Origin: Sphaerisporangium corydalis | Lineage (GTDB): Bacteria; Actinomycetota; Actinomycetes; Streptosporangiales; Streptosporangiaceae | Assembly: GCF_025506355.1 (NCBI RefSeq) | Contig: NZ_JANZYP010000003.1 | Coordinates: 124,001 to 188,000 of the forward strand | Length of the DNA stretch: 64,000 nt | Reading direction: 5' to 3' | Shown here: positions 1 through 64,000 of the stretch, one piece after another | Layout: the number at the start of each line of letters is the position of its first letter | Position numbering within the stretch: position 1 is the first letter of the stretch | The notes under the pieces: generated by a model | The model's database searches: none | Told to the model about the DNA's origin: nothing | Seen by the model: only the letters and a program-made list of their open reading frames with translations | Program-made: the position numbers and the translations under genes

Positions 1-371
1 GTCTCGAAGACGACCTCCTGGTCCTCGCCCTCCACGGGGTCGGCCGCCACCCTGGTGCCCGAGGGGACGACCGCGTCGGCGGGGCTCCCCTCGGCCAGGG
101 TGAACGTCAGCGGGACGCGCGCCGGGAGCGGCGGCAGCGGCCGGGTGCCGATCAGGTTCAGGAACGCCAGGTAGTCGCGGTCCGGGGCGCGGTTCACCCG
201 CTCGACGACCAGTTCGGCGAACCGGGCGAAGACCCCGATCAGCGCCTCGCCGGCGTCGGGCGGGCCGTCCTGCGCCGGCCGCCACCCGCTGTACCGGGTG
301 GCGAGCCTCTGGGTCTCGGCGATGAGGTCCGCGCGGTCGCGGGGGTCCACCGGCGGCGGCTGCGGCGTCAT
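1..371 (-). CDS. gpJ-like baseplate assembly protein of an eCIS (N-terminal part)
   Basis: Only about 123 N-terminal residues are inside the window; the gene continues past the left edge. The visible part begins MTPQPPPVDPRDRADLIA, has an Arg/Glu-rich helical segment (ELVVERVNRAPDRDYLAFLN), then PLPPLPARVPLTFTLAE and a beta segment with VPSGTRV. This layout is typical of the N terminus of gpJ/Afp11-type 'putative baseplate assembly' proteins, which form the wedges around the spike. The ATG overlaps the stop codon of the gp25-like gene by 4 bp (ATGA), so it is cotranscribed with the preceding structural genes. The family call rests on the fragment plus operon position. Confidence 0.8.
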   Translation of the reverse strand, partial: MTPQPPPVDPRDRADLIAETQRLATRYSGWRPAQDGPPDAGEALIGVFARFAELVVERVNRAPDRDYLAFLNLIGTRPLPPLPARVPLTFTLAEGSPADAVVPSGTRVAADPVEGEDQEVVFE

Positions 372-769
372 GCGAGGTAGAAGGGGTAGACCAGGTTGAA
401 TCGGCTGTTGCTCGATCGCACCTGGTAGTTGATCTCGATGAGCAGGCGGTTCGGGTCCGTGTCGTCCGCGACCGCGTAGACGTCCAGCACGTCGATGCGG
501 GGCTCCCACTCGACCAGGGCCTCGCGCACCGACTCGACGACGGCGCCCGCGGTGGCGGCGTCGCGCACGCCGAACACGTGGTCGTGGATCCGGCACCCGA
601 AGTCCGGGCGCATCACCCGCTCGCCCCGCGCGGTGCCGAGGATCGTCAGCATCGACTGGCGGATGGCCTCGTCTCCGGTCCCGGTCATCGCGATGCCGCC
701 GCCCTGGTCCAGCCGGACGGGGAAGGCCCACCCCCGGCCGAGGAATCCCTGGTCCGTCCCGGCGCTCAT
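368..769 (-). CDS. gp25/GPW-like baseplate protein of an eCIS
   Basis: A 133-residue protein, the usual length for the gp25/gpW lysozyme-like baseplate family (Afp9 in the Serratia antifeeding prophage). The family core is visible as IRQSMLTILGTARGERVMRP followed by DFGCRIHDHVFG, with a C-terminal beta segment ending in YQVRSSNSRFNLVYPFYLA. In contractile tails this protein nucleates sheath assembly at the baseplate. It sits between the PAAR-like tip gene and the gpJ-like gene with ATGA overlaps on both sides, the normal order in eCIS loci. Function is inferred from family and position. Confidence 0.88.
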   Translation of the reverse strand: MSAGTDQGFLGRGWAFPVRLDQGGGIAMTGTGDEAIRQSMLTILGTARGERVMRPDFGCRIHDHVFGVRDAATAGAVVESVREALVEWEPRIDVLDVYAVADDTDPNRLLIEINYQVRSSNSRFNLVYPFYLA

Positions 770-1167
770 CCGATCAGTACGGTGCCGGACGCGACCACCG
801 TCCCCGACGGGAGATCGGACGGATCGTTGCAGGTCAGGGCCTTGTCCCCGGTGCGCGCCGCGGGTTTTCCGTTGATCGTGACGGTCGCGCTGCCGCCCTG
901 GACGGTCGCGCGGTTCGACGGGGGGCGCTGGAACCCGGTGCCGGGGGCCGTCGGCATGTGCGCGGGCGTGTTGTCCGCGGTGCTGCCGGCCACCGCCGCC
1001 GGCCGGCCCATGATGAGCACGTCGGTGCTCAGCCCGCCGTTGAGCACACCGGTGAAGGCGTGCGGCAGCGGCGTGGGGGTCGGGTCCTTTCCCGGGGTCG
1101 GCACCATGACGACGTGGACGTCGGTGGCGACGACCCGGTCGCCCTGTTTGGCCGCCGGCTGGCCCAT
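766..1167 (-). CDS. PAAR-like spike-tip protein of an eCIS
   Basis: A 133-residue PAAR-domain protein. It starts MGQPAAKQGDRVVATD and has two later repeats of the PAAR type (VLIMGRPAAVAGS and VTINGKPAARTGDK), separated by a Pro/Gly-rich stretch, ending with SGTVLIG. PAAR proteins form the sharp, often metal-binding cone on the central spike (Afp10 position). An ATG further upstream in frame would make 259 residues, but that extension is Arg-rich shadow of the overlapping spike gene, so the internal ATG is chosen. It is preceded by GGAACCAGCGAGGAGACC, which contains a good ribosome-binding site. The 3' end overlaps the next start by 4 bp. Confidence 0.87.
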   Translation of the reverse strand: MGQPAAKQGDRVVATDVHVVMVPTPGKDPTPTPLPHAFTGVLNGGLSTDVLIMGRPAAVAGSTADNTPAHMPTAPGTGFQRPPSNRATVQGGSATVTINGKPAARTGDKALTCNDPSDLPSGTVVASGTVLIG

Positions 1168-1187
1168 CGTGGTCTCCTCGCTGGTTC

Positions 1188-1826
1188 CTAGTTGATGTTG
1201 ACGGTCTGGCCCTTGGCCGTCAGCCGGCCGTCGGCCTTCAGCGCGAGTTCGGTGGCGGCCTGGATCTTCACGTCCGTCTTGGAGGTGATCTCCACGGCCT
1301 GGCCGCTCAGCGTGAGCTTCCCGCTCGCGGAGGTGACGGCGACGTCGGCGTCCGCGCTGATCGTGATCGTGCCGTCCTTGGTGCTGATCACGATGCTGTT
1401 CTTCTCGCTCTTGTCCACGATCTCGATCCGCTCCTCGCCGTCGGTGTCGACCAGGCGGATCACGTGACCGTTGCGCGACCTGATCACGCGGACGTCGTTC
1501 TTGCCGTCGTCGTTGGTCTCGGGCGGGTGGTCCTCGCCGTTCCACAGCCCGCCGAGCACGTACGGGGACGCGGGGTCGCCGTAGGAGAAGGCCACCAGCA
1601 CCTCGTCGTCGACCTCGGGCAGGAAGTAGACGCCCCGGCCCGCGCCCGCCATGGGCGAGGCGACCCGCGCCCAGCCGCTCTCCAGCTCGCCGGCCATCCA
1701 GGGCAGCTTGAGCCGGACGCGCCCGAGCCCGTCGGGGTCCTTGTTGTTGGTCACGATCCCGGACGCCACCCCGTAGAACCGGCCGTGCGTCGCCGCGGGC
1801 CCGAACAGCTCGCCCAAGTTCGTCAT
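1188..1826 (-). CDS. gpV/VgrG-like spike protein of an eCIS
   Basis: A 212-residue phage baseplate assembly protein V-type spike (C-terminal half of Afp8/VgrG). The gp5 OB-fold is visible as FYGVASGIVTNNKDPDGLGR followed by VRLKLPWMAGELESGWARVA and the loop FLPEVDDEVLVAFSYGDP. The C-terminal part is a run of short beta repeats (IVISTKDGTITISADADVAV and so on), as in the triple-stranded beta-helix needle. It lies between the gpD-like hub gene, which it overlaps by 4 bp, and the PAAR gene, so the hub, spike and tip genes are consecutive. No C-terminal toxin extension is present. Confidence 0.9.
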   Translation of the reverse strand: MTNLGELFGPAATHGRFYGVASGIVTNNKDPDGLGRVRLKLPWMAGELESGWARVASPMAGAGRGVYFLPEVDDEVLVAFSYGDPASPYVLGGLWNGEDHPPETNDDGKNDVRVIRSRNGHVIRLVDTDGEERIEIVDKSEKNSIVISTKDGTITISADADVAVTSASGKLTLSGQAVEITSKTDVKIQAATELALKADGRLTAKGQTVNIN

Positions 1827-2878
1827 GCCGAGTTCCTCCTCATGTTCATGGAGGTCAGGTACCCCTCGCCCGGCGCGACCGTGTGCGTGACACAGGTGAG
1901 GTAGTAGGTGCCGCTGAAGGTCTCGCCCGCCCCCTGGACGTCGACGACCGTGCCGGCGCGCAGGCCGGGGCGCCCCGAGCAGACGGCCTCCCCCTGGACG
2001 AAGGACAGCGCCATCTCCTGGAACAGCCCGCGCGCCATGTCGTCGGCCCGCGCCTTGGACTCGACCGGCACGTCCACCTGGGCGGTCCCGGACGCGCCGA
2101 ACGCCCGCCGGGTGCGGCGCGGCCCCGGAGTACCGCCCCCCATCGCCGTCGCCTGCCCGCTGTCGGCCGTGGCCACGACCGCGCTCTTGGTCCCGGCGTC
2201 CCAGCCGCGCACGGTCACCTCGTCCACCTGGCTCAGCGAACGGAGCCTCGGGGTGAACTCGGTGAGGTCCTGGCCGACGTGCAGGGTGGCCACGGCCGGC
2301 CTGGTGTGCTGGGGCGGCCGGAAGTAGAGCACCTTGTCCCGTACGTACACCTCGTGCCCGATCAGGCCGGCGCGGGCGCGGAGGAACTCCAGGTCGGTCT
2401 GGTCGTGCTGGAGCACGTAGTCGAAGACGGGCCCGCTGTCGCTCACCTCGGCGCGCAGCCCGGCGCCGCGCGCGACCGTGCGCACGATCGCGCTGTCCTT
2501 CACCTTCGAGAACGTGCGGGTCTTGCGGCCCCGCGCCAGGCGGTGCCGCAGGTCGTACCCCCGGACGGTCAGCATGGGCGGCCGGTCGGGGCCGAACGCG
2601 GGCTCCAGGCTGGTGACCTCGCCGGTGATGACCTTCTCGGGGGCGCCGGCGGGGCCGAGCGCGATCTGCACCTCGGCGCCGAGCGCGAACAGCGGCGAGT
2701 CCGACCAGGTGACCTTGAGCCGGTCCTGGTCCCAGTTGTAGAGCACCACCGCGAACATGCTGAGCGCGCTGAGGTCGTCGACGACGGTGACCGACTCGAT
2801 GTCGATCCTGGCGTCCAGGGGCAGGCGGGCGCCGTCCACCCGGATGTCGATGCCGGGCACCATGCCGGAGGTCGTCAC
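1823..2878 (-). CDS. Phage late control gpD-like hub protein of an eCIS
   Basis: A 351-residue member of the phage late control D (gp27/Afp8 N-terminal) family, which forms the trimeric hub below the tube. Seen in the sequence: an N-terminal beta domain (GIDIRVDGARLPLDARIDIE), the characteristic segment VRGYDLRHRLARGRKTRTF, and the helix-rich part DYVLQHDQTDLEFLRARAGL that is typical of the family. Its end overlaps the start of the spike gene by 4 bp, so hub and spike are separate genes here, whereas in Afp8 and VgrG they are fused. Confidence 0.9.
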   Translation of the reverse strand: MTTSGMVPGIDIRVDGARLPLDARIDIESVTVVDDLSALSMFAVVLYNWDQDRLKVTWSDSPLFALGAEVQIALGPAGAPEKVITGEVTSLEPAFGPDRPPMLTVRGYDLRHRLARGRKTRTFSKVKDSAIVRTVARGAGLRAEVSDSGPVFDYVLQHDQTDLEFLRARAGLIGHEVYVRDKVLYFRPPQHTRPAVATLHVGQDLTEFTPRLRSLSQVDEVTVRGWDAGTKSAVVATADSGQATAMGGGTPGPRRTRRAFGASGTAQVDVPVESKARADDMARGLFQEMALSFVQGEAVCSGRPGLRAGTVVDVQGAGETFSGTYYLTCVTHTVAPGEGYLTSMNMRRNSA

Positions 2879-2888
2879 GGTCGCCCTC

Positions 2889-3674
2889 CTAGGAGTCCAG
2901 CTTGGGGATCGTCAGGACGGTTCCCGGCGGGAGGCGGCGCGGGTTGACGATGGCGTTCGCCCTGGCGATGTGCCGCCACAACCCCGGATCGCCGTACTCC
3001 TCCGCCGCGATGCTGTGCACGGTGTCGTGGCGCCGGACGGTCCGGGTCTTCACCACGTCGGCGGAGTTCATCTCGCGCGCCTTGTAGTGCGCCTTGGTCT
3101 GGAACTCCAGGAAGACGCACGACATGGTGGCGCGGACCGGCGTGCCGTCGGCGAGGAAGAGGGTGAAACGCTGGTCGAGCTGCGTCAGCACCCCCGTGAA
3201 GATGTACGCGGCCCCCCACACCAGGCGGCAGATGGGCGGCCGGTGGGTCTCCCTGTCGACCTCGGCGAGCTTGGCCACCTGGTCGGTGAGCCGCCGCACG
3301 TCGGTCGCGTCGCTCCCCTGGAAGGGGTTCTCCGGGAGCGCGAGGGACGCCGCGCGCTGGAGGGCGGACGCCTCCGACCTGGACTCGTAGGTGTCGAAGA
3401 AGAGCTCGATCGACAGCGTCTCGGCGCCCACGTACAGGAACTGCTGCTCGGTGTCGGCCCAGGTCCAGCCGCTGCTCTGGTGGGCCACCTTGTTCTGGTG
3501 CCAGCCGACCGAGCGCGACCGGCTGATCTCGTGCGGGTTGAACAGCGCCTCCACCGAGTCGCCGGTCCACTTGCCGCTCTTGTCGTAGTCGATGCGCAGC
3601 TTCTTCAGCCCGCCGCCGCCGGGGCCGAGACCGAGCACCTCGGAGGCCACTCCGGCCTTGTTGATCGCCATCAC
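2889..3674 (-). CDS. LysM-containing tube/baseplate adaptor of an eCIS
   Basis: A 261-residue protein of the CIS adaptor type (Afp7-like). The N-terminal domain contains LKKLRIDYDKSGKWTGDSVE and ALFNPHEISRSRSVGWHQNK, the pattern of the 'CIS tube/LysM' family. The C-terminal 55 residues are a LysM module (VRRHDTVHSIAAEEYGDPGL, then VNPRRLPPGTVLTIP). In related particles this protein connects inner tube to hub, and LysM serves assembly rather than wall binding. The start is one of two adjacent ATG codons and overlaps the stop of the disordered protein gene. Confidence 0.88.
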   Translation of the reverse strand: MMAINKAGVASEVLGLGPGGGGLKKLRIDYDKSGKWTGDSVEALFNPHEISRSRSVGWHQNKVAHQSSGWTWADTEQQFLYVGAETLSIELFFDTYESRSEASALQRAASLALPENPFQGSDATDVRRLTDQVAKLAEVDRETHRPPICRLVWGAAYIFTGVLTQLDQRFTLFLADGTPVRATMSCVFLEFQTKAHYKAREMNSADVVKTRTVRRHDTVHSIAAEEYGDPGLWRHIARANAIVNPRRLPPGTVLTIPKLDS

Positions 3675-5146
3675 CGCGTCCCCCGGCGCTCGGCCTCGAT
3701 GGCGAGGCGCCGGGCGAACCGGCGGTGCACGGTCTCCACGATGTGGTCGATGTCGACCGGCGCGGGGGACGCGGGACGCGCCTGGCCTCGCGCGGCGTGC
3801 GCGTCTCCGTCCAGGGGGACCGTGCGCGCCGGGACCGTGCGCGCGGGTTCCGGTCGTACGGGCGGGCCGGCGGCGGCTGCCCGTCCGTTCCGCCCGGGCG
3901 AGGGATCCGCCGGGGCGCGGGCCAGGAGCAGCGGCTCGCCGGTACGCAGCGGCGGGCGCGCCGGGGCCACCAGGGGGAGGCCTCCCGTGGCCGCCGCGTG
4001 GTCCGCGTGGTCTGGACGGGTGGGGCGCGCGATCGGCGGTGCCACGGAGCCGACAGCCGGCGCGCGGTGGTCCACGGGGGTGACCGGACGCCGGTCCACG
4101 GCCGCGCCGGAAGGCCGGTCCACGGACGGCTGGTTCAGGGACGGCCGGTCCAGGGGAGAGACGACCGGCGGCCCGCCGGCCCGGTCCCGTGAGGCCGTAC
4201 GGACGTGACCCGCGGCGCCGGCCTCCGGCGCGCGGGCGCGCGTACGGGGGAGGCCCGGCGACCCGGGGCGCGCGGTCCGCCCGGGGGAGGGGGCGGCGAG
4301 CTTCCGCTGCACGACCAGCGGGCCGCCCGCCGCCGGGCCAGGGGTCACCGGTCGGGCTGGGGCCGTCGAAGGGGACGCCGCGGTGCCCGGACCGGCCGCC
4401 GCGTGGCCGCCTGTCCCCGGATCCGCCGCCCGCCGCACGGCCGTCCCCGGCGGGGCCGACGAGGGGCCGATCGTGTCCGGTACCGGGCCGGTCGTGCCAA
4501 GGCCCGTCGTTCCAAGGCCGGTCGTACCAGGGCCGGTCGTACCAAGGCCCGTCGTACCAGGGCCGGTCGTCCCAGATCCGGCGAGCGGAAGCGGGGCGCC
4601 GGCCGGAACCCCGCCGGGCGCGGGACGGGTGAGCGGTGCCGCGCCGTGCGACCCCGGGCCGGAGAACGCGACCGGCTCACGCGAGCGCACACCGTCCGAG
4701 ACCCCGGACACCACAGGTACCCCGGACACGATCGGGACACCCGCCGCCGGAACCCCGCCCGGCACGGGCCCGCCGGCCCCCACGGGCATTCCGCCGGCCA
4801 CGGGCATTCCGGCGGTCACCGGCAGGCCGGCGGCCATCGGCATCTCGGCCGCCACCGCCACCCCGCCGGACACGGGGGAGACGGCAACCGGGACGCCGGC
4901 GGACGCCGGGCCATCGGCCGCCACCGGCTTCCCGTACACGACCGGCGTGGCCGCGCCATCGGACTCCGGCGCCGCGCGCCGCGCCGCCAGCTCGGCCAGG
5001 GGCAGATGGGGCATCATCCCGCGATGGCGGGCCAGGATCTCCCGCGCCGGAGCGGGGTCGAGCACACCGGGACGCAGGGCGCGCCGCTCCAGCCGGCGGA
5101 CCAGCGCGGGGTCCCAGGGGGGTTCGGCCAGGTGCTCAGCCCGCAT
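3671..5146 (-). CDS. Long low-complexity eCIS-associated protein, function unknown
   Basis: A 491-residue protein with conserved-looking ends and a disordered middle. The N-terminal about 60 residues are helical and charged (PPWDPALVRRLERRALRPGV and HRGMMPHLPLAELAARRA). The C terminus is another helix (DIDHIVETVHRRFARRLAIE). Between them lie about 400 residues of Pro, Gly, Ala, Val and Thr, including repeated PV-AG units and a run of five-residue GTTGP/GTTGL repeats encoded by 15-bp DNA repeats. Position between the second tube gene and the LysM adaptor is constant in a tightly overlapping operon, so it is probably a particle component. A flexible linker, length-determining or packaging role is possible, but none is shown. 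I do not recognise a characterised homologue. Confidence 0.75.
   Translation of the reverse strand: MRAEHLAEPPWDPALVRRLERRALRPGVLDPAPAREILARHRGMMPHLPLAELAARRAAPESDGAATPVVYGKPVAADGPASAGVPVAVSPVSGGVAVAAEMPMAAGLPVTAGMPVAGGMPVGAGGPVPGGVPAAGVPIVSGVPVVSGVSDGVRSREPVAFSGPGSHGAAPLTRPAPGGVPAGAPLPLAGSGTTGPGTTGLGTTGPGTTGLGTTGLGTTGPVPDTIGPSSAPPGTAVRRAADPGTGGHAAAGPGTAASPSTAPARPVTPGPAAGGPLVVQRKLAAPSPGRTARPGSPGLPRTRARAPEAGAAGHVRTASRDRAGGPPVVSPLDRPSLNQPSVDRPSGAAVDRRPVTPVDHRAPAVGSVAPPIARPTRPDHADHAAATGGLPLVAPARPPLRTGEPLLLARAPADPSPGRNGRAAAAGPPVRPEPARTVPARTVPLDGDAHAARGQARPASPAPVDIDHIVETVHRRFARRLAIEAERRGTR
4485..4574. repeat. Six tandem 15-bp repeats inside the low-complexity eCIS gene
   Basis: Six consecutive units of the form (a/g)ggcc(g/c)gtcgt-cca, differing at one to three bases each. 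On the minus strand they encode the alternating pentapeptides GTTGP and GTTGL. The register is exact, so unit number can change by slippage without breaking the reading frame. Confidence 0.9.
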
Positions 5147-5699
5147 TGCCGGCCTCCCGCGCCACCTGCACGGCGCCGTGCGCGAGGGCGGCCGCCTGCC
5201 CGAGCAGCGGCTTGGTCAGCCCCTCGTGCGCCAGCTCGATCGCCTCGAACGCGACCTGGTCGCCGCGCGCGTCGAAGGCGGGACCGGTCCAGCGCACCGG
5301 CAGGGCGTTGCGGAAGTTCCACCACATCACCGGTATCTGGCGCCCGTCGAGCAGCATGATGGTGCCGTTCTTGCGGTGGATCACGCCGCGCACGGCGTTG
5401 TAGTGCCAGTTCCACATCACGCTGTTCGCGGTGAGCCCCCGGGTCAGCACCAGGTTCGAGTGGCTCGCCACACTGGGCAGCCGGTGCACGAACCCGTTGA
5501 CGCCGCCCTCGCGGTAGTCCTCGGTCTCGACCCGGCTCTCCAGGCCGCTCACCTCGCTGCACCCGCCGAGCAGGAGCCCCTCGATCTCGACGGCGAAGTT
5601 GAACGCGGGGAAGGGCTCGAGCAGGGGGCGCGCCGGCGCCCAGTTCCCGGCCGCGGACGGCAGCCAGCTCAGGCCGAGCGGCACTCCCGTGGACGTCAT
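5136..5699 (-). CDS. Second inner-tube-like (gp19/Hcp-type) protein of an eCIS
   Basis: A 187-residue paralogue of the main tube protein encoded at 6237-6680. The family pattern FPAFNFAVEIEGLLLGGCSE, then SGLESRVETEDYREGG and the LVLTRGLTANSVMWNWHYNA segment match gp19/Afp5-type tube proteins. It differs from the main tube protein by an N-terminal extension of about 30 residues and a C-terminal Ala-rich helix after EAIELAHEGL. In eCIS such minor tube paralogues sit at the tube-baseplate junction. It overlaps the DUF6760 gene by 4 bp upstream and the low-complexity gene by 11 bp downstream. Confidence 0.88.
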   Translation of the reverse strand: MTSTGVPLGLSWLPSAAGNWAPARPLLEPFPAFNFAVEIEGLLLGGCSEVSGLESRVETEDYREGGVNGFVHRLPSVASHSNLVLTRGLTANSVMWNWHYNAVRGVIHRKNGTIMLLDGRQIPVMWWNFRNALPVRWTGPAFDARGDQVAFEAIELAHEGLTKPLLGQAAALAHGAVQVAREAGNAG

Positions 5700-5869
5700 G
5701 GCCGGTCACCTCCCTGTTCGTTGAGCCGCCCGTTGATGCGGGCCACCTCGGTCACCCACCGCTGCCGTTCGCGGTGGTCCAGCCGCATGATCTCCTGGTA
5801 GGCCCAGTGAAAGTGATAGGCCAAGTACGCCACCTCCTCGTGCAGCCGGTCCGCGGGGTAGCGTGTCAT
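5696..5869 (-). CDS. DUF6760-type small eCIS protein
   Basis: A 57-residue protein that begins MTRYPADRLHEEVAYLAYHF and continues with HWAYQEIMRLDHRERQRWVT and EVARINGRLNEQ. This is the compact helical pattern I associate with DUF6760, a small protein found between tube genes in actinobacterial and other eCIS operons. The ATG overlaps the stop of the preceding Cys-pair protein and the TGA overlaps the ATG of the second tube protein, so it is translationally coupled on both sides. Function unknown; a chaperone or assembly role would fit size and place. Confidence 0.8.
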   Translation of the reverse strand: MTRYPADRLHEEVAYLAYHFHWAYQEIMRLDHRERQRWVTEVARINGRLNEQGGDRP

Positions 5870-6246
5870 TCCCCCGGGCCGGCGGTCTCCACTTCGAACG
5901 CCCCCGCGCAGTGCGGGCAGTCGACCAGGATCCGGGTGTGCCCGGTCAGGTTGACCCGCTGGTAGAGGTCCTGGAGGTAGGCGAGGTCCGCCGAGTACAT
6001 GTTCTCGACGGCCGCGGTGTTGACGTGGTCGAGCGTCCCGAGCCGCGTGATCACCCGGGCCAGCAGGATGATGACCAGGTACCCGGGATTGGAGCGGACC
6101 CGGGGGTCCTTGATCGGCTCGATCTCGTCGAACGCCGTGGCCAGGCGCATCGTCCCCTCACGGTGCACGGTCCCGTCGGGGGTCACCAGCCCGCGCGGGA
6201 GGGTGAAGGGGAACTCGGTCCGGAGCGCGCCGTCGCCTAGCTCCAC
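5866..6246 (-). CDS. eCIS tail assembly protein with C-terminal CxxC
   Basis: About 126 residues from a GTG that overlaps the end of the tube gene. Readable core: TEFPFTLPRGLVTPDGTVHR, MRLATAFDEIEPIKDPRVRS, YLVIILLARVITRLGTLDHV, and a C terminus with TRILVDCPHCAGAFEVE. The family is usually annotated as a phage tail assembly protein and sits directly downstream of the main tube gene. The CPHC motif could bind zinc, though only one Cys pair is visible. A much longer in-frame ORF runs upstream, but it is the shadow of the tube and sheath genes; the GTG gives the overlap typical of this operon. Confidence 0.78.
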   Translation of the reverse strand: MELGDGALRTEFPFTLPRGLVTPDGTVHREGTMRLATAFDEIEPIKDPRVRSNPGYLVIILLARVITRLGTLDHVNTAAVENMYSADLAYLQDLYQRVNLTGHTRILVDCPHCAGAFEVETAGPGE

Positions 6247-6680
6247 TTGTCGACCTCGATCCTCTCGTAGGCGAGGGTGACCTGCTCGACGGCGATCTCG
6301 TCGGAGGCGGCGGACAGGCTCGGCCCCGTCCACGACTTCGGCCAGCACGCGAAGACGTTCCACGTGATCTTGGCGTTGCCCGTGTGGTCCAGCAGGGTGA
6401 TCGAGATGTCGTGCCGCTCGACCGACCCCTTCGCGGCCTTGTCCCGCCACTCCCACAGCTTGCTGTCGAAGGTCAGCCCACGGCTGAGCGTGATGTCGCC
6501 GTAGGTGTTCAGGCCGGGGATCTTCCGCACGCTGAGGCTGCGGTCCGTCCCTTCCCGGTACTCGCTGGCGTTCTGGCTGCTCTCCAGCCCCGAGCACTCG
6601 CGGAAGCCCGCGCGCGTGATGCCGTCCAGCTCCACCGCGAAGTTGTAGCCGGCATACGGATCCACCCTGTTCGCCATCAT
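6237..6680 (-). CDS. Main inner-tube protein (gp19/Hcp-type) of an eCIS
   Basis: A 147-residue tube protein, the standard length. It reads VDPYAGYNFAVELDGITRAG, then ECSGLESSQNASEYREGTDR, ITLSRGLTFDSKLWEWRDKA and a C-terminal EQVTLAYERIEVDKWS. These are the hallmarks of the gp19/Afp1 family that stacks as hexamers within the sheath. Start is one of two adjacent ATG codons preceded by AATGGAGGTCA, a strong ribosome-binding site consistent with high expression. It lies 30 bp after the second sheath gene. Confidence 0.92.
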   Translation of the reverse strand: MMANRVDPYAGYNFAVELDGITRAGFRECSGLESSQNASEYREGTDRSLSVRKIPGLNTYGDITLSRGLTFDSKLWEWRDKAAKGSVERHDISITLLDHTGNAKITWNVFACWPKSWTGPSLSAASDEIAVEQVTLAYERIEVDKWS

Positions 6681-6710
6681 TGACCTCCATTACGGGTTGT
6701 CGGGGGGGTG

Positions 6711-7865
6711 TCACACCGCGTTGATCGTCACTCCGCTGGCTCCCTGGATCACGCGGACGACGATGTACTCGGCGGGCGCGCTGGGCGCCACGCCGATCTC
6801 CGTGACGACCATCCCGGCGTCGACGACCGGGCCCGGGTTGGTCTCGCTGTCGCACTTGACGAAGAACGCCTCCTCCGCCGTCCGGCCCTTCAGGGCGCCC
6901 CGCTGGAACAACCCGTCCAGGTAGGCGGTCAGCTCGCGCATGATCCGCACCCAGAGCCTGATGTCGTTGGGCTCGAAGACCAGGCCGCGCATGAACCGCT
7001 CGACCCACCGGTGCACGTTCGCCACCACGCGCCGCGCGCTCACGTCGCGCCACGCGGGGTCGTCGCTGAGGGTCCGCGCGCCCCACACCCGGATGCCCCG
7101 GCCCGGCAGGGCGCGCACGCAGTTCACCGCCCGCGCGTACAGCTCGCCCGCCTGCTCGGCGGTCAGGTCGCTCCGCAGGTCGAGCGCGCCCTCCACGACC
7201 TCGTTGGCGGGCGCCTTGTGCACGCCCACCCGCCGGTCGCCCCGCGAGTAGACGCCGGCGATGTGGCCGCACGGCGGTACGTGCCTCGGCCGCCCGTCGC
7301 GGTCGCCCACCCGCAGCCACGGGTGGTACAGCGCCCCGTAGGAGCCGGCGGCGCCGTCGGTGGCGTTGAGCGCGTCACGCTGGCCGGCGGCGATCCCGGG
7401 GTCGTCGGTGGCCAGGCAGTCCAGGATGGCGAACCGGTCCCCCCGGTCCCGGCAGTGGCGCAGCAGCGCCCGCTGCGGGCCGGTCACGGTGTCGATCGCC
7501 GAGCCGGGCCGCCAGGCGGCGGCGAGGTCGGGCGCGCAGACCAGGTCGACGTCGTCCACCTCCTCCAGGGCCGCCAGGGCGCGTTCCAGTTCGTCCGGCG
7601 ACGGCGCCGCCGGGTCGGTGTCCGCGAGGCGCACGACGTAGCAGGCCACGCCGTCGTTCTCGAAGAAGCCGCGCACCGCGTCGTGCAGGAACCCCTCCGC
7701 GGGCCCGCCGAACACCGCCTCGAACTCCGGCCACAGCGTGAGCCGGCGCGGGGTGCCGGGGCCGGTGGGCGCCCGGCCGACGAAGGCGGGCACCCCCGTC
7801 AGGAAGTTCGGCGGCGCCGCGGGCAGGACGTTGACCGGGTAGACGCCGGGCGTCAGACCCGTCAC
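6711..7865 (-). CDS. Contractile sheath protein, second copy
   Basis: About 384 residues. The N terminus TGLTPGVYPVNVLPAAPPNF and the C-terminal sheath domain (EEAFFVKCDSETNP, VVTEIGVAPSAPAEYIVVRV) match phage tail sheath proteins. It shares the inner block HVPPCGHIAGVYSRGDRRVG and VHKAPANEV with the neighbouring sheath, so both derive from one ancestor. I take the GTG that overlaps the stop of the first sheath gene (GTGA); an ATG 18 bp upstream is also in frame. Two different sheath proteins in one particle is normal for Afp/PVC-type eCIS, where minor sheaths form the ends. Confidence 0.88.
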   Translation of the reverse strand: MTGLTPGVYPVNVLPAAPPNFLTGVPAFVGRAPTGPGTPRRLTLWPEFEAVFGGPAEGFLHDAVRGFFENDGVACYVVRLADTDPAAPSPDELERALAALEEVDDVDLVCAPDLAAAWRPGSAIDTVTGPQRALLRHCRDRGDRFAILDCLATDDPGIAAGQRDALNATDGAAGSYGALYHPWLRVGDRDGRPRHVPPCGHIAGVYSRGDRRVGVHKAPANEVVEGALDLRSDLTAEQAGELYARAVNCVRALPGRGIRVWGARTLSDDPAWRDVSARRVVANVHRWVERFMRGLVFEPNDIRLWVRIMRELTAYLDGLFQRGALKGRTAEEAFFVKCDSETNPGPVVDAGMVVTEIGVAPSAPAEYIVVRVIQGASGVTINAV

Positions 7866-9106
7866 CGCGCCGCGCCGTCCCACTGGCTCAGGCGGAAGAC
7901 GACGAACTCGGCCGGCTTCACCAGCGCCACGCCGACCTCGGTGACCACCTGGCCGAGGTCACGCACCTCCCGCGGGTTGGTGGTCTCGTCGCACACCACG
8001 TAGAACGCCTGCTCGGGGGTGGCGCCGAGCAGGGCGCCCGAGGCCCACACCGTGGTGAGGAACGCGCTGACGTTCCGCCTGATCTTCGACCACAGCTCGG
8101 GCGCGTTGGGCTCGAAGACCACCCACTGGGTGCCCTGGTCGATCGACTCGCGCAGGTAGTTGAACAGCCGCCGGGAGCTGATGTACCGCCATTCGGAGTG
8201 GTCGGCGCCGGCCAGCGTGCGCGCCCCCCAGATCGTCACGTTGGCGTCGAAGCGGCGGATCACGTTGATGTCGTCGGGGTTGAGCCCCGCCTGGGCCTGC
8301 TTGCCGACCGGCGTCTCCACGCCGAGCGCGCCCCGGATGACCTCGTTGGCGGGGGCCTTGTGCACGCCCCGCTCGGCGTCGACCCTGGCGTACACCCCGG
8401 CGATGTGCCCGCTGGGCGGCACGTACAGCGTGCCGCCCGCGGCGTCCTTGGCGCCCACGTCGATCCACGGGTAGTAGATCGCCCCGTAGGAGCTGTCACG
8501 GACGCCGCCCCGGATCTCGGCCGTGATCGGGGTGGCGGTCCTGCGGCCGTCCAGGATCGCGAACCGATCCCGCAGGTACTCGTTCTCGCAGTGGTCCAGC
8601 AGCGCCGACTGGACCGCGTCGCTGGTGGCGCCGGGGACGGCGACCAGGGCGATCTCGTCGATGACCGCGAAGGCGTCGAGCGCGCCGGTCACCGTCTCGT
8701 CCGCCGGGAGGAGGTCGGCCGGGCCCTTGGCGCCCTGCTTGCCGTCGCCGGACCCCGGCTCCAGCCGCGTCACCCAGCAGCGCCCGCCACCGTTGTTGAA
8801 GAACCCGTACACCGCCTGGGCGAGCGTCCGGTTCCCCGGCTTGACGCCGTCGCCGAACAGGGTTTTGAAACGTTCCCATCCGTCGACGAGCTGCGGTACC
8901 CCGGCGGGCGCCAGGGGGTAGAAGTCGGCCGGCTCGGCCGTCTTACCGCCGGCCTTCAGGCCGGTGCGGCCGGGGATGAGGGGCATCTGGACGTCGTTGG
9001 CGACCGCCCCGATGAACCCCGCGGTGCTGGTCCCGACCCCGGCGATCGGTTTGATCGCCGACGGGACCTCCTCGACGTACACGCCCGGCGTGAAGTACTG
9101 GGGCAT
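7862..9106 (-). CDS. Contractile sheath protein, first copy
   Basis: A 414-residue tail sheath protein with the family N terminus MPQYFTPGVYVEEVPSAIKP, the conserved middle YVPPSGHIAGVYARVDAERG with VHKAPANEV, and the C-terminal domain EQAFYVVCDETTNPREVRDL followed by VVTEVGVALVKPAEFVVFRL. The outer sheath contracts to drive the tube through a target membrane. It is the second gene of the operon. The start is preceded by CGAAGGGAACGCCAGCG on the coding strand, and the length fits the family. Confidence 0.92.
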   Translation of the reverse strand: MPQYFTPGVYVEEVPSAIKPIAGVGTSTAGFIGAVANDVQMPLIPGRTGLKAGGKTAEPADFYPLAPAGVPQLVDGWERFKTLFGDGVKPGNRTLAQAVYGFFNNGGGRCWVTRLEPGSGDGKQGAKGPADLLPADETVTGALDAFAVIDEIALVAVPGATSDAVQSALLDHCENEYLRDRFAILDGRRTATPITAEIRGGVRDSSYGAIYYPWIDVGAKDAAGGTLYVPPSGHIAGVYARVDAERGVHKAPANEVIRGALGVETPVGKQAQAGLNPDDINVIRRFDANVTIWGARTLAGADHSEWRYISSRRLFNYLRESIDQGTQWVVFEPNAPELWSKIRRNVSAFLTTVWASGALLGATPEQAFYVVCDETTNPREVRDLGQVVTEVGVALVKPAEFVVFRLSQWDGAAR

Positions 9107-9127
9107 CGCTGGCGTTCCCTTCGTTCG

Positions 9128-9739
9128 TCATGACGGCTGGTTCTCGCCGGCCGGGCGGTCGAGGCCCTGGCCGATCCTGATGACCTTCTCCGTCACCGCG
9201 GGCCCGGCCTCGACCGGCTCGGCGACGTCCACGCTGAGGGTGACCTTGTAGTGCAGGGTGGCCTTGGGCCTGCCGCCCATGGCCTGCCAGAACTCGCCGA
9301 GGCTCTGCAGCTGGTTGTCCGCGATGATCTTCGTGGGCATCGGCGGCTCCTGCCCGGCCAGCTCGCCGCGCAGGTAGGTGGCCGGGATCGTCCGGTGCCG
9401 GATCAGCACTCGGAGCACCTCGCCGAGCAGCCGGTGCTCGTCCTCAGCCGGGGTGGGCGTGCTCGCGCTCGGCCACGCGGTGATGAGGTACGAGCAGTCG
9501 ACCCGGGCCGGCGGGTGGGTGCGCAGCGTCACCCCGTCCTCCCGCAGCTCCGCGCGCCAGTGGTTGTCGCGCAGGTCGAAGTTCTCCCGGACGTCGTACA
9601 GGAAGAAGGCGACGGCCGGCAGGGTCACGCTGGACGGCGGGAACTGGTCGTCGGGTCCGGCGAAGCTGATGGCGACGTTGCGCAGCGACAGCTCGGCCTT
9701 GACGAGCGCGGCGAGCGTCGCGTCCAGGTCCTGGAACAC
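9128..9739 (-). CDS. DUF4255 (Pvc16 N-terminal type) tail terminator protein of an eCIS
   Basis: About 203 residues starting at a GTG with GGGAGGGGG five bases upstream. Core: VFQDLDATLAALVKAELSLR, ISFAGPDDQFPPSSVTLPAV, FLYDVRENFDLRDNHWRAEL and the C-terminal VTLSVDVAEPVEAG. This is the DUF4255/Pvc16_N pattern seen in proteins that cap and terminate eCIS tubes. A 661-residue ORF extends upstream in the same frame, but it runs through the divergent promoter and antisense to the cargo gene and is not real. This is the first gene of the leftward structural operon, so its upstream region controls the particle. Confidence 0.87.
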   Translation of the reverse strand: MFQDLDATLAALVKAELSLRNVAISFAGPDDQFPPSSVTLPAVAFFLYDVRENFDLRDNHWRAELREDGVTLRTHPPARVDCSYLITAWPSASTPTPAEDEHRLLGEVLRVLIRHRTIPATYLRGELAGQEPPMPTKIIADNQLQSLGEFWQAMGGRPKATLHYKVTLSVDVAEPVEAGPAVTEKVIRIGQGLDRPAGENQPS

Positions 9740-9778
9740 CGTGCCCCCTCCCGTGCGTGTCCTCCGGCCGCAGACCGA

Positions 9779-9807
9779 GGTGTATCGGGTGGGTATCGCC
9801 GGTGTGT
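9779..9807. promoter_or_regulatory. Three 7-bp direct repeats at 11-bp spacing, candidate SARP box
   Basis: GGTGTAT, TGGGTAT and GGTGTGT occur at 9779, 9790 and 9801, each separated by four bases. SARP-family activators bind heptameric direct repeats with this periodicity. The block lies in the 225-bp divergent region, about 40 bp upstream of the DUF4255 start codon, and the locus encodes a SARP (15254-16222). Only the spacing and repeat identity are observed; the regulator assignment is inference. Confidence 0.45.
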
Positions 9808-9888
9808 CTGCGCGACCGTCTCCGGCGCGCCTCCGTCGCGGCGACGCCCCCGCAGACGCCGCCGCAGCCGTTCCCGGGGACGGCCGCC

Positions 9889-9898
9889 CGGTATACCG
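9889..9898. promoter_or_regulatory. Palindrome CGGTATACCG, possible -10 region of the cargo genes
   Basis: A perfect 10-bp palindrome 67 bp upstream of the first cargo start codon. Its TATACC core resembles an actinobacterial -10 hexamer on either strand. No convincing -35 is visible. Confidence 0.3.
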
Positions 9899-9964
9899 TT
9901 CGCGGGAAGCGCCGGCCACGGGGAGCGTGGAAGCGGTGGCGCCGGTCCGCGGAGGGGCCACATC

Positions 9965-11224
9965 ATGAGTCGTCAGTTCGGCACGGCCGGACCCGTCACG
10001 GGGGGACGGGCGCCCGCCGCCGGTCACGGCAGGCCGAAGACCGGCGCGGCCCGCGCGGTCGCCGCCCCCGCGCCCCCCGGGGCCAGGGGGCCGGTCCAGA
10101 GGGTGGCCACGTTCACGAACGGGGCGGTGAGCACCGAGTGGCGTTCGGTGCGGATGGCCCTGGCGAAGCACAAGGTGGAGATGCCGAAGGACTGGATCGG
10201 CACCGATGACCGGGTCAGACAGGACACGCTGGAGACGGAGCTGGCGGCGATCAAGTCCTCGCCGACGCAGCACGGAACGTTCGACCTCGGCAAGGAGGAG
10301 GACGTCCGGAGACTGGCCGGCCTCCTCATCGGGCGGCCGTCCGGGACAGGCCCGCAGAATCCGGTCGGGCAGCCGCCCCCGACGGGCCCGCAGAACGCTC
10401 CGCCGCCCGGGCCCCCGCCGCAGCAGGTGACCGCCGTCCCCTCGGCCCCGCCGGCCGCCGGGCACTTCTCCGCCGAATACCTGAACCTCGGCAACCGGGT
10501 CGAGGTGTCCACCACCCTCAGGGCATGGGCGGCGTACGCGCAGAGCCGGTTGGACGGCCTGAGAAAGACCCACCTGGCGATGGAACCCGAGGTGCAGGAC
10601 CGGCGGCAGAAGCGTGCGTACTATCCGGGCGACCCGAACACCGGCGCCGACGCCGAGAAGTTCCGCAAGGAGTACAAGCAGGCGAGGACGCGCGCCGTTC
10701 ACATGGCGGGCGCCCTGGGCGAGGCGGAGACGGTGGACCAGGCGGTCCGTCGGCCGAGCACCAAGTCCACGGTCATCGGCGTGCTGCGCGACCCCGCCCG
10801 GAAGATCCAGAGCGTGGTCGAGTTGTCGATCATGAAGAAGTACGTGTACCTGTCGAACCTGGCCGCCAATCCCGAGAACATCGACTCCGCGAATCCCGTC
10901 AGGAGGGTCGGCGAGGCGTCTCTGGTGTTCACCGTGCTCCAGAGCCAGAAGGAACAGAAGGATCTCGTCAAGCTCTGGGCGCTCAACAACAAGGTGAAGG
11001 CGATCTACGATCATCTCGGTTTCCGGGTGGAAGGCGTGCCCGGTCCCCACCCGAAAGGCGACAAGACCATCGACGGCACGGGTACGCGCGTCCCGGCGAA
11101 AAGCGCGTGGCACGACAGGACGGCGGGAATGATGACCCTCGACCAGCAGGGGGCGGCGGGCCTCCTCGGCAGGGGAAGGGCCCTGCTCGACGTCCTTCCG
11201 GACGAGCTCCGCGGCGTCACATGA
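9965..11224 (+). CDS. Putative eCIS cargo with C-terminal GNAT-like domain, no DUF4157
   Basis: A 419-residue protein starting at an ATG preceded by GGAGGGGCCACATC. Residues 1-18 (MSRQFGTAGPVTGGRAPA) match the start of the next gene. After a Pro/Ala linker comes VQRVATFTNG and an unrecognised helical domain (about 47-122), a Pro/Gln linker, a second helical part, and a C-terminal domain sharing high identity with the neighbour. That domain has the GNAT pattern: YVYLSNLAANPENI (strand beta4), RRVGEA at 313-318 fitting Q/R-x-x-G-x-G/A, and LWALNNKVKAIYDHLGF (beta5, helix, YxxLGF). I infer an acetyltransferase-fold effector loaded into the injection particle. No substrate can be named, and secretion is not shown by sequence. 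Confidence 0.72.
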   Translation: MSRQFGTAGPVTGGRAPAAGHGRPKTGAARAVAAPAPPGARGPVQRVATFTNGAVSTEWRSVRMALAKHKVEMPKDWIGTDDRVRQDTLETELAAIKSSPTQHGTFDLGKEEDVRRLAGLLIGRPSGTGPQNPVGQPPPTGPQNAPPPGPPPQQVTAVPSAPPAAGHFSAEYLNLGNRVEVSTTLRAWAAYAQSRLDGLRKTHLAMEPEVQDRRQKRAYYPGDPNTGADAEKFRKEYKQARTRAVHMAGALGEAETVDQAVRRPSTKSTVIGVLRDPARKIQSVVELSIMKKYVYLSNLAANPENIDSANPVRRVGEASLVFTVLQSQKEQKDLVKLWALNNKVKAIYDHLGFRVEGVPGPHPKGDKTIDGTGTRVPAKSAWHDRTAGMMTLDQQGAAGLLGRGRALLDVLPDELRGVT

Positions 11225-11357
11225 CCGGCCTGGCAGGGCGTGGGCGCCGACGCCGGGCGGCGCCGCAGGACCGCCCCACCGGAAGGATCCCGTTCGCTAC
11301 GGGGACACGACGACCAGGCGACCGCGGATGTGGTGGCATCCGCATTCGGAGGGCCAC

Positions 11358-13007
11358 ATGACGACTCGCCAGTTCGACACGACCGGCCGCACGACCGCTG
11401 GCCGCGCGCCCGCGCCCGTCCAGGCGTCCGCCGCCCCGTGCGGGCACGTCCAGCGGAAGGCCGAGATCCGCGGCGGCGGGGCGACGGCCGCCGGGCCGGC
11501 GGGCGGGCGGCTGGAGGGGGACTCGCGGCGGGAGATCGAGGCGGCCCGGGGCGGCGGGCGGCGGTTGTCCCCAGGGGTGGCCGAGGCGATGGGCCGGCGA
11601 CTGGGGGCCGACCTCGGCCGGGTGCGGGTGCACACCGACGATCGGGCCGACCGGCTCGCGGAGTCGCTGAACGCGCAGGCGTTCACCACGGGCACCGACG
11701 TGTTCTTCCGCCGTGGCGGGTACGCGCCGTCGACCTCGGGGGGGCGGCGGCTGCTGGCGCACGAGCTGACCCATGTGGTGCAGCAGTCGCACGGGCACGT
11801 GGGGCCGCACGGGTCGGTGGGCGCGGCCGGCGACGCCCACGAGAGGCAGGCCGACCGGGTGGCCGGCGGGCTCGCCGCCCCGGAGCCGTCGCGCGCCGCC
11901 GCCTCGTCCGGCGGCGGAGGGCCGGTCCAGCGGACGGCGACGTTCGTGAACGGGACGAAATTGGAGGACTGGCGCGCCGCACGCCTGGCCCTGAAGAAGT
12001 TCGCGGTGCAGATGCCTCCCGACTGGGCCGATCCCAAAATGGGCATCAACGGCGACAAGCTCAAAGCGCGCATGTCCGAGATCGTGAACGATCCGTTCGA
12101 CCACGGGACGTTCGACCTCGGGAAGGAGGAGGACGTCAAGCGGCTGGCCGCGCTCCTGGTCCAGCAGCCGCAGGGGGCGGCCCTGGGCAACGTCCAGCAG
12201 CCGCTACCGCAGCAACAACCGGTCCCCGTCCCCGCACAGGGCCCAGGAGCCGGGCGCTTCTCCGCCGAATATCTGAACAGCTCGAACAAGGCCGAGGTGC
12301 GAAAGGCGCTGCGGGAATGGGTGCAGTACGCCGAGGCCCGGGTCGATCTCATGCGGAAGACCTACATGAACATGTCCGGTGAGGTGTCGAAGCGGCGCAG
12401 GGAGGGGGCCTACTACCCGGACGACGCGGACCCCGGCAAGTACGCGGACGCCGTGGACTTCCGCAAGACGTACAAGGATGCGAAGAACCGCAGCATTCAC
12501 ATGTCCGGCGCGCTGAACGAGGCCAAATCGGTGCAGAAAGCGCTCGGCGGATCCCAGCCCATCGGGGTCCTGCGCGACCCCACCGGGAAGATCCAGAGCG
12601 TCGTCGAGCTGATGATCCTCACCGACAAGGTCTACCTCTCCAACCTGGCGGCCAACCCCGAGAACATCGACTCCGCGAGCCCGGTCAGGAAGGTCGGCGA
12701 GGCCTCGCTGGTGTTCACGGTGCTGCACGCCAAGAAGGAGAACAAGAACGCCATCGAGCTCTGGGCGCTCAACAACAAGGTGAAGGCGATCTACGACCAC
12801 CTCGGTTTCCGGGTGGACGACGGGGGCGTGCTCGTCCCCCACACCCGCGGGATGAAGACGGCCGGCCCGCCGCCGCGTGGGCCCGTGAAGGACAGATGGC
12901 ACGCCCAGGGCTCGATGGTCCTCGACCAGACGGGGGCGGCGGGCCTCCTGGGCAGGGGACGGGCGCTGCTCGACGTCCTCCCGGCCGAACTCCGCAACGT
13001 CCAGTGA
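11358..13007 (+). CDS. Putative eCIS cargo: DUF4157 metallopeptidase-like domain plus GNAT-like domain
   Basis: 549 residues from the ATG with GGAGGGCCAC upstream; an ATG 30 bp earlier lacks a good site. Residues about 68-146 are DUF4157: LSPGVAEAMGRRLGADLGRV, VHTDDRADRLAESLNAQAFT and the zinc motif HELTH at 135-139, with HERQAD near 161. Such domains are a hallmark of proteins encoded in eCIS loci and are often found on toxins. PVQRTATFVNG then opens the same region as in the upstream paralogue. The C-terminal GNAT signatures are VYLSNLAANPENI, RKVGEA (444-449) and IELWALNNKVKAIYDHLGF (up to 484). The final GAAGLLGRGRALLDVLP tail is shared by both paralogues. Likely a delivered effector in which DUF4157 serves loading or self-cleavage; that role is inferred. 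Confidence 0.78.
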   Translation: MTTRQFDTTGRTTAGRAPAPVQASAAPCGHVQRKAEIRGGGATAAGPAGGRLEGDSRREIEAARGGGRRLSPGVAEAMGRRLGADLGRVRVHTDDRADRLAESLNAQAFTTGTDVFFRRGGYAPSTSGGRRLLAHELTHVVQQSHGHVGPHGSVGAAGDAHERQADRVAGGLAAPEPSRAAASSGGGGPVQRTATFVNGTKLEDWRAARLALKKFAVQMPPDWADPKMGINGDKLKARMSEIVNDPFDHGTFDLGKEEDVKRLAALLVQQPQGAALGNVQQPLPQQQPVPVPAQGPGAGRFSAEYLNSSNKAEVRKALREWVQYAEARVDLMRKTYMNMSGEVSKRRREGAYYPDDADPGKYADAVDFRKTYKDAKNRSIHMSGALNEAKSVQKALGGSQPIGVLRDPTGKIQSVVELMILTDKVYLSNLAANPENIDSASPVRKVGEASLVFTVLHAKKENKNAIELWALNNKVKAIYDHLGFRVDDGGVLVPHTRGMKTAGPPPRGPVKDRWHAQGSMVLDQTGAAGLLGRGRALLDVLPAELRNVQ

Positions 13008-13068
13008 CCCCTGCCGGCGTCCGGTGACCCCTGCGGGCGTCCAGTCACCCCTGCCGGCGTCCGGTGAG
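12998..13068. repeat. Tandem 20-bp repeat at the 3' end of the DUF4157 cargo gene
   Basis: Three and a half copies of CGTCCAGTGACCCCTGCCGG with one or two changes per copy. The first copy contains the last codons and TGA of the cargo gene, so the duplication began at the stop codon. It fills nearly all of the space before the convergent ATPase gene. Confidence 0.9.
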
Positions 13069-13073
13069 CCGGG

Positions 13074-15194
13074 TCAGCGGGCGCCGGTGAACCGTTCCGC
13101 CGGGAGGATCTTGCCCATCTTCTGGTACTCGCCGGCGACGGCCCGGTGGAGGTGGGCCATGGTGATCGTCCCTCCGTCGGCGGCGGCGAGGAAGGCGGCG
13201 GTCAGGGCGATGTTGCGGATGTTGCCGCCGGGCAGGTCCACCTCCCGGGCGAGCCGTTCCAGGTCCAGGCCGGGGTCCAGCGGCGCCTCCCGCGGCCAGA
13301 CCCGGGTCCAGATCCGCAGCCGGTCCTCGGTGCCGGGCACGGGGAAGTCGACGGTGAAGTGCAGCCGGCGGACGAACGCGTCGTCCATGTTCTTGCTCAG
13401 GTTCGTGGCCAGGACGACCACGCCCTCGTGCTCCTCCATCTTCTGCAGCAGGTAGCTCGTCTCCAAGTTGGCGTAGCGGTCGTGGGCGTCGCGCACCTGG
13501 GTGCGCTTGCCGAACAGCGCGTCGGCCTCGTCGAAGAACAGGACGGCCTCGCCCCGCTCGGCCTCCTCGAAGACGCGGGAGAGGTTCTTCTCGGTCTCGC
13601 CGATGTACTTGCTCACCATGGTCGACAGGTCGATCTTGTACAGGTCGAGGCCCAGCGCGCCGGCCAGCACACCGGCGGCCATCGTCTTGCCCGTCCCCGG
13701 CGGCCCGGTGAACAGGATGCCGATCCCGCCGCCGCCCGCCACCTTGTCCCCGAACCCCCAGGTCTCGTGGACCGTGGACCGGTGCCGGATGCGGTCGTGG
13801 ATCTCCTGGAGCTGACGCGTGCGGTCGGCGGGCAGCACGATGTCGTCCCAGGTGTGGCGCGTGGGGACCCGCCGCGCCAGGGCCGCGAGCCCGCCCGAGG
13901 ACCTGCGGCGGCACGCGGCCGCCAGGTCGTCCCCGGTCACCACGGGCGCGTCCGGCGTGCGCGCGTACGCCAGCCCGCGCGCGGCCGCCGCCGCCCCGGC
14001 GATCTGGCCGCCGGTCAGCCGGAACCGGCCGGACAGCGCGGCCAGGTCGAAACCGGTGGCGTCCACGCCCATCCCGCCGAGCGCCGCGCGCCACAGCCCC
14101 AGGCGTTCCGCCGTCCCGGGGACCGGGAACTCCACGCCGGCGACCGTCAGGCCGTCCGGGACGTCCACGGCCTCCCACGCCGCCGTCCCGGCCAGGAAGG
14201 CCGGCCAGGGCGACGCCTGGAGCATCGCCAGCAGCGGGGCGGCCCGCCGTGGCCGGTCGGTGAGCAGGGCGTCGGCGTTCTCCCAGTACATGATCGCGCC
14301 CAGCAGCCGCGCCTCGCGGTCGGCGAGCGCGACCAGCGACGTGAAGTCCTCCTCCGGGAGGCCGGCCAGCGACTCGGCGTCCACCACCAGCAGGTCGGCG
14401 CCCCAGGCGTGGCTCAGCGCGGCGGCGGCCGTGCGCTTCCCGGTGCCGGCGGGACCGTGGAAGTGCAGGACCAGATCGCAGTCGAGGTGCCCGGCGAGGC
14501 CCGCCAGCCGGGACCGGAGGCCGGCGGGGAGGACCAGCCGGTCCAGCGGCGTGACGGGTTCCACCAGCCGGGCGTACGGGCGCAGGAGCGGTTCGGGCTC
14601 GTCGTCCTCCAGCAGGAACCGGGCGATCCGCGGATCCAGGGCCACGCTGCGCGTGAGGAGGGGCCCGGCGGGCCGGGAGGCGTCGCCGGTGAGGGTGACC
14701 AGCCGGTGCCGGAGCAGCGGCGCGCCGGCGCCGAACCTCGCGCGCGCGGCGATCCTCGTCGGCAGGTCCGCGTACAGCAGGTCCAGGACCAGCTCGACCG
14801 TGGGAGTGTGAAGCGTGGCGTCGTCCTGGAGGTGGGCGTACAGGCGCTCGTACCGCCGGTCGATCTCGGGGGCCAGGCAGATGACGATGACGTCCACGTC
14901 GAACCGGGTCAGCCCGAACAGCCGGGCCAGGACGACCAGCCGGAGGAACGCGCCCTGGTCCAGCCCGGCGGCGGAGCGCTCGCCGATCTCGCCCGCCAGC
15001 CGCTCCGCCTCCGCTAGCCCGGCGTCCGTCTCCTCACTCCGGGCCCCGGCGTCCGTCTCCTCGGCCCGGGCCCCGGCGTCCTCGGGTTCGGCGTCCGCGC
15101 GCTCCATGAGCAGGCGGAGCAGCAGGTCGAGGCGGGCCAGCTCGGCCAGCACGTGCTGGAGCGTGGTCTGGTACGCCTTGGTGTCATCTTCCAT
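13074..15194 (-). CDS. Tandem AAA ATPase of the eCIS locus
   Basis: 706 residues with two AAA modules. The first has a P-loop GPAGTGKRT (about 250) but a weak Walker B (IMYWENADALL). The second is canonical: GPPGTGKT (about 498), Walker B AVLFFDEADALFG (about 553), sensor 1 VVVLATNLSKN and an arginine-finger-type MDDAFVRRLHF. An N-terminal region carries a duplicated EETDAGAR-type acidic repeat. A conserved AAA ATPase of this kind (Afp15-like) accompanies most eCIS and is thought to act in assembly or recycling. It converges on the cargo genes and is followed leftward only by the 20-bp repeats. Confidence 0.88.
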   Translation of the reverse strand: MEDDTKAYQTTLQHVLAELARLDLLLRLLMERADAEPEDAGARAEETDAGARSEETDAGLAEAERLAGEIGERSAAGLDQGAFLRLVVLARLFGLTRFDVDVIVICLAPEIDRRYERLYAHLQDDATLHTPTVELVLDLLYADLPTRIAARARFGAGAPLLRHRLVTLTGDASRPAGPLLTRSVALDPRIARFLLEDDEPEPLLRPYARLVEPVTPLDRLVLPAGLRSRLAGLAGHLDCDLVLHFHGPAGTGKRTAAAALSHAWGADLLVVDAESLAGLPEEDFTSLVALADREARLLGAIMYWENADALLTDRPRRAAPLLAMLQASPWPAFLAGTAAWEAVDVPDGLTVAGVEFPVPGTAERLGLWRAALGGMGVDATGFDLAALSGRFRLTGGQIAGAAAAARGLAYARTPDAPVVTGDDLAAACRRRSSGGLAALARRVPTRHTWDDIVLPADRTRQLQEIHDRIRHRSTVHETWGFGDKVAGGGGIGILFTGPPGTGKTMAAGVLAGALGLDLYKIDLSTMVSKYIGETEKNLSRVFEEAERGEAVLFFDEADALFGKRTQVRDAHDRYANLETSYLLQKMEEHEGVVVLATNLSKNMDDAFVRRLHFTVDFPVPGTEDRLRIWTRVWPREAPLDPGLDLERLAREVDLPGGNIRNIALTAAFLAAADGGTITMAHLHRAVAGEYQKMGKILPAERFTGAR

Positions 15195-15253
15195 GGACCG
15201 GCCTTCCGCGGGGACGTCGGGTCGAGATCAGGTGCGGGCGTCTCAGCGGGCGC

Positions 15254-16222
15254 CTAGCCTGGCGGGAGCGTTCCAGAGTCGTCGCCGGGCGGGCCGTACC
15301 TGACCTGGTGCAGGCTCCGCTGGAGCGTCGCGAGGCTCGCCTGGATCTGGTCGAGCCGGACGTTGAGCCTCGCCAGCGCGTCCGTCACCGCCGACGGCGG
15401 CGCGTCCGCCTCGGCCGCCGCCGCCGTCGCCGGGAGGTCGGCCACGCGGTCGTCGCGGATCTGCTCGTACAGCGACACGGTCGAGGAGGAGGGCCGGACG
15501 CCCAGCTCGCCGGTCATCGCCGCGTGGCACTGGTCGTACTGGTGCATGGCCGAGGTGCGGTCGCCGGCGCCGAGGTGGAGGCGCATCAGCCTGCGGTGGG
15601 TGGTCTCCCTGGTCAGGTCGTGCCGCAGGATCACCTGGCCGAACGCGATCCCCCTGGCGTAGAGCCGGCACGCCTCGCAGTAGTCCATGAGCTGTTCGAG
15701 CATGGCCAGGTAGGTGACCCGCAGGCGGTCGCGCTCGTACCCGCACCAGTCGTAGGGGGAGGTCTCCATCAGGTCGCCGCGGTACAGCCCGACGGCGGAC
15801 TCCAGCAGCCGCGCCTGGGCCTCGGTCAGGCGGTGCCCGGGGGTGTCGCGGGTCGCGGCGCGGGCGTTTTCGAACGCTCCAACGTCCACCCAGGAGGAGC
15901 CGGGGTCGACATGGACCCGGTCACGGTCGACGACGAGGGCCGTCGCCTCCTCGGGTTCGCTGAGCGGGCCGTGCCGCAGCGAGGTGTTCAGCTTCCACAG
16001 TGTCTGGCGCAGGTAGCGCTTGGAGACGGTGGAGTCGCCCTCCGGCCACAGGACCTCGGCCAGTCCGTCACGGGTATGCGCACGATCGCGGTATATGAGC
16101 AGATAACACAGAAGTTCCAGCGCTTTCGTCGGCGGCGCGGGAAGGGGCCGACTGCCCTGATTGATCGACACGAATCCGAATAATCTGACGGTTAAATCGT
16201 GCACCAGACCTATTTCTCCCAT
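15254..16222 (-). CDS. SARP/BTAD-family transcriptional regulator, candidate eCIS activator
   Basis: About 322 residues from MGEIGLVHDLTVRLFGF; an upstream in-frame ATG would add 51 residues of non-homologous sequence. Domains: OmpR-type winged helix (KALELLCYLLIYRDRAHTRD, LAEVLWPEGDSTVSKRYLRQ), bacterial transcriptional activation (BTAD) domain (about 100-245, WVDVGAFENAR to HQYDQCHAAMTGELGVRPS), and a C-terminal coiled-coil-like helix (LARLNVRLDQIQASLATLQR). SARPs bind heptameric direct repeats upstream of -10. It lies 59 bp downstream of the ATPase on the same strand. Control of the particle operon is inferred from linkage and from the repeats at 9779-9807. Confidence 0.85.
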   Translation of the reverse strand: MGEIGLVHDLTVRLFGFVSINQGSRPLPAPPTKALELLCYLLIYRDRAHTRDGLAEVLWPEGDSTVSKRYLRQTLWKLNTSLRHGPLSEPEEATALVVDRDRVHVDPGSSWVDVGAFENARAATRDTPGHRLTEAQARLLESAVGLYRGDLMETSPYDWCGYERDRLRVTYLAMLEQLMDYCEACRLYARGIAFGQVILRHDLTRETTHRRLMRLHLGAGDRTSAMHQYDQCHAAMTGELGVRPSSSTVSLYEQIRDDRVADLPATAAAAEADAPPSAVTDALARLNVRLDQIQASLATLQRSLHQVRYGPPGDDSGTLPPG

Positions 16223-16467
16223 CAGACGGACAGGAGCCACGCAGCCGATCTCTGCGACGTACTCGGCACAGCCTAAGTGACCTACCCCATGCCTGGCCAG
16301 GGGGCATTTCCCACCATGTCCACCCAATACGGACACAACGCAACGGGACGCCACTGCCCTGAGCGGCGTGCCCATCGCGATCGCCGAGCTTGACCTGAAT
16401 TGCGCCCCATAATGGGACTTATCTCCTTTATTGGCTGATTTTCGGTAAGAGTGTGGAGTGTTCTTCC
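16223..16467. promoter_or_regulatory. AT-richer leader and promoter region of the SARP gene
   Basis: A 245-bp gap with lower GC than the surroundings, especially its right part (tctcctttattggctgattt). It includes CCCATAATGGG at about 16406, a near palindrome whose minus strand gives CATTAT, a possible -10. No ORF with coding bias is present. It marks the right boundary of the eCIS locus. Confidence 0.4.
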
Positions 16468-17220
16468 TCAGCCCGGACCGCGCCGCAGCAGGCGGAGGTC
16501 GTCGCCCCAGGCGTCCAGGACCGTGTCATGACCGGCGGCGCGGGCGAGTGGCTCCAGGTTCAGGAAGAGCTCGCGGGCGGTTCGTGGCGCGGCGTGCGAC
16601 AGGACCGCCGTGAGGTCGGGCAGCAGGCGTTCGTGCCGCCAGGCCGGCGGCCCCAGGGGATGGTTGCGCAGTTCCCAGCCGAGGTACTTGTTGTACGGGC
16701 GCACCCGCTGGTGGAGGGCGAACACGCAGGTCAGCAGGGGAGGAATGCTTTCGGCGGCGTCCAGGCGGGCCTCGGTGGCGTGCCCGTCGCGGTCGTTCTT
16801 CAGCCAGCGGTAGGCCGCGTTGACGAAGGCGTCCAGCGAGGCGGCGGCCGTCGCGCGGGCCTCCTCGGGTGACAGCGCCCCCTTGCGGGCCACCAGGTCG
16901 CCGATGAGGCCGTCGGGCCGGTCCTTCAGGACGCGGGCGTGGGTGAAGGCGTACCGGTTCCACTCGAAGCCGGACCCCGGAAGCGCGTGCGCCCGGAACT
17001 CCGCCAGGGTCAGGACCACGACGTCCAGCAGCGCGTCACGGCGCTCCTCGGCGACCGTCAGGCCGTCGGCGGTGACCAGGTAGACGTCGTGGTCGGACCG
17101 GCTGGTGGCCATGCCCTCCCGGGCCCGCGACCCGCTGAGCACGGCCCCGGCGACCGCCGGATCGGCGGCGACGCGGGCCAGCAGGGCGGAGAACGCGTCC
17201 GCCCCTGGGTCGTCGGTCAT
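16468..17220 (-). CDS. Nucleotidyltransferase-domain protein
   Basis: About 250 residues from MTDDPGADAFSALLARVAAD; the in-frame ATG 36 bp upstream is less likely. The polymerase-beta-like nucleotidyltransferase signature GSRAREGMATSRSDHDVYLV is clear: a GS turn followed by the D-x-D metal-binding pair. The C-terminal half is helical (LKNDRDGHATEARLDAAESI, HQRVRPYNKYLGWELRNHPL). It resembles aminoglycoside adenylyltransferase-like and minimal nucleotidyltransferase families, but the substrate cannot be predicted. No partner HEPN gene is adjacent. Confidence 0.75.
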   Translation of the reverse strand: MTDDPGADAFSALLARVAADPAVAGAVLSGSRAREGMATSRSDHDVYLVTADGLTVAEERRDALLDVVVLTLAEFRAHALPGSGFEWNRYAFTHARVLKDRPDGLIGDLVARKGALSPEEARATAAASLDAFVNAAYRWLKNDRDGHATEARLDAAESIPPLLTCVFALHQRVRPYNKYLGWELRNHPLGPPAWRHERLLPDLTAVLSHAAPRTARELFLNLEPLARAAGHDTVLDAWGDDLRLLRRGPG

Positions 17221-17260
17221 CCCGGTACCCCACCACAGGCCCCCGCACGACGGCAACGCG

Positions 17261-17355
17261 TTATATCCTCGCCGGCACCACGACCGCCGGCATCACGGCC
17301 CCCGCCGGCAGCACGACCGGCGGCACCACGGCCCCGCCGGCACCACGGCCCCGCC
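17261..17355. repeat. Degenerate CACCACGGCCCCGCCGG repeats downstream of the dehydrogenase gene
   Basis: About five imperfect units of 17-19 bp built on gccggcaccacggccccc. They fill the gap between the dehydrogenase stop codon and the start of the nucleotidyltransferase gene. Every reading frame gives low-complexity peptide. No leader or palindromic unit suggests CRISPR. Confidence 0.7.
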
Positions 17356-17358
17356 GGG

Positions 17359-18351
17359 CTACACGGTGATGACGACCTTCCCCCTGGCGTGGCCCTCTTC
17401 GAGGTAGGCGAGGGCCTCGGGGACCTGGCTCAGCGGGTACGTCCGGTCGATGACCGGGGTGATCGTCCCGGCCGCCAGGAGGTCGCACAGGACGGTCAGG
17501 TCGCCGGCGCTCTCCCGTACCAGGAAGGGGACCATCCGCTGGCTGACGACCTGGGAGATCAGCACGAGCCTGGCCATGCCGGCCAGGGGACCGATCCACT
17601 GCCCCTTGGCCGGCGCGCCGGCCAGGAGCGCCCCCCTGGGTGAGAGGACCCGCCTGAACTCCGCCGGGGTCCGGTTCCCCACCATGTCGACCAGCAGGTC
17701 GTACCGCCGCCCGGTGCGGGTGAAGTCCTCCTTGGTGTAGTCGACGACCTCGTCGGCGCCGATCGACCGGACCATGTCCACGTTCGGGGTGCTGCACACG
17801 CCGGTCACCTCGGCGGCGCCCAGCGCCTTGGCGAGCTGCACGGCGAAGGTCCCGACGCCGCCCGCCGCCCCGTTGACCAGGACCCGGTGCCCCGGCTGGA
17901 TCCGCCCCTTGTCCCGCAGGGCCTGCAGGGCGGTGATCGCCGCCACCGGTACCGACGCCGCCTGCTCGAAGGTCAGGCCGGCGGGCTTCGTCACGATCAT
18001 CCCGCTCTCGGGGATGCTGGCGTACTCGGCGAACGCCGCGCTGCGCTCGGCGAGGTTCCCGCCCCGGCCGCCGAACACCTCGTCCCCGGGCCGGAACCGG
18101 GTGACGTTCTTTCCCACCGCTTCGACGGTGCCCGCCATGTCACTGCCCAGCCCGTGGGTCCTCGGGCGCCTCAACCCGGCCGTCGCGCGGGCGACGTACG
18201 GCTTGCCCCGCATGAAGTGCCAGTCCAGCGGGTTGACCGAGGCCGCGCGCACGCGGACCAGCACGTCGTCGTCGCCGACGGCGGGCATGTCGACGTCCCG
18301 CAGCGTGACGACGCCGGGCGGGCCGTAGGCGTAGTAACGGATCGCCTTCAT
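17359..18351 (-). CDS. Medium-chain NADP-dependent oxidoreductase, quinone-reductase type
   Basis: 330 residues of the MDR superfamily. N-terminal GroES-like fold (MKAIRYYAYGPPGVVTLRDV, VLVRVRAASVNPLDWHFMRG) and Rossmann nucleotide-binding motif GHRVLVNGAAGGVGTFAVQL with a downstream NVDMVRSIGADEVVDYTKED. The zinc-ligand cysteines of classical alcohol dehydrogenases are absent, so quinone/enone reductase activity with NAD(P)H is more likely than alcohol oxidation. It is divergent from the LuxR-type regulator with 145 bp between starts, so that regulator is a candidate controller. Confidence 0.88.
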   Translation of the reverse strand: MKAIRYYAYGPPGVVTLRDVDMPAVGDDDVLVRVRAASVNPLDWHFMRGKPYVARATAGLRRPRTHGLGSDMAGTVEAVGKNVTRFRPGDEVFGGRGGNLAERSAAFAEYASIPESGMIVTKPAGLTFEQAASVPVAAITALQALRDKGRIQPGHRVLVNGAAGGVGTFAVQLAKALGAAEVTGVCSTPNVDMVRSIGADEVVDYTKEDFTRTGRRYDLLVDMVGNRTPAEFRRVLSPRGALLAGAPAKGQWIGPLAGMARLVLISQVVSQRMVPFLVRESAGDLTVLCDLLAAGTITPVIDRTYPLSQVPEALAYLEEGHARGKVVITV

Positions 18352-18496
18352 GGGGCTCCTCTCGATCTGCCACCGGCTCCGCGGTCGTGCTCGCCAGCCT
18401 AGGGAGCGGGCGCCGCGCCGGGATCACGGGAATTCGTGATCCGATGGCCGTCCGGCCGGCGGCGGGTGCGCGCGGCGGTAGTAATGTCCGAGTCAA

Positions 18497-20797
18497 ATGG
18501 CCAGACCCCCGCGCCACTCCGGCAACCTGCCGGCCGAAACGACCAGCTTCGTCGGCCGCCGCCGTGAGCTCGCAGAAATCAGGAAGAAGCTCACCGAGGC
18601 CCGCCTGGTCACCCTCGCCGGGCCGGGCGGGGTCGGCAAGACGCGCCTCGCGCTCCGGACCGCGGCCGACCTCAGGCGCGGGTTCCCCGGCGGCGCGTGG
18701 CTGGTCGAGCTCGCCGAGGTCAGGGACGCCGCGCTGGTCGGCGACGCCGCCATGGCCGCGCTGGACCTGCGGGACCAGGCCGCCACCGAGCCCCTCGCCT
18801 TCCTGCTGTCCTACCTGCGGGACAAGAACCTGCTGCTGGTGGTGGACAACTGCGAGCACCTGCTCGGATCGGCCGCCCGGCTCGTGGCCGAGGTCATGAA
18901 GGCCGCGCCGGGCGTGCGGGTGATCGCCACCAGCCGGGAGCCGCTGTCGGTGCCGGGGGAGCACGTGGTCCCCGTCCCGCCCCTGGACCTGCCGTCGGCG
19001 CACGCGGCCGGGCCGCTCGCCCGGCTGAGGCAGAACGAGGCGGTCATGCTGTTCGCGGAACGCGCCGAGGCCGGATCGGGCAGGTTCGAGCTGACCGCCG
19101 CGAACCAGGAGGCGGTGGCCGACCTGTGCCGCCGCCTGGACGGCCTGCCGCTGGCGATCGAGCTGGCGGCCGTACGGACCCGGGTCCTTTCGGTCGAGCA
19201 GATCCTCGGCCGCCTGACCGACCGGTTCGGCCTGCTCACCGGGGGCGGCAGGACCGCGCTGCCGCGCCACCAGACGCTGCGCACCACCATCGACTGGAGC
19301 CACGACCTGCTGGCGGCGGGCGAGCAGACGCTGCTGAGGCGATTACGGGTGTTCGCCGGCCGGTTCACCCTCGAGGACATCGAGTCGGTCTGCGCGACCG
19401 GGGAGGTGCCGCCGGCCCGGGCGCTGGAGGTGCTGTCGTCGCTGGTCGACAAGTCCCTGGTGATGAAGGAGGAGGTCAGAGGCCTCGCCTGCTACCGCCT
19501 GCACGAGACCATGCGCGAGTACGCCGGCCTCAAGCTGGCGGACGCCGGCGAGGAGGGGGCCGTCGAACGCCGCTTCGCCGAGTACTACCTGGCGGGCTGC
19601 GGGCGGTCGGCGGCCGAGGCCCAGTACCGGCTCCCCGAGTGGCTCGAATGGATGGAACTGGAGATCGACAACGTCCGGTCGGTCCTGCGGCGATGCCTGA
19701 CCCGGGGGGAGCACGCGCGCGGGATCGCCCTCGCCTACTCCCTGGGCTACTACTGGATCACGCGCGCCACCAGCGAGGGCGTCCGGTGGATCGACGAGCT
19801 GCTCGCGTCCGGGGGCGGCGACCGGCGGGCGCACGCCCAGGCGTGGTTCATGCGCGGGTTCCTGGCCACCCTGCAGTCCGATCCGGTGACCGCCCGGCCG
19901 GCGCTCGAACGGGCGGTGACGGCGGCCCGGGAGGCGGGACCGCCCGGCCTGCTGTCCCAGTCGCTCTCGCTGGCGTCGATGGCCGCGACCATGGCGGGCG
20001 ACCGCTCGTCGGCCGGGCGCCTGGCCGAGGAGGCCAGGGCCGTCACCGAGCGCATCGACGACCTGCCCGCGACGCTCATGCACCTCCAGTCGCGGGCGCT
20101 CAACGGGCTGCTGGACGGCGACCTCGACGCGGTCAGGTCCGCGTCGGCGGAGGGCGTGCGTCTCAGCCGGGAGGCGGGCGACCTCTACAGCCTCGACATG
20201 ATGCTGATCAACATGGGCTCCGCCGCGCTGATCGCCGGTGACCTCGACGGGTCCAGGCCGCTGTTCGCCGAGGCGCTGCGGATCGCCCACCGGATCGACG
20301 ACCGGGTGGGACAGTACCTCCAGCTCGACGCCCTCGGCTGCCACGCCGCCGGTTCCGGCCGGGCGGCGCTCGCGGCGCGGCTGCTCGGGGCGGCCGAGAC
20401 CGTGCGGACGGGCGCTGGGGCGAGCGTCCTGCCGTTCCTCGTCCCGTTGCTGACCCGGGCCGAGGCGTCGGCCGTGGCGGCGCTCGGAGCGCCCGGGTAC
20501 GCGGCCGAGTTCGAGGCCGGACGGAGCATGAGCCGGGACGACGCGGTCAGGCTCGCGCTCGGCGAACCCGCCCCCGCCGCCCCCGCCGTCCCGGACGACG
20601 CGGGGGACGCGCCGCTCGGGAAGCGGGAGGCGGAGGTGGCGCGGCTGGTCGCCGATGGCCTGAGCAACAAGCAGATCGGGGCGCGGCTGTTCATCTCCGA
20701 GCACACCGTCGACAGCCATGTGCGCGCCATCCTGAACAAGCTCGGGTTCAACTCCCGTACGCAGATCGCGGTCTGGATGTCGTCGCCGAGGGAGTAG
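18497..20797 (+). CDS. STAND ATPase / LuxR-family transcriptional regulator
   Basis: 766 residues. Order: N-terminal LPAETTSFVGRRRELAEIRK leading into an NB-ARC-like NTPase with P-loop GPGGVGKT (42-49), Walker B LLLVVDNCEHLL and VIATSREPL; then winged helix and a TPR-like helical region (about 400-690); then a C-terminal LuxR helix-turn-helix (LGKREAEVARLVADGLSNKQ, SEHTVDSHVRAILNKLGFNS). These proteins act as ligand-gated activators. ATG is used, with little spacing for a leader. It is divergent from the oxidoreductase gene and ends before a strong hairpin shared with the amidase gene. Confidence 0.92.
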   Translation: MARPPRHSGNLPAETTSFVGRRRELAEIRKKLTEARLVTLAGPGGVGKTRLALRTAADLRRGFPGGAWLVELAEVRDAALVGDAAMAALDLRDQAATEPLAFLLSYLRDKNLLLVVDNCEHLLGSAARLVAEVMKAAPGVRVIATSREPLSVPGEHVVPVPPLDLPSAHAAGPLARLRQNEAVMLFAERAEAGSGRFELTAANQEAVADLCRRLDGLPLAIELAAVRTRVLSVEQILGRLTDRFGLLTGGGRTALPRHQTLRTTIDWSHDLLAAGEQTLLRRLRVFAGRFTLEDIESVCATGEVPPARALEVLSSLVDKSLVMKEEVRGLACYRLHETMREYAGLKLADAGEEGAVERRFAEYYLAGCGRSAAEAQYRLPEWLEWMELEIDNVRSVLRRCLTRGEHARGIALAYSLGYYWITRATSEGVRWIDELLASGGGDRRAHAQAWFMRGFLATLQSDPVTARPALERAVTAAREAGPPGLLSQSLSLASMAATMAGDRSSAGRLAEEARAVTERIDDLPATLMHLQSRALNGLLDGDLDAVRSASAEGVRLSREAGDLYSLDMMLINMGSAALIAGDLDGSRPLFAEALRIAHRIDDRVGQYLQLDALGCHAAGSGRAALAARLLGAAETVRTGAGASVLPFLVPLLTRAEASAVAALGAPGYAAEFEAGRSMSRDDAVRLALGEPAPAAPAVPDDAGDAPLGKREAEVARLVADGLSNKQIGARLFISEHTVDSHVRAILNKLGFNSRTQIAVWMSSPRE

Positions 20798-20822
20798 CCC
20801 TGAGTGCCCGGTCGCCCTTGGA

Positions 20823-20849
20823 GGCCCGCGCCGGCCGGCGGCGCGGGCC
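20823..20849. terminator. Bidirectional hairpin between LuxR-type regulator and amidase
   Basis: A perfect 10-bp GC stem, GGCCCGCGCC and GGCGCGGGCC, with a seven-base loop, lying between the convergent stop codons. No T tract on either side, as is usual for high-GC actinomycete terminators. Confidence 0.65.
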
Positions 20850-20857
20850 CCCGCGGG

Positions 20858-23800
20858 TCAGTGGTGGCCCCGGGACTCCAGCAGGCGGTCGCCGGGGTTG
20901 CACAGCTCCCCGGTGAAGAACGTGCTGCCGGGCACGCACCGCCACATGCTCGGGTTGGTGGAACTCGGGGCCAGGCGCACGTTCGTCGCCTGTTCGAGGG
21001 CGTAGCCGCCCGCGAGCAGGGACGCCTCGCCGAAGGCCGGGCCGACGAGGGTGACGCCGATCGGGTTGTGGCCGGCCGAGCTGGCGGTGGCGCCGTACCC
21101 GGCGGGGAGCGTCAGCGCCGGGTAGCCCGCGCGGTCGGCGTACCCGACGAGCGCGCTGCCGCTCGGCACCATGACGGCGTCGAAGTCGTCGGACCTGTCG
21201 TCGGGTGTCCCGTTGGTGAGGATGCCGTCGATCACCGCGCGGTTGGACGCCCTGCCCGCCTCCAGGTCGGCCCGGTACGCCGCGCCGGTCGCGGTGTCGG
21301 ACAGGTCGACGGCCTGGGCGGCGAGCAGCTGACCCTGCTGGTACTTCAGGCCCTCCACGGGGTTGGCGTCGTTGTAGTCGATGACCGCCCGCAGCGACCG
21401 GGCGCCCGGGCCGCGCCGGACGCCGGACAGGTAGGCGTTCAGGTCGCGCTTGAACTCCGACGGCACGATGCTCGCCGGGTCGGGGCTCGGCGCGCCGAAG
21501 GACACCTCGGTGGCGGTGGCCCCGAGCGTCCGCAGGGCGGTCACCATCGACGGGTACGGCTCGGCCGTGCTCGCGACGACGGCGATCCGCCTGCCCTGGA
21601 GGGAGGTCGTGGTCAGGCCCTCGGTGTAGTTCCTGACGGGCGCGCCCGCCGTCGCCGGGTCGGCCCGGTCGGGTCCGGCGATCACCGTGAGCGCGCTCGC
21701 GGCGTCGTACACCGTGCGGGCGATCGGGCCCGGCGCGTCCTGCGACCGGGCGACCGGCAGGATGCCGGTACGGCTGACCAGCCCGACCGTCGGCTTCAGG
21801 CCGACGACGCCCGCCGCGTCCGCGGGGGCCACGAGCTGGGCCGAGTCGGTGGAGGTCTCCATCCCGATCGTGAACGCGGCCAGCCCGGAGGCCGTGGCCG
21901 CCGCGGAACCGGCGGACGAACCGGCCGGGGTCTTGTCGGTGTCGGACGGCAGGAGCACCTGACCGGCGAGCGAGGAGTACCCCTTCGGCATGTTGGCGTC
22001 GAAGACGCCGTTCAGCTCGGAGACGTTCGTCTTGCCGAGGATGATCGCCCCGGCGGCCCTGAGCCTGGCCGCGACCGTCGAGTCACCGGACGGCCGCAGG
22101 TCCTGCAGGGCGATCGAGCCGCCCGTCGTCGCCATCGCGTCCACGTCGAACCCGTCGTCCAGCAGGACGGGAAGGCCGTACAGCGGCCCGCGCGGCTTCT
22201 TGTCCCTGCCGCGTCTCTGGTCCAGCGCGCGGGCCTCCTCGATGGCATCGGTGTTGACGGCCCGGACCGCCTGGGTGGCCGGTCCTTCGGCGTTGGTCAG
22301 CGCGATCCGGTACAGGTACGCCCTGACCAGGGCCTCGGAGGTCAGCGTGCCGGCGGCGAGCCGGGCGCCGAGGCTCCGCGCCGACTCGGTCTCCAGCGAG
22401 AACCGCAGCGGCTGGGGCGCGCGGCCGAGCATCCGCATGATCGTGTCGTGGTCGGGGTTGCAGTGGCCGCGCTTGGCGAAGGGCTCGGCCGGGACCGTCC
22501 GCGCGCAGCGGTACATGCTCGGGTTCACCGAACCCGCCGTCTGCCGCAGGCGGGTGGCCTGCTCGATCACGTACCCGACGCCGATCAGGTTGTACTCGTC
22601 GTAGGCGTTGCCGTGGACCTGCACGTTGACCGCGCGGCGGTTCGTGGCGCCGTACCCCATGGGGATGGTGATCGTCGGGTACCCGGCCTGCGGGCCGCTC
22701 GGGACGCCGCCGAGGATCGCGATCACCGGGTCGGCGGGCTGGGCCGGGTCGGAGCCGGTGTAGGTCATCATGTCGTCGATGGCCTTGTGCCACGCGGCCT
22801 TGCGGACCGGCAGGTTCGCCCGGTACGCGAGCTCGTTGGGCCCGCCGGGGGAGATGTCGGCGAGTGCCGCGTTGAGGTGGTTGTTGTTGCCGTATTTCAG
22901 GGCCTGCTGGGCGTTGGCCTGGTTGTCGGCCACCTCCTCGGCCAGCGATTTGATCGGCGCCCGCGGGCCGAGCCGCTGGTAGTACTCGTCGATGGTCTTG
23001 TGCTGCTCGTACCCGGCGGGCAGGTTCGGCAGCGTGCCGACGGTCGTCAACGGCCGGGGCACCATGATCGCGCCCGCCGCGGTCAGCGCGTCGTAGGCGA
23101 TCTTGAGCGGGGTGCCGTCGGTGAGCGTGCCGTTGTAGCCGATCTTCTTGCCCCGGACGAAGTTCACGTCGAGGGCCGCCATGTAGTCCGGCAGCTGCGC
23201 GGGCGGGGTGGGGATGACGCCGGTGGCGAGGTAGTCGGGTCCGAAGATCGCGCGGTACTCCGCGTCGGCGCCCGGATCGGGCCCGGCGATCGAGGCGAGC
23301 GTCATCGCCGCGTCCGACACGCTGCGGACCATCGGCCCCGCCGTGTCCTGCGACGCGCTGATCGGCGCGATGCCGTACCCGGGGACGAGCCCGACGGTCG
23401 GCCGCAGCCCGACCAGGCTCTGCGCGTTCGACGGGCTGATGATCGACCCCGACGTCTCGGTGCCGATGCCCAGCGTGGACAGCGCCGCGGCCATGGCCGA
23501 GCCGGTCCCCGACGACGAGCCGCTCGGGTTCTGGTCGGCGTCGATGCCGTTGAGCACCTGCCCGGTGAGGTTGCCGAAACCGGAGGGCTGGTTGCCGAAA
23601 CTGTTGGCGAACTCCGACAGCCCGAGCTTGCCGAGGATCACCACCCCGTGCTCGCGCAGCTTCTTGGTGATGCCCGCGTCGGTCGCCGGGTACGACGCGC
23701 GCAGGGAGTAGTTGCCGGCCGAGGTGTACATGCCGGTGACGTCGACCAGATCCTTGAGCAGGATCGGCAGCCCGTGCGCCGGCCCGAGGACGTGGCCCGC

Positions 23801-24112
23801 CGCCCGCTGGCGGTCGGCCTGCGCCGCCTGCCGCAGCGCGTCGGAGTTGAGCTGCGTCACGGCGTTCAGCCCCGGCCCGCGCTTGTTCAGCGCCGTGATC
23901 CGGTCGAGGTAGGCCTGGGTGAGCTCGACGGAGGTGAGCCGCCCCTTGGCCATCAGGGCTTCGGCCTGGGCGCCGGTGAGCGTCTCCAGGTCCAGGACGG
24001 GCGGCCGGTGGTCGTGGGCCTCGGCCGGTGCCGTGGCCATCGTCGCGGTCAGGGTCGCGGTGAGGGTCGCGGTGAGGAGGGCTGAGAGGGTGAAGCGGAA
24101 TCTGGGCACCAC
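20858..24112 (-). CDS. Secreted tandem amidase with a degenerate second domain
   Basis: 1084 residues from a GTG with AGGAGCG upstream. An N-terminal signal peptide (LSALLTATLTATLTATMATA) ends near APAEA. Domain 1 (about 40-560) is a full amidase-signature enzyme: catalytic Lys120 in GLPILLKD, Ser-cisSer in NPSGSSSGTGS (195-205) and nucleophile Ser223 in GTETSGSIISPS. Domain 2 (about 565-1075) has the same fold (TPAGSSAGSAAATA, VVGLKPTVGLV) but Lys is Asp652 in GLPVLLDDGFDV, and the nucleophile motif is changed to GMETSTDSAQLVAP. It is therefore likely one active and one inactive amidase half in a secreted protein about twice the usual family length. Substrate unknown. Confidence 0.9.
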   Translation of the reverse strand: MVPRFRFTLSALLTATLTATLTATMATAPAEAHDHRPPVLDLETLTGAQAEALMAKGRLTSVELTQAYLDRITALNKRGPGLNAVTQLNSDALRQAAQADRQRAAGHVLGPAHGLPILLKDLVDVTGMYTSAGNYSLRASYPATDAGITKKLREHGVVILGKLGLSEFANSFGNQPSGFGNLTGQVLNGIDADQNPSGSSSGTGSAMAAALSTLGIGTETSGSIISPSNAQSLVGLRPTVGLVPGYGIAPISASQDTAGPMVRSVSDAAMTLASIAGPDPGADAEYRAIFGPDYLATGVIPTPPAQLPDYMAALDVNFVRGKKIGYNGTLTDGTPLKIAYDALTAAGAIMVPRPLTTVGTLPNLPAGYEQHKTIDEYYQRLGPRAPIKSLAEEVADNQANAQQALKYGNNNHLNAALADISPGGPNELAYRANLPVRKAAWHKAIDDMMTYTGSDPAQPADPVIAILGGVPSGPQAGYPTITIPMGYGATNRRAVNVQVHGNAYDEYNLIGVGYVIEQATRLRQTAGSVNPSMYRCARTVPAEPFAKRGHCNPDHDTIMRMLGRAPQPLRFSLETESARSLGARLAAGTLTSEALVRAYLYRIALTNAEGPATQAVRAVNTDAIEEARALDQRRGRDKKPRGPLYGLPVLLDDGFDVDAMATTGGSIALQDLRPSGDSTVAARLRAAGAIILGKTNVSELNGVFDANMPKGYSSLAGQVLLPSDTDKTPAGSSAGSAAATASGLAAFTIGMETSTDSAQLVAPADAAGVVGLKPTVGLVSRTGILPVARSQDAPGPIARTVYDAASALTVIAGPDRADPATAGAPVRNYTEGLTTTSLQGRRIAVVASTAEPYPSMVTALRTLGATATEVSFGAPSPDPASIVPSEFKRDLNAYLSGVRRGPGARSLRAVIDYNDANPVEGLKYQQGQLLAAQAVDLSDTATGAAYRADLEAGRASNRAVIDGILTNGTPDDRSDDFDAVMVPSGSALVGYADRAGYPALTLPAGYGATASSAGHNPIGVTLVGPAFGEASLLAGGYALEQATNVRLAPSSTNPSMWRCVPGSTFFTGELCNPGDRLLESRGHH

Positions 24113-24220
24113 ACGCTCCTTGAGGAACCGGGTAATGCCCGTGACCGTATAGACGATCAGTTACGACTAAATGTCCGGAATGTTCCGGCCTGGGGTGAAC
24201 ACCGCCATCCGGCCCCCCAT

Positions 24221-24309
24221 CGGGACGCGGGGCGCCGCGTACTGCGGGAACGCGAACCATTGATAGCGGCCCGGGACTCGACCCACGCCGGGACGCGGGG
24301 GCGCCGCGT
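24221..24309. repeat. Pair of 20-bp direct repeats near the amidase promoter
   Basis: CGGGACGCGGGGCGCCGCGT occurs at 24221-24240 and again, with one extra G, at 24289-24309. The copies lie between the amidase start and the small AGRDQ-tail gene and overlap no start codon. Confidence 0.6.
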
Positions 24310-24319
24310 GCGCCGCGTG

Positions 24320-24733
24320 TCAGGAGCCTGAGTTGTACTGGTCCCGGCCCGCCTGGTACACCCGCGCCGAACCCGACACCGTCGCGCTCTGCACCACGAC
24401 CTGCTCGGGGGATCGCCCGGCGGGCAGCAGCGGCGCCCACTGCTCGTCCAGCACCCGGCGCAGCTCCGCCGCCAGGCCGGGGTCGTCGGCCAGCAGGCGG
24501 CGCAACCGGCGCTGCCAGTCGGACACCAGCCCCTCCTCGGCCGGGACGTCACCGGCCCGCCGGGCCGCCAGCAGCTCGTCGCGGACCTCTACCAGCTCGG
24601 CCTCGATGGCCGGCACCCGCTCGGGATGCACCCGCCGCCACAACGCCACCGCCCCCGCGCGCGCCTGCTCCCACCCGTCGGTGGCCATCGCCGTCACCAA
24701 CGCCGTCCCCGCCGCCAGCACCAACGGATCCAC
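24320..24733 (-). CDS. Small helical protein with VYQAGRDQ tail, function unknown
   Basis: 137 residues. The N terminus MDPLVLAAGTALVTAMATDG is a hydrophobic helix; then a charged helical region (VPAIEAELVEVRDELLAARR, DWQRRLRRLLADDPGLAAEL) and a C-terminal beta-like tail VVQSATVSGSARVYQAGRDQ. I have seen this tail motif in many uncharacterised actinobacterial proteins, including multidomain signalling proteins, but know of no proven function. It stands alone, in the same direction as the flanking genes but separated from each. A scaffold or adaptor role is only a guess. Confidence 0.75.
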   Translation of the reverse strand: MDPLVLAAGTALVTAMATDGWEQARAGAVALWRRVHPERVPAIEAELVEVRDELLAARRAGDVPAEEGLVSDWQRRLRRLLADDPGLAAELRRVLDEQWAPLLPAGRSPEQVVVQSATVSGSARVYQAGRDQYNSGS

Positions 24734-24829
24734 AGCACCTCACCCCACGTAGCGCACCGAACGTAACGACGCGAGCACCCTCGACACCACCTAAGCACGG
24801 CGATTCTGGGAGCACCAGCGAGTACCCGG

Positions 24830-26254
24830 TCAGGTGGCCGGGCGGCCGTACGTCTCCAGCAGGCGCAGCCAGATCTCGTTGATCGTCGGGTAGGCGGGCA
24901 CCGCGTGCCACAGCCGGTCGAGCGGCACCTCGGCGGTGACCGCGATCGTCGCCGCGTGCAGCAACTCGCTCACGTCGGGACCGACGAAGGTCACCCCGAG
25001 CACGACCTTGCGCTTCTCGTCGACCACCATGCGGGCGGTCCCGGTGTACCCGTCCGCGTGCACGCTCGCCCCGGCGACGCCGCCCATCTCGTAGTCGACC
25101 GTGCGGATCTCGTAGCCCGCCTCGCGCGCGGCCCGCTCCGTGAGCCCCACGGAGGCGACCTCCGGGTCGGTGAACGTCACCTGCGGCACGGCCTGGTGGT
25201 CGGCGGTCGCGACATGCGCGCCCCACGGGGCGTCCGACACCGGCCTGCCGGTCGCCCGGGCCGCGATGACGTCGCCCGCGGCCCGCGCCTGGTACTTGCC
25301 CTGGTGGGTGAGCAGCGCGCGGTGGGTCACGTCGCCGGTGGCGTACAGCCAGTCGAAGCCGCGCGCGAGCATCGTGTCGTCGGTCTCGATCCAGTCGCCG
25401 GGGGTCAGGCCGATCGTCTCCAGCCCGATGTCCCGCGTACGCGGCGTGCGGCCCGTCGCGACCAGCACCTCGGCGGCCGTCACGTCCCCGGCGTCGGTCT
25501 CGACGACGACGTCGCCGCCCTCCGAGCGGGTCACCCGCGTCGTCTTGGTGCCGAGCAGGACCCGGACCCCCTGCTCGCGCAGCGCCTTGGTGACCAGCTC
25601 GCCCGCGAACGGCTCCATGCCGGCGAGCAGGCCGCTGCGCGAGATCAACGTGACCTCCGTGCCGAACCCCGCGTACGCCGTGGCCATCTCGGTCGCGACG
25701 ACGCCCCCGCCGATGACGGCGAGGCTCGCGGGCACGGTCTTGGCGCTCGTCGCCTCCCGGCTCGTCCACGGGCGGGCATCGCGCAGGCCGTCGATGCCGG
25801 GGACGAGCGGGTCGGACCCGGTGGACACGCACACGGCGTGACGCGCGGTGAGCACGGTCGCCGTGCCGTCCGGGGCCGTGACCGTGACCTCCTTCGGGCC
25901 GGTGAGGCGGCCGTGGCCGCGGACCACCGAGATGCCGGCGCCCTCGGCCCACTGCACCTGGCTCTCGTCGGACCAGTCGTGCGTGAACGCGTCACGGCGC
26001 GCGAGCACCGCGCGCACGTCGAGTTCCCCCGTCACGGCCTCGGCGGCGCCGGGGACCTGCCGGGCGGCGCGCAACGCCTGGCCGGAGCGCAGCAGCGCCT
26101 TGGAGGGCATGCACGCCCAGTAGGAGCACTCGCCCCCGACGAGCTCGTGCTCGATCAACACGGCGGTCAGGCCGCCCTGCACCGCGCGGTCGGCGACGTT
26201 CTCACCGACCGCCCCGGCGCCCAGCACAATGAGGTCGTACTCGGTCGGTTTCAT
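24830..26254 (-). CDS. FAD-dependent pyridine nucleotide-disulfide oxidoreductase
   Basis: About 474 residues from MKPTEYDLIVLGAGAVGENV, chosen because the dinucleotide-binding motif follows at once; an in-frame ATG 93 bp upstream is disregarded. The redox-active disulfide is in GGECSYWACMPSKALL. A second NAD(P)-binding fold is seen as SLAVIGGGVVATEMATAYAG and the FAD-binding LYATGDVTHRALL. The C-terminal dimerisation domain ends with WHAVPAYPTINEIWLRLLE, in the place where lipoamide-dehydrogenase relatives have the catalytic His-Glu pair. It belongs to the lipoamide dehydrogenase/mercuric reductase superfamily; it is not in an operon with a dehydrogenase complex, so the acceptor is uncertain. 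Confidence 0.9.
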   Translation of the reverse strand: MKPTEYDLIVLGAGAVGENVADRAVQGGLTAVLIEHELVGGECSYWACMPSKALLRSGQALRAARQVPGAAEAVTGELDVRAVLARRDAFTHDWSDESQVQWAEGAGISVVRGHGRLTGPKEVTVTAPDGTATVLTARHAVCVSTGSDPLVPGIDGLRDARPWTSREATSAKTVPASLAVIGGGVVATEMATAYAGFGTEVTLISRSGLLAGMEPFAGELVTKALREQGVRVLLGTKTTRVTRSEGGDVVVETDAGDVTAAEVLVATGRTPRTRDIGLETIGLTPGDWIETDDTMLARGFDWLYATGDVTHRALLTHQGKYQARAAGDVIAARATGRPVSDAPWGAHVATADHQAVPQVTFTDPEVASVGLTERAAREAGYEIRTVDYEMGGVAGASVHADGYTGTARMVVDEKRKVVLGVTFVGPDVSELLHAATIAVTAEVPLDRLWHAVPAYPTINEIWLRLLETYGRPAT

Positions 26255-26454
26255 CGCCGCCAGGATATCGGTCCCCACCCCCTCCCCGCAGGCCGTCCCA
26301 CGCCTCACCAGCACACCGACCGAAACCGGCACGCCAGTCGGGATCACCGGTGCACCGGCGGGGGCGACGACCGGGACCCGCCCGAAGCCGGAGACTCATC
26401 GAACTTTCAGGTAATCCGACGGAAGGTCTCATCGGGCCCGCCGAAGGTGGGGTC

Positions 26455-27876
26455 ATGACCACGACAGCAGCCCTCCGGTCCTCGGAACCGCGGCCGGCCC
26501 GCCCACCCGGCGCCGCCGCCCCGCGCGCCTCCCCTCGCCTGTGGACGTACACCGCCGTGGTCGCGGCGGCGTCGAGCATGATCGCCGTCACGGCGCTGTG
26601 GGTGGGCGGTCAGGGCGTGCCGCAGGTGCTGGGCGGCGGGCCGGAGGCCGTGACGGCGATCGGCCGCGTGACCGGGCTCTGGGCGGCGGACCTGCTGCTG
26701 GCGCAGGTGCTGCTGATGGCGCGCGTCCCGATGGTGGAGCGCGCCTTCGGGCAGGACCGGCTGGCGCGCTGGCACCGGTGGACGGGCTTCACGTCCTTCT
26801 CCCTGATGGTGACGCACCTCGTGCTGATCACGATCGGGTACGCCGCGACGGTGCGGGCGAACCCGTTCGCCGAGGCGTGGGACATGATCGTGTCCTATCC
26901 CGGGATGCTGCTCGCCACGGCCGGCACCCTCCTGCTGGTCCTGGTCGTCGTCACCTCGGTGCGGGCCGCGCGGCGGCGGCTGCGGTACGAGTCGTGGCAC
27001 CTGCTGCACCTGTACGCCTACCTGGGCGTCGGCCTCGCGCTCCCGCACCAGTTGTGGAACGGGTCGGAATTCGTCGGATCCCCGGCGGCGCGGGCGTACT
27101 GGTGGACGCTGTACGCGGTGGCCGTCGGCGCGGTGCTGACCTGCCGCATCGGGCTCCCGCTCTGGCGCAGCCGGCGGCACCGCCTGACCGTCAGCCACGT
27201 CACCACGGAAGGGCCGGGGCTGACGTCGGTCTACCTGACCGGCCGCCGCCTGGACACGCTGCCGGTCCGGGCCGGCCAGTTCTTCAACTGGCGTTTCCTG
27301 GACGGGCCCGGCTGGTCGCGCGCGCACCCGTACTCCCTGTCGGGCGCGCCCCGGGACGACCTGGTGCGAATCACCGTGAAGGACCTGGGCGACGGCAGCG
27401 CCCGGGTGGCCTCCCTCCGGCCCGGCACCCGGGCGCTCATAGAGGGGCCGTACGGGAAGCTGACCGGCGAGACGTACACGGGCGGGCCACTGGTGATGCT
27501 GGCGTGCGGGATCGGTATCACGCCGCTGCTGGCCATGCTGTGGGACCTGCCCTACCGGCCCGGTGACGCCACGCTGGTCTACCGGGCCCGAGGCGAGCGG
27601 GAGGTGGGTTTCCGCGGCGAGCTCGACCTGCTCGCCGAGACGCGGGGGCTCAGGGTCGTCTACGTGTACGGCCCGCGCGCCGGCCGCGCGTCGTGGCTGC
27701 CGCGCTCCCTCGCCGGGCAGAGCGACGCTGGCGCGCTGCTTCGGGCCGCGCCGGCCATCGCCGCCGCCCAGGTCTACGTCTGCGGCCCGGACGCCTGGAC
27801 CGAGGCGGTCACGGCCGCCGCGCGGTCCGCAGGCGTACCCGCCCGAAACCTGCGTACCGAACGGTTCTCCTGGTGA
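26455..27876 (+). CDS. Membrane ferric-reductase-like / ferredoxin-reductase-type electron-transfer protein
   Basis: About 473 residues, ATG preceded by GAAGGTGGGG. The N-terminal half has about six membrane segments (TYTAVVAAASSMIAVTALWV and others) with haem-ligand-type histidines in LARWHRWTGFTSF, MVTHLVL and ESWHLLHLYAYLGVGLALPH. The C-terminal half is a ferredoxin-NADP reductase module: FAD-binding RAHPYSLSGAPRDDLVRITV and NAD(P)-binding GGPLVMLACGIGITPLLAML, ending with YVCGPDAWTEAVTAAARSAG. It should pass electrons from cytoplasmic NAD(P)H via FAD and haem across the membrane. Next genes encode an FMN-binding protein and an ApbE, a probable acceptor and its flavinylator. Confidence 0.9.
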   Translation: MTTTAALRSSEPRPARPPGAAAPRASPRLWTYTAVVAAASSMIAVTALWVGGQGVPQVLGGGPEAVTAIGRVTGLWAADLLLAQVLLMARVPMVERAFGQDRLARWHRWTGFTSFSLMVTHLVLITIGYAATVRANPFAEAWDMIVSYPGMLLATAGTLLLVLVVVTSVRAARRRLRYESWHLLHLYAYLGVGLALPHQLWNGSEFVGSPAARAYWWTLYAVAVGAVLTCRIGLPLWRSRRHRLTVSHVTTEGPGLTSVYLTGRRLDTLPVRAGQFFNWRFLDGPGWSRAHPYSLSGAPRDDLVRITVKDLGDGSARVASLRPGTRALIEGPYGKLTGETYTGGPLVMLACGIGITPLLAMLWDLPYRPGDATLVYRARGEREVGFRGELDLLAETRGLRVVYVYGPRAGRASWLPRSLAGQSDAGALLRAAPAIAAAQVYVCGPDAWTEAVTAAARSAGVPARNLRTERFSW

Positions 27877-27893
27877 GTGAAAGGACGACGACG

Positions 27894-28331
27894 ATGCGAC
27901 GCGTCACACTGTGGGTGCTGTCGACGGTGGCGGTACTGGTACTCCTGTTCACCTACCGCACCAGCACCATGGGCCCCACGACGACCCCACCCGCGGCCAT
28001 CGCCGCCGCCCCCGGCCAGAACGCCCCGGCGGCCGCCCGCGCGGGGAGCGGTGGCGGGACGTACGAGGGGTCGGTCGCGCAGACCCGGTGGGGGCCGGTG
28101 CAGGTCACCATCACCGTGAGCGGCGGCAGGATCACCGGCGTGGACGTGCCGGTCTTCCCGGCCGGCAACCGCAGGGACGAGGAGATCAACGCGTTCGCGC
28201 TCCCCGTGCTGCGCCAGGAGACCGTGGAGGCGCAGAGCGCCGAGATCGACACCGTCTCCGGCGCCACCGTCACCAGCGACGGCTACATCGCGTCGCTGCA
28301 GGCCGCCCTCGACGCCGCCCACCTCTCATGA
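27894..28331 (+). CDS. Extracytoplasmic FMN-binding domain protein
   Basis: About 145 residues. An N-terminal anchor (MRRVTLWVLSTVAVLVLLFT) leads to a Pro/Ala linker and an FMN-binding domain: YEGSVAQTRWGPVQVTITVS, GRITGVDVPVFPAGNRRDEE and the C-terminal IDTVSGATVTSDGYIASLQA. The SGATVTS segment is the site where ApbE attaches FMN to Thr or Ser in this family. ATG with AAGGACGACGACG upstream is used; an in-frame GTG 21 bp earlier overlaps the stop of the preceding gene. Membrane-tethered electron acceptor of the upstream reductase, by inference. Confidence 0.9.
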   Translation: MRRVTLWVLSTVAVLVLLFTYRTSTMGPTTTPPAAIAAAPGQNAPAAARAGSGGGTYEGSVAQTRWGPVQVTITVSGGRITGVDVPVFPAGNRRDEEINAFALPVLRQETVEAQSAEIDTVSGATVTSDGYIASLQAALDAAHLS

Positions 28332-29239
28332 CCGCCGCGTACCAACGCCGGGCATGGGTCCAGCAGATCATGGGAATGCCCGTCAGCGTCCACGTGCGCT
28401 GCGACGACCCCTCCGCCGCGCACGTCGAGCACCGCGTCGCGGCCGTCTTCGCCGAACTGAGGCACGCCGACGCCGTCTTCAGCCCCTACCGCGACGACAG
28501 CGACCTCTCCCGCTGGCAACGCGGCGAACTAACCCTGCACAGCGCCAACGTCCCGCTCACCAAGGCCGACGCCGCGTTTGCCGAGGCCGACGCCGCGCTC
28601 GTCAAGGCCGGCGCCGCGCTTGCCGAGGCGAACGGCACGCTCGCCGAAGCCGCTGCCGCGCTCGCCGAGGTCAACGGCACCCTCCCCAAGGCCGACTTCA
28701 CCCTCGCCGAGGTGGTGGCGCTGTGCGAGCAGGCCCGCCTGCGCACCGGCGGCTGGTTCGACGCGCGCGCCGACGGCCGCACCTACGACCCGTCCGGGCT
28801 GGTCAAGGGCTGGGCGGTACAACGGGCCGCCCGGAACCTGGCCGGCCTCCACGGGTACGGGTGGTGCCTCAACGCCGGCGGCGACGTCCTGGTGCACGCC
28901 CCGGACGGCCGGCCGCCGTGGCGCGTCGGCATCGAGGACCCCGACCGCCCGAGCCGGACGACAGGGGTCATCACCGTGCGCGACGGCGCCGTCGCCACCT
29001 CCGGGACCGCGCACCGGGGCGCCCACATCACCGACCCCCACACCCGCGCCCCCGCCACGAAGGTACGCGCGGTGACCGTGACCGGCCCGGACCTCCTGTG
29101 GGCCGACGTCTACGCCACCGCCGCCGCGGCCCGGGGAACCGACGCGATCGACTGGCTGAACAGCCTCCCCCGCATAGAAGCCCAACTCCTCACCACCACA
29201 GGTACAACCCACACCACCACAGGCTGGTCAGGAGGCTGA
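28328..29239 (+). CDS. apbE: FAD:protein FMN transferase (ApbE family) with heptad insertion
   Basis: 303 residues, starting in an ATGA overlap with the FMN-binding protein gene, its probable substrate. ApbE features: N-terminal QIMGMPVSVHVRCDD, SPYRDDSDLSRWQRGEL, DPSGLVKGWAVQRAA, GWCLNAGGDVLVHA, VATSGTAHRGAHITDPHT and LLWADVYATAAAARG, matching the flavin-binding and Mg-binding regions. Between GELTLHSANVPL and VALCEQA it carries eight 7-residue repeats (residues 78-133), which I would not expect in a normal ApbE. The 3' end overlaps the convergent siderophore-interacting gene by 12 bp. No signal peptide is visible, which is unusual for ApbE and may mean cytoplasmic or twin-arginine-independent action. 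Confidence 0.88.
   Translation: MTAAYQRRAWVQQIMGMPVSVHVRCDDPSAAHVEHRVAAVFAELRHADAVFSPYRDDSDLSRWQRGELTLHSANVPLTKADAAFAEADAALVKAGAALAEANGTLAEAAAALAEVNGTLPKADFTLAEVVALCEQARLRTGGWFDARADGRTYDPSGLVKGWAVQRAARNLAGLHGYGWCLNAGGDVLVHAPDGRPPWRVGIEDPDRPSRTTGVITVRDGAVATSGTAHRGAHITDPHTRAPATKVRAVTVTGPDLLWADVYATAAAARGTDAIDWLNSLPRIEAQLLTTTGTTHTTTGWSGG
28559..28726 (+). repeat. Eight 21-bp units encoding heptads in apbE
   Basis: Eight in-frame 21-bp units encode TKADAAF, AEADAAL, VKAGAAL, AEANGTL, AEAAAAL, AEVNGTL, PKADFTL and AEVVALC. Position 3 and the last residue vary little; the Ala/Leu spacing suits a coiled or amphipathic helix. DNA identity between units is moderate, so the array is not newly formed. 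Confidence 0.85.
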
Positions 29240-30070
29240 CTCCTGCTCCTCCTCCACCTGCCGGTTCCAGTCGCGCTTGGTGGACTGCCAGCCGTCCTCG
29301 TCCTGGCCGACGCGCCAGTACCCCGAGATGGACAGCGCCTCCCTCGGCACGCCGTGTTCGACGCGCAGCAGGTGCCGCAGCTCCTTCACGAAGCCCGCCT
29401 CACCGTGCACGAACGCCTGGAGCGCGCCCGAGGGGAAGTCGAGGGCCCGTACCGAGCGGACCAGGGCCTCGCCGACGCGTCCCGCCCCCCGGTGCAGCCA
29501 GGTGATGGACACGTCCCCGGGCGACGCGAGCTTCTGCTCCTCCTCCGGCCCGGCGACCTCGACGAAGACGTGCGCCCGCGCGCCGTCCGGCAGTCGCTCC
29601 AGGGCGGCGGAGATGGCGGGCAGCGCGCTCTCGTCACCGGCCAGCAGGTGCCAGTCGGCCGCCGGGTCGGGCGCGTACCCGCCGCCCGGGCCGAGGAACC
29701 GCAGCTCGTAGCCGGGACGGACCGACGCGGCCCACGGACCGGCGATGCCCTCGTCCCCGTGGTAGACGAAGTCCAGGGACAGCTCACCCGCTTCGGCGTC
29801 CCACCGGCGCACCGTATAGGTACGCACGACCGGCCACTGCTCGCGCGGAAGCTCGCCACGAATGTGCTGGAGGTCGAAGGGCTCCGGGTAGGTCACCCCC
29901 TCGGGGGGGAACAGCAGCTTGACGTAATGATCGGTGTACTCACCCGCGCCGAAGCCCGCCAGCCCCGGCCCGCCCAGGACGACACGGATCATGTGCGGCG
30001 TCACCCGTTCGACCCGCAGCACCTCGGCCTGCGTCACCGTCTGCTTCCGCCGCACCGGCCGCTCGGTCAT
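29228..30070 (-). CDS. Siderophore-interacting protein (FAD-binding ferric-siderophore reductase)
   Basis: 280 residues of the SIP family. N-terminal FAD domain: VTPHMIRVVLGGPGLAGFGA and RTYTVRRWDAEAGELSLDFV (the RxYT motif that binds flavin), then GPWAASVRPGYELRFLGPGG. NAD(P)-binding C-terminal domain: WHLLAGDESALPAISAALER and HGEAGFVKELRHLLRVE, with terminal SGYWRVGQDEDGW. Such enzymes release iron from ferric siderophores in the cytoplasm. It converges on apbE with a 12-bp overlap. Iron use links the two transcription units logically, but no shared operator was seen. Confidence 0.92.
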   Translation of the reverse strand: MTERPVRRKQTVTQAEVLRVERVTPHMIRVVLGGPGLAGFGAGEYTDHYVKLLFPPEGVTYPEPFDLQHIRGELPREQWPVVRTYTVRRWDAEAGELSLDFVYHGDEGIAGPWAASVRPGYELRFLGPGGGYAPDPAADWHLLAGDESALPAISAALERLPDGARAHVFVEVAGPEEEQKLASPGDVSITWLHRGAGRVGEALVRSVRALDFPSGALQAFVHGEAGFVKELRHLLRVEHGVPREALSISGYWRVGQDEDGWQSTKRDWNRQVEEEQESAS

Positions 30071-30474
30071 GCCCGCCCCCGCCGTCCAGCCACCGAACCG
30101 CCCAGCCGCTCAGCGGCCTTACTCCCGATCTCAGCCCCCACAAGAATCCCCTCCACCCTCCACGCACGACACCCGCCGCGCTCCGCCCCTCCAGACTAGA
30201 GAACAACCACTCCCACTCGGCACAGCCCCCGGGGCACCCCTGCCCACCGAGCCCCAAGAGCGCGAAGAAGGGGGACCCGGCCGTGAACGGACCGCATCCA
30301 GTACTTGCTGAGGTCTTTCGAGAGGCTCCGAGTGATTCCCATTCACGGGGCCGTCGACGTAGATAAAGCGAGAAGTACGGGGCGAAGGGCGGATGTCGAC
30401 CGCGACGTGGTGCGCCTGCCTGGCCTCACGAGATTCCGAGCGGGCCGGCTCGACCGGCTACCCCCCGCGGACCC
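30071..30474. other. 404-bp gap without a supported gene
   Basis: C-rich in its left part (promoter side of the siderophore-interacting gene), lower in GC to the right. Short ORFs on both strands here are Pro/Arg/Gly-rich, lack ribosome-binding sites and show no codon-position bias. I see no RNA gene or repeat. Confidence 0.6.
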
Positions 30475-30711
30475 TCACCCAGCCAGAGGGGTGGTCTTCG
30501 GCTCTTCCCTCGATTCGCGTACTCGCGAGACCAGGTAGAGAACTGCGAAAAGGAATGGGAAGACAAGGGCCAGGATCCAGGCACCTTCGGTGAGAGCGGC
30601 GGGAACGCTTCCATGGTCGACAAAGTGCCGTGCGGTCACACCTACGGCGCTGGCGACACTGAATCCCACGCTGTATATCAGAACCTGGCGGGTGCTCCGG
30701 GGAGAGGCCAC
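30475..30711 (-). CDS. Small two-segment membrane protein, hypothetical
   Basis: 78 residues: a short N terminus, a first hydrophobic stretch VLIYSVGFSVASAVGVTA, a loop HFVDHGSVPAALTEGA and a second one WILALVFPFLFAVLYLVSRV, ending in a charged tail RESREEPKTTPLAG. Two transmembrane helices are therefore likely. It stands alone. Codon bias is weaker than in most neighbouring genes. I do not recognise the family. Confidence 0.55.
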   Translation of the reverse strand: MASPRSTRQVLIYSVGFSVASAVGVTARHFVDHGSVPAALTEGAWILALVFPFLFAVLYLVSRVRESREEPKTTPLAG

Positions 30712-30841
30712 ACCTGAAGGCTAGTCGGAACACAGGCGCCTTCGCCGGTACCACTTACGGTACGGCAGGGAAGCACGGGAAGGCGAGGCGCTGAGATCGC
30801 GGCCCTGACCACGGCCAAGACCCCTGAAAGGACGACCTGTC

Positions 30842-31117
30842 GTGGATCAGAACGAACCGGTCGCCGATTCGGTCGAGGTCAACGGCTATTACGGCGCCGT
30901 GCTCGTCCAGAAGTCGCAGATGCGTTCTGACCTCGAAGGACGGCGCGCGCTCGCCGACTCGGCACGGGCCCGGACCGTGTGCTCAGCGGCGTGGTCGAGG
31001 ACGGTGGCCGGGGGTCGCCCGGTGGTCCGGCGCGCGGTTGACCGGAAACTCGTTCCAATGCCGTCGAACTGGTCACGCGAACTGTCCGTAGCTCCAGATG
31101 AGCGGTCGTCGCCGTAG
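30842..31117 (+). CDS. Doubtful small ORF, hypothetical
   Basis: 91 residues from a GTG preceded by GAAAGGACGACCTGTC, a plausible ribosome-binding site. The first 50 codons have good third-position GC and a sensible N terminus (MDQNEPVADSVEVNGYYGAV). The later part (about residue 50 on) is Arg/Ser-rich with poor bias, and another frame there reads better (VLSGVVEDGG, soon stopped). It may be a broken gene with a frameshift near 30980. No homologue recognised. Confidence 0.3.
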   Translation: MDQNEPVADSVEVNGYYGAVLVQKSQMRSDLEGRRALADSARARTVCSAAWSRTVAGGRPVVRRAVDRKLVPMPSNWSRELSVAPDERSSP

Positions 31118-31163
31118 TGGCGACGGGTCGCGATTCCCCCAGGCAAGAAGGGATCGGGCAGAG

Positions 31164-32090
31164 ATGCGACGCGCACGTATCGCCTCGGTCGCCACCGTGG
31201 TTCTCAGCCTCATCGTGCTTCAGACGACTACGGCCTGCTCCGGAGACTCTGGCAAGCCGGACGCGGCCGCCACCGGGCCGGTGCCGAGCGCCTTACCGGC
31301 GGAGGAGCTGGTGCCACGGATCATCGCGTCGCTGCAGGGTGCCGATGCCGCGCCTGCGGATTCCGGCTCTTCGGCGCAGGTACCCCAGGACGGGGCGACA
31401 CCGCAGGACGGCGCGGCCCCGGCGGACACGGCCGCTCCGACAGGTGGGGCCGCCCCGGCGGACGGGACGGCGTCCCAGGATGCGGCGTCGCAGGCGACGA
31501 TCTCGACCCCGTGGGGCCCGCTGAGTGCGGCGGACCGTGATCTGGTGGTCAAGGTACGTCTGGCCGGCCTCTGGGAGATCCCGACGGGCAGGCAGGCCGC
31601 GCGACGCGGCTTCCGGGCCCTCACCAGGAAGAACCTCGGGGAGATCGCCCGGCAGCACGAACGTCTGGACGCCGAGGTCCGGGAGGTGGCGGCGCAGCTG
31701 CGCGTGCCGCTGCCCGATGAGCCCAACGAGGACCAGAAGGGATGGATGGCCGAGATCTCCGCCAAGAAGGGACTCGCCTACGACGAGACGGCCGTCATGC
31801 GTTTGCGCATGGCACACGGGAAGATCTTCCCCGCCATCGGCGCGGTCCGGGCTTCCACCCGCAACACTCTGATCCGCGGCTTCGCCGAGAGCGCGGCGAA
31901 GTTTGTGAACACCCACATGGGCCTGCTCGAGGGCACGGGCCTGGCCGGGGACCACGCCCTGCCTCCCGCCCCGACCGTGAGCGCGGTTCCCTCGACGGTC
32001 CCGACGGGACAACCCCTGCCGAGCGCACCCCCCGCGACCTCGCTACTCGACGACATCGAGGAGAGCCACCACTCCACCGACAGCCAATGA
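31164..32090 (+). CDS. DUF4142-type exported protein, probable lipoprotein
   Basis: About 308 residues from MRRARIASVATVVLSLIVLQ, whose signal peptide ends at TTTACSG, a lipobox-like Cys. A low-complexity stretch rich in Ala, Asp, Gln and Pro follows (about 30-115). The domain after WGPLSAADRDLVVKVRLAGL fits DUF4142: GLWEIPTGRQAARRGFRALT, LRVPLPDEPNEDQKGWMAEI, YDETAVMRLRMAHGKIFPAI and FAESAAKFVNTHMGLLEGTG. The domain is helical and ferritin-like in fold prediction for the family. A Pro/Thr-rich tail of about 45 residues closes it. An ATG 66 bp upstream is in frame but would spoil the signal peptide. It ends 7 bp before a convergent gene. Confidence 0.75.
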   Translation: MRRARIASVATVVLSLIVLQTTTACSGDSGKPDAAATGPVPSALPAEELVPRIIASLQGADAAPADSGSSAQVPQDGATPQDGAAPADTAAPTGGAAPADGTASQDAASQATISTPWGPLSAADRDLVVKVRLAGLWEIPTGRQAARRGFRALTRKNLGEIARQHERLDAEVREVAAQLRVPLPDEPNEDQKGWMAEISAKKGLAYDETAVMRLRMAHGKIFPAIGAVRASTRNTLIRGFAESAAKFVNTHMGLLEGTGLAGDHALPPAPTVSAVPSTVPTGQPLPSAPPATSLLDDIEESHHSTDSQ

Positions 32091-32097
32091 CCTACGC

Positions 32098-32736
32098 TCA
32101 GGTGGCCGCCTTGACGCGGGCGGGCCGGCGAGCGCCACGCCGAGGCCATGACGCGAGACGCTTCCACCACGGCGCCCGCTTCGCCACCCGCCAGCGTTCG
32201 GCGGCGAACACCTCCATCGCCACCGTCAAAGCCTCCTTGTCACCGTGATCCCGCATCGAGAGCGCGGCGTCCGCGAGGGTTCTCCCAGCGGTGGCGAGCC
32301 GCTCGTCCCCGCACCGATCCAGCAGTAGCGTCGTCGCGGCGATCTGCGCGGTAGGCTCCGCCAGCGAACCGACAAGGGCGGCGTTCCCGGCGAAGTCCCA
32401 GCCCATGACGGCACGGGACGCCCCTCCGAGCCCGCCCCAGACTTCGTGGTAGCGCGCCCACCCCTCGGCCAGCTCGGCGAGTGCAAGGACGCCGACCTTG
32501 GCCTTCGCCGCCCCCGATACCCACAACTGGTGATGGACATCCAGGGCGCTCCCGAAACGCGCCACGGCGATGATGAGTCGATCGGAGAGATCCGCGAGCT
32601 CGGCTCGGCGCGCGCTTCGCCGCGCGAATCCTGACCACAACCATCCGGCGACGGGTATGGCGACCGCGACGATAACGGCCATGATCGCGGCGATCAGCGT
32701 GGCGGTGGATTCAGAGATTCGGTCCAGATTCACCAC
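32098..32736 (-). CDS. Single-pass membrane protein with helical cytoplasmic part, hypothetical
   Basis: About 212 residues from the first of two adjacent GTG codons. It has one N-terminal membrane segment (ATLIAAIMAVIVAVAIPVAG WLW), then a positively charged stretch (FARRSARRAELADLSDRLII) and a helical region (LWVSGAAKAKVGVLALAELA, LVGSLAEPTAQIAATTLLLD). The C terminus is Arg/Lys-rich. An upstream ATG in frame would add 58 residues without coding bias. I do not recognise the family; similar proteins are common near mobile or defence genes in actinomycetes, but that is only an impression. Confidence 0.55.
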   Translation of the reverse strand: MVNLDRISESTATLIAAIMAVIVAVAIPVAGWLWSGFARRSARRAELADLSDRLIIAVARFGSALDVHHQLWVSGAAKAKVGVLALAELAEGWARYHEVWGGLGGASRAVMGWDFAGNAALVGSLAEPTAQIAATTLLLDRCGDERLATAGRTLADAALSMRDHGDKEALTVAMEVFAAERWRVAKRAPWWKRLASWPRRGARRPARVKAAT

Positions 32737-33109
32737 GCTATGGTGGCGGAATCTCCCTTCGCCTCGCGGCCTGGAGCCCCAGCACTTGACAGCTGACCTG
32801 TGCAACGGCATCAAGCACCTGAAGCGCGACCGACCAGGGAAAACCGGTGACCAGGCGACCGATATCGCCGGCCAGGATGTCACCGTCAACGAACTGCCCG
32901 CGTTCACCACGCCGTTCGTCTATTCCGGCCCCCCTGAGCCTAGGGTCGCTACCGCAGAGCGCCCTCGCCCTCCGAAGAGGTGCGGGGACGCCCTGGGTAA
33001 GCGGTTCGACCCTAAGCGGTCCCGCGCGGGCCGGGTCGCGGCTCTGCGGCCGGTCCCGGCACACGACGCCCAAGCCCTTCCGTGTGGCTGCCGAAGAAAG
33101 CCGGCGGCA
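32737..33109. other. 373-bp gap without a supported gene
   Basis: Lower coding bias on all frames. The longest plus-strand ORF across it changes character several times and has no start with a ribosome-binding site. It separates the membrane protein from the small secreted protein and may be decayed sequence. Confidence 0.5.
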
Positions 33110-33346
33110 TCAGGACTCTACGTAGAACTTCCACTTCTTAGGGTTGTACTGGTCGTAGCACTGAGGGCTGGTGCCGGAATCCACCGCGGCCATGGCCGAC
33201 CGCCAGTATTCACACAGACCCTGAGTCTCGTAAGGGCCGTACCACGTTCTCGTAGCCGCGCTCGCACTGGCGGAGGTCAAGGGGAGAAGTACGGTGCAGG
33301 CGGCGATCGCCGTGATGGTTATCGACTTAACGCTGCGTAGCAGCAT
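33110..33346 (-). CDS. Small secreted protein with two cysteines, hypothetical
   Basis: 78 residues from an ATG with GGAGACACACAGC upstream; an earlier in-frame ATG would bury the signal peptide. Signal peptide LLRSVKSITITAIAACTVLL with cleavage after SASASA. The mature part, about 45 residues, reads TRTWYGPYETQGLCEYWRSA then SGTSPQCYDQYNPKKWKFYV. Two Cys could form a disulfide. The pattern (aromatic N terminus, C...R, C...WxFY) resembles other short exported proteins of streptomycete relatives. Function unknown. Confidence 0.65.
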   Translation of the reverse strand: MLLRSVKSITITAIAACTVLLPLTSASASAATRTWYGPYETQGLCEYWRSAMAAVDSGTSPQCYDQYNPKKWKFYVES

Positions 33347-33511
33347 GCTGTGTGTCTCCTTCGTACTAGGAGTGACAGGTTGAGCCATTTCTCATGATCA
33401 GCGGAGAGGCGGATCGCTCCCAGAGGCTTACCTGCCATCCGTCGTCGACTTCGTGCCAGATTCGGAGCCGAGAGGGCGTGGCGAGCACGGATGCCGGCGC
33501 CCGCGGTGCGG

Positions 33512-33852
33512 ATCGAGTGAACCGACACCGACCTGGACGCACGCACGATCAGCGTGCTGGAGGACCAGGACGCCGAGGCCGGCATCATAGGCGGCCGGCG
33601 GGTCGGGTCGGGTGCGGTGTGCACCACCGAGCTGGGCGCGCCGCTCGAATTGCAGTACCTCAGTAAGCGGTGGAGTCGGCTGGTGGCTTGGTCGGGCTTG
33701 CCGCCGGTGCGATCGGATGATGGCCGTCACTGTGCGGCGACGCTGATGCTTGCGGCGAAGGTGGGACATGAAGGTGGCAGCCGCAACTCTCGGACACCGG
33801 CAGTTCTGGCTCACTGCGGAAAGGACTGCCTGGCGATCAAAGGATTGGCTGG
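33512..33852 (+). pseudogene. Tyrosine integrase remnant 1 (frameshifted)
   Basis: The frame translating to VCTTELGAPLELQYLSKRWS, VAWSGLPPVRSDDGRHCAAT and LMLAAKV is the catalytic domain of an actinobacterial XerD-like integrase. At about 33755 one extra G shifts the frame: KVAAATLGHRQFWLTA continues in the next frame, restoring the 'LGH' box. The HxxR box is also damaged (DDGR). Upstream, the N-terminal part is lost or scrambled. It stops at a truncated tRNA-Met copy, the expected place of an integrase beside its attachment site. Confidence 0.75.
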
Positions 33853-33890
33853 TAGGGCGGGTGGGACTTGAAACCACGATTGACGGATTA
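33853..33890 (-). repeat. Truncated, mutated copy of the tRNA-Met 3' half (attachment site relic)
   Basis: About 38 bp match the 3' part of the tRNA-Met at 34666-34739 (acceptor, T arm, part of the anticodon arm) with about five mismatches, including changes in the T-loop stem and in the variable region. It lacks the 5' half. It lies in the same orientation as the intact tRNA, as expected for a direct repeat left by site-specific integration. Confidence 0.8.
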
Positions 33891-34044
33891 TGGGTCGATC
33901 GGTCGTCGGAAGCAGTCCGTGGCCTCTGATCCGGCATAAGCGCTCATCGGGTCAACCGTGGGCGAGAGATCATCCATACATATCCCGCGTGCGGACACTG
34001 CATCCAAACCGCATTAGCAGCTCGGATTTTGCCCCTCTCGTGTG

Positions 34045-34462
34045 GTTCAACCTGGACCAACGCGTCCGGCTGATCCCCCCGGAACTACGGGATGTGCCGA
34101 TCCCTCCTGAGCTGGTAATGAATCTCCGGGAGCACATCGATCGGCATGGCACCGTGGCTGACGGGCGGCTGTTCCGGACTCTTACCGGCAGCGTCTTCGT
34201 CGGCACCGCGTACGGGAAGGTCTGGAAGGAGGCACGGACGTACGCTCTGACCCCTGGCCAGGTCGCGTCTCCTCTGGCCGGCGGGCCGTACGACCTGCGA
34301 GTACGCGGCGGTCTCGCTCTGGCTCAACGTGGGTGTTGCGGCTCCGGACGTAGCTGGACGGGCTGGACACCGCGCGGACGTGTTGCCCGGGTCTACGCCA
34401 AGTGCATCGACGGTCAGCGTGAGGTCGCCAACCAGCGGATCATGGGTGCGCCGGCGCCTTGA
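34045..34462 (+). pseudogene. Tyrosine integrase remnant 2 (two compensating frameshifts)
   Basis: In one frame it reads VRLIPPELRDVPIPPELVMN, LREHIDRHGTVADGRLFRTL, LTPGQVASPLAGGPYDLR, a typical actinobacterial phage integrase catalytic domain. After PYDLR an inserted base shifts to YAAVSLWLNVGVAAPDVAGR and AGHRADVL, and a deleted base about 85 bp later returns to VYAKCIDGQREVANQRI. N-terminal DNA-binding domains are absent. It overlaps the same catalytic region as remnant 1, so the two come from different integrases. A hairpin terminator follows its end. Confidence 0.8.
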
Positions 34463-34475
34463 AGACGATCTATCT

Positions 34476-34511
34476 CGAAGGGTCACGGTCATCCTGTGGC
34501 CCTTCGTTTTT
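34476..34511 (+). terminator. Rho-independent terminator after integrase remnant 2
   Basis: A 13-bp stem (outer arm CGAAGGG / CCCTTCG) with a TCATC loop, followed by TTTTT. A clear U-tract terminator is rare in this GC range and fits an imported element. Confidence 0.85.
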
Positions 34512-34665
34512 GCCCGGCTGAGCTGGGCGAACGAAGCCGTTTCCATCCCGCGCATATCCCGTGAGCAACGGCTTGCGGCTGCCTTCGGTGGCGGGCGGCT
34601 GCTTGGGTGTGCGGGCCGTTTCGGGGGAAGTGGCTGGTCAAGGGGTGTTTCGGAAGGTGGGGGAG

Positions 34666-34739
34666 TAGGGCGGGTGGGACTTGAACCCACGACCTACGGA
34701 TTATGAGTCCGCTGCTCTGACCGGCTGAGCTACCGCCCC
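34666..34739 (-). tRNA. tRNA-Met (CAT), elongator type
   Basis: 74 nt folding fully: acceptor GGGGCGG with CCGCCCT (one G-T pair at the end), D arm GCTC/GAGC, anticodon arm GCGGA-CTCATAA-TCCGT with anticodon CAT, T arm GTGGG-TTCAAGT-CCCAC, discriminator A. CCA is not encoded. The 3' end faces the integrase remnants. A CAT anticodon can also belong to tRNA-Ile2 after lysidine modification; the standard three G-C pairs of initiator tRNA in the anticodon stem are absent. Confidence 0.92.
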
Positions 34740-34849
34740 GCAAGCCTGGAGTCTCTCATAAGTTGGCGTCCATGTGAGCACGGGGAGTTGTTCACTTTAG
34801 CCGGTCCCTGGACAAGTTTGGTACGGCCGGGTCGGGGGTGTGGTGATCA

Positions 34850-34899
34850 GGTCCAGGGTGGGCGGCTGACGCCCTGGGATGAGCCGCCGACCCTGGACC
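34850..34899 (-). terminator. Strong hairpin after the SGNH-CBM2 gene
   Basis: Inverted arms GGTCCAGGGT + GGCGGCT and AGCCGCC + ACCCTGGACC, separated by one mismatch each and a 14-base loop. Lies 18 bp past the stop codon on the coding strand. Confidence 0.8.
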
Positions 34900-34917
34900 G
34901 ATCAGGTCGGGGCGGGG

Positions 34918-35994
34918 TCAGGTGGCCGCGCAGGCGGGGGTGGGGGCGGTGTTGGTGGTGGTCCAGGTGCCGTTGAAGCCGAAGGTGGTGGAGGCGCCGG
35001 CGGTCAGGGCGCCGTTGTAGCCGAGGTTCTTGACCGTGATGGCGCTGCCGCTGGAGGTCAGGGCGCCGTTCCAGAGCTGGGAGATGGTCTGGCCGTTGGC
35101 GAAGGTCCAGGTGACGGTCCAGCCGGTGGTCGCGGTGGTGCCGGTGTTCTTGACCGTCACCTCGCCGCCGAAGCCGCCCGGCCACGAGTTGGCGATCTTG
35201 TAGGTGGCCGTGCAGCCGCCGGCCGTGGGGGGCGGGGTGGAGATGGTGGGCGTCGGGGTCGGGGTGGTGGGGGGCGGGGTCGTGCCGAGCAACTGGACGA
35301 GGGCCGGGTACCACTTGTTCGCCATCTTCTGGTCGCCGGTGCTGTTCGGGTGCACGCCGTCGTAGGTGTCGGCGGAGGTGCTGAAGCCGGTCCACTGGTC
35401 CACGACGACGACGGGCGACTGGGTGGTGGTCTTGGACTGCGCCCAGGAGGGGATCGCGGCGTTGAGGGCGACGGCGCGCTGTGCGCATTCGGCGCAGGTG
35501 CTGGGGTTCATCGGGATGATCTGGGCGACGAGGATCTTCATGGCGGGGTTGGAAACCCGCATCTGGTCGACGAGCTTGCCGTAGGCGGTGAGGATGGTGG
35601 CCGTCGGGCGGTTGCTCCATACGTCGTTGGTCCCGAAGTGCATGAGGACGACGTCGGGGCTGGTGGCGGAGAGCCAGCCGGGGAGCTGGTTCTGGTCGGC
35701 CACGTTGGTGACGAGCGCGCCGCCGTGTCCTTCGTTCTCGCCGTCGTAGGACACCCCGCATCCCTGGGGCGGCAGGGTCCCGACGAAGTCGAGTCCGGTG
35801 TATCCGCCCTGGACCAGCTTGTTCCACAGCAGGGCCCGCCAGCATCCGGGGGATCCGGTGATGGAGTCGCCGAGGGGCATGATCTTCACGGTCGCGGCAC
35901 GGGCGGGTGGCGCGGGCGTGATGACCAGGTACGCCAGTACCCCGATCAACGCCGCCGCCACCGCCAGGAGCGCGCGCCTGGTCGTCGTCGCCAT
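34918..35994 (-). CDS. Secreted SGNH esterase (CE3-like) with C-terminal CBM2
   Basis: 358 residues. Signal peptide (ALLAVAAALIGVLAYLVITP, cleaved after ARA). SGNH hydrolase domain 35-235: block I MPLGDSITGSPGCWRALLWN with Ser44, block III GTNDVW, block V DGVHPN with Asp212 and His215. After a PT-rich linker comes a family 2 carbohydrate-binding module (261-358): CTATYKIANSWPGGFGGEVT, WTVTWTFANGQTISQLWNGA and terminal Cys, giving the usual Cys pair. The GDSITGSPGCWR block resembles CE3 acetyl xylan esterases. Likely removes acetyl groups from plant cell-wall xylan or a related glycan outside the cell. Confidence 0.9.
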   Translation of the reverse strand: MATTTRRALLAVAAALIGVLAYLVITPAPPARAATVKIMPLGDSITGSPGCWRALLWNKLVQGGYTGLDFVGTLPPQGCGVSYDGENEGHGGALVTNVADQNQLPGWLSATSPDVVLMHFGTNDVWSNRPTATILTAYGKLVDQMRVSNPAMKILVAQIIPMNPSTCAECAQRAVALNAAIPSWAQSKTTTQSPVVVVDQWTGFSTSADTYDGVHPNSTGDQKMANKWYPALVQLLGTTPPPTTPTPTPTISTPPPTAGGCTATYKIANSWPGGFGGEVTVKNTGTTATTGWTVTWTFANGQTISQLWNGALTSSGSAITVKNLGYNGALTAGASTTFGFNGTWTTTNTAPTPACAAT

Positions 35995-36134
35995 CCTTCA
36001 CCTCCGCTGGTCGCCTCGTGATGGTAGGGACACGGGGTCGCCGCGAGGAAGGAGCCGGGCGCCGCATGGGGCGGTGACCTGGGCTCCGGCCGCTCCGGGG
36101 GTTGAAAGTTACAGCGGGGGAGCTGGAGATGGGG

Positions 36135-36401
36135 TCAGTCGGTGGGGTCGGGGTCTTCGGTGGGGGCGGGGGTGTCGAGGGGGCGGAGGCGTTCCCAGAT
36201 GAGGAAGACGGCGCCGGTGACGATCATGGCGACTCCCGTCCAGAGGTTGATGCGCACCCCTTCGGCCTTGTCCACCGCCGACTGGCCGTCCAGGAGGCCG
36301 GCGACCGTGAGGATCACGCCGTACAGGAGGAACAGGCCGCCGATGATGCGGCGGATGTCGAACAGCCGGGCGACGCGCTTGCGGCCGGTCTCGTCGCTCA
36401 C
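36135..36401 (-). CDS. Small membrane protein partner of the symporter, hypothetical
   Basis: 88 residues from GTG with GGAGATCCCT upstream. Two membrane helices (RIIGGLFLLYGVILTVAGLL and LWTGVAMIVTGAVFLIWERL) and acidic C terminus PTEDPDPTD. It starts 12 bp after the symporter stop and so is cotranscribed. Small two-helix proteins beside SSS transporters are common; a stabilising or modulating role is inferred. Confidence 0.75.
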   Translation of the reverse strand: MSDETGRKRVARLFDIRRIIGGLFLLYGVILTVAGLLDGQSAVDKAEGVRINLWTGVAMIVTGAVFLIWERLRPLDTPAPTEDPDPTD

Positions 36402-36413
36402 AGGGATCTCCGA

Positions 36414-38090
36414 TCAGATGAAGGGGATGTAGAGGGCGGCGGCGAGGATGAGGGCGCCGGTGCCGAGGACGATGGGGGAACGGAACCAGGCCGTGTCGCC
36501 CTTGACGGTGTCGTCGGCGATCGAGGCGTCGCTGAGGCCGTAGACCAGGCCGCGCAGTTCGCTCTCCGGCTTGGGCGTGGTGAGCAGGGTGACCGCGACC
36601 GAGACGATCGCGTCCACGACGAACGCCGTGCCCGCGCCCCAGAAGGTGGCGTTGAGCTCGGTGCCGAAGTCGATGACGCCGACCTTGAACAGGATGTAGG
36701 TGGCGAACGCGGCGATCGTTCCGGTCAGCAGTCCCCAGAAGCCGGCCCACGCGGTCATCCGCTTCCAGAACAGGCCGATGATGAACGTGGCGAACAGCGG
36801 CGCGTTGAAGAACGAGAACAGCGTCTGCAAATAGTTCATGATGTTGCTGAACCCGGAGGCGATCAGCGCGGTGCCGACGCCGAGCACGACGCCGGCGACG
36901 GTGGCCAGGCGCCCGAGCCTGAGGTAGTACTCGTCGGGCTTGTCCTTCTTCACGTGCGACTTCCAGATGTCGTAGGTGAAGACGGTGTTGAAGCCGCTGA
37001 TGTTGGCCGCCATCCCGGCCATGAACGAGGCGAGCAGGCCGGTGACGGCGATGCCGAGCACGCCGTTGGGGAGCAGGTCGCCCATGAGCAGCGGGATCGC
37101 CTCGTTGTATTGGGGGCCGCCCGGCTTGCCGAGGTCGTTGAACAGCACGAGGGCGACGAGGCCGGGGATGACGGTGACGGCCGGGATGACCAGTTTGGGG
37201 TAGGCGGCGATGATCGGGGTGAGCCGGGCGGCCCTGGTGTTGCGTGCGGACAGGCCGCGCTGGACCTCGGCGAAGTTCGTCGTCCAGTAGCCGAAGGACA
37301 GGACGAAGCCGAGGCCGAGGACGATGCCGATCCAGTGGGCGCCGAGGGGGTTGGCGTCGGCGGAACCGGTGTTCGCCCAGGCGTGCAGCCCGGGTTCGCC
37401 GAGCGAGGAGCTCTTGACCTTGTCGGCCAGCCCGGAGAACCCGCCCACCTTGATCAGCCCGAGCACGGTGATCGGGATGAGCCCGGCCAGGATGACGAAG
37501 AACTGCATGACCTCGTTGTAGATCGCGGAGGACAGGCCGCCGAGCACGACGTAGGCGAGCACGATGGCCGCCGACACGACGATCGACAGCATGAGCGGCC
37601 AGCCGAGCAGCGCGCCCATGACCAGCGCGAGCGCGTACAGGTTGATGCCGGCGATGAGGATCTGCGCCACGGCGAAGGTGATCGCGTTGAGCAGCTGGGT
37701 CTGGCCGTTGAAGCGCTTGCGCAGGAAGTCGGGGACGCTGTGCACCTTGGAGCGGTAGTAGAACGGCATCATCACGACGCCGAGGAACACCATCGCGGGG
37801 ACGGCGCCGATCCAGTAGTAGTGCACGGTGGCGACGCCGTACTGCACGCCGTTCGCGGCCATGCCGAGGATCTCGGTGGCGCCGAGGTTGGCGGACAGGA
37901 ACGCCAGGCCGGTGATCCACGCGGGGAGGGATCTCCCGGAGAGGAAGAAGTCCAGGCTGGTGCGGATGGCACGGCGCGCGGCGAGGCCGATGCCGAGCAC
38001 GGTGACGAAGTAGAGCGCCAGGACGGTGTAGTCAAGCCAGTTGACGTCCAGTCTCAGGTCCTGCGCCGCGAGAGCCAGGTGATTAGCCAC
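36414..38090 (-). CDS. Sodium:solute symporter (SSS family)
   Basis: About 558 residues from GTG with GGGGGG upstream. Around 14 membrane segments, beginning WLDYTVLALYFVTVLGIGLA. SSS signatures are the SLDFFLSGRSLPAWITGLAF loop, FLSANLGATEILGMAANGVQ, and YWTTNFAEVQRGLSARN. The family includes sugar/sodium transporters of the SGLT type, and the divergent xyloglucanase makes a plant-cell-wall sugar a reasonable substrate. An upstream in-frame extension of 125 residues would cross the divergent promoter and is rejected. A TTTGACGC half-site lies 22 bp upstream of its start. Confidence 0.9.
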   Translation of the reverse strand: MANHLALAAQDLRLDVNWLDYTVLALYFVTVLGIGLAARRAIRTSLDFFLSGRSLPAWITGLAFLSANLGATEILGMAANGVQYGVATVHYYWIGAVPAMVFLGVVMMPFYYRSKVHSVPDFLRKRFNGQTQLLNAITFAVAQILIAGINLYALALVMGALLGWPLMLSIVVSAAIVLAYVVLGGLSSAIYNEVMQFFVILAGLIPITVLGLIKVGGFSGLADKVKSSSLGEPGLHAWANTGSADANPLGAHWIGIVLGLGFVLSFGYWTTNFAEVQRGLSARNTRAARLTPIIAAYPKLVIPAVTVIPGLVALVLFNDLGKPGGPQYNEAIPLLMGDLLPNGVLGIAVTGLLASFMAGMAANISGFNTVFTYDIWKSHVKKDKPDEYYLRLGRLATVAGVVLGVGTALIASGFSNIMNYLQTLFSFFNAPLFATFIIGLFWKRMTAWAGFWGLLTGTIAAFATYILFKVGVIDFGTELNATFWGAGTAFVVDAIVSVAVTLLTTPKPESELRGLVYGLSDASIADDTVKGDTAWFRSPIVLGTGALILAAALYIPFI

Positions 38091-38111
38091 GAACCCCCCG
38101 TTACCCTGAAA

Positions 38112-38119
38112 TTTGACGC
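38112..38119. promoter_or_regulatory. TTTGACGC half-site near the symporter start
   Basis: Matches one arm of the palindrome at 38201-38218 and sits 22 bp from the symporter GTG. Candidate second site for the same regulator. Confidence 0.4.
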
Positions 38120-38200
38120 TTTCACCTGCCGGTTTCGACGAGTTGTGCGGAGCCCGGAACACAGCGCGAACCGCCCCGGACCCGTGCCGAGAAAGTTTAG

Positions 38201-38218
38201 GCGTCAAACTATTGACGC
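38201..38218. promoter_or_regulatory. Perfect palindrome GCGTCAA-ACTA-TTGACGC in the divergent promoter
   Basis: Two 7-bp inverted arms with a four-base spacer, between the divergent symporter and xyloglucanase genes, 111 and 144 bp from their start codons. The symmetry and place suit an operator for a dimeric regulator. The protein is not encoded nearby. Confidence 0.6.
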
Positions 38219-38361
38219 ACGGGGCCCGGCTGTGTGAACCTGCGGCCGAGGCTGTCAGGAGCCTCGTCGGTACCATGCACGCTGGAGGTCGACGGTCAGG
38301 GTCCCACCTGATCGTGCATGGCGGTTGTCCGCGTTTCGAAGTGATTCGAAGGGAACCGTTC

Positions 38362-41268
38362 ATGCGCAAGAAGCTCCTCAGCATGCTCGCGATGGCGCTG
38401 GCCGCGTCCTTCCTCGCGGGCGTCAAGGCGCCGCCGGTGACGGCGGCCGCGTCCGATCCGTACACCTACAAGAACGTCCAGATCGCCGGCGGCGGGTTCG
38501 TCCCGGGGATCGTCTTCAACCAGACCCAGAAGGACCTCATCTACGCCCGCACCGACATCGGCGGCGCGTACCGCTGGAACCAGTCCACCCAGACGTGGAC
38601 CCCGCTGCTCGACTGGGTCGGCTACGCCAACTGGGGGCTGAACGGCGTGGTCAGCCTGGCCACCGACGCCGTGGACCCGAACAAGGTGTACGCCGCCGCC
38701 GGGATGTACACCAACTCCTGGGACCCCAACAACGGGGCGATCCTGCGGTCCAGCGACAAGGGCGCCACCTGGCAGACCACGGCCCTGCCGTTCAAGCTCG
38801 GCGGGAACATGCCGGGCCGGGGCATGGGCGAGCGGCTGGCGATCGACCCCAACAGGAACAGCGTGCTGTACTTCGGGGCGCCCAGCGGCAACGGCCTGTG
38901 GCGGAGCACCGACTCCGGCGTCACCTGGGCGAAGGTCGCCAACTTCCCCAATCCCGGCAACTACATCCAGAGCCCCGGGGACGCCTACCTCGGTGACAAC
39001 CAGGGCGTCGTCTGGGTGACGTTCGACAAGCGCACCGGCACCTCGGGGAACGCGACGCAGACGATCTACGTGGGCGTCGCGGACAAGGCGAACACCGTCT
39101 ACCGCACCACCAACGGCGGGTCGACGTGGGAGCGGGTCGCCGGGCAGCCGACCGGGTACATCGCGCACAAGGGCGTCCTGGACACCACCAACGGCTACCT
39201 CTACATCGCCACCAGCGACACCGGCGGGCCGTACGACGGGGCCAAGGGCGACGTGTGGCGGTACGCCACCGCGACCGGCGCGTGGACCCAGATCAGCCCG
39301 ATCCCGTCGAGCAGCGCCGACGACTACTTCGGCTACAGCGGCCTGACCGTCGACCGCCAGCATCCCGGGACGCTCATGGTCGCCACCCAGATCTCGTGGT
39401 GGCCCGACGTCATCTTCTTCCGCAGCACCGACTCGGGGGCCACCTGGACGCGGGTGTGGGACTTCACCAGCTACCCCAACCGCTCGTTCCGCTACAAGAT
39501 GGACATCAGCGCGTCCCCGTGGCTCACCTTCGGCGGCAACCCGTCCCCGCCCGAGGTCACGCCGAAGCTCGGCTGGATGACCGAGTCGCTGGAGATCGAC
39601 CCGTTCAGCTCCGACCGGATGATGTACGGAACCGGGGCCACGCTGTACGGCACCACCGACCTCACCAAGTGGGACGCCGGCACCCAGTTCACGATCAAGC
39701 CCATGGCGGCCGGTCTGGAGGAGACCGCCGTGCTGGACCTGGTCAGCCCGCCGTCCGGCGCGCCGCTGGTCAGCGCCCTGGGTGACATCGGCGGCTTCCG
39801 GCACGACGACCTCACCCGGGTCCCGTCGATGATGTTCACCCAGCCGGCGTTCACCAGCACCACGAGCCTCGACTACGCCGAGACGAACCCGAGCGTGATG
39901 GTCAGGTCGGGCAACTTCACCGACTCCGACCGGCCCAACGACAGTCACGTGGCCTTCTCCACCGACGGCGGCGCCAACTGGTTCCAGGGCACCGAGCCCG
40001 GCGGGGTCAACAGCGGCGGGACCGTCGCGGCGAACGCCGACGGCACCCGGTTCGTGTGGGCGCCGGGCGACTCCGGACTGCAGGTCGTCTACTCGGCCGG
40101 CTACGGCACCACCTGGACGCAGGCCGGCGGCGTGCCGGTGAACGCCGTCATCGAGTCCGACCGGGTCAACAAGAACAAGTTCTACGCCTTCTCGGCGGGC
40201 GGCTTCTACGTCAGCACCAATGGCGGCGCCGCGTTCACCAAGACGGCCGCCACGGGCCTGCCGACGACCGGCAGTGTCCACTTCAAGGCGCTGCCCGGCG
40301 CCGAGGGCGACGTCTGGCTGGCCGGGGGCACGTCCGGGCTGTGGCACTCCACCAACTCCGGCGCCTCGTTCACCAAGGTGAGCGGCCCGACCGAGGCGAA
40401 CAACATCGGCTTCGGCAAGGCGGCGTCCGGCCGGACGTACCAGGCGCTGTACCTGATCGGCATGGTCGACGGCGTGCACGGCGTCTACCGGTCCGACGAC
40501 ACCGGCGTCACCTGGGTGCGGATCAACGACGCCGCGCACCAGTACGGCAACTTCGGCGAGGCGCTGACCGGCGACCCCCGGATCTACGGCCGGGTCTACA
40601 TCGGCACCAACGGCCGGGGCGTCATCTACGGCGACCGCACCGGCGGGAGCACCACGCCGGACACCACGGCCCCGTCCAGGCCCGGCACGCCCGCCGCGTC
40701 GTCGATCACCTCAACGGGCGCCACGCTGTCGTGGACGGCGTCGACCGACAACATCGGGGTCAGCGGGTACGACGTGTACCGGGAGGCGGGCACCACCGAC
40801 GTGAAGGTCGGCACGGCCTCGTCGGCGTCGTTCGCGCTGACCGGGCTGTCGGCGAGCACCTCGTACACGTTCTACGTGGTGGCCAGGGACGCGGCGGGCA
40901 ACAGCTCCACGGCGTCCAGCCCGGTCACGTTCAGCACCACCAGCGGTGGCGGGTCGGGCGGCGGCGGCTGCGCGGCGGTGTACAAGGTGACCAACTCCTG
41001 GCAGGGCGGCTTCCAGGCCGACGTCGCGGTCACCAACGCCGGCACCGCGGCGATCACCGGCTGGACGGTGAAGTGGACCTTCGCCAACGGGCAGACGATC
41101 AGCCAGCTCTGGGGCGGCGTCCTCACCCAGTCCGGGGCCGACGTCACGGTGCGGAACGCGAGCTACAACGGGAACCTCGGCGCCGGCGCCTCGACGTCGT
41201 TCGGCTTCGGCGCGTCGTGGACGACGGCCAACGCCGTCCCGGCGTCGGTCACCTGCACGGCGAGCTGA
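38362..41268 (+). CDS. Secreted GH74 xyloglucanase with FN3 and CBM2
   Basis: 968 residues. Signal peptide KKLLSMLAMALAASFLAGVK ends near TAAA. GH74 domain (about 35-745): opening YKNVQIAGGGFVPGIVFNQT, YARTDIGGAYRWN, and repeated beta-propeller blades with S/T-x-D-x-G-x-T-W (SSDKGATW, STDSGVTW, STDSGATW, SDDTGVTW). Asp of TDIGGAYRW is in the position of a catalytic residue of the family. FN3 domain about 766-858 and CBM2 about 868-968 (CAAVYKVTNSWQGGFQADVA to VTCTAS). It should cleave xyloglucan chains outside the cell. An earlier in-frame ATG lacks a ribosome-binding site; the one chosen directly precedes the signal peptide. Confidence 0.93.
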   Translation: MRKKLLSMLAMALAASFLAGVKAPPVTAAASDPYTYKNVQIAGGGFVPGIVFNQTQKDLIYARTDIGGAYRWNQSTQTWTPLLDWVGYANWGLNGVVSLATDAVDPNKVYAAAGMYTNSWDPNNGAILRSSDKGATWQTTALPFKLGGNMPGRGMGERLAIDPNRNSVLYFGAPSGNGLWRSTDSGVTWAKVANFPNPGNYIQSPGDAYLGDNQGVVWVTFDKRTGTSGNATQTIYVGVADKANTVYRTTNGGSTWERVAGQPTGYIAHKGVLDTTNGYLYIATSDTGGPYDGAKGDVWRYATATGAWTQISPIPSSSADDYFGYSGLTVDRQHPGTLMVATQISWWPDVIFFRSTDSGATWTRVWDFTSYPNRSFRYKMDISASPWLTFGGNPSPPEVTPKLGWMTESLEIDPFSSDRMMYGTGATLYGTTDLTKWDAGTQFTIKPMAAGLEETAVLDLVSPPSGAPLVSALGDIGGFRHDDLTRVPSMMFTQPAFTSTTSLDYAETNPSVMVRSGNFTDSDRPNDSHVAFSTDGGANWFQGTEPGGVNSGGTVAANADGTRFVWAPGDSGLQVVYSAGYGTTWTQAGGVPVNAVIESDRVNKNKFYAFSAGGFYVSTNGGAAFTKTAATGLPTTGSVHFKALPGAEGDVWLAGGTSGLWHSTNSGASFTKVSGPTEANNIGFGKAASGRTYQALYLIGMVDGVHGVYRSDDTGVTWVRINDAAHQYGNFGEALTGDPRIYGRVYIGTNGRGVIYGDRTGGSTTPDTTAPSRPGTPAASSITSTGATLSWTASTDNIGVSGYDVYREAGTTDVKVGTASSASFALTGLSASTSYTFYVVARDAAGNSSTASSPVTFSTTSGGGSGGGGCAAVYKVTNSWQGGFQADVAVTNAGTAAITGWTVKWTFANGQTISQLWGGVLTQSGADVTVRNASYNGNLGAGASTSFGFGASWTTANAVPASVTCTAS

Positions 41269-41315
41269 GCTCGGCCGCAGCGTCACCCGCACGACGAGCT
41301 GAGGTCGGCCGTAGC
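41248..41315. repeat. 34-bp tandem duplication spanning the GH74 stop codon
   Basis: Two adjacent 34-bp units starting GTCACC-GCACG-CGAGCTGAG, differing at five positions. The first includes the last six codons and TGA of the xyloglucanase gene, the second lies just after it. Confidence 0.85.
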
Positions 41316-41329
41316 GGAGCGGGAAAGCG

Positions 41330-41362
41330 CCTGGCCCCGGTCGTCGGACGACCGGGGCCAGG
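41330..41362. terminator. Bidirectional hairpin between GH74 and the triple-repeat secreted protein
   Basis: Perfect 15-bp inverted arms CCTGGCCCCGGTCGT and ACGACCGGGGCCAGG with a three-base loop, between convergent genes. Confidence 0.85.
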
Positions 41363-41392
41363 TGACGGCGGCCCCTGGAAGCCGCGGCCGGG

Positions 41393-42481
41393 TCAGAAGG
41401 CGGAGACGTAGGTGGACATCGACGGCACGTTCACCGTGGTCATGGCGTTGTAGCACGCGATGTCGCGGACCACCACCTCGTTGCCGAGGGTCCCCCAGAT
41501 GCTGAGGAGGTTGCAGTATTCGGGCCCGGGGCCGAAGGCGGTGACCTGGACATCGTCCTGGAGCACGCCGACCTTGTGGAACCGCACCAGGCGCAGCCCG
41601 ATGCCGGCCGACTGGATGTCGTTGAAGGACGACACCGAGTTGTAGGTGATCGCCGCCGGCACCGGCGTGTACGGGCCCACGACGGCCGGGGTGTTGTCGA
41701 AGGTGTAGGCGAAGTTCTTCGGCGGGATCGCCCCGCCGGTGATCGCGCGCTCACGGTGGTAGGTCAGGTTCCACCCGGTGGTGAACGGCACGCTCGTCGC
41801 GTTGTGGCAGCGCACCTGGATGGCCTGCAACCCGCTGGACGGCGCCCACGCGCCGACCTTGCAGCGGGCGGCCACGCTGGAGTTGACCGAGGTGACCTGG
41901 ATGTTCCCGGACTGGCCGATCGATCCGAGGCCGGGCAGGAGGACGGTCCACACGCCGGGGGAGGTCAGCGTGACGGTGTTCACGGCCGCCGCGGAGTTGT
42001 ACTGCGAGGTGATGGACGCGCCGTCGAAGGCGATGTACCCGAACGCCTGGGGCGGGGGCAGCGTCTCGGAGCTCTGCTCGAAGACGATGGAGAACGGGGT
42101 GAAGCTCGCCGCCCCGCCGTACTTGTAGCAGCGGACCGCGACGAGTTCGTCGACGCCCGCCTGCCACCACTTCTCGACCTGGCACCACTGGGAGGTCTGG
42201 GTCACCGCGGTCACGTGCACGACCCCGCCGGGTATGCCGATGTTGGGGAACTTGACGACCACCTCGCCGACGGCGCCCGGGGTCACCTGGACGGTGGGCC
42301 CGACCCCCCAGGTCCCCGCCTGGTGGTTCAGGTCGGGGACGCCGGCGGTGACGTTGACGAAGGCGAACCCCCACACCTTCGGCACGGCCGCCTGGGCGCT
42401 GCCCGCCACCGCGGTGAGCCCCGCCGCGAGCATCGCCGTGATGCAGAGCACCCGGGCGATGACCCTTCGTAACTGACGCAT
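41393..42481 (-). CDS. Secreted protein with three internal repeats, function unknown
   Basis: 362 residues with GGAGGACGAC before the ATG. Signal peptide (VIARVLCITAMLAAGLTAVA, cut after SAQA). The mature part holds three related repeats of about 105-115 residues, each beginning with an aromatic-rich FAF/FGY/FAY strand and ending with a Cys pair: QWCQVEKWWQAGVDELVAVR CY, ARCKVGAWAPSSGLQAIQVR CH and EYCNLLSIWGTLGNEVVVRD (IACY). Each contains V-H/Q-V-T-A/S shortly before the first Cys. A beta-sandwich with one disulfide per repeat is likely. No catalytic motif is seen. Related uncharacterised secreted proteins occur in actinomycetes. Confidence 0.8.
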   Translation of the reverse strand: MRQLRRVIARVLCITAMLAAGLTAVAGSAQAAVPKVWGFAFVNVTAGVPDLNHQAGTWGVGPTVQVTPGAVGEVVVKFPNIGIPGGVVHVTAVTQTSQWCQVEKWWQAGVDELVAVRCYKYGGAASFTPFSIVFEQSSETLPPPQAFGYIAFDGASITSQYNSAAAVNTVTLTSPGVWTVLLPGLGSIGQSGNIQVTSVNSSVAARCKVGAWAPSSGLQAIQVRCHNATSVPFTTGWNLTYHRERAITGGAIPPKNFAYTFDNTPAVVGPYTPVPAAITYNSVSSFNDIQSAGIGLRLVRFHKVGVLQDDVQVTAFGPGPEYCNLLSIWGTLGNEVVVRDIACYNAMTTVNVPSMSTYVSAF

Positions 42482-42841
42482 GTCGTCCTCCATCCACGTC
42501 GGAGCTGAACAAGATCGTGCGCAACCATTGCCGGATGTCCCGGCAAGTCTGGTTAGGGATGGAGTGTCTGGGATCACACCGCCTCTATGGCATTTGATAA
42601 CCCGCCCGCCGGACGTTGAGAAGACCCAACCTCCGCGACCGGCCCGTTTCCGCCGGACCGTCCGGACATCGGCCCGCACCTGGGGATACGGATGCGCGTC
42701 CGAAACCCCGCGGCGAGGACGAGACGGCCCGGCGGGCCTCCGCCTGGGGTCGTACGGCGAGTTCTGCCCGAGGGAGGAGGCGGCCGGAGCAGGCCGGTCT
42801 ATTCTGGACATCGACAGGGGGATCCAACCGGGGGTGTGCAT
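42482..42841. other. 360-bp divergent gap without a supported gene
   Basis: Holds the promoters of the divergent secreted-protein and PGPGW genes. TATTCT at about 42810 is a possible -10 for the latter. Longer ORFs here are Arg/Pro-rich shadows. No repeat or RNA structure noticed. Confidence 0.5.
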
Positions 42842-43270
42842 GTGGCCGTGACCGAGGACAGGCACGGCGGCGCCACGAAGGCCTCCCGCCGCGACGGTCT
42901 CAAGGGCCGTCTGGACGGCGTGCGCGCGACCCGCACGGGCCGCCTCACCCTGAAGATCGGCGCCGGCGTGCTCGGCGCCGCGCTGGTGATCGGCGGGCTG
43001 CTGCTGGTACCGCTGCCCGGGCCGGGCTGGCTGATCGTCTTCGCCGGCCTCGCCGTGCTCGCGACCGAGTTCACCTGGGCCCACCGCCTGCTGGAGTTCG
43101 CCAAGAAGACCGTCTCGGCCTGGACCGCCTGGCTGATGCGGCAGCCGTGGCCGCTGCGGATCCTGATCGGCGCCCTGACGCTCGCGCTCGCCGCCGTCAT
43201 CGTGTGGTTCATGCTGAAGCACACCATCGGCGTCGACCTCGTCCAGGTGGCCCGCGACCTGCTGACGTGA
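42842..43270 (+). CDS. PGPGW-family (TIGR02611-type) membrane protein
   Basis: About 142 residues; three GTG codons (42836, 42842, 42848) are possible starts, with CCGGGGG upstream. Charged N terminus, membrane segment KIGAGVLGAALVIGGLLLVP, the diagnostic PLPGPGWLIVFAGLAVLATE, and two further hydrophobic segments (WPLRILIGALTLALAAVIVW). TIGR02611-type proteins are widespread in actinobacteria and of unknown function. Confidence 0.8.
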   Translation: MAVTEDRHGGATKASRRDGLKGRLDGVRATRTGRLTLKIGAGVLGAALVIGGLLLVPLPGPGWLIVFAGLAVLATEFTWAHRLLEFAKKTVSAWTAWLMRQPWPLRILIGALTLALAAVIVWFMLKHTIGVDLVQVARDLLT

Positions 43271-43416
43271 CAGGGGAGTTGTCAGCCGGGTGCGCGGTAA
43301 ATCACCGAGAAATGTGATGTAAAGCATAAAAACCTCGTCGCGCGCGGAGTAACGTCCGGTTCCAGAGATCCTCACCGGACAAGAGGTGCACAGGTGAGCG
43401 CTGCCGAGGGACGCGG

Positions 43417-44616
43417 GTGAGCGCCTTCCCGGCATCCGCGCCGTCCCACGTGCCCCGCGAGTTCGCCGACGTCATCCGCGACCACCTGGCCGACCTCGCC
43501 GAAGAGATGATCGCCGAGATCCAGGCCAGCGTGCCGGAGTACGCGCGGCCGGGGGACGAGAAGTACGTCAGGGCCGTACGCCGCGCCGTCGAGGAGGCGC
43601 TCCGGCTGTTCCTCGGGCGGACGGCCGAGAACGGCTCGGGCAAGGGCAGGCTGCTGGAGGTCTACCGCGCGATCGGCAAGGGCGAGGCCAACGAGGGCCG
43701 CCCGCTGGACTCCCTCCAGGCGGCGCTGCGGATCTGCGCCCGGGTGGCCTGGCGGCGCCTCGCGCTGGAGTCCGAGCGGCTGAACCTCTCCCACCGGCGC
43801 ATGTCGGAGGTCGGCGAGGCGATCCTGGTCTACCTCGACGAGATCGCCGCCGCCGCGGCCGAGGGGTACGCCGGGGCACAGATCAAGGTCGCCGGTGAGC
43901 TGGAACTGCGCCGCCGCCGGCTGCTCGACCTGGTGGTGGCCGACCCGCCCGCCGACCCGAGGGCCGTGGAGGACCTGGCCAGGGCCGTGCGCTGGACGGT
44001 GCCGAAGACCGTCGCCGGGGTGGCGCTCGCGGCCCGGTCGCCCGGCGCCGGAGCCCGGCCCGCGCTGCCCCCCGACGTGCTGTCCGACCTGGACCGGTCG
44101 GATCCGTGCCTGGTCGTGCCCGACCCCGACGGCCCCGGCCGGGCCGGGATCCTGGACGTCGCCGTGCGGGACTGGGTCGTCGCCCTCGGCCCGCCCGCGC
44201 CCGTGCATGAGGCGGCGCAGTCGCTGCGCCTGGCCCGCGAGGCGCTCACCCTGGCCCGCAGAGGGGTGCTCGCCGGCGACGGGGTGATCCGGTGCGCCGA
44301 CCACCTGTCCACCCTGATCATCTTCAAGGACGAGGCGCTGATCCGGGTGATGCGGCGGGTGCGGCTGGCGCCGCTGGGCGCCCTGCGCCCGGCGCAGCGC
44401 GACCGGATCGCCGAGACGCTGCTGGCGTGGCTGCAGTGCGGCTACAACGCCAACGAGGTGGCGGCCCGGCTGCACGTCCACCCCCAGACGGTGCGTTACC
44501 GGCTCAGGCAGGCGACGGAGCTTTTCGGCGACCAGCTGAAAGCGCCCAACGACCGGTTCGAACTGGAAATCGCCCTCCGTGCCCGCGCGCTTTCCGCGCA
44601 GGCGTCGCCGCGCTGA
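43417..44616 (+). CDS. PucR/CdaR-type transcriptional regulator
   Basis: 399 residues from GTG. The N-terminal half is helical (EFADVIRDHLADLAEEMIAE, RPLDSLQAALRICARVAWRR). The C-terminal helix-turn-helix of the PucR family is clear: DRIAETLLAWLQCGYNANEV, AARLHVHPQTVRYRLRQATE, LFGDQLKAPNDRFELEIALR. Such regulators respond to metabolites and usually act on neighbouring genes; the secreted lipase lies 184 bp downstream on the same strand and could be one target. Confidence 0.88.
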   Translation: MSAFPASAPSHVPREFADVIRDHLADLAEEMIAEIQASVPEYARPGDEKYVRAVRRAVEEALRLFLGRTAENGSGKGRLLEVYRAIGKGEANEGRPLDSLQAALRICARVAWRRLALESERLNLSHRRMSEVGEAILVYLDEIAAAAAEGYAGAQIKVAGELELRRRRLLDLVVADPPADPRAVEDLARAVRWTVPKTVAGVALAARSPGAGARPALPPDVLSDLDRSDPCLVVPDPDGPGRAGILDVAVRDWVVALGPPAPVHEAAQSLRLAREALTLARRGVLAGDGVIRCADHLSTLIIFKDEALIRVMRRVRLAPLGALRPAQRDRIAETLLAWLQCGYNANEVAARLHVHPQTVRYRLRQATELFGDQLKAPNDRFELEIALRARALSAQASPR

Positions 44617-44800
44617 GGAAAGGCGGCCGGCGGCTGGGAGGCGAGCCTATTTCGGCATGCCTGACATGCGGTTTTGTCAGTCATATGACAGATATGCGGT
44701 CACCTTTCATTGCCCTGGCCACAGTTATCGACACCCATCTCGCTTACCTTTCTGGAATTCGGTCGAAATGCGTTTCGCATGGCTGGAAGGCAGGAAGGCA

Positions 44801-45640
44801 ATGCGTTTTCGGGTCGTCGTCACGGCACTGGCCGTGGCAGTACTCCTCTTCTCGGCGTTCACCGGCACGGCGCGGGCCGAGACCTCGCCGCAGGGGGCGA
44901 ACGACTGGTCCTGCCGGCCCTCGGCCGCCCACCCCCGTCCCGTGGTCCTGGTCCACGGCACCTTCGAGAACATGGCGATCAACTGGCCGGCGATCTCGCC
45001 CCTGCTGAAGGCCAACGGCTACTGCGTCTTCGCGCTGAACTACGGAGGCGCGCAGAACGGCCTCATCCAGGGCACCGGGGACATCGCCCAGTCCGCCCAG
45101 CAGTTGTCGGCGTTCGTCGACCGGGTGCTCGCGGCCACCGCGGCGCCCGAGGTGGACATGGTCGGCCACTCCCAGGGCGGGATGATGCCCCGCTACTACC
45201 TGAAGTTCCTCGGCGGGGCGGCCAAGGTGAAGAAGCTGGTCGGCCTGGTGCCCTCCAACCACGGCACCGGCCTCAGCGGCCTGGTGGCGCTCGGTCGGCT
45301 GCTCGGCCTGGTCGGGCCCATCACCGACGCCTGCCCGGCCTGCGGCCAGCAGATCGCCGGCTCGTCCTTCCTCGCCGGCCTCAACGGCGGCGGCGACACC
45401 GTCCCCGGCGTGGACTACACGGTGATCACCACGCGGTACGACGAGGTGGTCACCCCGTACACCTCGGCGTACCTCAGCGGGCCCGGGGTGCGGAACATCC
45501 TGCTGCAGGACGCCTGCCCGTTCGACATCAGCGCCCACGTGGGCGTGATCCTCGACCCCGTCGTGCTGCGGATGGTGCTGAACGAGCTCGACATCGCCAA
45601 CCCCCACGGGCGGATCAACTGCCTGAACCCGCTCGGCTGA
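44801..45640 (+). CDS. Secreted triacylglycerol lipase / esterase
   Basis: 279 residues, ATG with AGGAAGGCA upstream. Signal peptide (VVVTALAVAVLLFSAFTGTA, cleaved near ARA). Alpha/beta hydrolase: oxyanion segment VVLVHGTFENMAINWP, nucleophile elbow GHSQGGMMPRYYLKF with Ser124, acid in TTRYDEVVTPY and His in FDISAHVGVIL. Cys pairs at WSCRP/GYCVF, DACPACGQ and DACP...INCLNPLG suit disulfides. This fits the class-2-type extracellular lipases of Streptomyces. Confidence 0.9.
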   Translation: MRFRVVVTALAVAVLLFSAFTGTARAETSPQGANDWSCRPSAAHPRPVVLVHGTFENMAINWPAISPLLKANGYCVFALNYGGAQNGLIQGTGDIAQSAQQLSAFVDRVLAATAAPEVDMVGHSQGGMMPRYYLKFLGGAAKVKKLVGLVPSNHGTGLSGLVALGRLLGLVGPITDACPACGQQIAGSSFLAGLNGGGDTVPGVDYTVITTRYDEVVTPYTSAYLSGPGVRNILLQDACPFDISAHVGVILDPVVLRMVLNELDIANPHGRINCLNPLG

Positions 45641-45664
45641 CCCAGGCGCCCCACTCAGGCGCCC

Positions 45665-47266
45665 TCAGGAATCCCGGTTCAGCACCCCGTCGATGGTGAA
45701 GTGCACCTTCCGGGTGACCTTGTTCTCGCCGTATCCGGAGAAGGCGAACTCCAGCCGGCCGTCCGCCTGGCGGGTGAGCGTGATCATGCCGTCGCGCACG
45801 CAGTCGCCGCGCATGCCCACCCGCTTCAGCGTCGCGGTGTCCCCGTTGATCCGCACCAGCCGCGAGGTGCCCGTGCACCGGTACTCCTGGAACTCGTCGG
45901 TCACCGTGGCGCCGCCCTCGCGGATCGTCAGGACCAGGGAGTCGGTGGCCCCGGGGTCGTACTTGACCCGCCCCCGCCACACCCCCGCGAAATCGGCGGG
46001 GAAACCGGAGGCGGCGGGCGTGGGATCGGCGGATGTGGGACGCGGTGAGGCGGCCGGTTCGGTCGGCTTGGCGGGGATTGCCGTCTCCTCCGGCTGAGGC
46101 GTGCTCTGCTCGGGGATCGGAGTGGTCACCGGGGCCGGGGCGGCCGTGGTGGCCGGAGGCGTCGACGGGCGGCGCGTCGGGGTGGCCGGAGCCGCCGGGC
46201 CGGGCGTGGACGCGGTGCCGTGCGCGCCCCCGCCGAGGGACGGGACGAGCACCGCCGCCGACACCCCCACGGCCAGCACCGAGAGCGCGGCGCCGAGGAT
46301 CACCCCGCGCCTGCGGCGGTGCGGACGTTCCCGCCCTCCCACGGGTTCGGTCGGCGCCGGCGGGCCGGCCGCCGGGGAGAGTCCGGTCGCCGGAGCGGGG
46401 CCCGTGGCGGGGAACGGTCCCGCCGCGAGGGCGGCCACGGCGCCGGGGGAGGGCGGCCGGGCGGCCGGCAGCGCCCGGCCGAGAAGACGCAGGTGGATGT
46501 CGATCATCGTCGGGCGGGCGGCCGGGTCCTTGTCGAGGGCGTCGGCGACGATCGACCGGAGCGGCTCGGTCAGCGGCCCGAGGTCGGGCGGCGCGGTCAG
46601 GATGCGGTGCATCACCGCCGGCAGCGCGTCGTCGCCGAACGGCGGCCGGCCGCTCGCCGCGTAGACGATCACGCCGCCCCAGGCGAACACGTCGGACGCC
46701 GGGCCGACGCCCGACCCCGCGAGCTGCTCCGGCGCCATGTACGCGGGGGTGCCGACGATGCGGCTGCTGAGCGTGGCCGCGCCCTCCAGCGCGCGGGCGA
46801 TGCCGAAGTCGATCACCCTCGGCCCGTCCGGGCCCAGCAGGACGTTGCCCGGCTTGAAGTCGCGGTGCACGATGCCCGCCTCGTGGACGGCGGCCAGCGC
46901 GGTGGCGGTCGCGACCGCAAGGCGGTGCAGGTCGGGGCCGGACCGGGTGCCCGCCCGCTGCAGCGAGGGCCCCGCGATGTACTCGGTGACGACGTAGGGC
47001 TGGGCGGCGTCGGGGTCGGCGTCGAGGACCTGCGCCACGCAGAACGGCGCCACCTGGCGCGCCGCGGCGATCTCGCGGGCGAAGTAGCGGCGGTTCTCCT
47101 CGTCGGCCGTCCAGTCGGCGCGCAGCAGCTTGACCGCGACCGGCTCCCCGCCGTCCTTGCGCCCGAGGTACACGACCCCCTGCCCGCCCGCGCCCAGGCG
47201 CCCCTCCAGGTGGTACCCGCCGGCCTCGTGCGGGTCCCCATGGAGTAGCGGCGTGATGTCCGGCAT
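45665..47266 (-). CDS. Membrane Ser/Thr protein kinase (Pkn type)
   Basis: About 533 residues from MPDITPLLHGDPHEAGGYHL. Kinase domain 18-275: GRLGAGGQGVVYLGR, Lys46, HRDFKPGN (Asp136), DFGIAR and GTPAYMAPEQ. A Pro/Ala linker leads to one membrane segment (GVILGAALSVLAVGVSAAVL, about 330-350) and an extracellular PT-rich stalk. The C-terminal about 105 residues form a beta-rich domain with two Cys (YRCTGTSRL and GMRGDCVRDG). It should sense something outside and phosphorylate cytoplasmic targets. No PASTA repeats, so not the PknB cell-wall type. Confidence 0.9.
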   Translation of the reverse strand: MPDITPLLHGDPHEAGGYHLEGRLGAGGQGVVYLGRKDGGEPVAVKLLRADWTADEENRRYFAREIAAARQVAPFCVAQVLDADPDAAQPYVVTEYIAGPSLQRAGTRSGPDLHRLAVATATALAAVHEAGIVHRDFKPGNVLLGPDGPRVIDFGIARALEGAATLSSRIVGTPAYMAPEQLAGSGVGPASDVFAWGGVIVYAASGRPPFGDDALPAVMHRILTAPPDLGPLTEPLRSIVADALDKDPAARPTMIDIHLRLLGRALPAARPPSPGAVAALAAGPFPATGPAPATGLSPAAGPPAPTEPVGGRERPHRRRRGVILGAALSVLAVGVSAAVLVPSLGGGAHGTASTPGPAAPATPTRRPSTPPATTAAPAPVTTPIPEQSTPQPEETAIPAKPTEPAASPRPTSADPTPAASGFPADFAGVWRGRVKYDPGATDSLVLTIREGGATVTDEFQEYRCTGTSRLVRINGDTATLKRVGMRGDCVRDGMITLTRQADGRLEFAFSGYGENKVTRKVHFTIDGVLNRDS

Positions 47267-47372
47267 GGCCCTCCCCGTGCGTTCCCCCTGCCCACGGCTA
47301 CGGTACCGGGCGATTTCGGGCACTCAGCGCGACGGGCTCCGCCATGCGGGCGCCCGCCGGGGAAAGGACGGT

Positions 47373-47693
47373 TCAGAGGTAGAGGCCGGTGCCCTGCTCG
47401 GACTGCGGGGTGGCGACGGCGTGCAGGTCGCGTTCGCGCATGACCAGGTAGACCTGGCCGTGCACCTCCACCTCGTACTGGTCGTCGGAGTTGAACAGCA
47501 CCTTGTCCCCCACCTTGACCAGGCGCGCGTTCGCCCCGACGCCGCACACCTCGCCCCAGACGAGCCGGTTCGCCATCGTCACCGTGGCGGGGATGACGAT
47601 GCCGCCGGAGCTCCTGCGCTCCTCGGAGTCCGTCTCGACCTTCACCATGACACGGTCGTGCAGCATCTGGATCTCGAATTTCGGGTCAGGCAC
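47373..47693 (-). CDS. GroES/Cpn10-like small protein
   Basis: 106 residues of the Cpn10 fold: IQMLHDRVMVKVETDSEERR, SSGGIVIPATVTMANRLVWG, EVCGVGANARLVKVGDKVLF and YLVMRERDLHAVA. This matches GroES motifs (DRV, SGGIVIP, G..KVGDKVLF). A groEL is not adjacent, so this is a stand-alone paralogue rather than the housekeeping groES. A role with GroEL in vivo is uncertain. It is divergent from the DUF1349 gene. Confidence 0.85.
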   Translation of the reverse strand: MPDPKFEIQMLHDRVMVKVETDSEERRSSGGIVIPATVTMANRLVWGEVCGVGANARLVKVGDKVLFNSDDQYEVEVHGQVYLVMRERDLHAVATPQSEQGTGLYL

Positions 47694-47722
47694 CCTCGAA
47701 GCTTATTCGGCCCCCGGCGTGA

Positions 47723-47734
47723 GAGAGCGCTCTC
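47723..47734. promoter_or_regulatory. Palindrome GAGAGCGCTCTC, LacI-type operator candidate
   Basis: A 12-bp perfect palindrome with central CG, 39 bp before the DUF1349 start. It resembles operators of LacI-family sugar regulators of actinobacteria (consensus of the form GAGCGCTC). Confidence 0.55.
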
Positions 47735-47772
47735 ATGTACGTGATCGGTACGATGCCCGCAAGGAGGCGTGA

Positions 47773-48324
47773 ATGACTCAGGACTTCAGTGAATGGCAGT
47801 GGGTCAACGAGCCGGCGAAGTGGTCGGCGGGGGAGGACCTTCTGGTCACCGCCGAGGCGCTCACCGACCTGTGGCAGGTCACCCACTACGGGTACAGCTT
47901 CGACACCGCCCATGTCTTCGGCAGGACGATGCCCGGCGACCTGCGCGTCACCACCACCTTCCAGGGCGCCTACACCGACCAGTACGACCAGGCCGGCGCG
48001 ATGCTCCGGATCGACGAGAAGAACTGGATCAAGGCCGGCGTCGAGTACGTGGACGGCAGGATCCACGTCAGCGCCGTGGTGACCCGGGGCTTCTCCGACT
48101 GGTCGATGCTCTCGGTGGACGGCCCCGTCGAGTCGGTGAGCCTGGAGCTGACCCGCGAGGGGGACGCGGTGACCGTCAAGTACGGACTGGACGGCGCCGA
48201 CCCGGTGAACCTGCTGCGGCTGGCCTACTTCCCGCCCGGCGTCCCGGCGCTCGCCGGGATCATGTGCGCGGCCCCGAGAGGGGAGGGCTTCGAGACCCGC
48301 TTCACGTCGCTGACGGTCGCGTGA
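47773..48324 (+). CDS. DUF1349 (concanavalin-like) protein
   Basis: 183 residues of DUF1349: WQWVNEPAKWSAGEDLLVTA, LWQVTHYGYSFDTAHVFGRT, YDQAGAMLRIDEKNWIKAGV and MLSVDGPVESVSLELTREGD, ending in ETRFTSLTVA. The fold is a concanavalin-like beta sandwich related to carbohydrate-active lectin domains. No signal peptide, so cytoplasmic. ATG with AAGGAGGCGTGA upstream. Regulation by a sugar-responsive LacI protein is inferred from the palindrome. Confidence 0.88.
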   Translation: MTQDFSEWQWVNEPAKWSAGEDLLVTAEALTDLWQVTHYGYSFDTAHVFGRTMPGDLRVTTTFQGAYTDQYDQAGAMLRIDEKNWIKAGVEYVDGRIHVSAVVTRGFSDWSMLSVDGPVESVSLELTREGDAVTVKYGLDGADPVNLLRLAYFPPGVPALAGIMCAAPRGEGFETRFTSLTVA

Positions 48325-48576
48325 TCCCGCACGGCCGCCGGCCGGTGGACCTGCGACATTCCCGCCACTCAGGCCGATTGAGTGTTTTGTCCCCCTTTAA
48401 GCAGTTTTTCGATAAGAAAACTGTCTATCAGATGGGGGGCCTGCCGAGTGAGGGCTCGTAACATGTATATGTTGGTTTCCTGCGATGGGATCGCGCGTTG
48501 CGGGGATCTTGGTGGTGATGACCAGGCCGCGACCGCCTCGGTTTACCGGTCCCGTGCGGGGCTGAGGAGTTGACGC
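48325..48576. promoter_or_regulatory. AT-richer promoter region of the methyltransferase gene
   Basis: 252 bp with distinctly lower GC (ttaagcagtttttcgataag) and an inverted repeat AACAT-GTAT-ATGTT at 48460-48473. No ORF with coding bias. It is probably the promoter of the methyltransferase gene. Confidence 0.4.
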
Positions 48577-49398
48577 GTGACTGACGAGACCAGGCGGGCA
48601 TCCGCGGGCCTGGACACCAGCGTTCCCAATTATGCCCGTGTCGCCAATTACTTTCTCGGTGGAAAGGATAATTTCGCCGCGGATCGTGAGGCCGCCGAGC
48701 AGATCCTGGCCGTGGCCCCGGAGATCCGCACGATGGCGCGGGAGAGCCAGGCGTTCCAGGCGCGGGTGATCAAGTTCCTCGTCGGGGAGGGCATCACCCA
48801 GTTCCTCAACGTCGGGGCGGGCATCCCCGCCCAGCAGAACACCCACGAGGTGGCCCGGTCGCTGACGCCGGACGCCCGCGTGGTGTACGTGTCCACCGAC
48901 CCGGTGGTGCTCTCGCACTCGCGGGCGCTGCTCGCCACCGACGAGCGCACCGGCGTCGTCGAGGGCGACATCCTGCACCCGGCCGAGCTGGTCGCCGACC
49001 CCGGTCTGCGGCAGGTGATCGACACCGAGCGTCCGGTGGCGGTCATCATCATCAGCGCCCTGCAGTTCCTCCCCGACAGCGACGACCCCTTCAAGCGGGT
49101 CGCCGAGCTGCGCGACTGGATGCCGGTGGGCAGCTACCTGTGCGTCATCCACGCCGTCTTCGACGCCCGGCCGGAGGTCGCCGCGCCGATCGTCGACGTC
49201 TACCAGAGGGTGCTCGACCGGCCGGGTGAGAACGCCTCCCGCACGCGCGAGCAGGTGCTGGGCTTCTTCGACGGGTTGGAGCTGGCCGAGCCCGGCCTGG
49301 TCTACATCCGGCAGTGGCGGCCCGACAACCCCCTCAACGTGCACCGGCCGGAGAAGGCCTGGCTCGTCGGGGGCGTCGCACGCAAGTCCGGCCCCTGA
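48577..49398 (+). CDS. S-adenosylmethionine methyltransferase (DUF574 family)
   Basis: 273 residues from GTG. Family signatures: VPNYARVANYFLGGKDNFAA, REAAEQILAVAPEIRTMARE, ITQFLNVGAGIPAQQNTHEV, VVYVSTDPVVLSHSRALLAT and EGDILHPAEL. This SAM-dependent methyltransferase family is strongly expanded in actinomycetes, with substrates mostly unknown. Five bases separate its stop from a winged-helix regulator, so the two are coupled. Confidence 0.9.
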   Translation: MTDETRRASAGLDTSVPNYARVANYFLGGKDNFAADREAAEQILAVAPEIRTMARESQAFQARVIKFLVGEGITQFLNVGAGIPAQQNTHEVARSLTPDARVVYVSTDPVVLSHSRALLATDERTGVVEGDILHPAELVADPGLRQVIDTERPVAVIIISALQFLPDSDDPFKRVAELRDWMPVGSYLCVIHAVFDARPEVAAPIVDVYQRVLDRPGENASRTREQVLGFFDGLELAEPGLVYIRQWRPDNPLNVHRPEKAWLVGGVARKSGP

Positions 49399-49402
49399 CC
49401 CC

Positions 49403-49720
49403 GTGGTCACCGCCTTCGCGGTGCTGGCCGAGCCGCACCGCCGCCGCATCCTCGACCTGCTCCTCGAACGCCCGAGGGCCGTCGGGGAACTGGTGGAGGA
49501 GCTGGGGCTGACCCAGCCGGGCACCTCCAAGCACCTCAAGGTGCTCCGCGAGGCGGGGCTGGTCCGGATGCGCCCGGACGCCCAGCGGCGGGTGTACGAG
49601 TTGCGGATGGAGCCGCTCGCCGAGGTGCACGAGTGGCTGGAGCCGTACCGGCGCATGTGGGCGCGCCGTCTGGACGCGCTGGAGCGTCACCTCGACGCCA
49701 TGCCCGACCTCGGCGACTGA
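49403..49720 (+). CDS. ArsR-type winged-helix regulator
   Basis: 105 residues. Start GTG (VVTAFAVLAEPHRRRILDLL) gives the standard ArsR N terminus and lies five bases past the methyltransferase stop. The HTH follows: LGLTQPGTSKHLKVLREAGL, VRMRPDAQRRVYELRMEPLA, EVHEWLEPYRRMWARRLDAL. No metal-binding CxC in the recognition helix, so not a classical metal sensor. Probably regulates its own operon or a nearby target. Confidence 0.85.
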   Translation: MVTAFAVLAEPHRRRILDLLLERPRAVGELVEELGLTQPGTSKHLKVLREAGLVRMRPDAQRRVYELRMEPLAEVHEWLEPYRRMWARRLDALERHLDAMPDLGD

Positions 49721-49744
49721 GGCGCTGGACCGTCCCCGGCAATA

Positions 49745-49756
49745 GGACTACAGTCC
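49745..49756. promoter_or_regulatory. Palindrome GGACT-AC-AGTCC before the TetR gene
   Basis: Inverted repeat seven bases upstream of the TetR GTG codon; overlapping the leader, as expected for autorepression by a TetR protein. Confidence 0.5.
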
Positions 49757-49762
49757 GTTTTC

Positions 49763-50401
49763 GTGGCGGAAACGGGGACCGGCGGTCCGGAATCACCAGA
49801 GCTCCTGAGCCTGCTCGCGGGCGCGCCGCCGCGCGAGCGCGCCGACGCCGCGAGGAACCGCGAGAAGGTGCTGGCCGCCGCCGCCAAGCTGTTCCGCGAG
49901 CGGGGGGTCGCGGCCGTGTCGATGGACGCGATCGCCGCCGAGGCCGGGGTGGGCAAGGGCACGCTCTTCCGCAGGTTCGGCGACAAGTCCGGCCTCGCGG
50001 TCGCCCTGCTGGACGAGCGCGAACGCGAACTCCAGGAACGCGTCATCTACGGCCCGCCGCCGCTCGGCCCCGGCGCGCCGCCCGGCGAGCGGATCCAGGC
50101 TTTCGTGGCGGCCTACGCGGACTACCTGTTCGGCCATCTCGACCTGCTCCTGGTCTCCGAGACCGCCCCGCCCGGCGCCCGCTACCGCATCGGCGCCTAC
50201 CGCTTCTGGCACCGGCACCTGGCCATCCTGCTCGGCCGGGCACGGCCTGGATGTGACGCCGGCTACCTGGCCCACGCCGTGCTCGCGCCGCTGGCCGCCG
50301 AGGTCGCCACCGCGCTCAGGGAAGAGTGCGACGTCGCGCGCACCGTCGCGGGCCTGGGCGACCTCGTCGCGGCGCTGACCGGATCCGACCCGATACTGTG
50401 A
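49763..50401 (+). CDS. TetR-family transcriptional regulator
   Basis: 212 residues. The N-terminal HTH is canonical: NREKVLAAAAKLFRERGVAA, VSMDAIAAEAGVGKGTLFRR, FGDKSGLAVALLDERERELQ. The C-terminal ligand domain is helical, with no recognised inducer. GTG start with weak ribosome-binding signal. The adjacent GGACTACAGTCC palindrome suggests autoregulation. A possible target is the acylase gene 33 bp downstream. Confidence 0.9.
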   Translation: MAETGTGGPESPELLSLLAGAPPRERADAARNREKVLAAAAKLFRERGVAAVSMDAIAAEAGVGKGTLFRRFGDKSGLAVALLDERERELQERVIYGPPPLGPGAPPGERIQAFVAAYADYLFGHLDLLLVSETAPPGARYRIGAYRFWHRHLAILLGRARPGCDAGYLAHAVLAPLAAEVATALREECDVARTVAGLGDLVAALTGSDPIL

Positions 50402-50433
50402 TGCGCGTTCGGTGTCGAAAAAGGCGGTAGATC

Positions 50434-53028
50434 TTGAGGATTGCACCATTTAGCCGGTTGTCCCGTCCGCTCCGCTGGGTGGCCCGCGTCCTCACCGCCG
50501 TCCTGGTCCTGGCGATCGTCCTCGCCGGGGCCGCCACCTGGACGGTGCGCAGATCGTTCCCCCGGCTCGACGGGGAGCTGCGGCTTCCCGGGCTGAGTGC
50601 GAAGGTCACCGTCCTGCGCGACCACTACGGCATCCCGCAGATCTACGCCGACAACCCGCGCGACCTGTTCATGGCCCAGGGCTACGTCCACGCCCAGGAC
50701 CGGTTCTGGGAGATGGACTTCCGCCGCAAGACCACCGCCGGCCGCCTGTCGGAGCTGTTCGGCTCCTCCACGCTCGACGTGGACCGGGTGGTGCGCACGC
50801 TCGGCTGGCGGCGCACGGCCGAGCAGGAGGTCCGCCTGCTCAGCCCCGAGACGCGCCGGGCGCTGGACGACTACGCGGTGGGCGTCAACGCCTGGATGGG
50901 GCAGAACCAGGGCTTCGCCGAGCGGAGCCTTGAGTACGCGGTCCTGAAGCTGACCAACGGCTCCTACACGCCCGAGCCGTGGACCCCCGCCGACTCGCTG
51001 GCCTGGCTCAAGGCGATGGCCTGGGACCTGCGCTCCAACATGGACGACGAGCTGGAACGGGCCCTGGACGCCTCCGCGGTCCCGGTGAGCAGGGTCAAGG
51101 AACTGTTCCCCGCCTACCCCTACGACCGCCACCAGCCGATCGTCACGACCGGCGGCGTGCGGGACGGCGCCTTCACTGGGACGACGTCCGGGCCCGCCGC
51201 CACGGCGTCGTCGCAGGCGCTCGCGCGGGTCGCGCGCACCCTCAAGGCCGTCCCCTCGCTCCTCGGCACGGCCGGCGCCGACCGTTCCGGCATCGGCTCG
51301 AACTCCTGGGTGGTGAGCGGCGCGCACACCGGCACCGGCAAGCCGCTGCTCGCCAACGACCCGCACCTCGGGCCGCGCATCCCCTCCATCTGGTACCAGG
51401 CGGGGCTGCACTGCCGGGTGCGGTCGGCCGCCTGCCCCTACGACGTCGTCGGGTACACGTTCTCCGGCCTGCCGGGAGTGGTGATCGGGCACAACGACCG
51501 GGTCGCGTGGGGCTTCACCAACCTCGGCCCCGACGTCACCGACCTGTACCTGGAGCGGACCAAGGGGGACACCTACGAGGTCGAGGGCCGGTGGACGCCC
51601 ATCGAGACCCGGACCGAGGAGCTCAAGGTCGCCGGAGGCGCGCCGGAGAAGCTCATCGTGCGGTCCACCAAGCACGGGCCGATCATCTCGGGGGTGCTCG
51701 GCGGCGCCAAGGACGCGCTCCCCGGCGCCGCCGCGAACGCGGGGGAGACCGGCACGGGGGCCAAGGCGGGGGAGGACGGCAGGCTCCCCTCGGCCGGGCA
51801 CGACGTGGAGGTGGCCCTCCGCTGGACCGCCCTGGACCCCGGCCGCACGGCCGACGCGCTGCTCCTGCTGGACACGGCGTCGAACTTCGACCAGTTCAGG
51901 AAGGCGGCGTCGTACTTCGAGGCCCCCGCCCAGAACATGATTTATGCGGACGTGGACGGAAATATCGGTTACCAGGCTCCCGGGCGGATCCCGATCAGGT
52001 CCAAGGGGGACGGCCAGTGGCCGGCGCGGGGCTGGACCGGGGACGAGGAGTGGAAGGGCTTCATCCCCTTCGCCGAGCTTCCCATGGCCTACAACCCGCC
52101 GGAGGGGTTCATCGCCACCGCCAACAACGCGGCGATCGGCCCCGGATACGACCGCTTCCTCACCGCCGACTGGGCCTACGGATACCGCTCGCAGCGCATC
52201 GTCGACCGTCTCAAGCAGGCCATGTCCGCGGGCAAGGTCACGGTCGCGACCATGGGGAGCATCCAGATGGACTCGGTCAACACCCTGGCCCCGATCCTGG
52301 TGCCGCACCTGCTGCGCGCGGGCGTCCCCGGCGACGGCGGCGCGATCACCACGATGCTCAAGGCCTGGGACTTCACCCAGGGACCCGACTCCGCCGGCGC
52401 GGCGTACTTCAACGCCGTCTGGCGGCACCTGCTGCGGCGCGCCTTCGACGACGAGCTGCCCGAGGGCGCCCGGCCGGGCGGCGGCGACCGGTGGTACGAG
52501 GTGGTGCGCGCGCTCCTGGACAAGCCCGCCGACCCCTGGTGGGACGACGTGCGGACCAAGGACAGGGCCGAGACCCGGGACGACACGCTGCGGGCCGCGA
52601 TGACCGACGCGGCCAAGGAACTGCGCGACCTCCAGGGAGACGACCCCGGGGACTGGCGCTGGGGCGACCTGCACACCCTGGAGCTCACCAACGAGACCTT
52701 CGGCACCTCGGGCATCGGCCCGATCGAGTGGCTGTTCAACCGGGGCCCGCTGCGGCTCGGCGGCGGCAAGGACGCCGTCGACGCGACCGGCTGGAACGCC
52801 AACGAGGGGTACCAGGTGGACTGGGTGCCCTCGATGCGGATGGTCGCCGACCTCGCCGACCTGGACCGGTCGCGCTGGGCCAACCTCACCGGGGCCTCCG
52901 GCCACGCCTTCCACGCCGACTACGACGACCAGGCGGAGATCTGGGCGGACGGCGGCACCACCCCGATGCGCCAGACCGAACAGGCCGTACGCAAGGACAC
53001 CGAGAACACCCTGACCCTCACCCCGTGA
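50434..53028 (+). CDS. Penicillin acylase-family amidohydrolase
   Basis: 864 residues from TTG (AAGGCGG upstream). N-terminal membrane anchor WVARVLTAVLVLAIVLAGAA. The alpha-chain start shows VTVLRDHYGIPQIYADNPRD, LFMAQGYVHAQDRFWEMDFR. The autocatalytic cleavage site is GSNSWVVSGAHT with nucleophile Ser289, and LLANDPHLGPRIPSIWYQAG follows as in the family. Later motifs: VAWGFTNLGPDVTDLYLE and FIATANNAAIGPG. Members hydrolyse acyl amides including beta-lactams and acyl-homoserine lactones. The substrate here cannot be told. Membrane anchoring and a TetR neighbour suggest an inducible extracellular enzyme. Confidence 0.9.
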   Translation: MRIAPFSRLSRPLRWVARVLTAVLVLAIVLAGAATWTVRRSFPRLDGELRLPGLSAKVTVLRDHYGIPQIYADNPRDLFMAQGYVHAQDRFWEMDFRRKTTAGRLSELFGSSTLDVDRVVRTLGWRRTAEQEVRLLSPETRRALDDYAVGVNAWMGQNQGFAERSLEYAVLKLTNGSYTPEPWTPADSLAWLKAMAWDLRSNMDDELERALDASAVPVSRVKELFPAYPYDRHQPIVTTGGVRDGAFTGTTSGPAATASSQALARVARTLKAVPSLLGTAGADRSGIGSNSWVVSGAHTGTGKPLLANDPHLGPRIPSIWYQAGLHCRVRSAACPYDVVGYTFSGLPGVVIGHNDRVAWGFTNLGPDVTDLYLERTKGDTYEVEGRWTPIETRTEELKVAGGAPEKLIVRSTKHGPIISGVLGGAKDALPGAAANAGETGTGAKAGEDGRLPSAGHDVEVALRWTALDPGRTADALLLLDTASNFDQFRKAASYFEAPAQNMIYADVDGNIGYQAPGRIPIRSKGDGQWPARGWTGDEEWKGFIPFAELPMAYNPPEGFIATANNAAIGPGYDRFLTADWAYGYRSQRIVDRLKQAMSAGKVTVATMGSIQMDSVNTLAPILVPHLLRAGVPGDGGAITTMLKAWDFTQGPDSAGAAYFNAVWRHLLRRAFDDELPEGARPGGGDRWYEVVRALLDKPADPWWDDVRTKDRAETRDDTLRAAMTDAAKELRDLQGDDPGDWRWGDLHTLELTNETFGTSGIGPIEWLFNRGPLRLGGGKDAVDATGWNANEGYQVDWVPSMRMVADLADLDRSRWANLTGASGHAFHADYDDQAEIWADGGTTPMRQTEQAVRKDTENTLTLTP

Positions 53029-53061
53029 AGACCGCCCGGGAGGCCACGGAAGGGGCCGGGG

Positions 53062-53259
53062 TCAGCGGACGCGGACGCGGGTGCGGTCGCAGGTCGCGCA
53101 TCGCTGGGTGACGACGTGGCCGATGCGCTCGACCGGCCGCCACCGGTGGCGGAGATGGACGCCCGACACCAGCCGCGCGATCGGCTCGGGCACCCGGAAC
53201 CGGGGGAACGACGGGCGGCCCATCCGGCCGGCCGTGCCGTGATCGCTGGATATGTACAT
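53062..53259 (-). CDS. Small basic protein with CxxC, hypothetical
   Basis: 65 residues. The C-terminal half VSGVHLRHRWRPVERIGHVV TQRCATCDRTR has a CATC pair and many Arg/His. The start lacks a good ribosome-binding site. It could be a short DNA- or RNA-binding protein of the CxxC type found across actinomycetes, but coding evidence is limited. Confidence 0.4.
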   Translation of the reverse strand: MYISSDHGTAGRMGRPSFPRFRVPEPIARLVSGVHLRHRWRPVERIGHVVTQRCATCDRTRVRVR

Positions 53260-53458
53260 GTCTGTGCCCCCACGCCTCGGGCCGTCAGGGACGGCGGGAT
53301 GAGCCCGTTGTCCGTCCTCCCGTGCCCGTCATCCCCGCACGCATGCGCGCGGGGATGACCGCGCGTGACCACCCCGCCACCGAGCTGCGCAAAGGCCGCC
53401 GAAACACCCGGAACTCCAGCTCGATCCCAGGAAAACACCGGTACGCGGGGGCGAGGCG

Positions 53459-55837
53459 CTAGCCGCTCGTCACCGAGGCGATCTCGGCGAGCGGGAACTC
53501 CAGATAGTCGCCGGCCTCCTCGCACCAGGCGTCCAGCACGCCGCGCCGCAGCTCGCCGTGGCTGATCGTCGCGGTGAGCCCGTCCGACAGCGTGATCAGC
53601 GCCCGCACGCCGCGGTCGACGACGAAGCCCAGCAGGGACTGCTGGGCGGTGGGCAGGCGGGTGGCCAGGCGGCCGATCACCGCCCAGGTCTGCCCGGTGT
53701 GCCGCTCGCCCTCACGGGTCAGCATGAGCCGCCGGGCGTGCTCGCGCGGGTCGGGCGGCGGCTCGGCGATGGGCGCCTGCGGCTCCTCCAGCTCGGCCAC
53801 CCGCCCGCCGGGCAGCAGGATGAGCCGCCCGCCCTGCGGCTCCCGCCTGACCGCGATCTCGCCGCTGTCGTCCACCGGCACCGGGGCGTACCCGGCGTCG
53901 CGCAGCGCGGCGAGCGTGCGGTCGGCCGGGGCGGTGCCGGCCAGCACGGTGGGCGCGAGCAGCCGCAGCCCTAGCCGGGCCAGGCGTCGGTGCGCGGCGA
54001 TCTCGGCGAGCAGCGCCGGGTCCGAGCCCTGGATGATGCAGCCCACGGTGGTGACCGTGACCTCGCCGTACCGCCGGGCCACGTCCTTGACCAGGTAGGA
54101 CAGGGGCTGCGGGATGGTGCCCGCCTGGCACAGCTCCTCCAGCAGCGAGTCCGCGGAGTACCCCGCGTCCAGGGCGCGCCGCACGCTCGCGGGGGTGAAC
54201 CGCCACACCGAGGCCGACCCCCTGGACTCGCGGTCGGCGGCGCGGTCGAGCAGGCCCGACAGCTCGGCGGCGGGCGGGCCGGTGACCACGGCCGTCAGGT
54301 CGGCCCCGAACAGGGCGGTGCGCTGGGCGCCGGCCAGGGCGTGCACCGACGACCCGACCAGCCCCGGATCGCGCTCGATCTCCGGCACGGTCTCGTCCTG
54401 CTCGTCACCGGCGGCGGCCGACCCGAGCGCGGCGAGCGCGCGGCCGAGGTCGGTCAGGGAGTCGGCGGCGACCAGCCCGATCAGCCGGGCCTCCGCCAGG
54501 ACCGCCGGGCAGCACTCGGCCAGCAGCTCCCGGTCGAGCAGGGGGGCCCGCCAGTGCACGGCCTGCACCAGCTCGGGCATGCTCGCGAAGGCGGCGTCCG
54601 GCGGGAGGGTGGCCAAGGTGGCGAGCACGGCCCACCGGATGCGGGCCACCGTCTCACCGGCCGGGTCGTCGCCGAGCACCGTCGGGTACTTGCCGGCGAC
54701 GCGGCGCAGCGACGAGCGCTCCATGCGCCACCACGCCGACAGCAGCGCGCGCAGCCGCGCGGGGGCGTCCTCCAGGCGCCAGGCGTCGAACCGCTTGGTC
54801 GGCACCAGGCCGCCCGCCGTCTCGTCCCAGGCGAGCAGGCGGGCGACGGTGCACACCTCCAGCAGCAGCCGGGTCTCCTCGTCGGTGGAGCCGGTCTCCT
54901 TGCCGACCCTGCGCACCTCCCGCACGCCGACGCCGCCGCCCTTGAGCAGGGGGAGCGGGGTCTTGTCGGTGTTCTCCAGCAGGGCGGCGGCCCGGTCGAC
55001 GGCGTGCGGCGCGGCCAGGCACATGGCGTGGTCGACGGCCTCGGGGTCGGCGGGCACCGTGCCGAGCTCGGGCGGCTCGGGGGTGAAGGGGGCGTGGTAG
55101 TCGGGGCCGCGCAGCGCGAGCGCCACCTCGCGCGGCATCTCGGCGATGTCCCACTGGGTGCGGTAGAGCAGCCCCCGGTCGGCCACCCACTTCTCGGGGC
55201 CGGGGGTGACGAAGCGGTTGCCGTCGACGCCGCGCACCGGGCCGTCCCAGGCGAACTCGTCGAGCAGGCTGACGGTGCCGTCGGGGGCCTCGCGCAGCAG
55301 CTCGGCCAGCCGGTCGGCGTCGCCGAGCACGGCGGTGAGGCGGCCCATGAGCTGCCGCCTGCCGCCCTGGGCGGACAGGCCGAGGCTGCGGCTCATGCGC
55401 CGCAGTCCCTCGGCGTTCAGGGTCCAGGAGTCGAGGTAGGAGACCAGCGGCTCGCCGAGGCCGCACGGGGCGGTCCACCAGCGCGCGACGGCCTCGGCCA
55501 GGTGGAGGCGGCCGTCGGCGCCCGGCCAGGCGAGCGCGTGGTCGAACAGGCCGTCCAGCCAGGGGCGCACCTCGGCCGAGGTCACGCCGAGGAAGCGGGC
55601 CAGCCCGTCCGCGGTGGCCCGGTCGCCGATGACCAGGCAGGCCTGGAGGATCTCCAGCGGGGGCAGCGGGAGGCCGCGCATGACCTCCATGACGGCGAAG
55701 TTGTCACTCAGGCGCCGGGCGAGGGTGTCGAGGCGGCGCGGCCAGGGCGCGGCGATCGCGTCCGGGCGGTTGGCCAGGACGCGGGAGAGCCGCTCTTCGT
55801 CAAGGGTCGTCAACCAGTCGAGCAGGTGATCATCCAT
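53459..55837 (-). CDS. Helicase-associated (XPB/Helicase_C_3-type) protein without helicase core
   Basis: About 792 residues from MDDHLLDWLTTLDEERLSRV. The fold begins with WPRRLDTLARRLSDNFAVMEV and PPLEILQACLVIGDRATADG. A later region (VTTVGCIIQGSDPALLAEIA, YAPVPVDDSGEIAVRREPQG) matches the actinobacterial 'helicase-associated domain' family related to XPB. No P-loop or DEAH motif is visible, so it is probably not itself a helicase. In many actinomycetes a DEAD-type helicase gene follows; none is in this window. Confidence 0.75.
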   Translation of the reverse strand: MDDHLLDWLTTLDEERLSRVLANRPDAIAAPWPRRLDTLARRLSDNFAVMEVMRGLPLPPLEILQACLVIGDRATADGLARFLGVTSAEVRPWLDGLFDHALAWPGADGRLHLAEAVARWWTAPCGLGEPLVSYLDSWTLNAEGLRRMSRSLGLSAQGGRRQLMGRLTAVLGDADRLAELLREAPDGTVSLLDEFAWDGPVRGVDGNRFVTPGPEKWVADRGLLYRTQWDIAEMPREVALALRGPDYHAPFTPEPPELGTVPADPEAVDHAMCLAAPHAVDRAAALLENTDKTPLPLLKGGGVGVREVRRVGKETGSTDEETRLLLEVCTVARLLAWDETAGGLVPTKRFDAWRLEDAPARLRALLSAWWRMERSSLRRVAGKYPTVLGDDPAGETVARIRWAVLATLATLPPDAAFASMPELVQAVHWRAPLLDRELLAECCPAVLAEARLIGLVAADSLTDLGRALAALGSAAAGDEQDETVPEIERDPGLVGSSVHALAGAQRTALFGADLTAVVTGPPAAELSGLLDRAADRESRGSASVWRFTPASVRRALDAGYSADSLLEELCQAGTIPQPLSYLVKDVARRYGEVTVTTVGCIIQGSDPALLAEIAAHRRLARLGLRLLAPTVLAGTAPADRTLAALRDAGYAPVPVDDSGEIAVRREPQGGRLILLPGGRVAELEEPQAPIAEPPPDPREHARRLMLTREGERHTGQTWAVIGRLATRLPTAQQSLLGFVVDRGVRALITLSDGLTATISHGELRRGVLDAWCEEAGDYLEFPLAEIASVTSG

Positions 55838-55965
55838 CACAGCTCTCTCGAAGGTCTCGCGGGAGTCACCAAGAAGCCACCGTAATGCAGAGCACCCGTC
55901 CGACGGGATCGAGCCGGCAGAATAGGGCTCGATTCCTTGGCATCCGCGCCGTCTCCGGCCCCGAT

Positions 55966-56511
55966 TCAGCTTTTCAGCACGGCCCAGACGACCTTGCCGC
56001 ACGGCAGCATCGGGTTCCAGCCCCAGCGGAGGCTCATCGACTCCACGATGTGCAGCCCCATGCCGCCGGGCTCCAGCGACTCGGGGTGGCGCAGCACGGG
56101 CGCCGCCGAGCCGGGGTCGGCGAAGGCGCAGGCCACCAGCGAGCCTCTGCGGATCATCGACATGCGGATGGGCTCGGTCCCGCTCCGCCGCAGGTCCTGC
56201 GCGTCGAGCACCAGGCCGTGCCGGAGCGCGTTGGTGGCGAGCTCGGACACGACCAGCTCCATGTCCTCCGCCAGGTCGCTCATGCCCCAGCCGATGAGGC
56301 TGCCCGAGGCGAAGCTCCTAGCCGTATGTACGGATTCGGCCCGTGGAGGGAGGACGAAGGTGGCACTTGACGTGCCGGCTCCAGGGGAGGCGAGGTCACG
56401 CGCGGGGTTGGGCCACCAGCCGGCCGGAGGCCACCAATCGAAGGCCGACCACTGGGTTTGCCCACGTGTCAGGTCCGTGGAGTGCACGAGATCATGATGG
56501 TGCAAACTCAT
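55966..56511 (-). CDS. RsbW-like histidine kinase-type ATPase
   Basis: About 181 residues from MSLHHHDLVHSTDLTRGQTQ. GHKL ATPase boxes: LVVSELATNALRHG (N box), DPGSAAPVLRHPESLEPGGM and GLHIVESMSLRWGWNPM (G boxes). Such proteins act as anti-sigma factors in actinomycetes and in whiJ-like triads together with XRE-DUF5753 and DUF397 proteins. It is divergent from such an XRE-DUF5753 gene here. The start overlaps a cluster of GTGCA elements. Confidence 0.85.
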   Translation of the reverse strand: MSLHHHDLVHSTDLTRGQTQWSAFDWWPPAGWWPNPARDLASPGAGTSSATFVLPPRAESVHTARSFASGSLIGWGMSDLAEDMELVVSELATNALRHGLVLDAQDLRRSGTEPIRMSMIRRGSLVACAFADPGSAAPVLRHPESLEPGGMGLHIVESMSLRWGWNPMLPCGKVVWAVLKS

Positions 56512-56553
56512 GTGCAGGTGCAAGAGCGAATGCACGTGCAGAAGACTCGTGCA
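56482..56553. promoter_or_regulatory. Cluster of GTGCA boxes in the XRE/ATPase divergent region
   Basis: GTGCA at 56482, 56500, 56512, 56518, 56536 and 56549, plus TGCA at 56531, spanning the 5' end of the ATPase gene and the divergent promoter. The density is far above chance and suggests binding of the neighbouring XRE protein or another repressor. Confidence 0.5.
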
Positions 56554-56648
56554 ACCGCTACGGTGGGCCCCAGCGAGTAAGACCGAAGGGGGAACACACG
56601 CGCGATCTTTGACAGACTGTGAACCAGTCCACAACCGGAGGAAAGCAC

Positions 56649-57515
56649 GTGTCCATCGATCCGCCTGGTTCCGGCTCCACGGTTCGGCGCATTATGTTGG
56701 GCGCCAGCCTACGCAGGCTGCGTGAGGAGCGCGGGCTAACCCGTGAGGTCGCGGGTTTCCACATCCGCGCCTCGGAGTCGAAGATCAGCCGGATGGAACT
56801 CGGACGCGTCGGGTTCAAGACACGTGACGTCGAGGATCTGCTCACGCTCTACGGCGTCGACGACGACGCCGACCGCAGAGGGCTGCTGGAGATGGTCCGC
56901 GAGGCGAACACCCCCGGATGGTGGCACAAATACAGCGATTTGCTTCCGACATGGTTCTCGACGTACGTGGGGCTCGAAGAGGCCGCCTCGGTGATCCGCA
57001 CCTATGAGGTGCAGTTCGTGCCGGGACTCCTGCAGACCGCCGCGTACGCCCGGACGGTGATCAGGCTCGGATACCCCGACGTCCCGGAGGAAGAGATCGA
57101 GCGCCGCGTGCATCTGCGCATGCAACGGCAGGAACGTCTCACCCGTCCGGACGGACCGAAACTCTGGGCCGTCATCGACGAGGCCGCGCTGAGGCGGCCG
57201 ATCGGCGGCAAGGAGATCATGTATGAGCAGCTCCAGCATCTGATGGCGGTGGCCAGCCTGCCCGCCATCACATTGCAGGTGATGCCGTTCCAGTTCGGTA
57301 TGCACGCGGCCGAGGGTGGAGCGTTCACCATCCTGCGTTTTCCGGAGTCCGACCTGTCGGACGTGGTCTACGTCGAGCAGCTGTGGGGTGCCCTGTACCT
57401 GGACAAACGTGAGGATATCGATCCTTACCTCACCGCCATGGAACAGCTGTGCATCGAGAGCACAACTCCCGGGGGCACTGCCGAGATACTCGGCGACATA
57501 CTTAGAGAGACCTAG
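56649..57515 (+). CDS. XRE-family regulator with DUF5753
   Basis: About 288 residues from GTG with GGAGGAAAGCAC upstream; an earlier GTG at 56619 is less likely. Helix-turn-helix: LGASLRRLREERGLTREVAG, FHIRASESKISRMELGRVGF. DUF5753: YVGLEEAASVIRTYEVQFVP, GLLQTAAYARTVIRLGYPDV, LWAVIDEAALRRPIGGKEIM and LTAMEQLCIESTTPG. Followed directly by DUF397, the standard WhiJ-type pairing. These control development and secondary metabolism in actinomycetes. Confidence 0.93.
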   Translation: MSIDPPGSGSTVRRIMLGASLRRLREERGLTREVAGFHIRASESKISRMELGRVGFKTRDVEDLLTLYGVDDDADRRGLLEMVREANTPGWWHKYSDLLPTWFSTYVGLEEAASVIRTYEVQFVPGLLQTAAYARTVIRLGYPDVPEEEIERRVHLRMQRQERLTRPDGPKLWAVIDEAALRRPIGGKEIMYEQLQHLMAVASLPAITLQVMPFQFGMHAAEGGAFTILRFPESDLSDVVYVEQLWGALYLDKREDIDPYLTAMEQLCIESTTPGGTAEILGDILRET

Positions 57516-57752
57516 ATGAACCAGCCGTATAACGGAATGCCGGCCACGAGCCTCACCGGCGTCGCCTGGCGAAAGAGTGTTCACAGCAACTCGCAGGGCA
57601 ACTGCGTCGAGCTTGCCAAACTCCCCGATGGGGGCGTCGCCGTCCGGAACTCTCGCTTCCCGGACGGACCGGCCCTGATCTACACCCGCGACGAGATCCG
57701 GGCGCTCGTGCTCGGCGTCAAGGACGGCGAGTTCGACAATCTGGTCGCGTAA
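57516..57752 (+). CDS. DUF397 small protein, partner of the XRE regulator
   Basis: 78 residues. DUF397 core: SLTGVAWRKSVHSNSQGNCV, ELAKLPDGGVAVRNSRFPDG, ALIYTRDEIRALVLGVKDGE. ATG begins immediately after the TAG of the XRE gene. DUF397 proteins modulate the partnered XRE-DUF5753 regulator. Confidence 0.93.
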   Translation: MNQPYNGMPATSLTGVAWRKSVHSNSQGNCVELAKLPDGGVAVRNSRFPDGPALIYTRDEIRALVLGVKDGEFDNLVA

Positions 57753-57870
57753 CACCCTGTTCACATATCGCGAGTCCGGTTAACCGGAGAAAGCCGATCG
57801 CGTAACCGGGGTCGTTCATCGATCCGGCACACTGGGTTCGTCCACTTCCGAGAAGTTCGTGGGGGCCGAG

Positions 57871-58146
57871 ATGCTGGACCAGATGACGCTCTATCCCGTA
57901 GCCGACGACGTGCTGTTCGCACCCGGGGGCCGCGTCGTGATCCGTACGTACGGCGTCGCGTCCGCGGCCTCCACCGAAGAGGACGGCGCCCGCCCGGTCT
58001 CCTACCGCACGTGGGTGACGGGGGTCAGGGACCAGCCGAGATACTGGCGCTGGGGTCATTTCGAGGACGCCCGCCGGGGTCACCGGAGGGTGCTCGAATG
58101 GCTGACCGGGCGCGGCCCGCAGCCCCAGGCCGTCGTCGTGAGCTGA
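57871..58146 (+). CDS. Small hypothetical protein
   Basis: 91 residues from MLDQMTLYPVADDVLFAPGG, with GGGGGCCGAG before the ATG. A beta-rich N-terminal part (RVVIRTYGVASAAS) and a helical C-terminal part (WRWGHFEDARRGHRRVLEWL). Good codon bias. No family recognised. It is in line with the XRE/DUF397 pair. Confidence 0.65.
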   Translation: MLDQMTLYPVADDVLFAPGGRVVIRTYGVASAASTEEDGARPVSYRTWVTGVRDQPRYWRWGHFEDARRGHRRVLEWLTGRGPQPQAVVVS

Positions 58147-58183
58147 TCCTCTGAGGCCCTGGCCTCCCGGTGATACTCTTCGG

Positions 58184-58201
58184 ACCAAGCGTTAGCTTGG
58201 T
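58184..58201. promoter_or_regulatory. Perfect palindrome ACCAAGC-GTTA-GCTTGGT
   Basis: Seven-base arms, four-base spacer, ending 15 bp before the start codon and next to GGGGAGG. The AAGC(N)GCTT core is reminiscent of TetR-family operators of actinobacterial lipid genes. Confidence 0.55.
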
Positions 58202-58215
58202 TAGGGGAGGTCTCG

Positions 58216-58971
58216 ATGCGCCGGGGGATCTATCTGATCGAAGAGGTCGACTTCCGGCCGATGAACTCGCGCAGACCGCTTGAGTACCTCACCTGGCTGA
58301 CCAGGTACAAGAAGGAGGACGAGCGGCTCGAGGCCCCCGAGCTGACCAGCGGCCTGTCCATCCGGTCGCGGGAGATCGACCTCGTCGGCGCCTTCTACGC
58401 CGTCGGCATCACCGGTCACCCCCAGTTCAAGGCCGTCACGCTGTGGGACTGCCACGGCGGCTGGGACGGCGGCTGGCGGCAGATGATGAACATCTACGAC
58501 GGCGTCGACGGCAAGCTGTTCCTGTCCGACATCGACGACCTGCGGTTCTCCGCCTTCTCCCGCCCGCTCGGCGCCGTGCACGGCAGCCCCGCCGTCTCCG
58601 CCCTGCTCGCCGAGGGGTACGCGGCGCCGTTCTACCTGTTCGAGAGCGCCCAGGTGCGGCCGGGCGCCGCCCTGGACTACCTCGCGGCCGTGCGCGCGGA
58701 ACGGGCCCCCGTCCTCGCCGAGCACGGCCACCGGCTCGTCGGCCTGTACGAGGTGCTGTTCTGCGACACCGAGGTCGTGACGATCTGGGGCATGTCCCTG
58801 GACGACCACCTGGCCACCCAGCGGGCCAGGGACGCCGCGCTCGGGCTGGACGACGAGACCGAGCCCGACCCGCGCCTGCTCACCTGGGGCCGGCGGGCCA
58901 GGGACTTCCTCGACGGCCCCTGGCGCGAGACGCTGCTCGCCCCCTTCCCCGGATCCCGCCTGGCGCCCTAG
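58216..58971 (+). CDS. Hypothetical protein under a palindromic operator
   Basis: 251 residues with strong GGGGAGG site. N-terminal MRRGIYLIEEVDFRPMNSRR and later WDCHGGWDGGWRQMMNIYDG, YLFESAQVRPGAALDYLAAV, YEVLFCDTEVVTIWGMSLDD. It resembles the general pattern of dimeric ferredoxin-like (NIPSNAP-type) proteins, with repeated long beta strands ending in aromatic residues, but I cannot assign it firmly. No signal peptide. Its 3' end overlaps the convergent phosphatase gene by 4 bp. Confidence 0.75.
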   Translation: MRRGIYLIEEVDFRPMNSRRPLEYLTWLTRYKKEDERLEAPELTSGLSIRSREIDLVGAFYAVGITGHPQFKAVTLWDCHGGWDGGWRQMMNIYDGVDGKLFLSDIDDLRFSAFSRPLGAVHGSPAVSALLAEGYAAPFYLFESAQVRPGAALDYLAAVRAERAPVLAEHGHRLVGLYEVLFCDTEVVTIWGMSLDDHLATQRARDAALGLDDETEPDPRLLTWGRRARDFLDGPWRETLLAPFPGSRLAP

Positions 58972-59564
58972 GACGCCGGCCGGGCCACCGGGGCGTTCCA
59001 GCGGACGATGGCGTGCTCCTCGTGCTCGAAGCCGAGCGTGGAGATCGTCCCGGTGTCCAGCTTGAGGAACCGCCCGTCGCGCGGCGGCAGGCCGAGCCAG
59101 CGGGCGGCCAGCACGCGCAGGAAGTGCCCGTGGGAGACCAGCACGACGGTGCCCTCCGACCCGAGGACGCGCGCGATCACCCTGTCGGCGCGCGCGGCGA
59201 CCTGCCCGGCGGTCTCGCCCGGGTGCTCGGCGTCCCCCGGGATCACCCCGTCGTCCCACAGGTACCAGCCGGGGCGCCCCTTCCTGATGTCGGGGGTGCT
59301 GATGCCCTCGTAGCCTCCGTAGTCCCACTCCCACAGGTCCGGGTCGATCTCGTAGCCGGTCAGCCCGGCGAGTCCGGCCGTGTGCCGGGCGCGCAGGGCG
59401 GGGCCGACCAGGACCAGCGAGAAGGTCCGGCCCGCCAGCGCGGGCGCGAGCGCGCGGGCCTGCTCCTCACCCCGTGGGGTCAGCGGGAGGTCGGTGCGCC
59501 CGGTGTGCCGGCCGTCGCGGCTCCACTCGGTCTCGCCGTGCCGCAGAAGAATGAGCTCGTCCAT
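58968..59564 (-). CDS. Histidine phosphatase family protein
   Basis: 198 residues. Catalytic motif LILLRHGETEWSRDGRHTGR (RHG), conserved Arg in PALRARHTAG, Glu in EWDYGGYEG and second His in VVLVSHGHFLRVLAARW. It belongs to the phosphoglycerate mutase-like branch 1 and could act on a small phospho-metabolite. It lies downstream of the LLM oxidoreductase with 13 bp between, a likely operon. Confidence 0.9.
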   Translation of the reverse strand: MDELILLRHGETEWSRDGRHTGRTDLPLTPRGEEQARALAPALAGRTFSLVLVGPALRARHTAGLAGLTGYEIDPDLWEWDYGGYEGISTPDIRKGRPGWYLWDDGVIPGDAEHPGETAGQVAARADRVIARVLGSEGTVVLVSHGHFLRVLAARWLGLPPRDGRFLKLDTGTISTLGFEHEEHAIVRWNAPVARPAS

Positions 59565-59577
59565 ATCGGCCCATCAT

Positions 59578-60489
59578 CTACCGTCCGGCGAGTTCTTCGA
59601 CGATCGGGGTGAAGGCCGCGAGGTCGGTCTCGTTGTGCAGGACGAAGTACGACAGGTCATGCTCGTCGCGCCAGTGGCGGAGCTTGGCCACGATCTCGTC
59701 GTGCGACCCCAGCAGCACCTGCGGGGTCTCGTCCTGGCGGCTGGAGTCCGCGGCGCTCCAGGAGGGCCCGGTCCCGCCGCCGTCGATCCGCAGGACGCTG
59801 GTGCCGAGCTCGATCGCGTCGTACCGCCCGGCGGCGGCCTCGCGGACGATCTCGATCTTCCGCAGGAACGGCGCCAGGCCGCCGTCGTCGCGGTCGGGCC
59901 CCGACCCGTCGGCCCGTATCCGCATGGTCAGGTTCACCACGTCGGCCTCCCGCGCGGCGAGCCTGAGCACGCGCGGGCCGCCGCCGCCGAGCAGCAGCCG
60001 GGGGTGGGGCCGCTGCACCGGCTTGGGCCGCTGGTCCAGGCCGGTGATCCGGTAGTGCTCGCCCTCGAAGGTGAACGGCCCGTCCGACCACAGCCCCTTC
60101 AGCACCGCCATCGCCTCGGTGAGCCGGTCGATGCGCACGCCGGGCGGGTCGAGCGTGAGCCCGGCGGAGTCGTAGTCGTTCGCCATCCAGCCGGTCCCGA
60201 GCCCGACCTCCAGGCGGCCCTCGGAGAGCACGTCGATGGTCGCGGTCTCCTTGGCGAGCAGCGCGGGGTGGCGGAAGTCGTTGGCGAACACCAGCGTGCC
60301 GACCCGCAGGCGGGTGGTGGCGCAGGCGGCGGCCGTCATCGCCGCGATGGGGGCGAAACGCGGCCCGACCAGGTGGTCGGGGACCAGCAGCACGTCGAAG
60401 CCGGAGTCCTCCAGGCGGCGGGCCTTGTCCGCCCAGGACTTGGCGGTCTCGGCGGCGCGGACGACGGCGGCGAACCGGAACGGTCTCAC
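59578..60489 (-). CDS. LLM-class F420-dependent oxidoreductase (TIGR03621 type)
   Basis: 303 residues. Luciferase-like TIM barrel: FRFAAVVRAAETAKSWADKA, VLLVPDHLVGPRFAPIAAMT, LRVGTLVFANDFRHPALLAK, RLEVGLGTGWMANDYDSAGL and PRLLLGGGGPRVLRLAAREA. The family in actinobacteria mostly uses coenzyme F420. An AAGCGCTT palindrome is 14 bp upstream of its start. Cotranscribed with the histidine phosphatase. Confidence 0.9.
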   Translation of the reverse strand: MRPFRFAAVVRAAETAKSWADKARRLEDSGFDVLLVPDHLVGPRFAPIAAMTAAACATTRLRVGTLVFANDFRHPALLAKETATIDVLSEGRLEVGLGTGWMANDYDSAGLTLDPPGVRIDRLTEAMAVLKGLWSDGPFTFEGEHYRITGLDQRPKPVQRPHPRLLLGGGGPRVLRLAAREADVVNLTMRIRADGSGPDRDDGGLAPFLRKIEIVREAAAGRYDAIELGTSVLRIDGGGTGPSWSAADSSRQDETPQVLLGSHDEIVAKLRHWRDEHDLSYFVLHNETDLAAFTPIVEELAGR

Positions 60490-60502
60490 GGATCCTCCCA
60501 GG

Positions 60503-60512
60503 CAAGCGCTTG
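60503..60512. promoter_or_regulatory. Palindrome CAAGCGCTTG before the LLM gene
   Basis: A 10-bp palindrome 14 bp upstream of the F420-type oxidoreductase start, similar in core to the site at 58184-58201. Confidence 0.45.
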
Positions 60513-60709
60513 TTCAAGTCCCAAGTATCCGCACGCCCACGCGGAAGGGCAACGCCCGCGCGCGACCTGAGGGCGTCTTGGCCGTTTCCGGGGACAGCGC
60601 GTGCCCGGAGGCGGTCCGGGCCTTCACCGCCGGTTGCGAGAGTGGGACCAAGGGGGTACGCGCCGCGTACCCGGCCACGGCAGCGCGCGCAGTCCAGGAG
60701 GCCGTTGAC

Positions 60710-61348
60710 ATGAGCGAGACGATCGCGGGCGTCGCGATCCCCGACTCGGCCATCGCGGCCGACGCCACCGAGCTGGTCCGCGAGGTGGCGCCCCCGCTGC
60801 TGTACGACCACTCCCGGCGCGTCTACCTGTTCGGGACCCTGCAGGGGCGCAGGCTCGGCCTGGCCGCCGACCCCGAGCTGCTGTACGTCGGCGCCATGTT
60901 CCACGACCTCGGGCTGACCGAGACCTACCGCCGCGCCGACCAGCGCTTCGAGCTCGACGGCGCCGACGAGGCGCGCCGCTTCCTCACCTCGCGCGGCGTC
61001 CCCGAGGAGAGCGTCCGCAAGGTGTGGGAGGGCATCGCGCTGCACACCACCCCCGAGGTGCCCTACCGGCTCGAACCCGAGGTCGCGCTGGTGACCGCCG
61101 GGGTGGAGACCGACGTGCTCGGCATCGCCTACGGGGAGCTCGACCCGGCCGACGTCGCGGCCGTGGTCGCCGCCCACCCGCGCCCGGACTTCAAGCGCCG
61201 GATCCTCGCCGCCTTCACCGAGGGGTTCGAGCACCGCCCGGACACGACGTTCGGCACGGTCAACGCCGACGTGCTCGAACACTTCGTGCCCGGCTTCCGG
61301 CACATCGACTTCGTGGAGGTCATCCAGAACTCCCCGTGGCCCGAGTGA
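60710..61348 (+). CDS. HD-domain phosphohydrolase
   Basis: 212 residues with CCAGGAGGCCGTTGAC upstream. The HD metal motif is visible: LYDHSRRVYLFGTLQGRRLG (His34) and LYVGAMFHDLGLTETYRRAD (His65-Asp66), with a later Asp in YGELDPADVAAV region. Small stand-alone HD proteins act on nucleotides or cyclic nucleotides. The substrate is unknown. Confidence 0.85.
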   Translation: MSETIAGVAIPDSAIAADATELVREVAPPLLYDHSRRVYLFGTLQGRRLGLAADPELLYVGAMFHDLGLTETYRRADQRFELDGADEARRFLTSRGVPEESVRKVWEGIALHTTPEVPYRLEPEVALVTAGVETDVLGIAYGELDPADVAAVVAAHPRPDFKRRILAAFTEGFEHRPDTTFGTVNADVLEHFVPGFRHIDFVEVIQNSPWPE

Positions 61349-61387
61349 CGTACCCGGGCCCGCGGTCAGGGGAGGCGCCGCCCCCGG

Positions 61388-61816
61388 TCAGGGGGAGGCG
61401 TCGCGGGGGCCGAGGCAGTTCTTGCGGAACCAGACGGTCTTGGCGGTGCCGTCCGGTTCGGGCAGGACGCCCCACTCGTCGCTGAGGGCCTCGACGATGG
61501 TCAGCCCGCGTCCGTGCTCGGCCTCGTCGTCATCGGCGACCCGTTCCGGGCGTCCGGCGCCGTGGTCGGTGACCTCGGCGCTCAGCGTCTCGCCCGTCAC
61601 CCGCAGCGTGAGCCGGATCGGTGGCAGGCCGTACAGCACGGCGTTGCTCAGTACCTCGGTCATGGCCAGGACGATGTCGTCGGTCAGGTCGTCCGCGTCC
61701 GCGAGCTCCCAGCTCGTGAGCGCCTGCCGCACCATGCCCCGGACGTCTCCGAGGATCGTCGGGTCCCTGGGGACGTCCCAGCGCACGGCACGGTTCCCGT
61801 CCGGAGTGCCGATCAT
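61388..61816 (-). CDS. RsbW-like ATP-binding protein downstream of the conservon
   Basis: About 142 residues from MIGTPDGNRAVRWDVPRDPT. GHKL boxes: LAMTEVLSNAVLYGLPPIRL, EVTDHGAGRPERVADDDEAE and HGRGLTIVEALSDEWGVLPE. This is the anti-sigma-factor ATPase type common in actinomycetes. It follows the conservon GTPase after 129 bp on the same strand, so cotranscription is possible but unproven. Confidence 0.85.
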   Translation of the reverse strand: MIGTPDGNRAVRWDVPRDPTILGDVRGMVRQALTSWELADADDLTDDIVLAMTEVLSNAVLYGLPPIRLTLRVTGETLSAEVTDHGAGRPERVADDDEAEHGRGLTIVEALSDEWGVLPEPDGTAKTVWFRKNCLGPRDASP

Positions 61817-61945
61817 TCGCTTCCCTGTCTGCGCCGTATATGACCCCGATGACCCTACTCTGTCCGTGTTTGGGCTGTTCGCAGGTATGCCCTTCAGCCC
61901 GCCCATCGATGTCAAACAGCAACGAAACCCGCGCGAGCCCCTCGG

Positions 61946-62563
61946 TCAGGGAGCCGCGCTCGGGGCCGCCGCGGTGCCGGTGAGCCGCGTGTCCATGGCG
62001 TGCTGGACGAGGGTGAGCAGCACGTTCTTGCTGGACTCCCGCATCCGCGCGTCGCACAGCACGACCGGGATGTCCACGCCGAGGTCCAGGGCCAGCCGTA
62101 TCTCGTCCAGGTCATAGCGCCTGGCCCCCTCGAAGCAGTTGACCGCGACGACGAACGGGGTGCCGCGCCGCTCGAAGTAGTCGACCGAGGGGAAGCAGTC
62201 GGCGAGCCGCCGGGTGTCGGCGATCACCACGGCGCCCATCGCGCCGAGCGCCAGCTCGTCCCACACGAACCAGAACCGCCGCTGCCCCGGCGTCCCGAAC
62301 AGGTACAGCACGTGGGTGTCGCCGATGGAGATGCGGCCGAAGTCCATCGCGACGGTCGTGGTCTTCTTCGCCTCCACGCCCGACAGGTCGTCGACGTCGG
62401 TCCCACGGTCGGTCAGCAGCTCCTCGGTGCGGAGCGGCCGGGTCTCCGACACCGACCCCACCATCGTGGTCTTCCCCGCCCCGAAGCCGCCCGCGACCAG
62501 GATCTTGATCGCCGTGGGCAGCTTCACCCGCCCGGCGTCACGATCAGAGCGTCCGGAGTCCAT
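61946..62563 (-). CDS. Conservon GTPase (CvnD type)
   Basis: 205 residues. P-loop KILVAGGFGAGKTTMVGSVS, switch region TTTVAMDFGRISIGDTHVLY, G3 FGTPGQ and VVAVNCFEGA. These are the hallmarks of CvnD, the small Ras-like GTPase of actinomycete conservons. Overlaps the DUF742 gene by 20 bp. Forms a membrane-associated signalling unit with kinase, roadblock and DUF742 proteins. Confidence 0.92.
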   Translation of the reverse strand: MDSGRSDRDAGRVKLPTAIKILVAGGFGAGKTTMVGSVSETRPLRTEELLTDRGTDVDDLSGVEAKKTTTVAMDFGRISIGDTHVLYLFGTPGQRRFWFVWDELALGAMGAVVIADTRRLADCFPSVDYFERRGTPFVVAVNCFEGARRYDLDEIRLALDLGVDIPVVLCDARMRESSKNVLLTLVQHAMDTRLTGTAAAPSAAP

Positions 62564-62933
62564 TGAGCACCGCCTTGTAGGTTTCCAGGTCGAGGACGTT
62601 GATCTCCTGGGCCGGCTCCTGGATGGCGACCAGCCCCCGGTCGACGAGGTCGCCCAGCAGCACCCTGACCGTGCCGGCCGGCAGGTCCAGGGAGGCGGCG
62701 ATCTCGGCGACCGACAGCGGCCGCTCGCAGAGCCTGACGATGGTGTGATGCTCGGGCCCGAGCCCGACCTCACCGGAGGTCACCGGATTGGTGGTCACCA
62801 CGAGCGTGATGAGGTCGATCTGACCCCGGCTCGGCTGGGTGCGCCCCCGCGTCATCACGTACGGGCGGACGATCCGTCCGGCCTCGTCGTCGAGCCACTG
62901 CTCCTCAGCGGGATCGTCGGAGAGGCTCGTCAT
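62544..62933 (-). CDS. DUF742 protein (CvnC type)
   Basis: 129 residues. DUF742: VRPYVMTRGRTQPSRGQIDL, CERPLSVAEIAASLDLPAGT, VRVLLGDLVDRGLVAIQEPA and LETYKAVLNGLRTL. Start chosen because its ATG overlaps the roadblock stop (ATGA); a longer in-frame start exists upstream. DNA-binding winged-helix-like domain of the conservon. Confidence 0.92.
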   Translation of the reverse strand: MTSLSDDPAEEQWLDDEAGRIVRPYVMTRGRTQPSRGQIDLITLVVTTNPVTSGEVGLGPEHHTIVRLCERPLSVAEIAASLDLPAGTVRVLLGDLVDRGLVAIQEPAQEINVLDLETYKAVLNGLRTL

Positions 62934-63361
62934 GTGGCGCCCTCGTTCCTTGGGGAGGGGTGCTCCGCTCGCGCGGGCGAGGTGAGGTACTGCCCGACAC
63001 GGGTCACGAGCATGGCCATCTCGTAGCCGACCAGGCCGATGTCGGAGTCCTGCGCGCACAGGACCGCCAGGCAGGCGCCCTCGCCCGCCACGGTCACCAC
63101 CAGGTACGCCGACGTCAGGGCGATGATGGTCTGGCGCACCGCGCCGCCGCCGAACCGCTCGCCCGCCCCCTCGGCCAGGCTCTGGATCCCGGCCGCCACG
63201 GCGGACAGGTGCTCGGCGTCGGCCTCGCTGAGATCCCGCGACGCGGCCAGGGGCAGGCCGTCGTTGGACAGGACGATCCCGTGCTCGGCCTCCCGCACCC
63301 GTGCGACCAGGTCGTCCAGCAACCAGGTCAGATCGGCGGGGGAACTGGTCCTTTGCGTCAC
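62930..63361 (-). CDS. Roadblock/LC7 protein (CvnB type)
   Basis: 143 residues. LTWLLDDLVARVREAEHGIV, LSNDGLPLAASRDLSEADAE, HLSAVAAGIQSLAEGAGERF and CLAVLCAQDSDIGLVGYEMA follow the roadblock fold. It regulates the small GTPase of the same operon. The C-terminal tail is Pro/Glu/Arg-rich. Confidence 0.92.
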   Translation of the reverse strand: MTQRTSSPADLTWLLDDLVARVREAEHGIVLSNDGLPLAASRDLSEADAEHLSAVAAGIQSLAEGAGERFGGGAVRQTIIALTSAYLVVTVAGEGACLAVLCAQDSDIGLVGYEMAMLVTRVGQYLTSPARAEHPSPRNEGAT

Positions 63362-63448
63362 TAGCTGTCCTCTTTACCGGCTCATTCTGGTCGGCTCACC
63401 CGCTGGGTGGGCCTTCGTCGTCTGCCTGCCACGTGATGGTCGGCACCG

Positions 63449-64000
63449 TCATCGGGGTCCTGTCGGTGGCCCGTCCCCCCAGGAGGGGCCGGGCTCGGTC
63501 CTGCCCGCCTCGGACCGGCCGCGTTCGGTGCCGCTCTGGAAGGACTCCATCAGCCGCCGGAGCTCCTCGGGGGAGTGGCCGTCCTCCTCGTCCTCCGGCT
63601 CGAGGACGGGCGGCACGGGCGGCTCGCGGCGCAGCTCGGGGGCCAGGTGGGCCTGGGCGACGCGGCGGGGCAGCCCGGATGGCGTCTGGAAGACCGGCTC
63701 GGGGACGGGCGGCTCGAAGACCGGTTCCGGGGCGGGCGTCTCGTGGACGGGCTCGGCGACGGGCGGCTCGTAGAAGCGCGGGTCGCCCTCGCGGCCGCCG
63801 TTGACCTGCCGGCCGTTCTCTCGCCGCCCGTTCTCCGGGGATCCGGGTCCGCGGCGGCCGCGCTCCGGCCGGCGGGCCGGCAGGTCGCCGGAGAGGGTCG
63901 CGGCGGGGGCGGCGGGGTCCGGCGACGGGCGGACCTCGGGGTCCGGCGCGGGCCGGTCGAGGGCCGACAGGTCCAGGACATCCGGCACCTCGGCGCCGGA
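63449..64000 (-). CDS. C-terminal part of a conservon sensor histidine kinase (CvnA type)
   Basis: The gene enters from the right edge. The visible 184 residues are the disordered tail after the kinase domain, rich in Pro, Glu and Arg, with family endings SGLPRRVAQAHLAPELRREP and SPEELRRLMESFQSGTERGR. Catalytic boxes are outside the window, so the call rests on the tail pattern and on its place before the roadblock gene. Confidence 0.8.
   Translation of the reverse strand, partial: SGAEVPDVLDLSALDRPAPDPEVRPSPDPAAPAATLSGDLPARRPERGRRGPGSPENGRRENGRQVNGGREGDPRFYEPPVAEPVHETPAPEPVFEPPVPEPVFQTPSGLPRRVAQAHLAPELRREPPVPPVLEPEDEEDGHSPEELRRLMESFQSGTERGRSEAGRTEPGPSWGDGPPTGPR

Follow-up and report, generated by a model that had tools for sequence, protein, structure and literature searches.

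The window, by which we mean the whole stretch of 64,000 nucleotides that was analysed, has a GC content of 71.7% and comes from a genome assembly of 9.48 Mb in 162 contigs. It carries an eCIS operon in which two genes, P0001 and P0002, form a head-to-tail pair between the ATPase and Pvc16 genes. The features of the operon and of the pair are the following.

368..9106, reverse strand: eCIS structural genes (gp25, spike OB, GPD hub, CIS_tube, two tubes, two sheaths)
3671-5146, reverse strand: ORF of 491 aa among the structural genes, no Pfam match
9128..9682, reverse strand: Pvc16-type cap gene (Pvc16_N, PF14065, E 3e-29), divergent from P0002; start position provisional
9965..11224, forward strand: P0002, 419 aa, core-less twin and cargo candidate, no Pfam match
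10466..11221, forward strand: C-terminal domain of P0002 (residues 168-419)
11358..13007, forward strand: P0001, 549 aa, cargo candidate with the eCIS core (DUF4157) and a C-terminal region of the P0002 type
11565..11795, forward strand: eCIS core domain PF13699, P0001 residues 70-146, with HELTH at 135-139
12258..13004, forward strand: C-terminal domain of P0001 (residues 301-549), GNAT-like
12687..12704, forward strand: putative acetyl-CoA loop RKVGEA, P0001 residues 444-449, read from the sequence
13074..15194, reverse strand: eCIS AAA ATPase, Pvc15 type by position (PF00004, E 3e-33; PF22977, E 4.9e-53), convergent with P0001
15254-16375, reverse strand: BTAD regulator near the operon, next after the ATPase
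18497-20797, forward strand: LuxR-type (GerE) regulator, beyond the BTAD gene
L021:10613-13195, reverse strand: fibre-like gene, 860 aa, with an endosialidase-type chaperone (Peptidase_S74), at the far end of the eCIS operon

The two gp19 tube and two sheath genes lie at 5136-5699, 6237-6680, 6711-7883 and 7862-9106 on the reverse strand. The operon continues in L021 with Baseplate_J, Tail_P2_I and the fibre-like gene with Peptidase_S74; there, at L021:13847-14821, lies a second operon ORF without a Pfam match, the other being the one at 3671-5146 of the window. No PAAR or tape-measure gene was seen in the operon by Pfam. BTAD and the LuxR-type GerE are both regulator domains that passages of PMC8213781 name for eCIS operons. 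The Pfam matches on both sides of the pair bear out its earlier placement beside an eCIS structural operon. Both genes lie within ten genes of this operon, and the core domain is found in P0001 itself and, for P0002, in its neighbour P0001. The third-position GC is 0.91 in the P0002 gene and 0.93 in the P0001 gene. P0001 and the ATPase gene converge, and the space between their 3' ends is filled by a 20-bp direct repeat of about 3.5 copies with 86% matches (12998-13067).

The core domain of P0001 is matched by PF13699 with an E-value of 2.7e-30, and it is the only PF13699 match in its own genome among the matches listed (best 16 candidates per genome). For P0002, Pfam gave no match at E up to 1, and an eCIS core is lacking. 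P0001 runs from an N-terminal segment through the core, a conserved region of about 80 residues and a proline-rich linker to the C-terminal domain; in P0002 the N-terminal segment is followed by PVQR, the conserved region of about 80 residues, the proline-rich linker and the C-terminal GNAT-like domain. Over the last ~360 residues the two proteins are 59% identical, in agreement with the description of the pair as paralogs in the earlier note, and in the GNAT-like stretch they are 73% identical. The C-terminal stretch is also the more strongly conserved at the level of codons: dN/dS (NG86) is 0.35/0.507 across the region common to both proteins and, of the windows tried, lowest at 0.126/0.362 in the 60-codon window starting at NPEN, which is the loop stretch.

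The similarity extends to the N-termini, whose alignment score of 60 was reached by 10 of 5000 shuffles, and to the 150 nt of DNA around both starts, where a score of 60 was reached by none of 2000 shuffles and by none of 1212 other 150-nt stretches. Because the 60 nt before the two starts are weakly similar on their own (79 of 2000 shuffles reach the score), a common ribosome-binding region of the two genes is suggested at most. The simplest history of the pair would be a gene duplication, after which one copy either lost or acquired the core segment.

We surveyed 60 eCIS-core ORFs from 45 related genomes, which represent 60 of the 63 non-own matches (three were omitted). With the best 16 candidates per genome scored, 48 of 338 genomes, own included, have an eCIS-core match. 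Of the 60 core loci, 26 have one or more of ten structural genes within the fetched stretch, and in 12 of these 26 operon-linked loci, counted by eye, the core gene sits between the ATPase and the sheath, tube or Pvc16 genes. These slot loci (L139, L140, L142, L146, L147, L148, L150, L152, L155, L160, L161 and L163) span four genera, with four of the 12 from one genus, and in two of them (L160 and L161) the orientation is reversed as in P0001 and P0002. Since the remaining 14 core genes sit elsewhere, five of them between the CIS_tube and tube genes, the ATPase-side position is one slot of several.

A twin pair with and without the core is unusual. Among the relatives, 53 of the 60 core proteins were testable, with a tail of at least 60 aa, and for none of these 53 did we find a second copy of the tail within the fetched stretch; the positive control of the same test finds the P0001/P0002 pair at 55% identity (E 4.6e-105). 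This rarity would be expected if P0002, rather than being cargo, were a gene copy in decay or served P0001 as a protective or adaptor protein, and so would its lack of an eCIS core and the dN/dS of about 1 at the start of the common region (0.662/0.596). We nevertheless consider such a role unlikely, as the frame of P0002 is intact, every C-terminal motif is retained, the best conserved part is the C-terminal stretch and the N-terminus resembles that of P0001.

The short motif VQR is found at residues 31 and 190 of P0001 and at residue 44 of P0002. In the relatives, many of which are close to one another, it occurs upstream of the core in 16 of 60 proteins and downstream in 25 of 60, where 0.16 per protein is expected by composition. 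Where a relative has an upstream copy, its distance to the core match is exactly 15-16 residues in 15 of the 16 cases; in P0001 the distance is 39 residues. It is possible that VQR near the eCIS core marks a docking or processing site.

In passages of PMC11297309 and PMC8213781, DUF4157 is presented as a signature domain of eCIS toxins, found in many of them and possibly acting as a chaperone in cis or in trans. Given the eCIS core in one of the two proteins, the cargo slot and the similar N-termini, P0001 is a likely eCIS cargo candidate, and we infer the same for P0002; the cargo role proposed in the earlier note gains support from these three features. P0001 resembles the DUF4157 toxins described in parts of the same two papers in having an N-terminal core, a linker and a distinct C-terminal domain, encoded by a gene within the operon, but it differs from them by the adjacent second copy without the core. 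For the Photorhabdus virulence cassettes, a passage of PMC5512222 mentions a metallopeptidase domain by which other effector domains are set free.

An arrangement comparable to our pair is described in passages of PMC13277306 for S. lividans, where two particle-associated proteins, of which one has DUF4157 and the other lacks it, are encoded by a reverse-oriented tandem pair immediately upstream of the structural genes. The protein that bears DUF4157 co-elutes there with the tube initiator as well as with the N-terminal part of the cargo. This pair, Sle1/Sle2, shares with ours the reverse tandem orientation beside the structural genes and the DUF4157 domain in one member. The two pairs are set apart by that paper's description of Sle1 as a coiled-coil cargo resembling a tape measure and of Sle2 as a small protein with DUF4157, whereas P0001 and P0002 are paralogs and P0001 has 549 aa, so that they do not form a small adaptor with an unrelated cargo.

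The nature of the C-terminal domain is more difficult to settle. P0001 contains VYLSNLAANPENI at 425-437, RKVGEA at 444-449 and LWALNNKVKAIYDHLGF at 468-484, and P0002 has RRVGEA from residue 313; RKVGEA and RRVGEA both fit the acetyl-CoA loop Q/R-x-x-G-x-G/A. GNAT acetyltransferases have a Tyr in helix 4 before LGF, and in their chemistry this Tyr serves as acid. A Tyr precedes LGF in both paralogs (AIYDHLGF, Y479 of P0001). Three GNAT landmarks are found in order in both proteins, and the motifs quoted in the earlier note are all present there in that order. We described them by a strict pattern, [RQK]xxGx[GA], 26-42 residues, [YF]xxxGF, which was written after seeing the sequence, so that its figures are indicative: besides P0001 and P0002 it is present in 11 of 27 ordinary GNATs of the same genome and in none of the 60 eCIS-core proteins of relatives, and it arises by chance in 24 of 5000 shuffles of the whole P0001 and in none of 5000 shuffles of its 100-aa stretch.

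We also compared the pair with a profile of the GNATs of its own genome, for which 27 of 30 loci were kept (two were cut by contig ends and one was a duplicate). The pair scores 23.5, above all 300 column shuffles (maximum 18.7), and 13.6 when reversed; with other settings it scores 19.3, above all 168 segments of other proteins (maximum 16.6). True GNATs scored by leave-one-out reach 67-110, against 19-23 for the pair, with 16-26 columns aligned and a probability of 10% or less, and the global alignment of the pair scores 12.7. An hmmsearch with the same profile gives its best match on the eCIS core (1.7 bits) and -3.0 bits on the Y..LGF stretch. The loop carries Glu448 at a position that is usually hydrophobic and that is Glu in none of the 27 own GNATs, as judged by eye.

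Profile A3 (97 positions), searched against 177,635 PDB sequences at E up to 10, gave a single match, 4e0a, which at E 1.5 is not significant. The alignment is in register from the loop glycine to the LGF position, and the matched segment of 4e0a is Pfam Acetyltransf_1 (E 1.6e-5). Neither the single-sequence searches nor profile A4 found a GNAT in PDB. The HMM search for GNAT that the earlier note had proposed turned out negative, with no Pfam GNAT match at E up to 10, a search in which the HMMER filters remove most matches above 0.1, and none in NCBIfam. Other matches of the pair in NCBIfam and PHROG were weak and were rejected as chance, and PADLOC gave no match.

An AlphaFold2 model of P0001 297-549 was built from a two-sequence alignment and has a mean pLDDT of 58 and a pTM of 0.58, with pLDDT below 50 at 441-529. 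Its confident part (block pLDDT 52-89, model residue 11 to 140) is predicted as strand, helix, helix and three strands, a beta-alpha-alpha-beta-beta-beta order that is GNAT-like up to beta4. After it, in blocks with means of about 50 or less, come a short helix, a pair of strands, another helix, two more strands that are short, and finally the C-terminal helix. From the cofactor loop through beta5 and helix 4 the pLDDT stays below 50, and a strand is predicted at the expected place of helix 3. The two predicted helices before beta2 have 38 and 33 residues. In the full-length model (pLDDT 39) a low-confidence helix occupies 443-461, where the 297-549 model has a strand. Inside the P0001 gene, a 27-bp repeat of two copies with 77% matches (12414-12467) lies in the part that codes for the segment separating the two long helices and for the beginning of the second one.

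Fold searches with the 297-549 model, the step that the earlier note had proposed after structure prediction, gave no match at E 0.001. Of the best 50 of 331 PDB rows, four are titled acetyltransferase (2zw4, 3s6f, 4zm6 and 7kwx), at E 0.78 or worse, as is one of the best 50 viral rows; we give these titles no weight. Coiled coils and helical hairpins make up most of the top VIA-align rows; no GNAT appears by title among the best 50, which excludes nothing. The GNAT-like domain of the earlier note is thus sustained in part, by its ordered motifs, the lowest dN/dS at this place, the 4e0a match and the order of elements up to beta4, and fails to find backing in the curated models, in the structure from the loop onward and in a significant fold match. 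We regard a GNAT identity of the C-terminal domain as plausible but unproven from sequence and model.

This leaves considerable room, though well short of an even chance, for the pair being cargo with another C-terminal fold, a long helical hairpin plus a small beta domain that bears GNAT motifs by accident. Such a domain would be in line with the dominance of helical hairpins and coiled coils in the fold searches, the very weak profile scores, the lack of a GNAT HMM match and the end of the model's confident part before the loop, but it would leave to coincidence that three ordered landmarks occur in both paralogs and that the sole PDB match of profile A3 is a GNAT aligned in register.

Apart from the pair itself, our genome searches, whose samples overlap, yielded no accepted homologs of the C-terminal region. 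Profile A2 matched in 2 of 394 genomes of the class, own included (best 4 candidates per genome scored), and the second match is a chance one to a low-complexity ORF of 81 aa; in 101 genomes of one genus it gave two matches, both rejected. Profile A3 matched in 1 of 341 genomes of the family, which is the own genome, and at E up to 1 in 28 of 396 genomes of the phylum, namely the own genome and 27 weak matches with a best E-value of 0.051. Two weak A3 matches, L069 and L072, aligned at the Y..LGF-type segment and were read as ordinary GNATs. Scans of genomic and viral contigs with short peptide patterns and tblastn of plasmids and phages returned nothing, and distant relatives could escape both.

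The reading we prefer, to which we give slightly less than an even chance, is that the pair are duplicated eCIS cargo genes and that the C-terminal domain they encode is a highly diverged transferase of the GNAT fold, one that would acetylate some macromolecule of the target. The steps that we infer, from loading and delivery to the fold, the acetylation and its target, could be as follows. The N-terminal segment, together with the core in P0001, would bind the baseplate or the tube end, and the cargo would travel inside the tube and be delivered by contraction. The C-terminal domain would then bind acetyl-CoA via R444-A449, and the target macromolecule would be acetylated with Y479 as acid. 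P0002 might be loaded with P0001 through the common region, or by its own N-terminal segment alone. It is rather improbable, in our view, that the two form a self-adapting twin, in which P0001 would dock on the tube initiator by its core and carry P0002 via the common region, so that one particle would deliver two divergent-GNAT enzymes.

We see only a slim chance that a GNAT-like enzyme acts in the producer itself, where it could for example act on particle proteins or take part in the producer's own programmed death, without delivery to other cells. Contractile injection systems of Streptomyces are reported to act on the producer (PMC10066040, PMC12237407, PMC11126660), and the genome analysed here is probably that of a related bacterium; the fibre-like gene of the operon with its endosialidase-type chaperone domain suits surface binding instead, and the cargo core of P0001 also speaks against this possibility.

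The pair resembles GNAT acetyltransferases (PF00583, PF13508) in the loop motif, the Tyr before LGF and the order of the first predicted elements, but differs in the lack of a curated-model match, the long helices and the Glu in the loop, and we class neither P0001 nor P0002 as a GNAT member. The idea of a delivered GNAT has a precedent in passages of PMC5512222, which describe GNAT domains in proteins deployed by phages and conjugative elements. These polyvalent proteins are proposed to be deployed with a phage or conjugation machine, and their GNAT domains likely modify proteins. Compared by description, they differ from our pair in their phage capsid or T4SS context, in belonging to a RimI-like clade and in that DUF4157 does not appear in passages of that text.

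We found no eCIS cargo acetyltransferase in the literature by titles, starts of abstracts and some passages, a scope that excludes supplements, preprints and most subscription papers, so the statement of the earlier note that no eCIS effector of this architecture has been described holds within it. None is described in passages of PMC12402492, PMC5512222, PMC2717986 and PMC12608077. The word 'acetyltransferase' does not occur in the main text of PMC11297309, PMC8213781, PMC13277306 or PMC12210884, nor 'GNAT' in that of the first two, which deal with the DUF4157 toxins, and 'acetyl' has no occurrence in PMC12961389 and PMC11495950. Judged by its sequence, P0001 would be a DUF4157 eCIS cargo with new traits, namely an orphan, possibly GNAT-like payload and a core-minus twin.

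What the eCIS core domain does has yet to be settled, according to passages of PMC11297309 and PMC8213781. A twin that differs by this core and has similar ends would make leader, core and payload separable in one natural system. An acetyltransferase payload, if true, would be an activity new to eCIS cargo within the parts of the literature searched, and a self-adapting twin, if true, would be a natural experiment on the job of the eCIS core.
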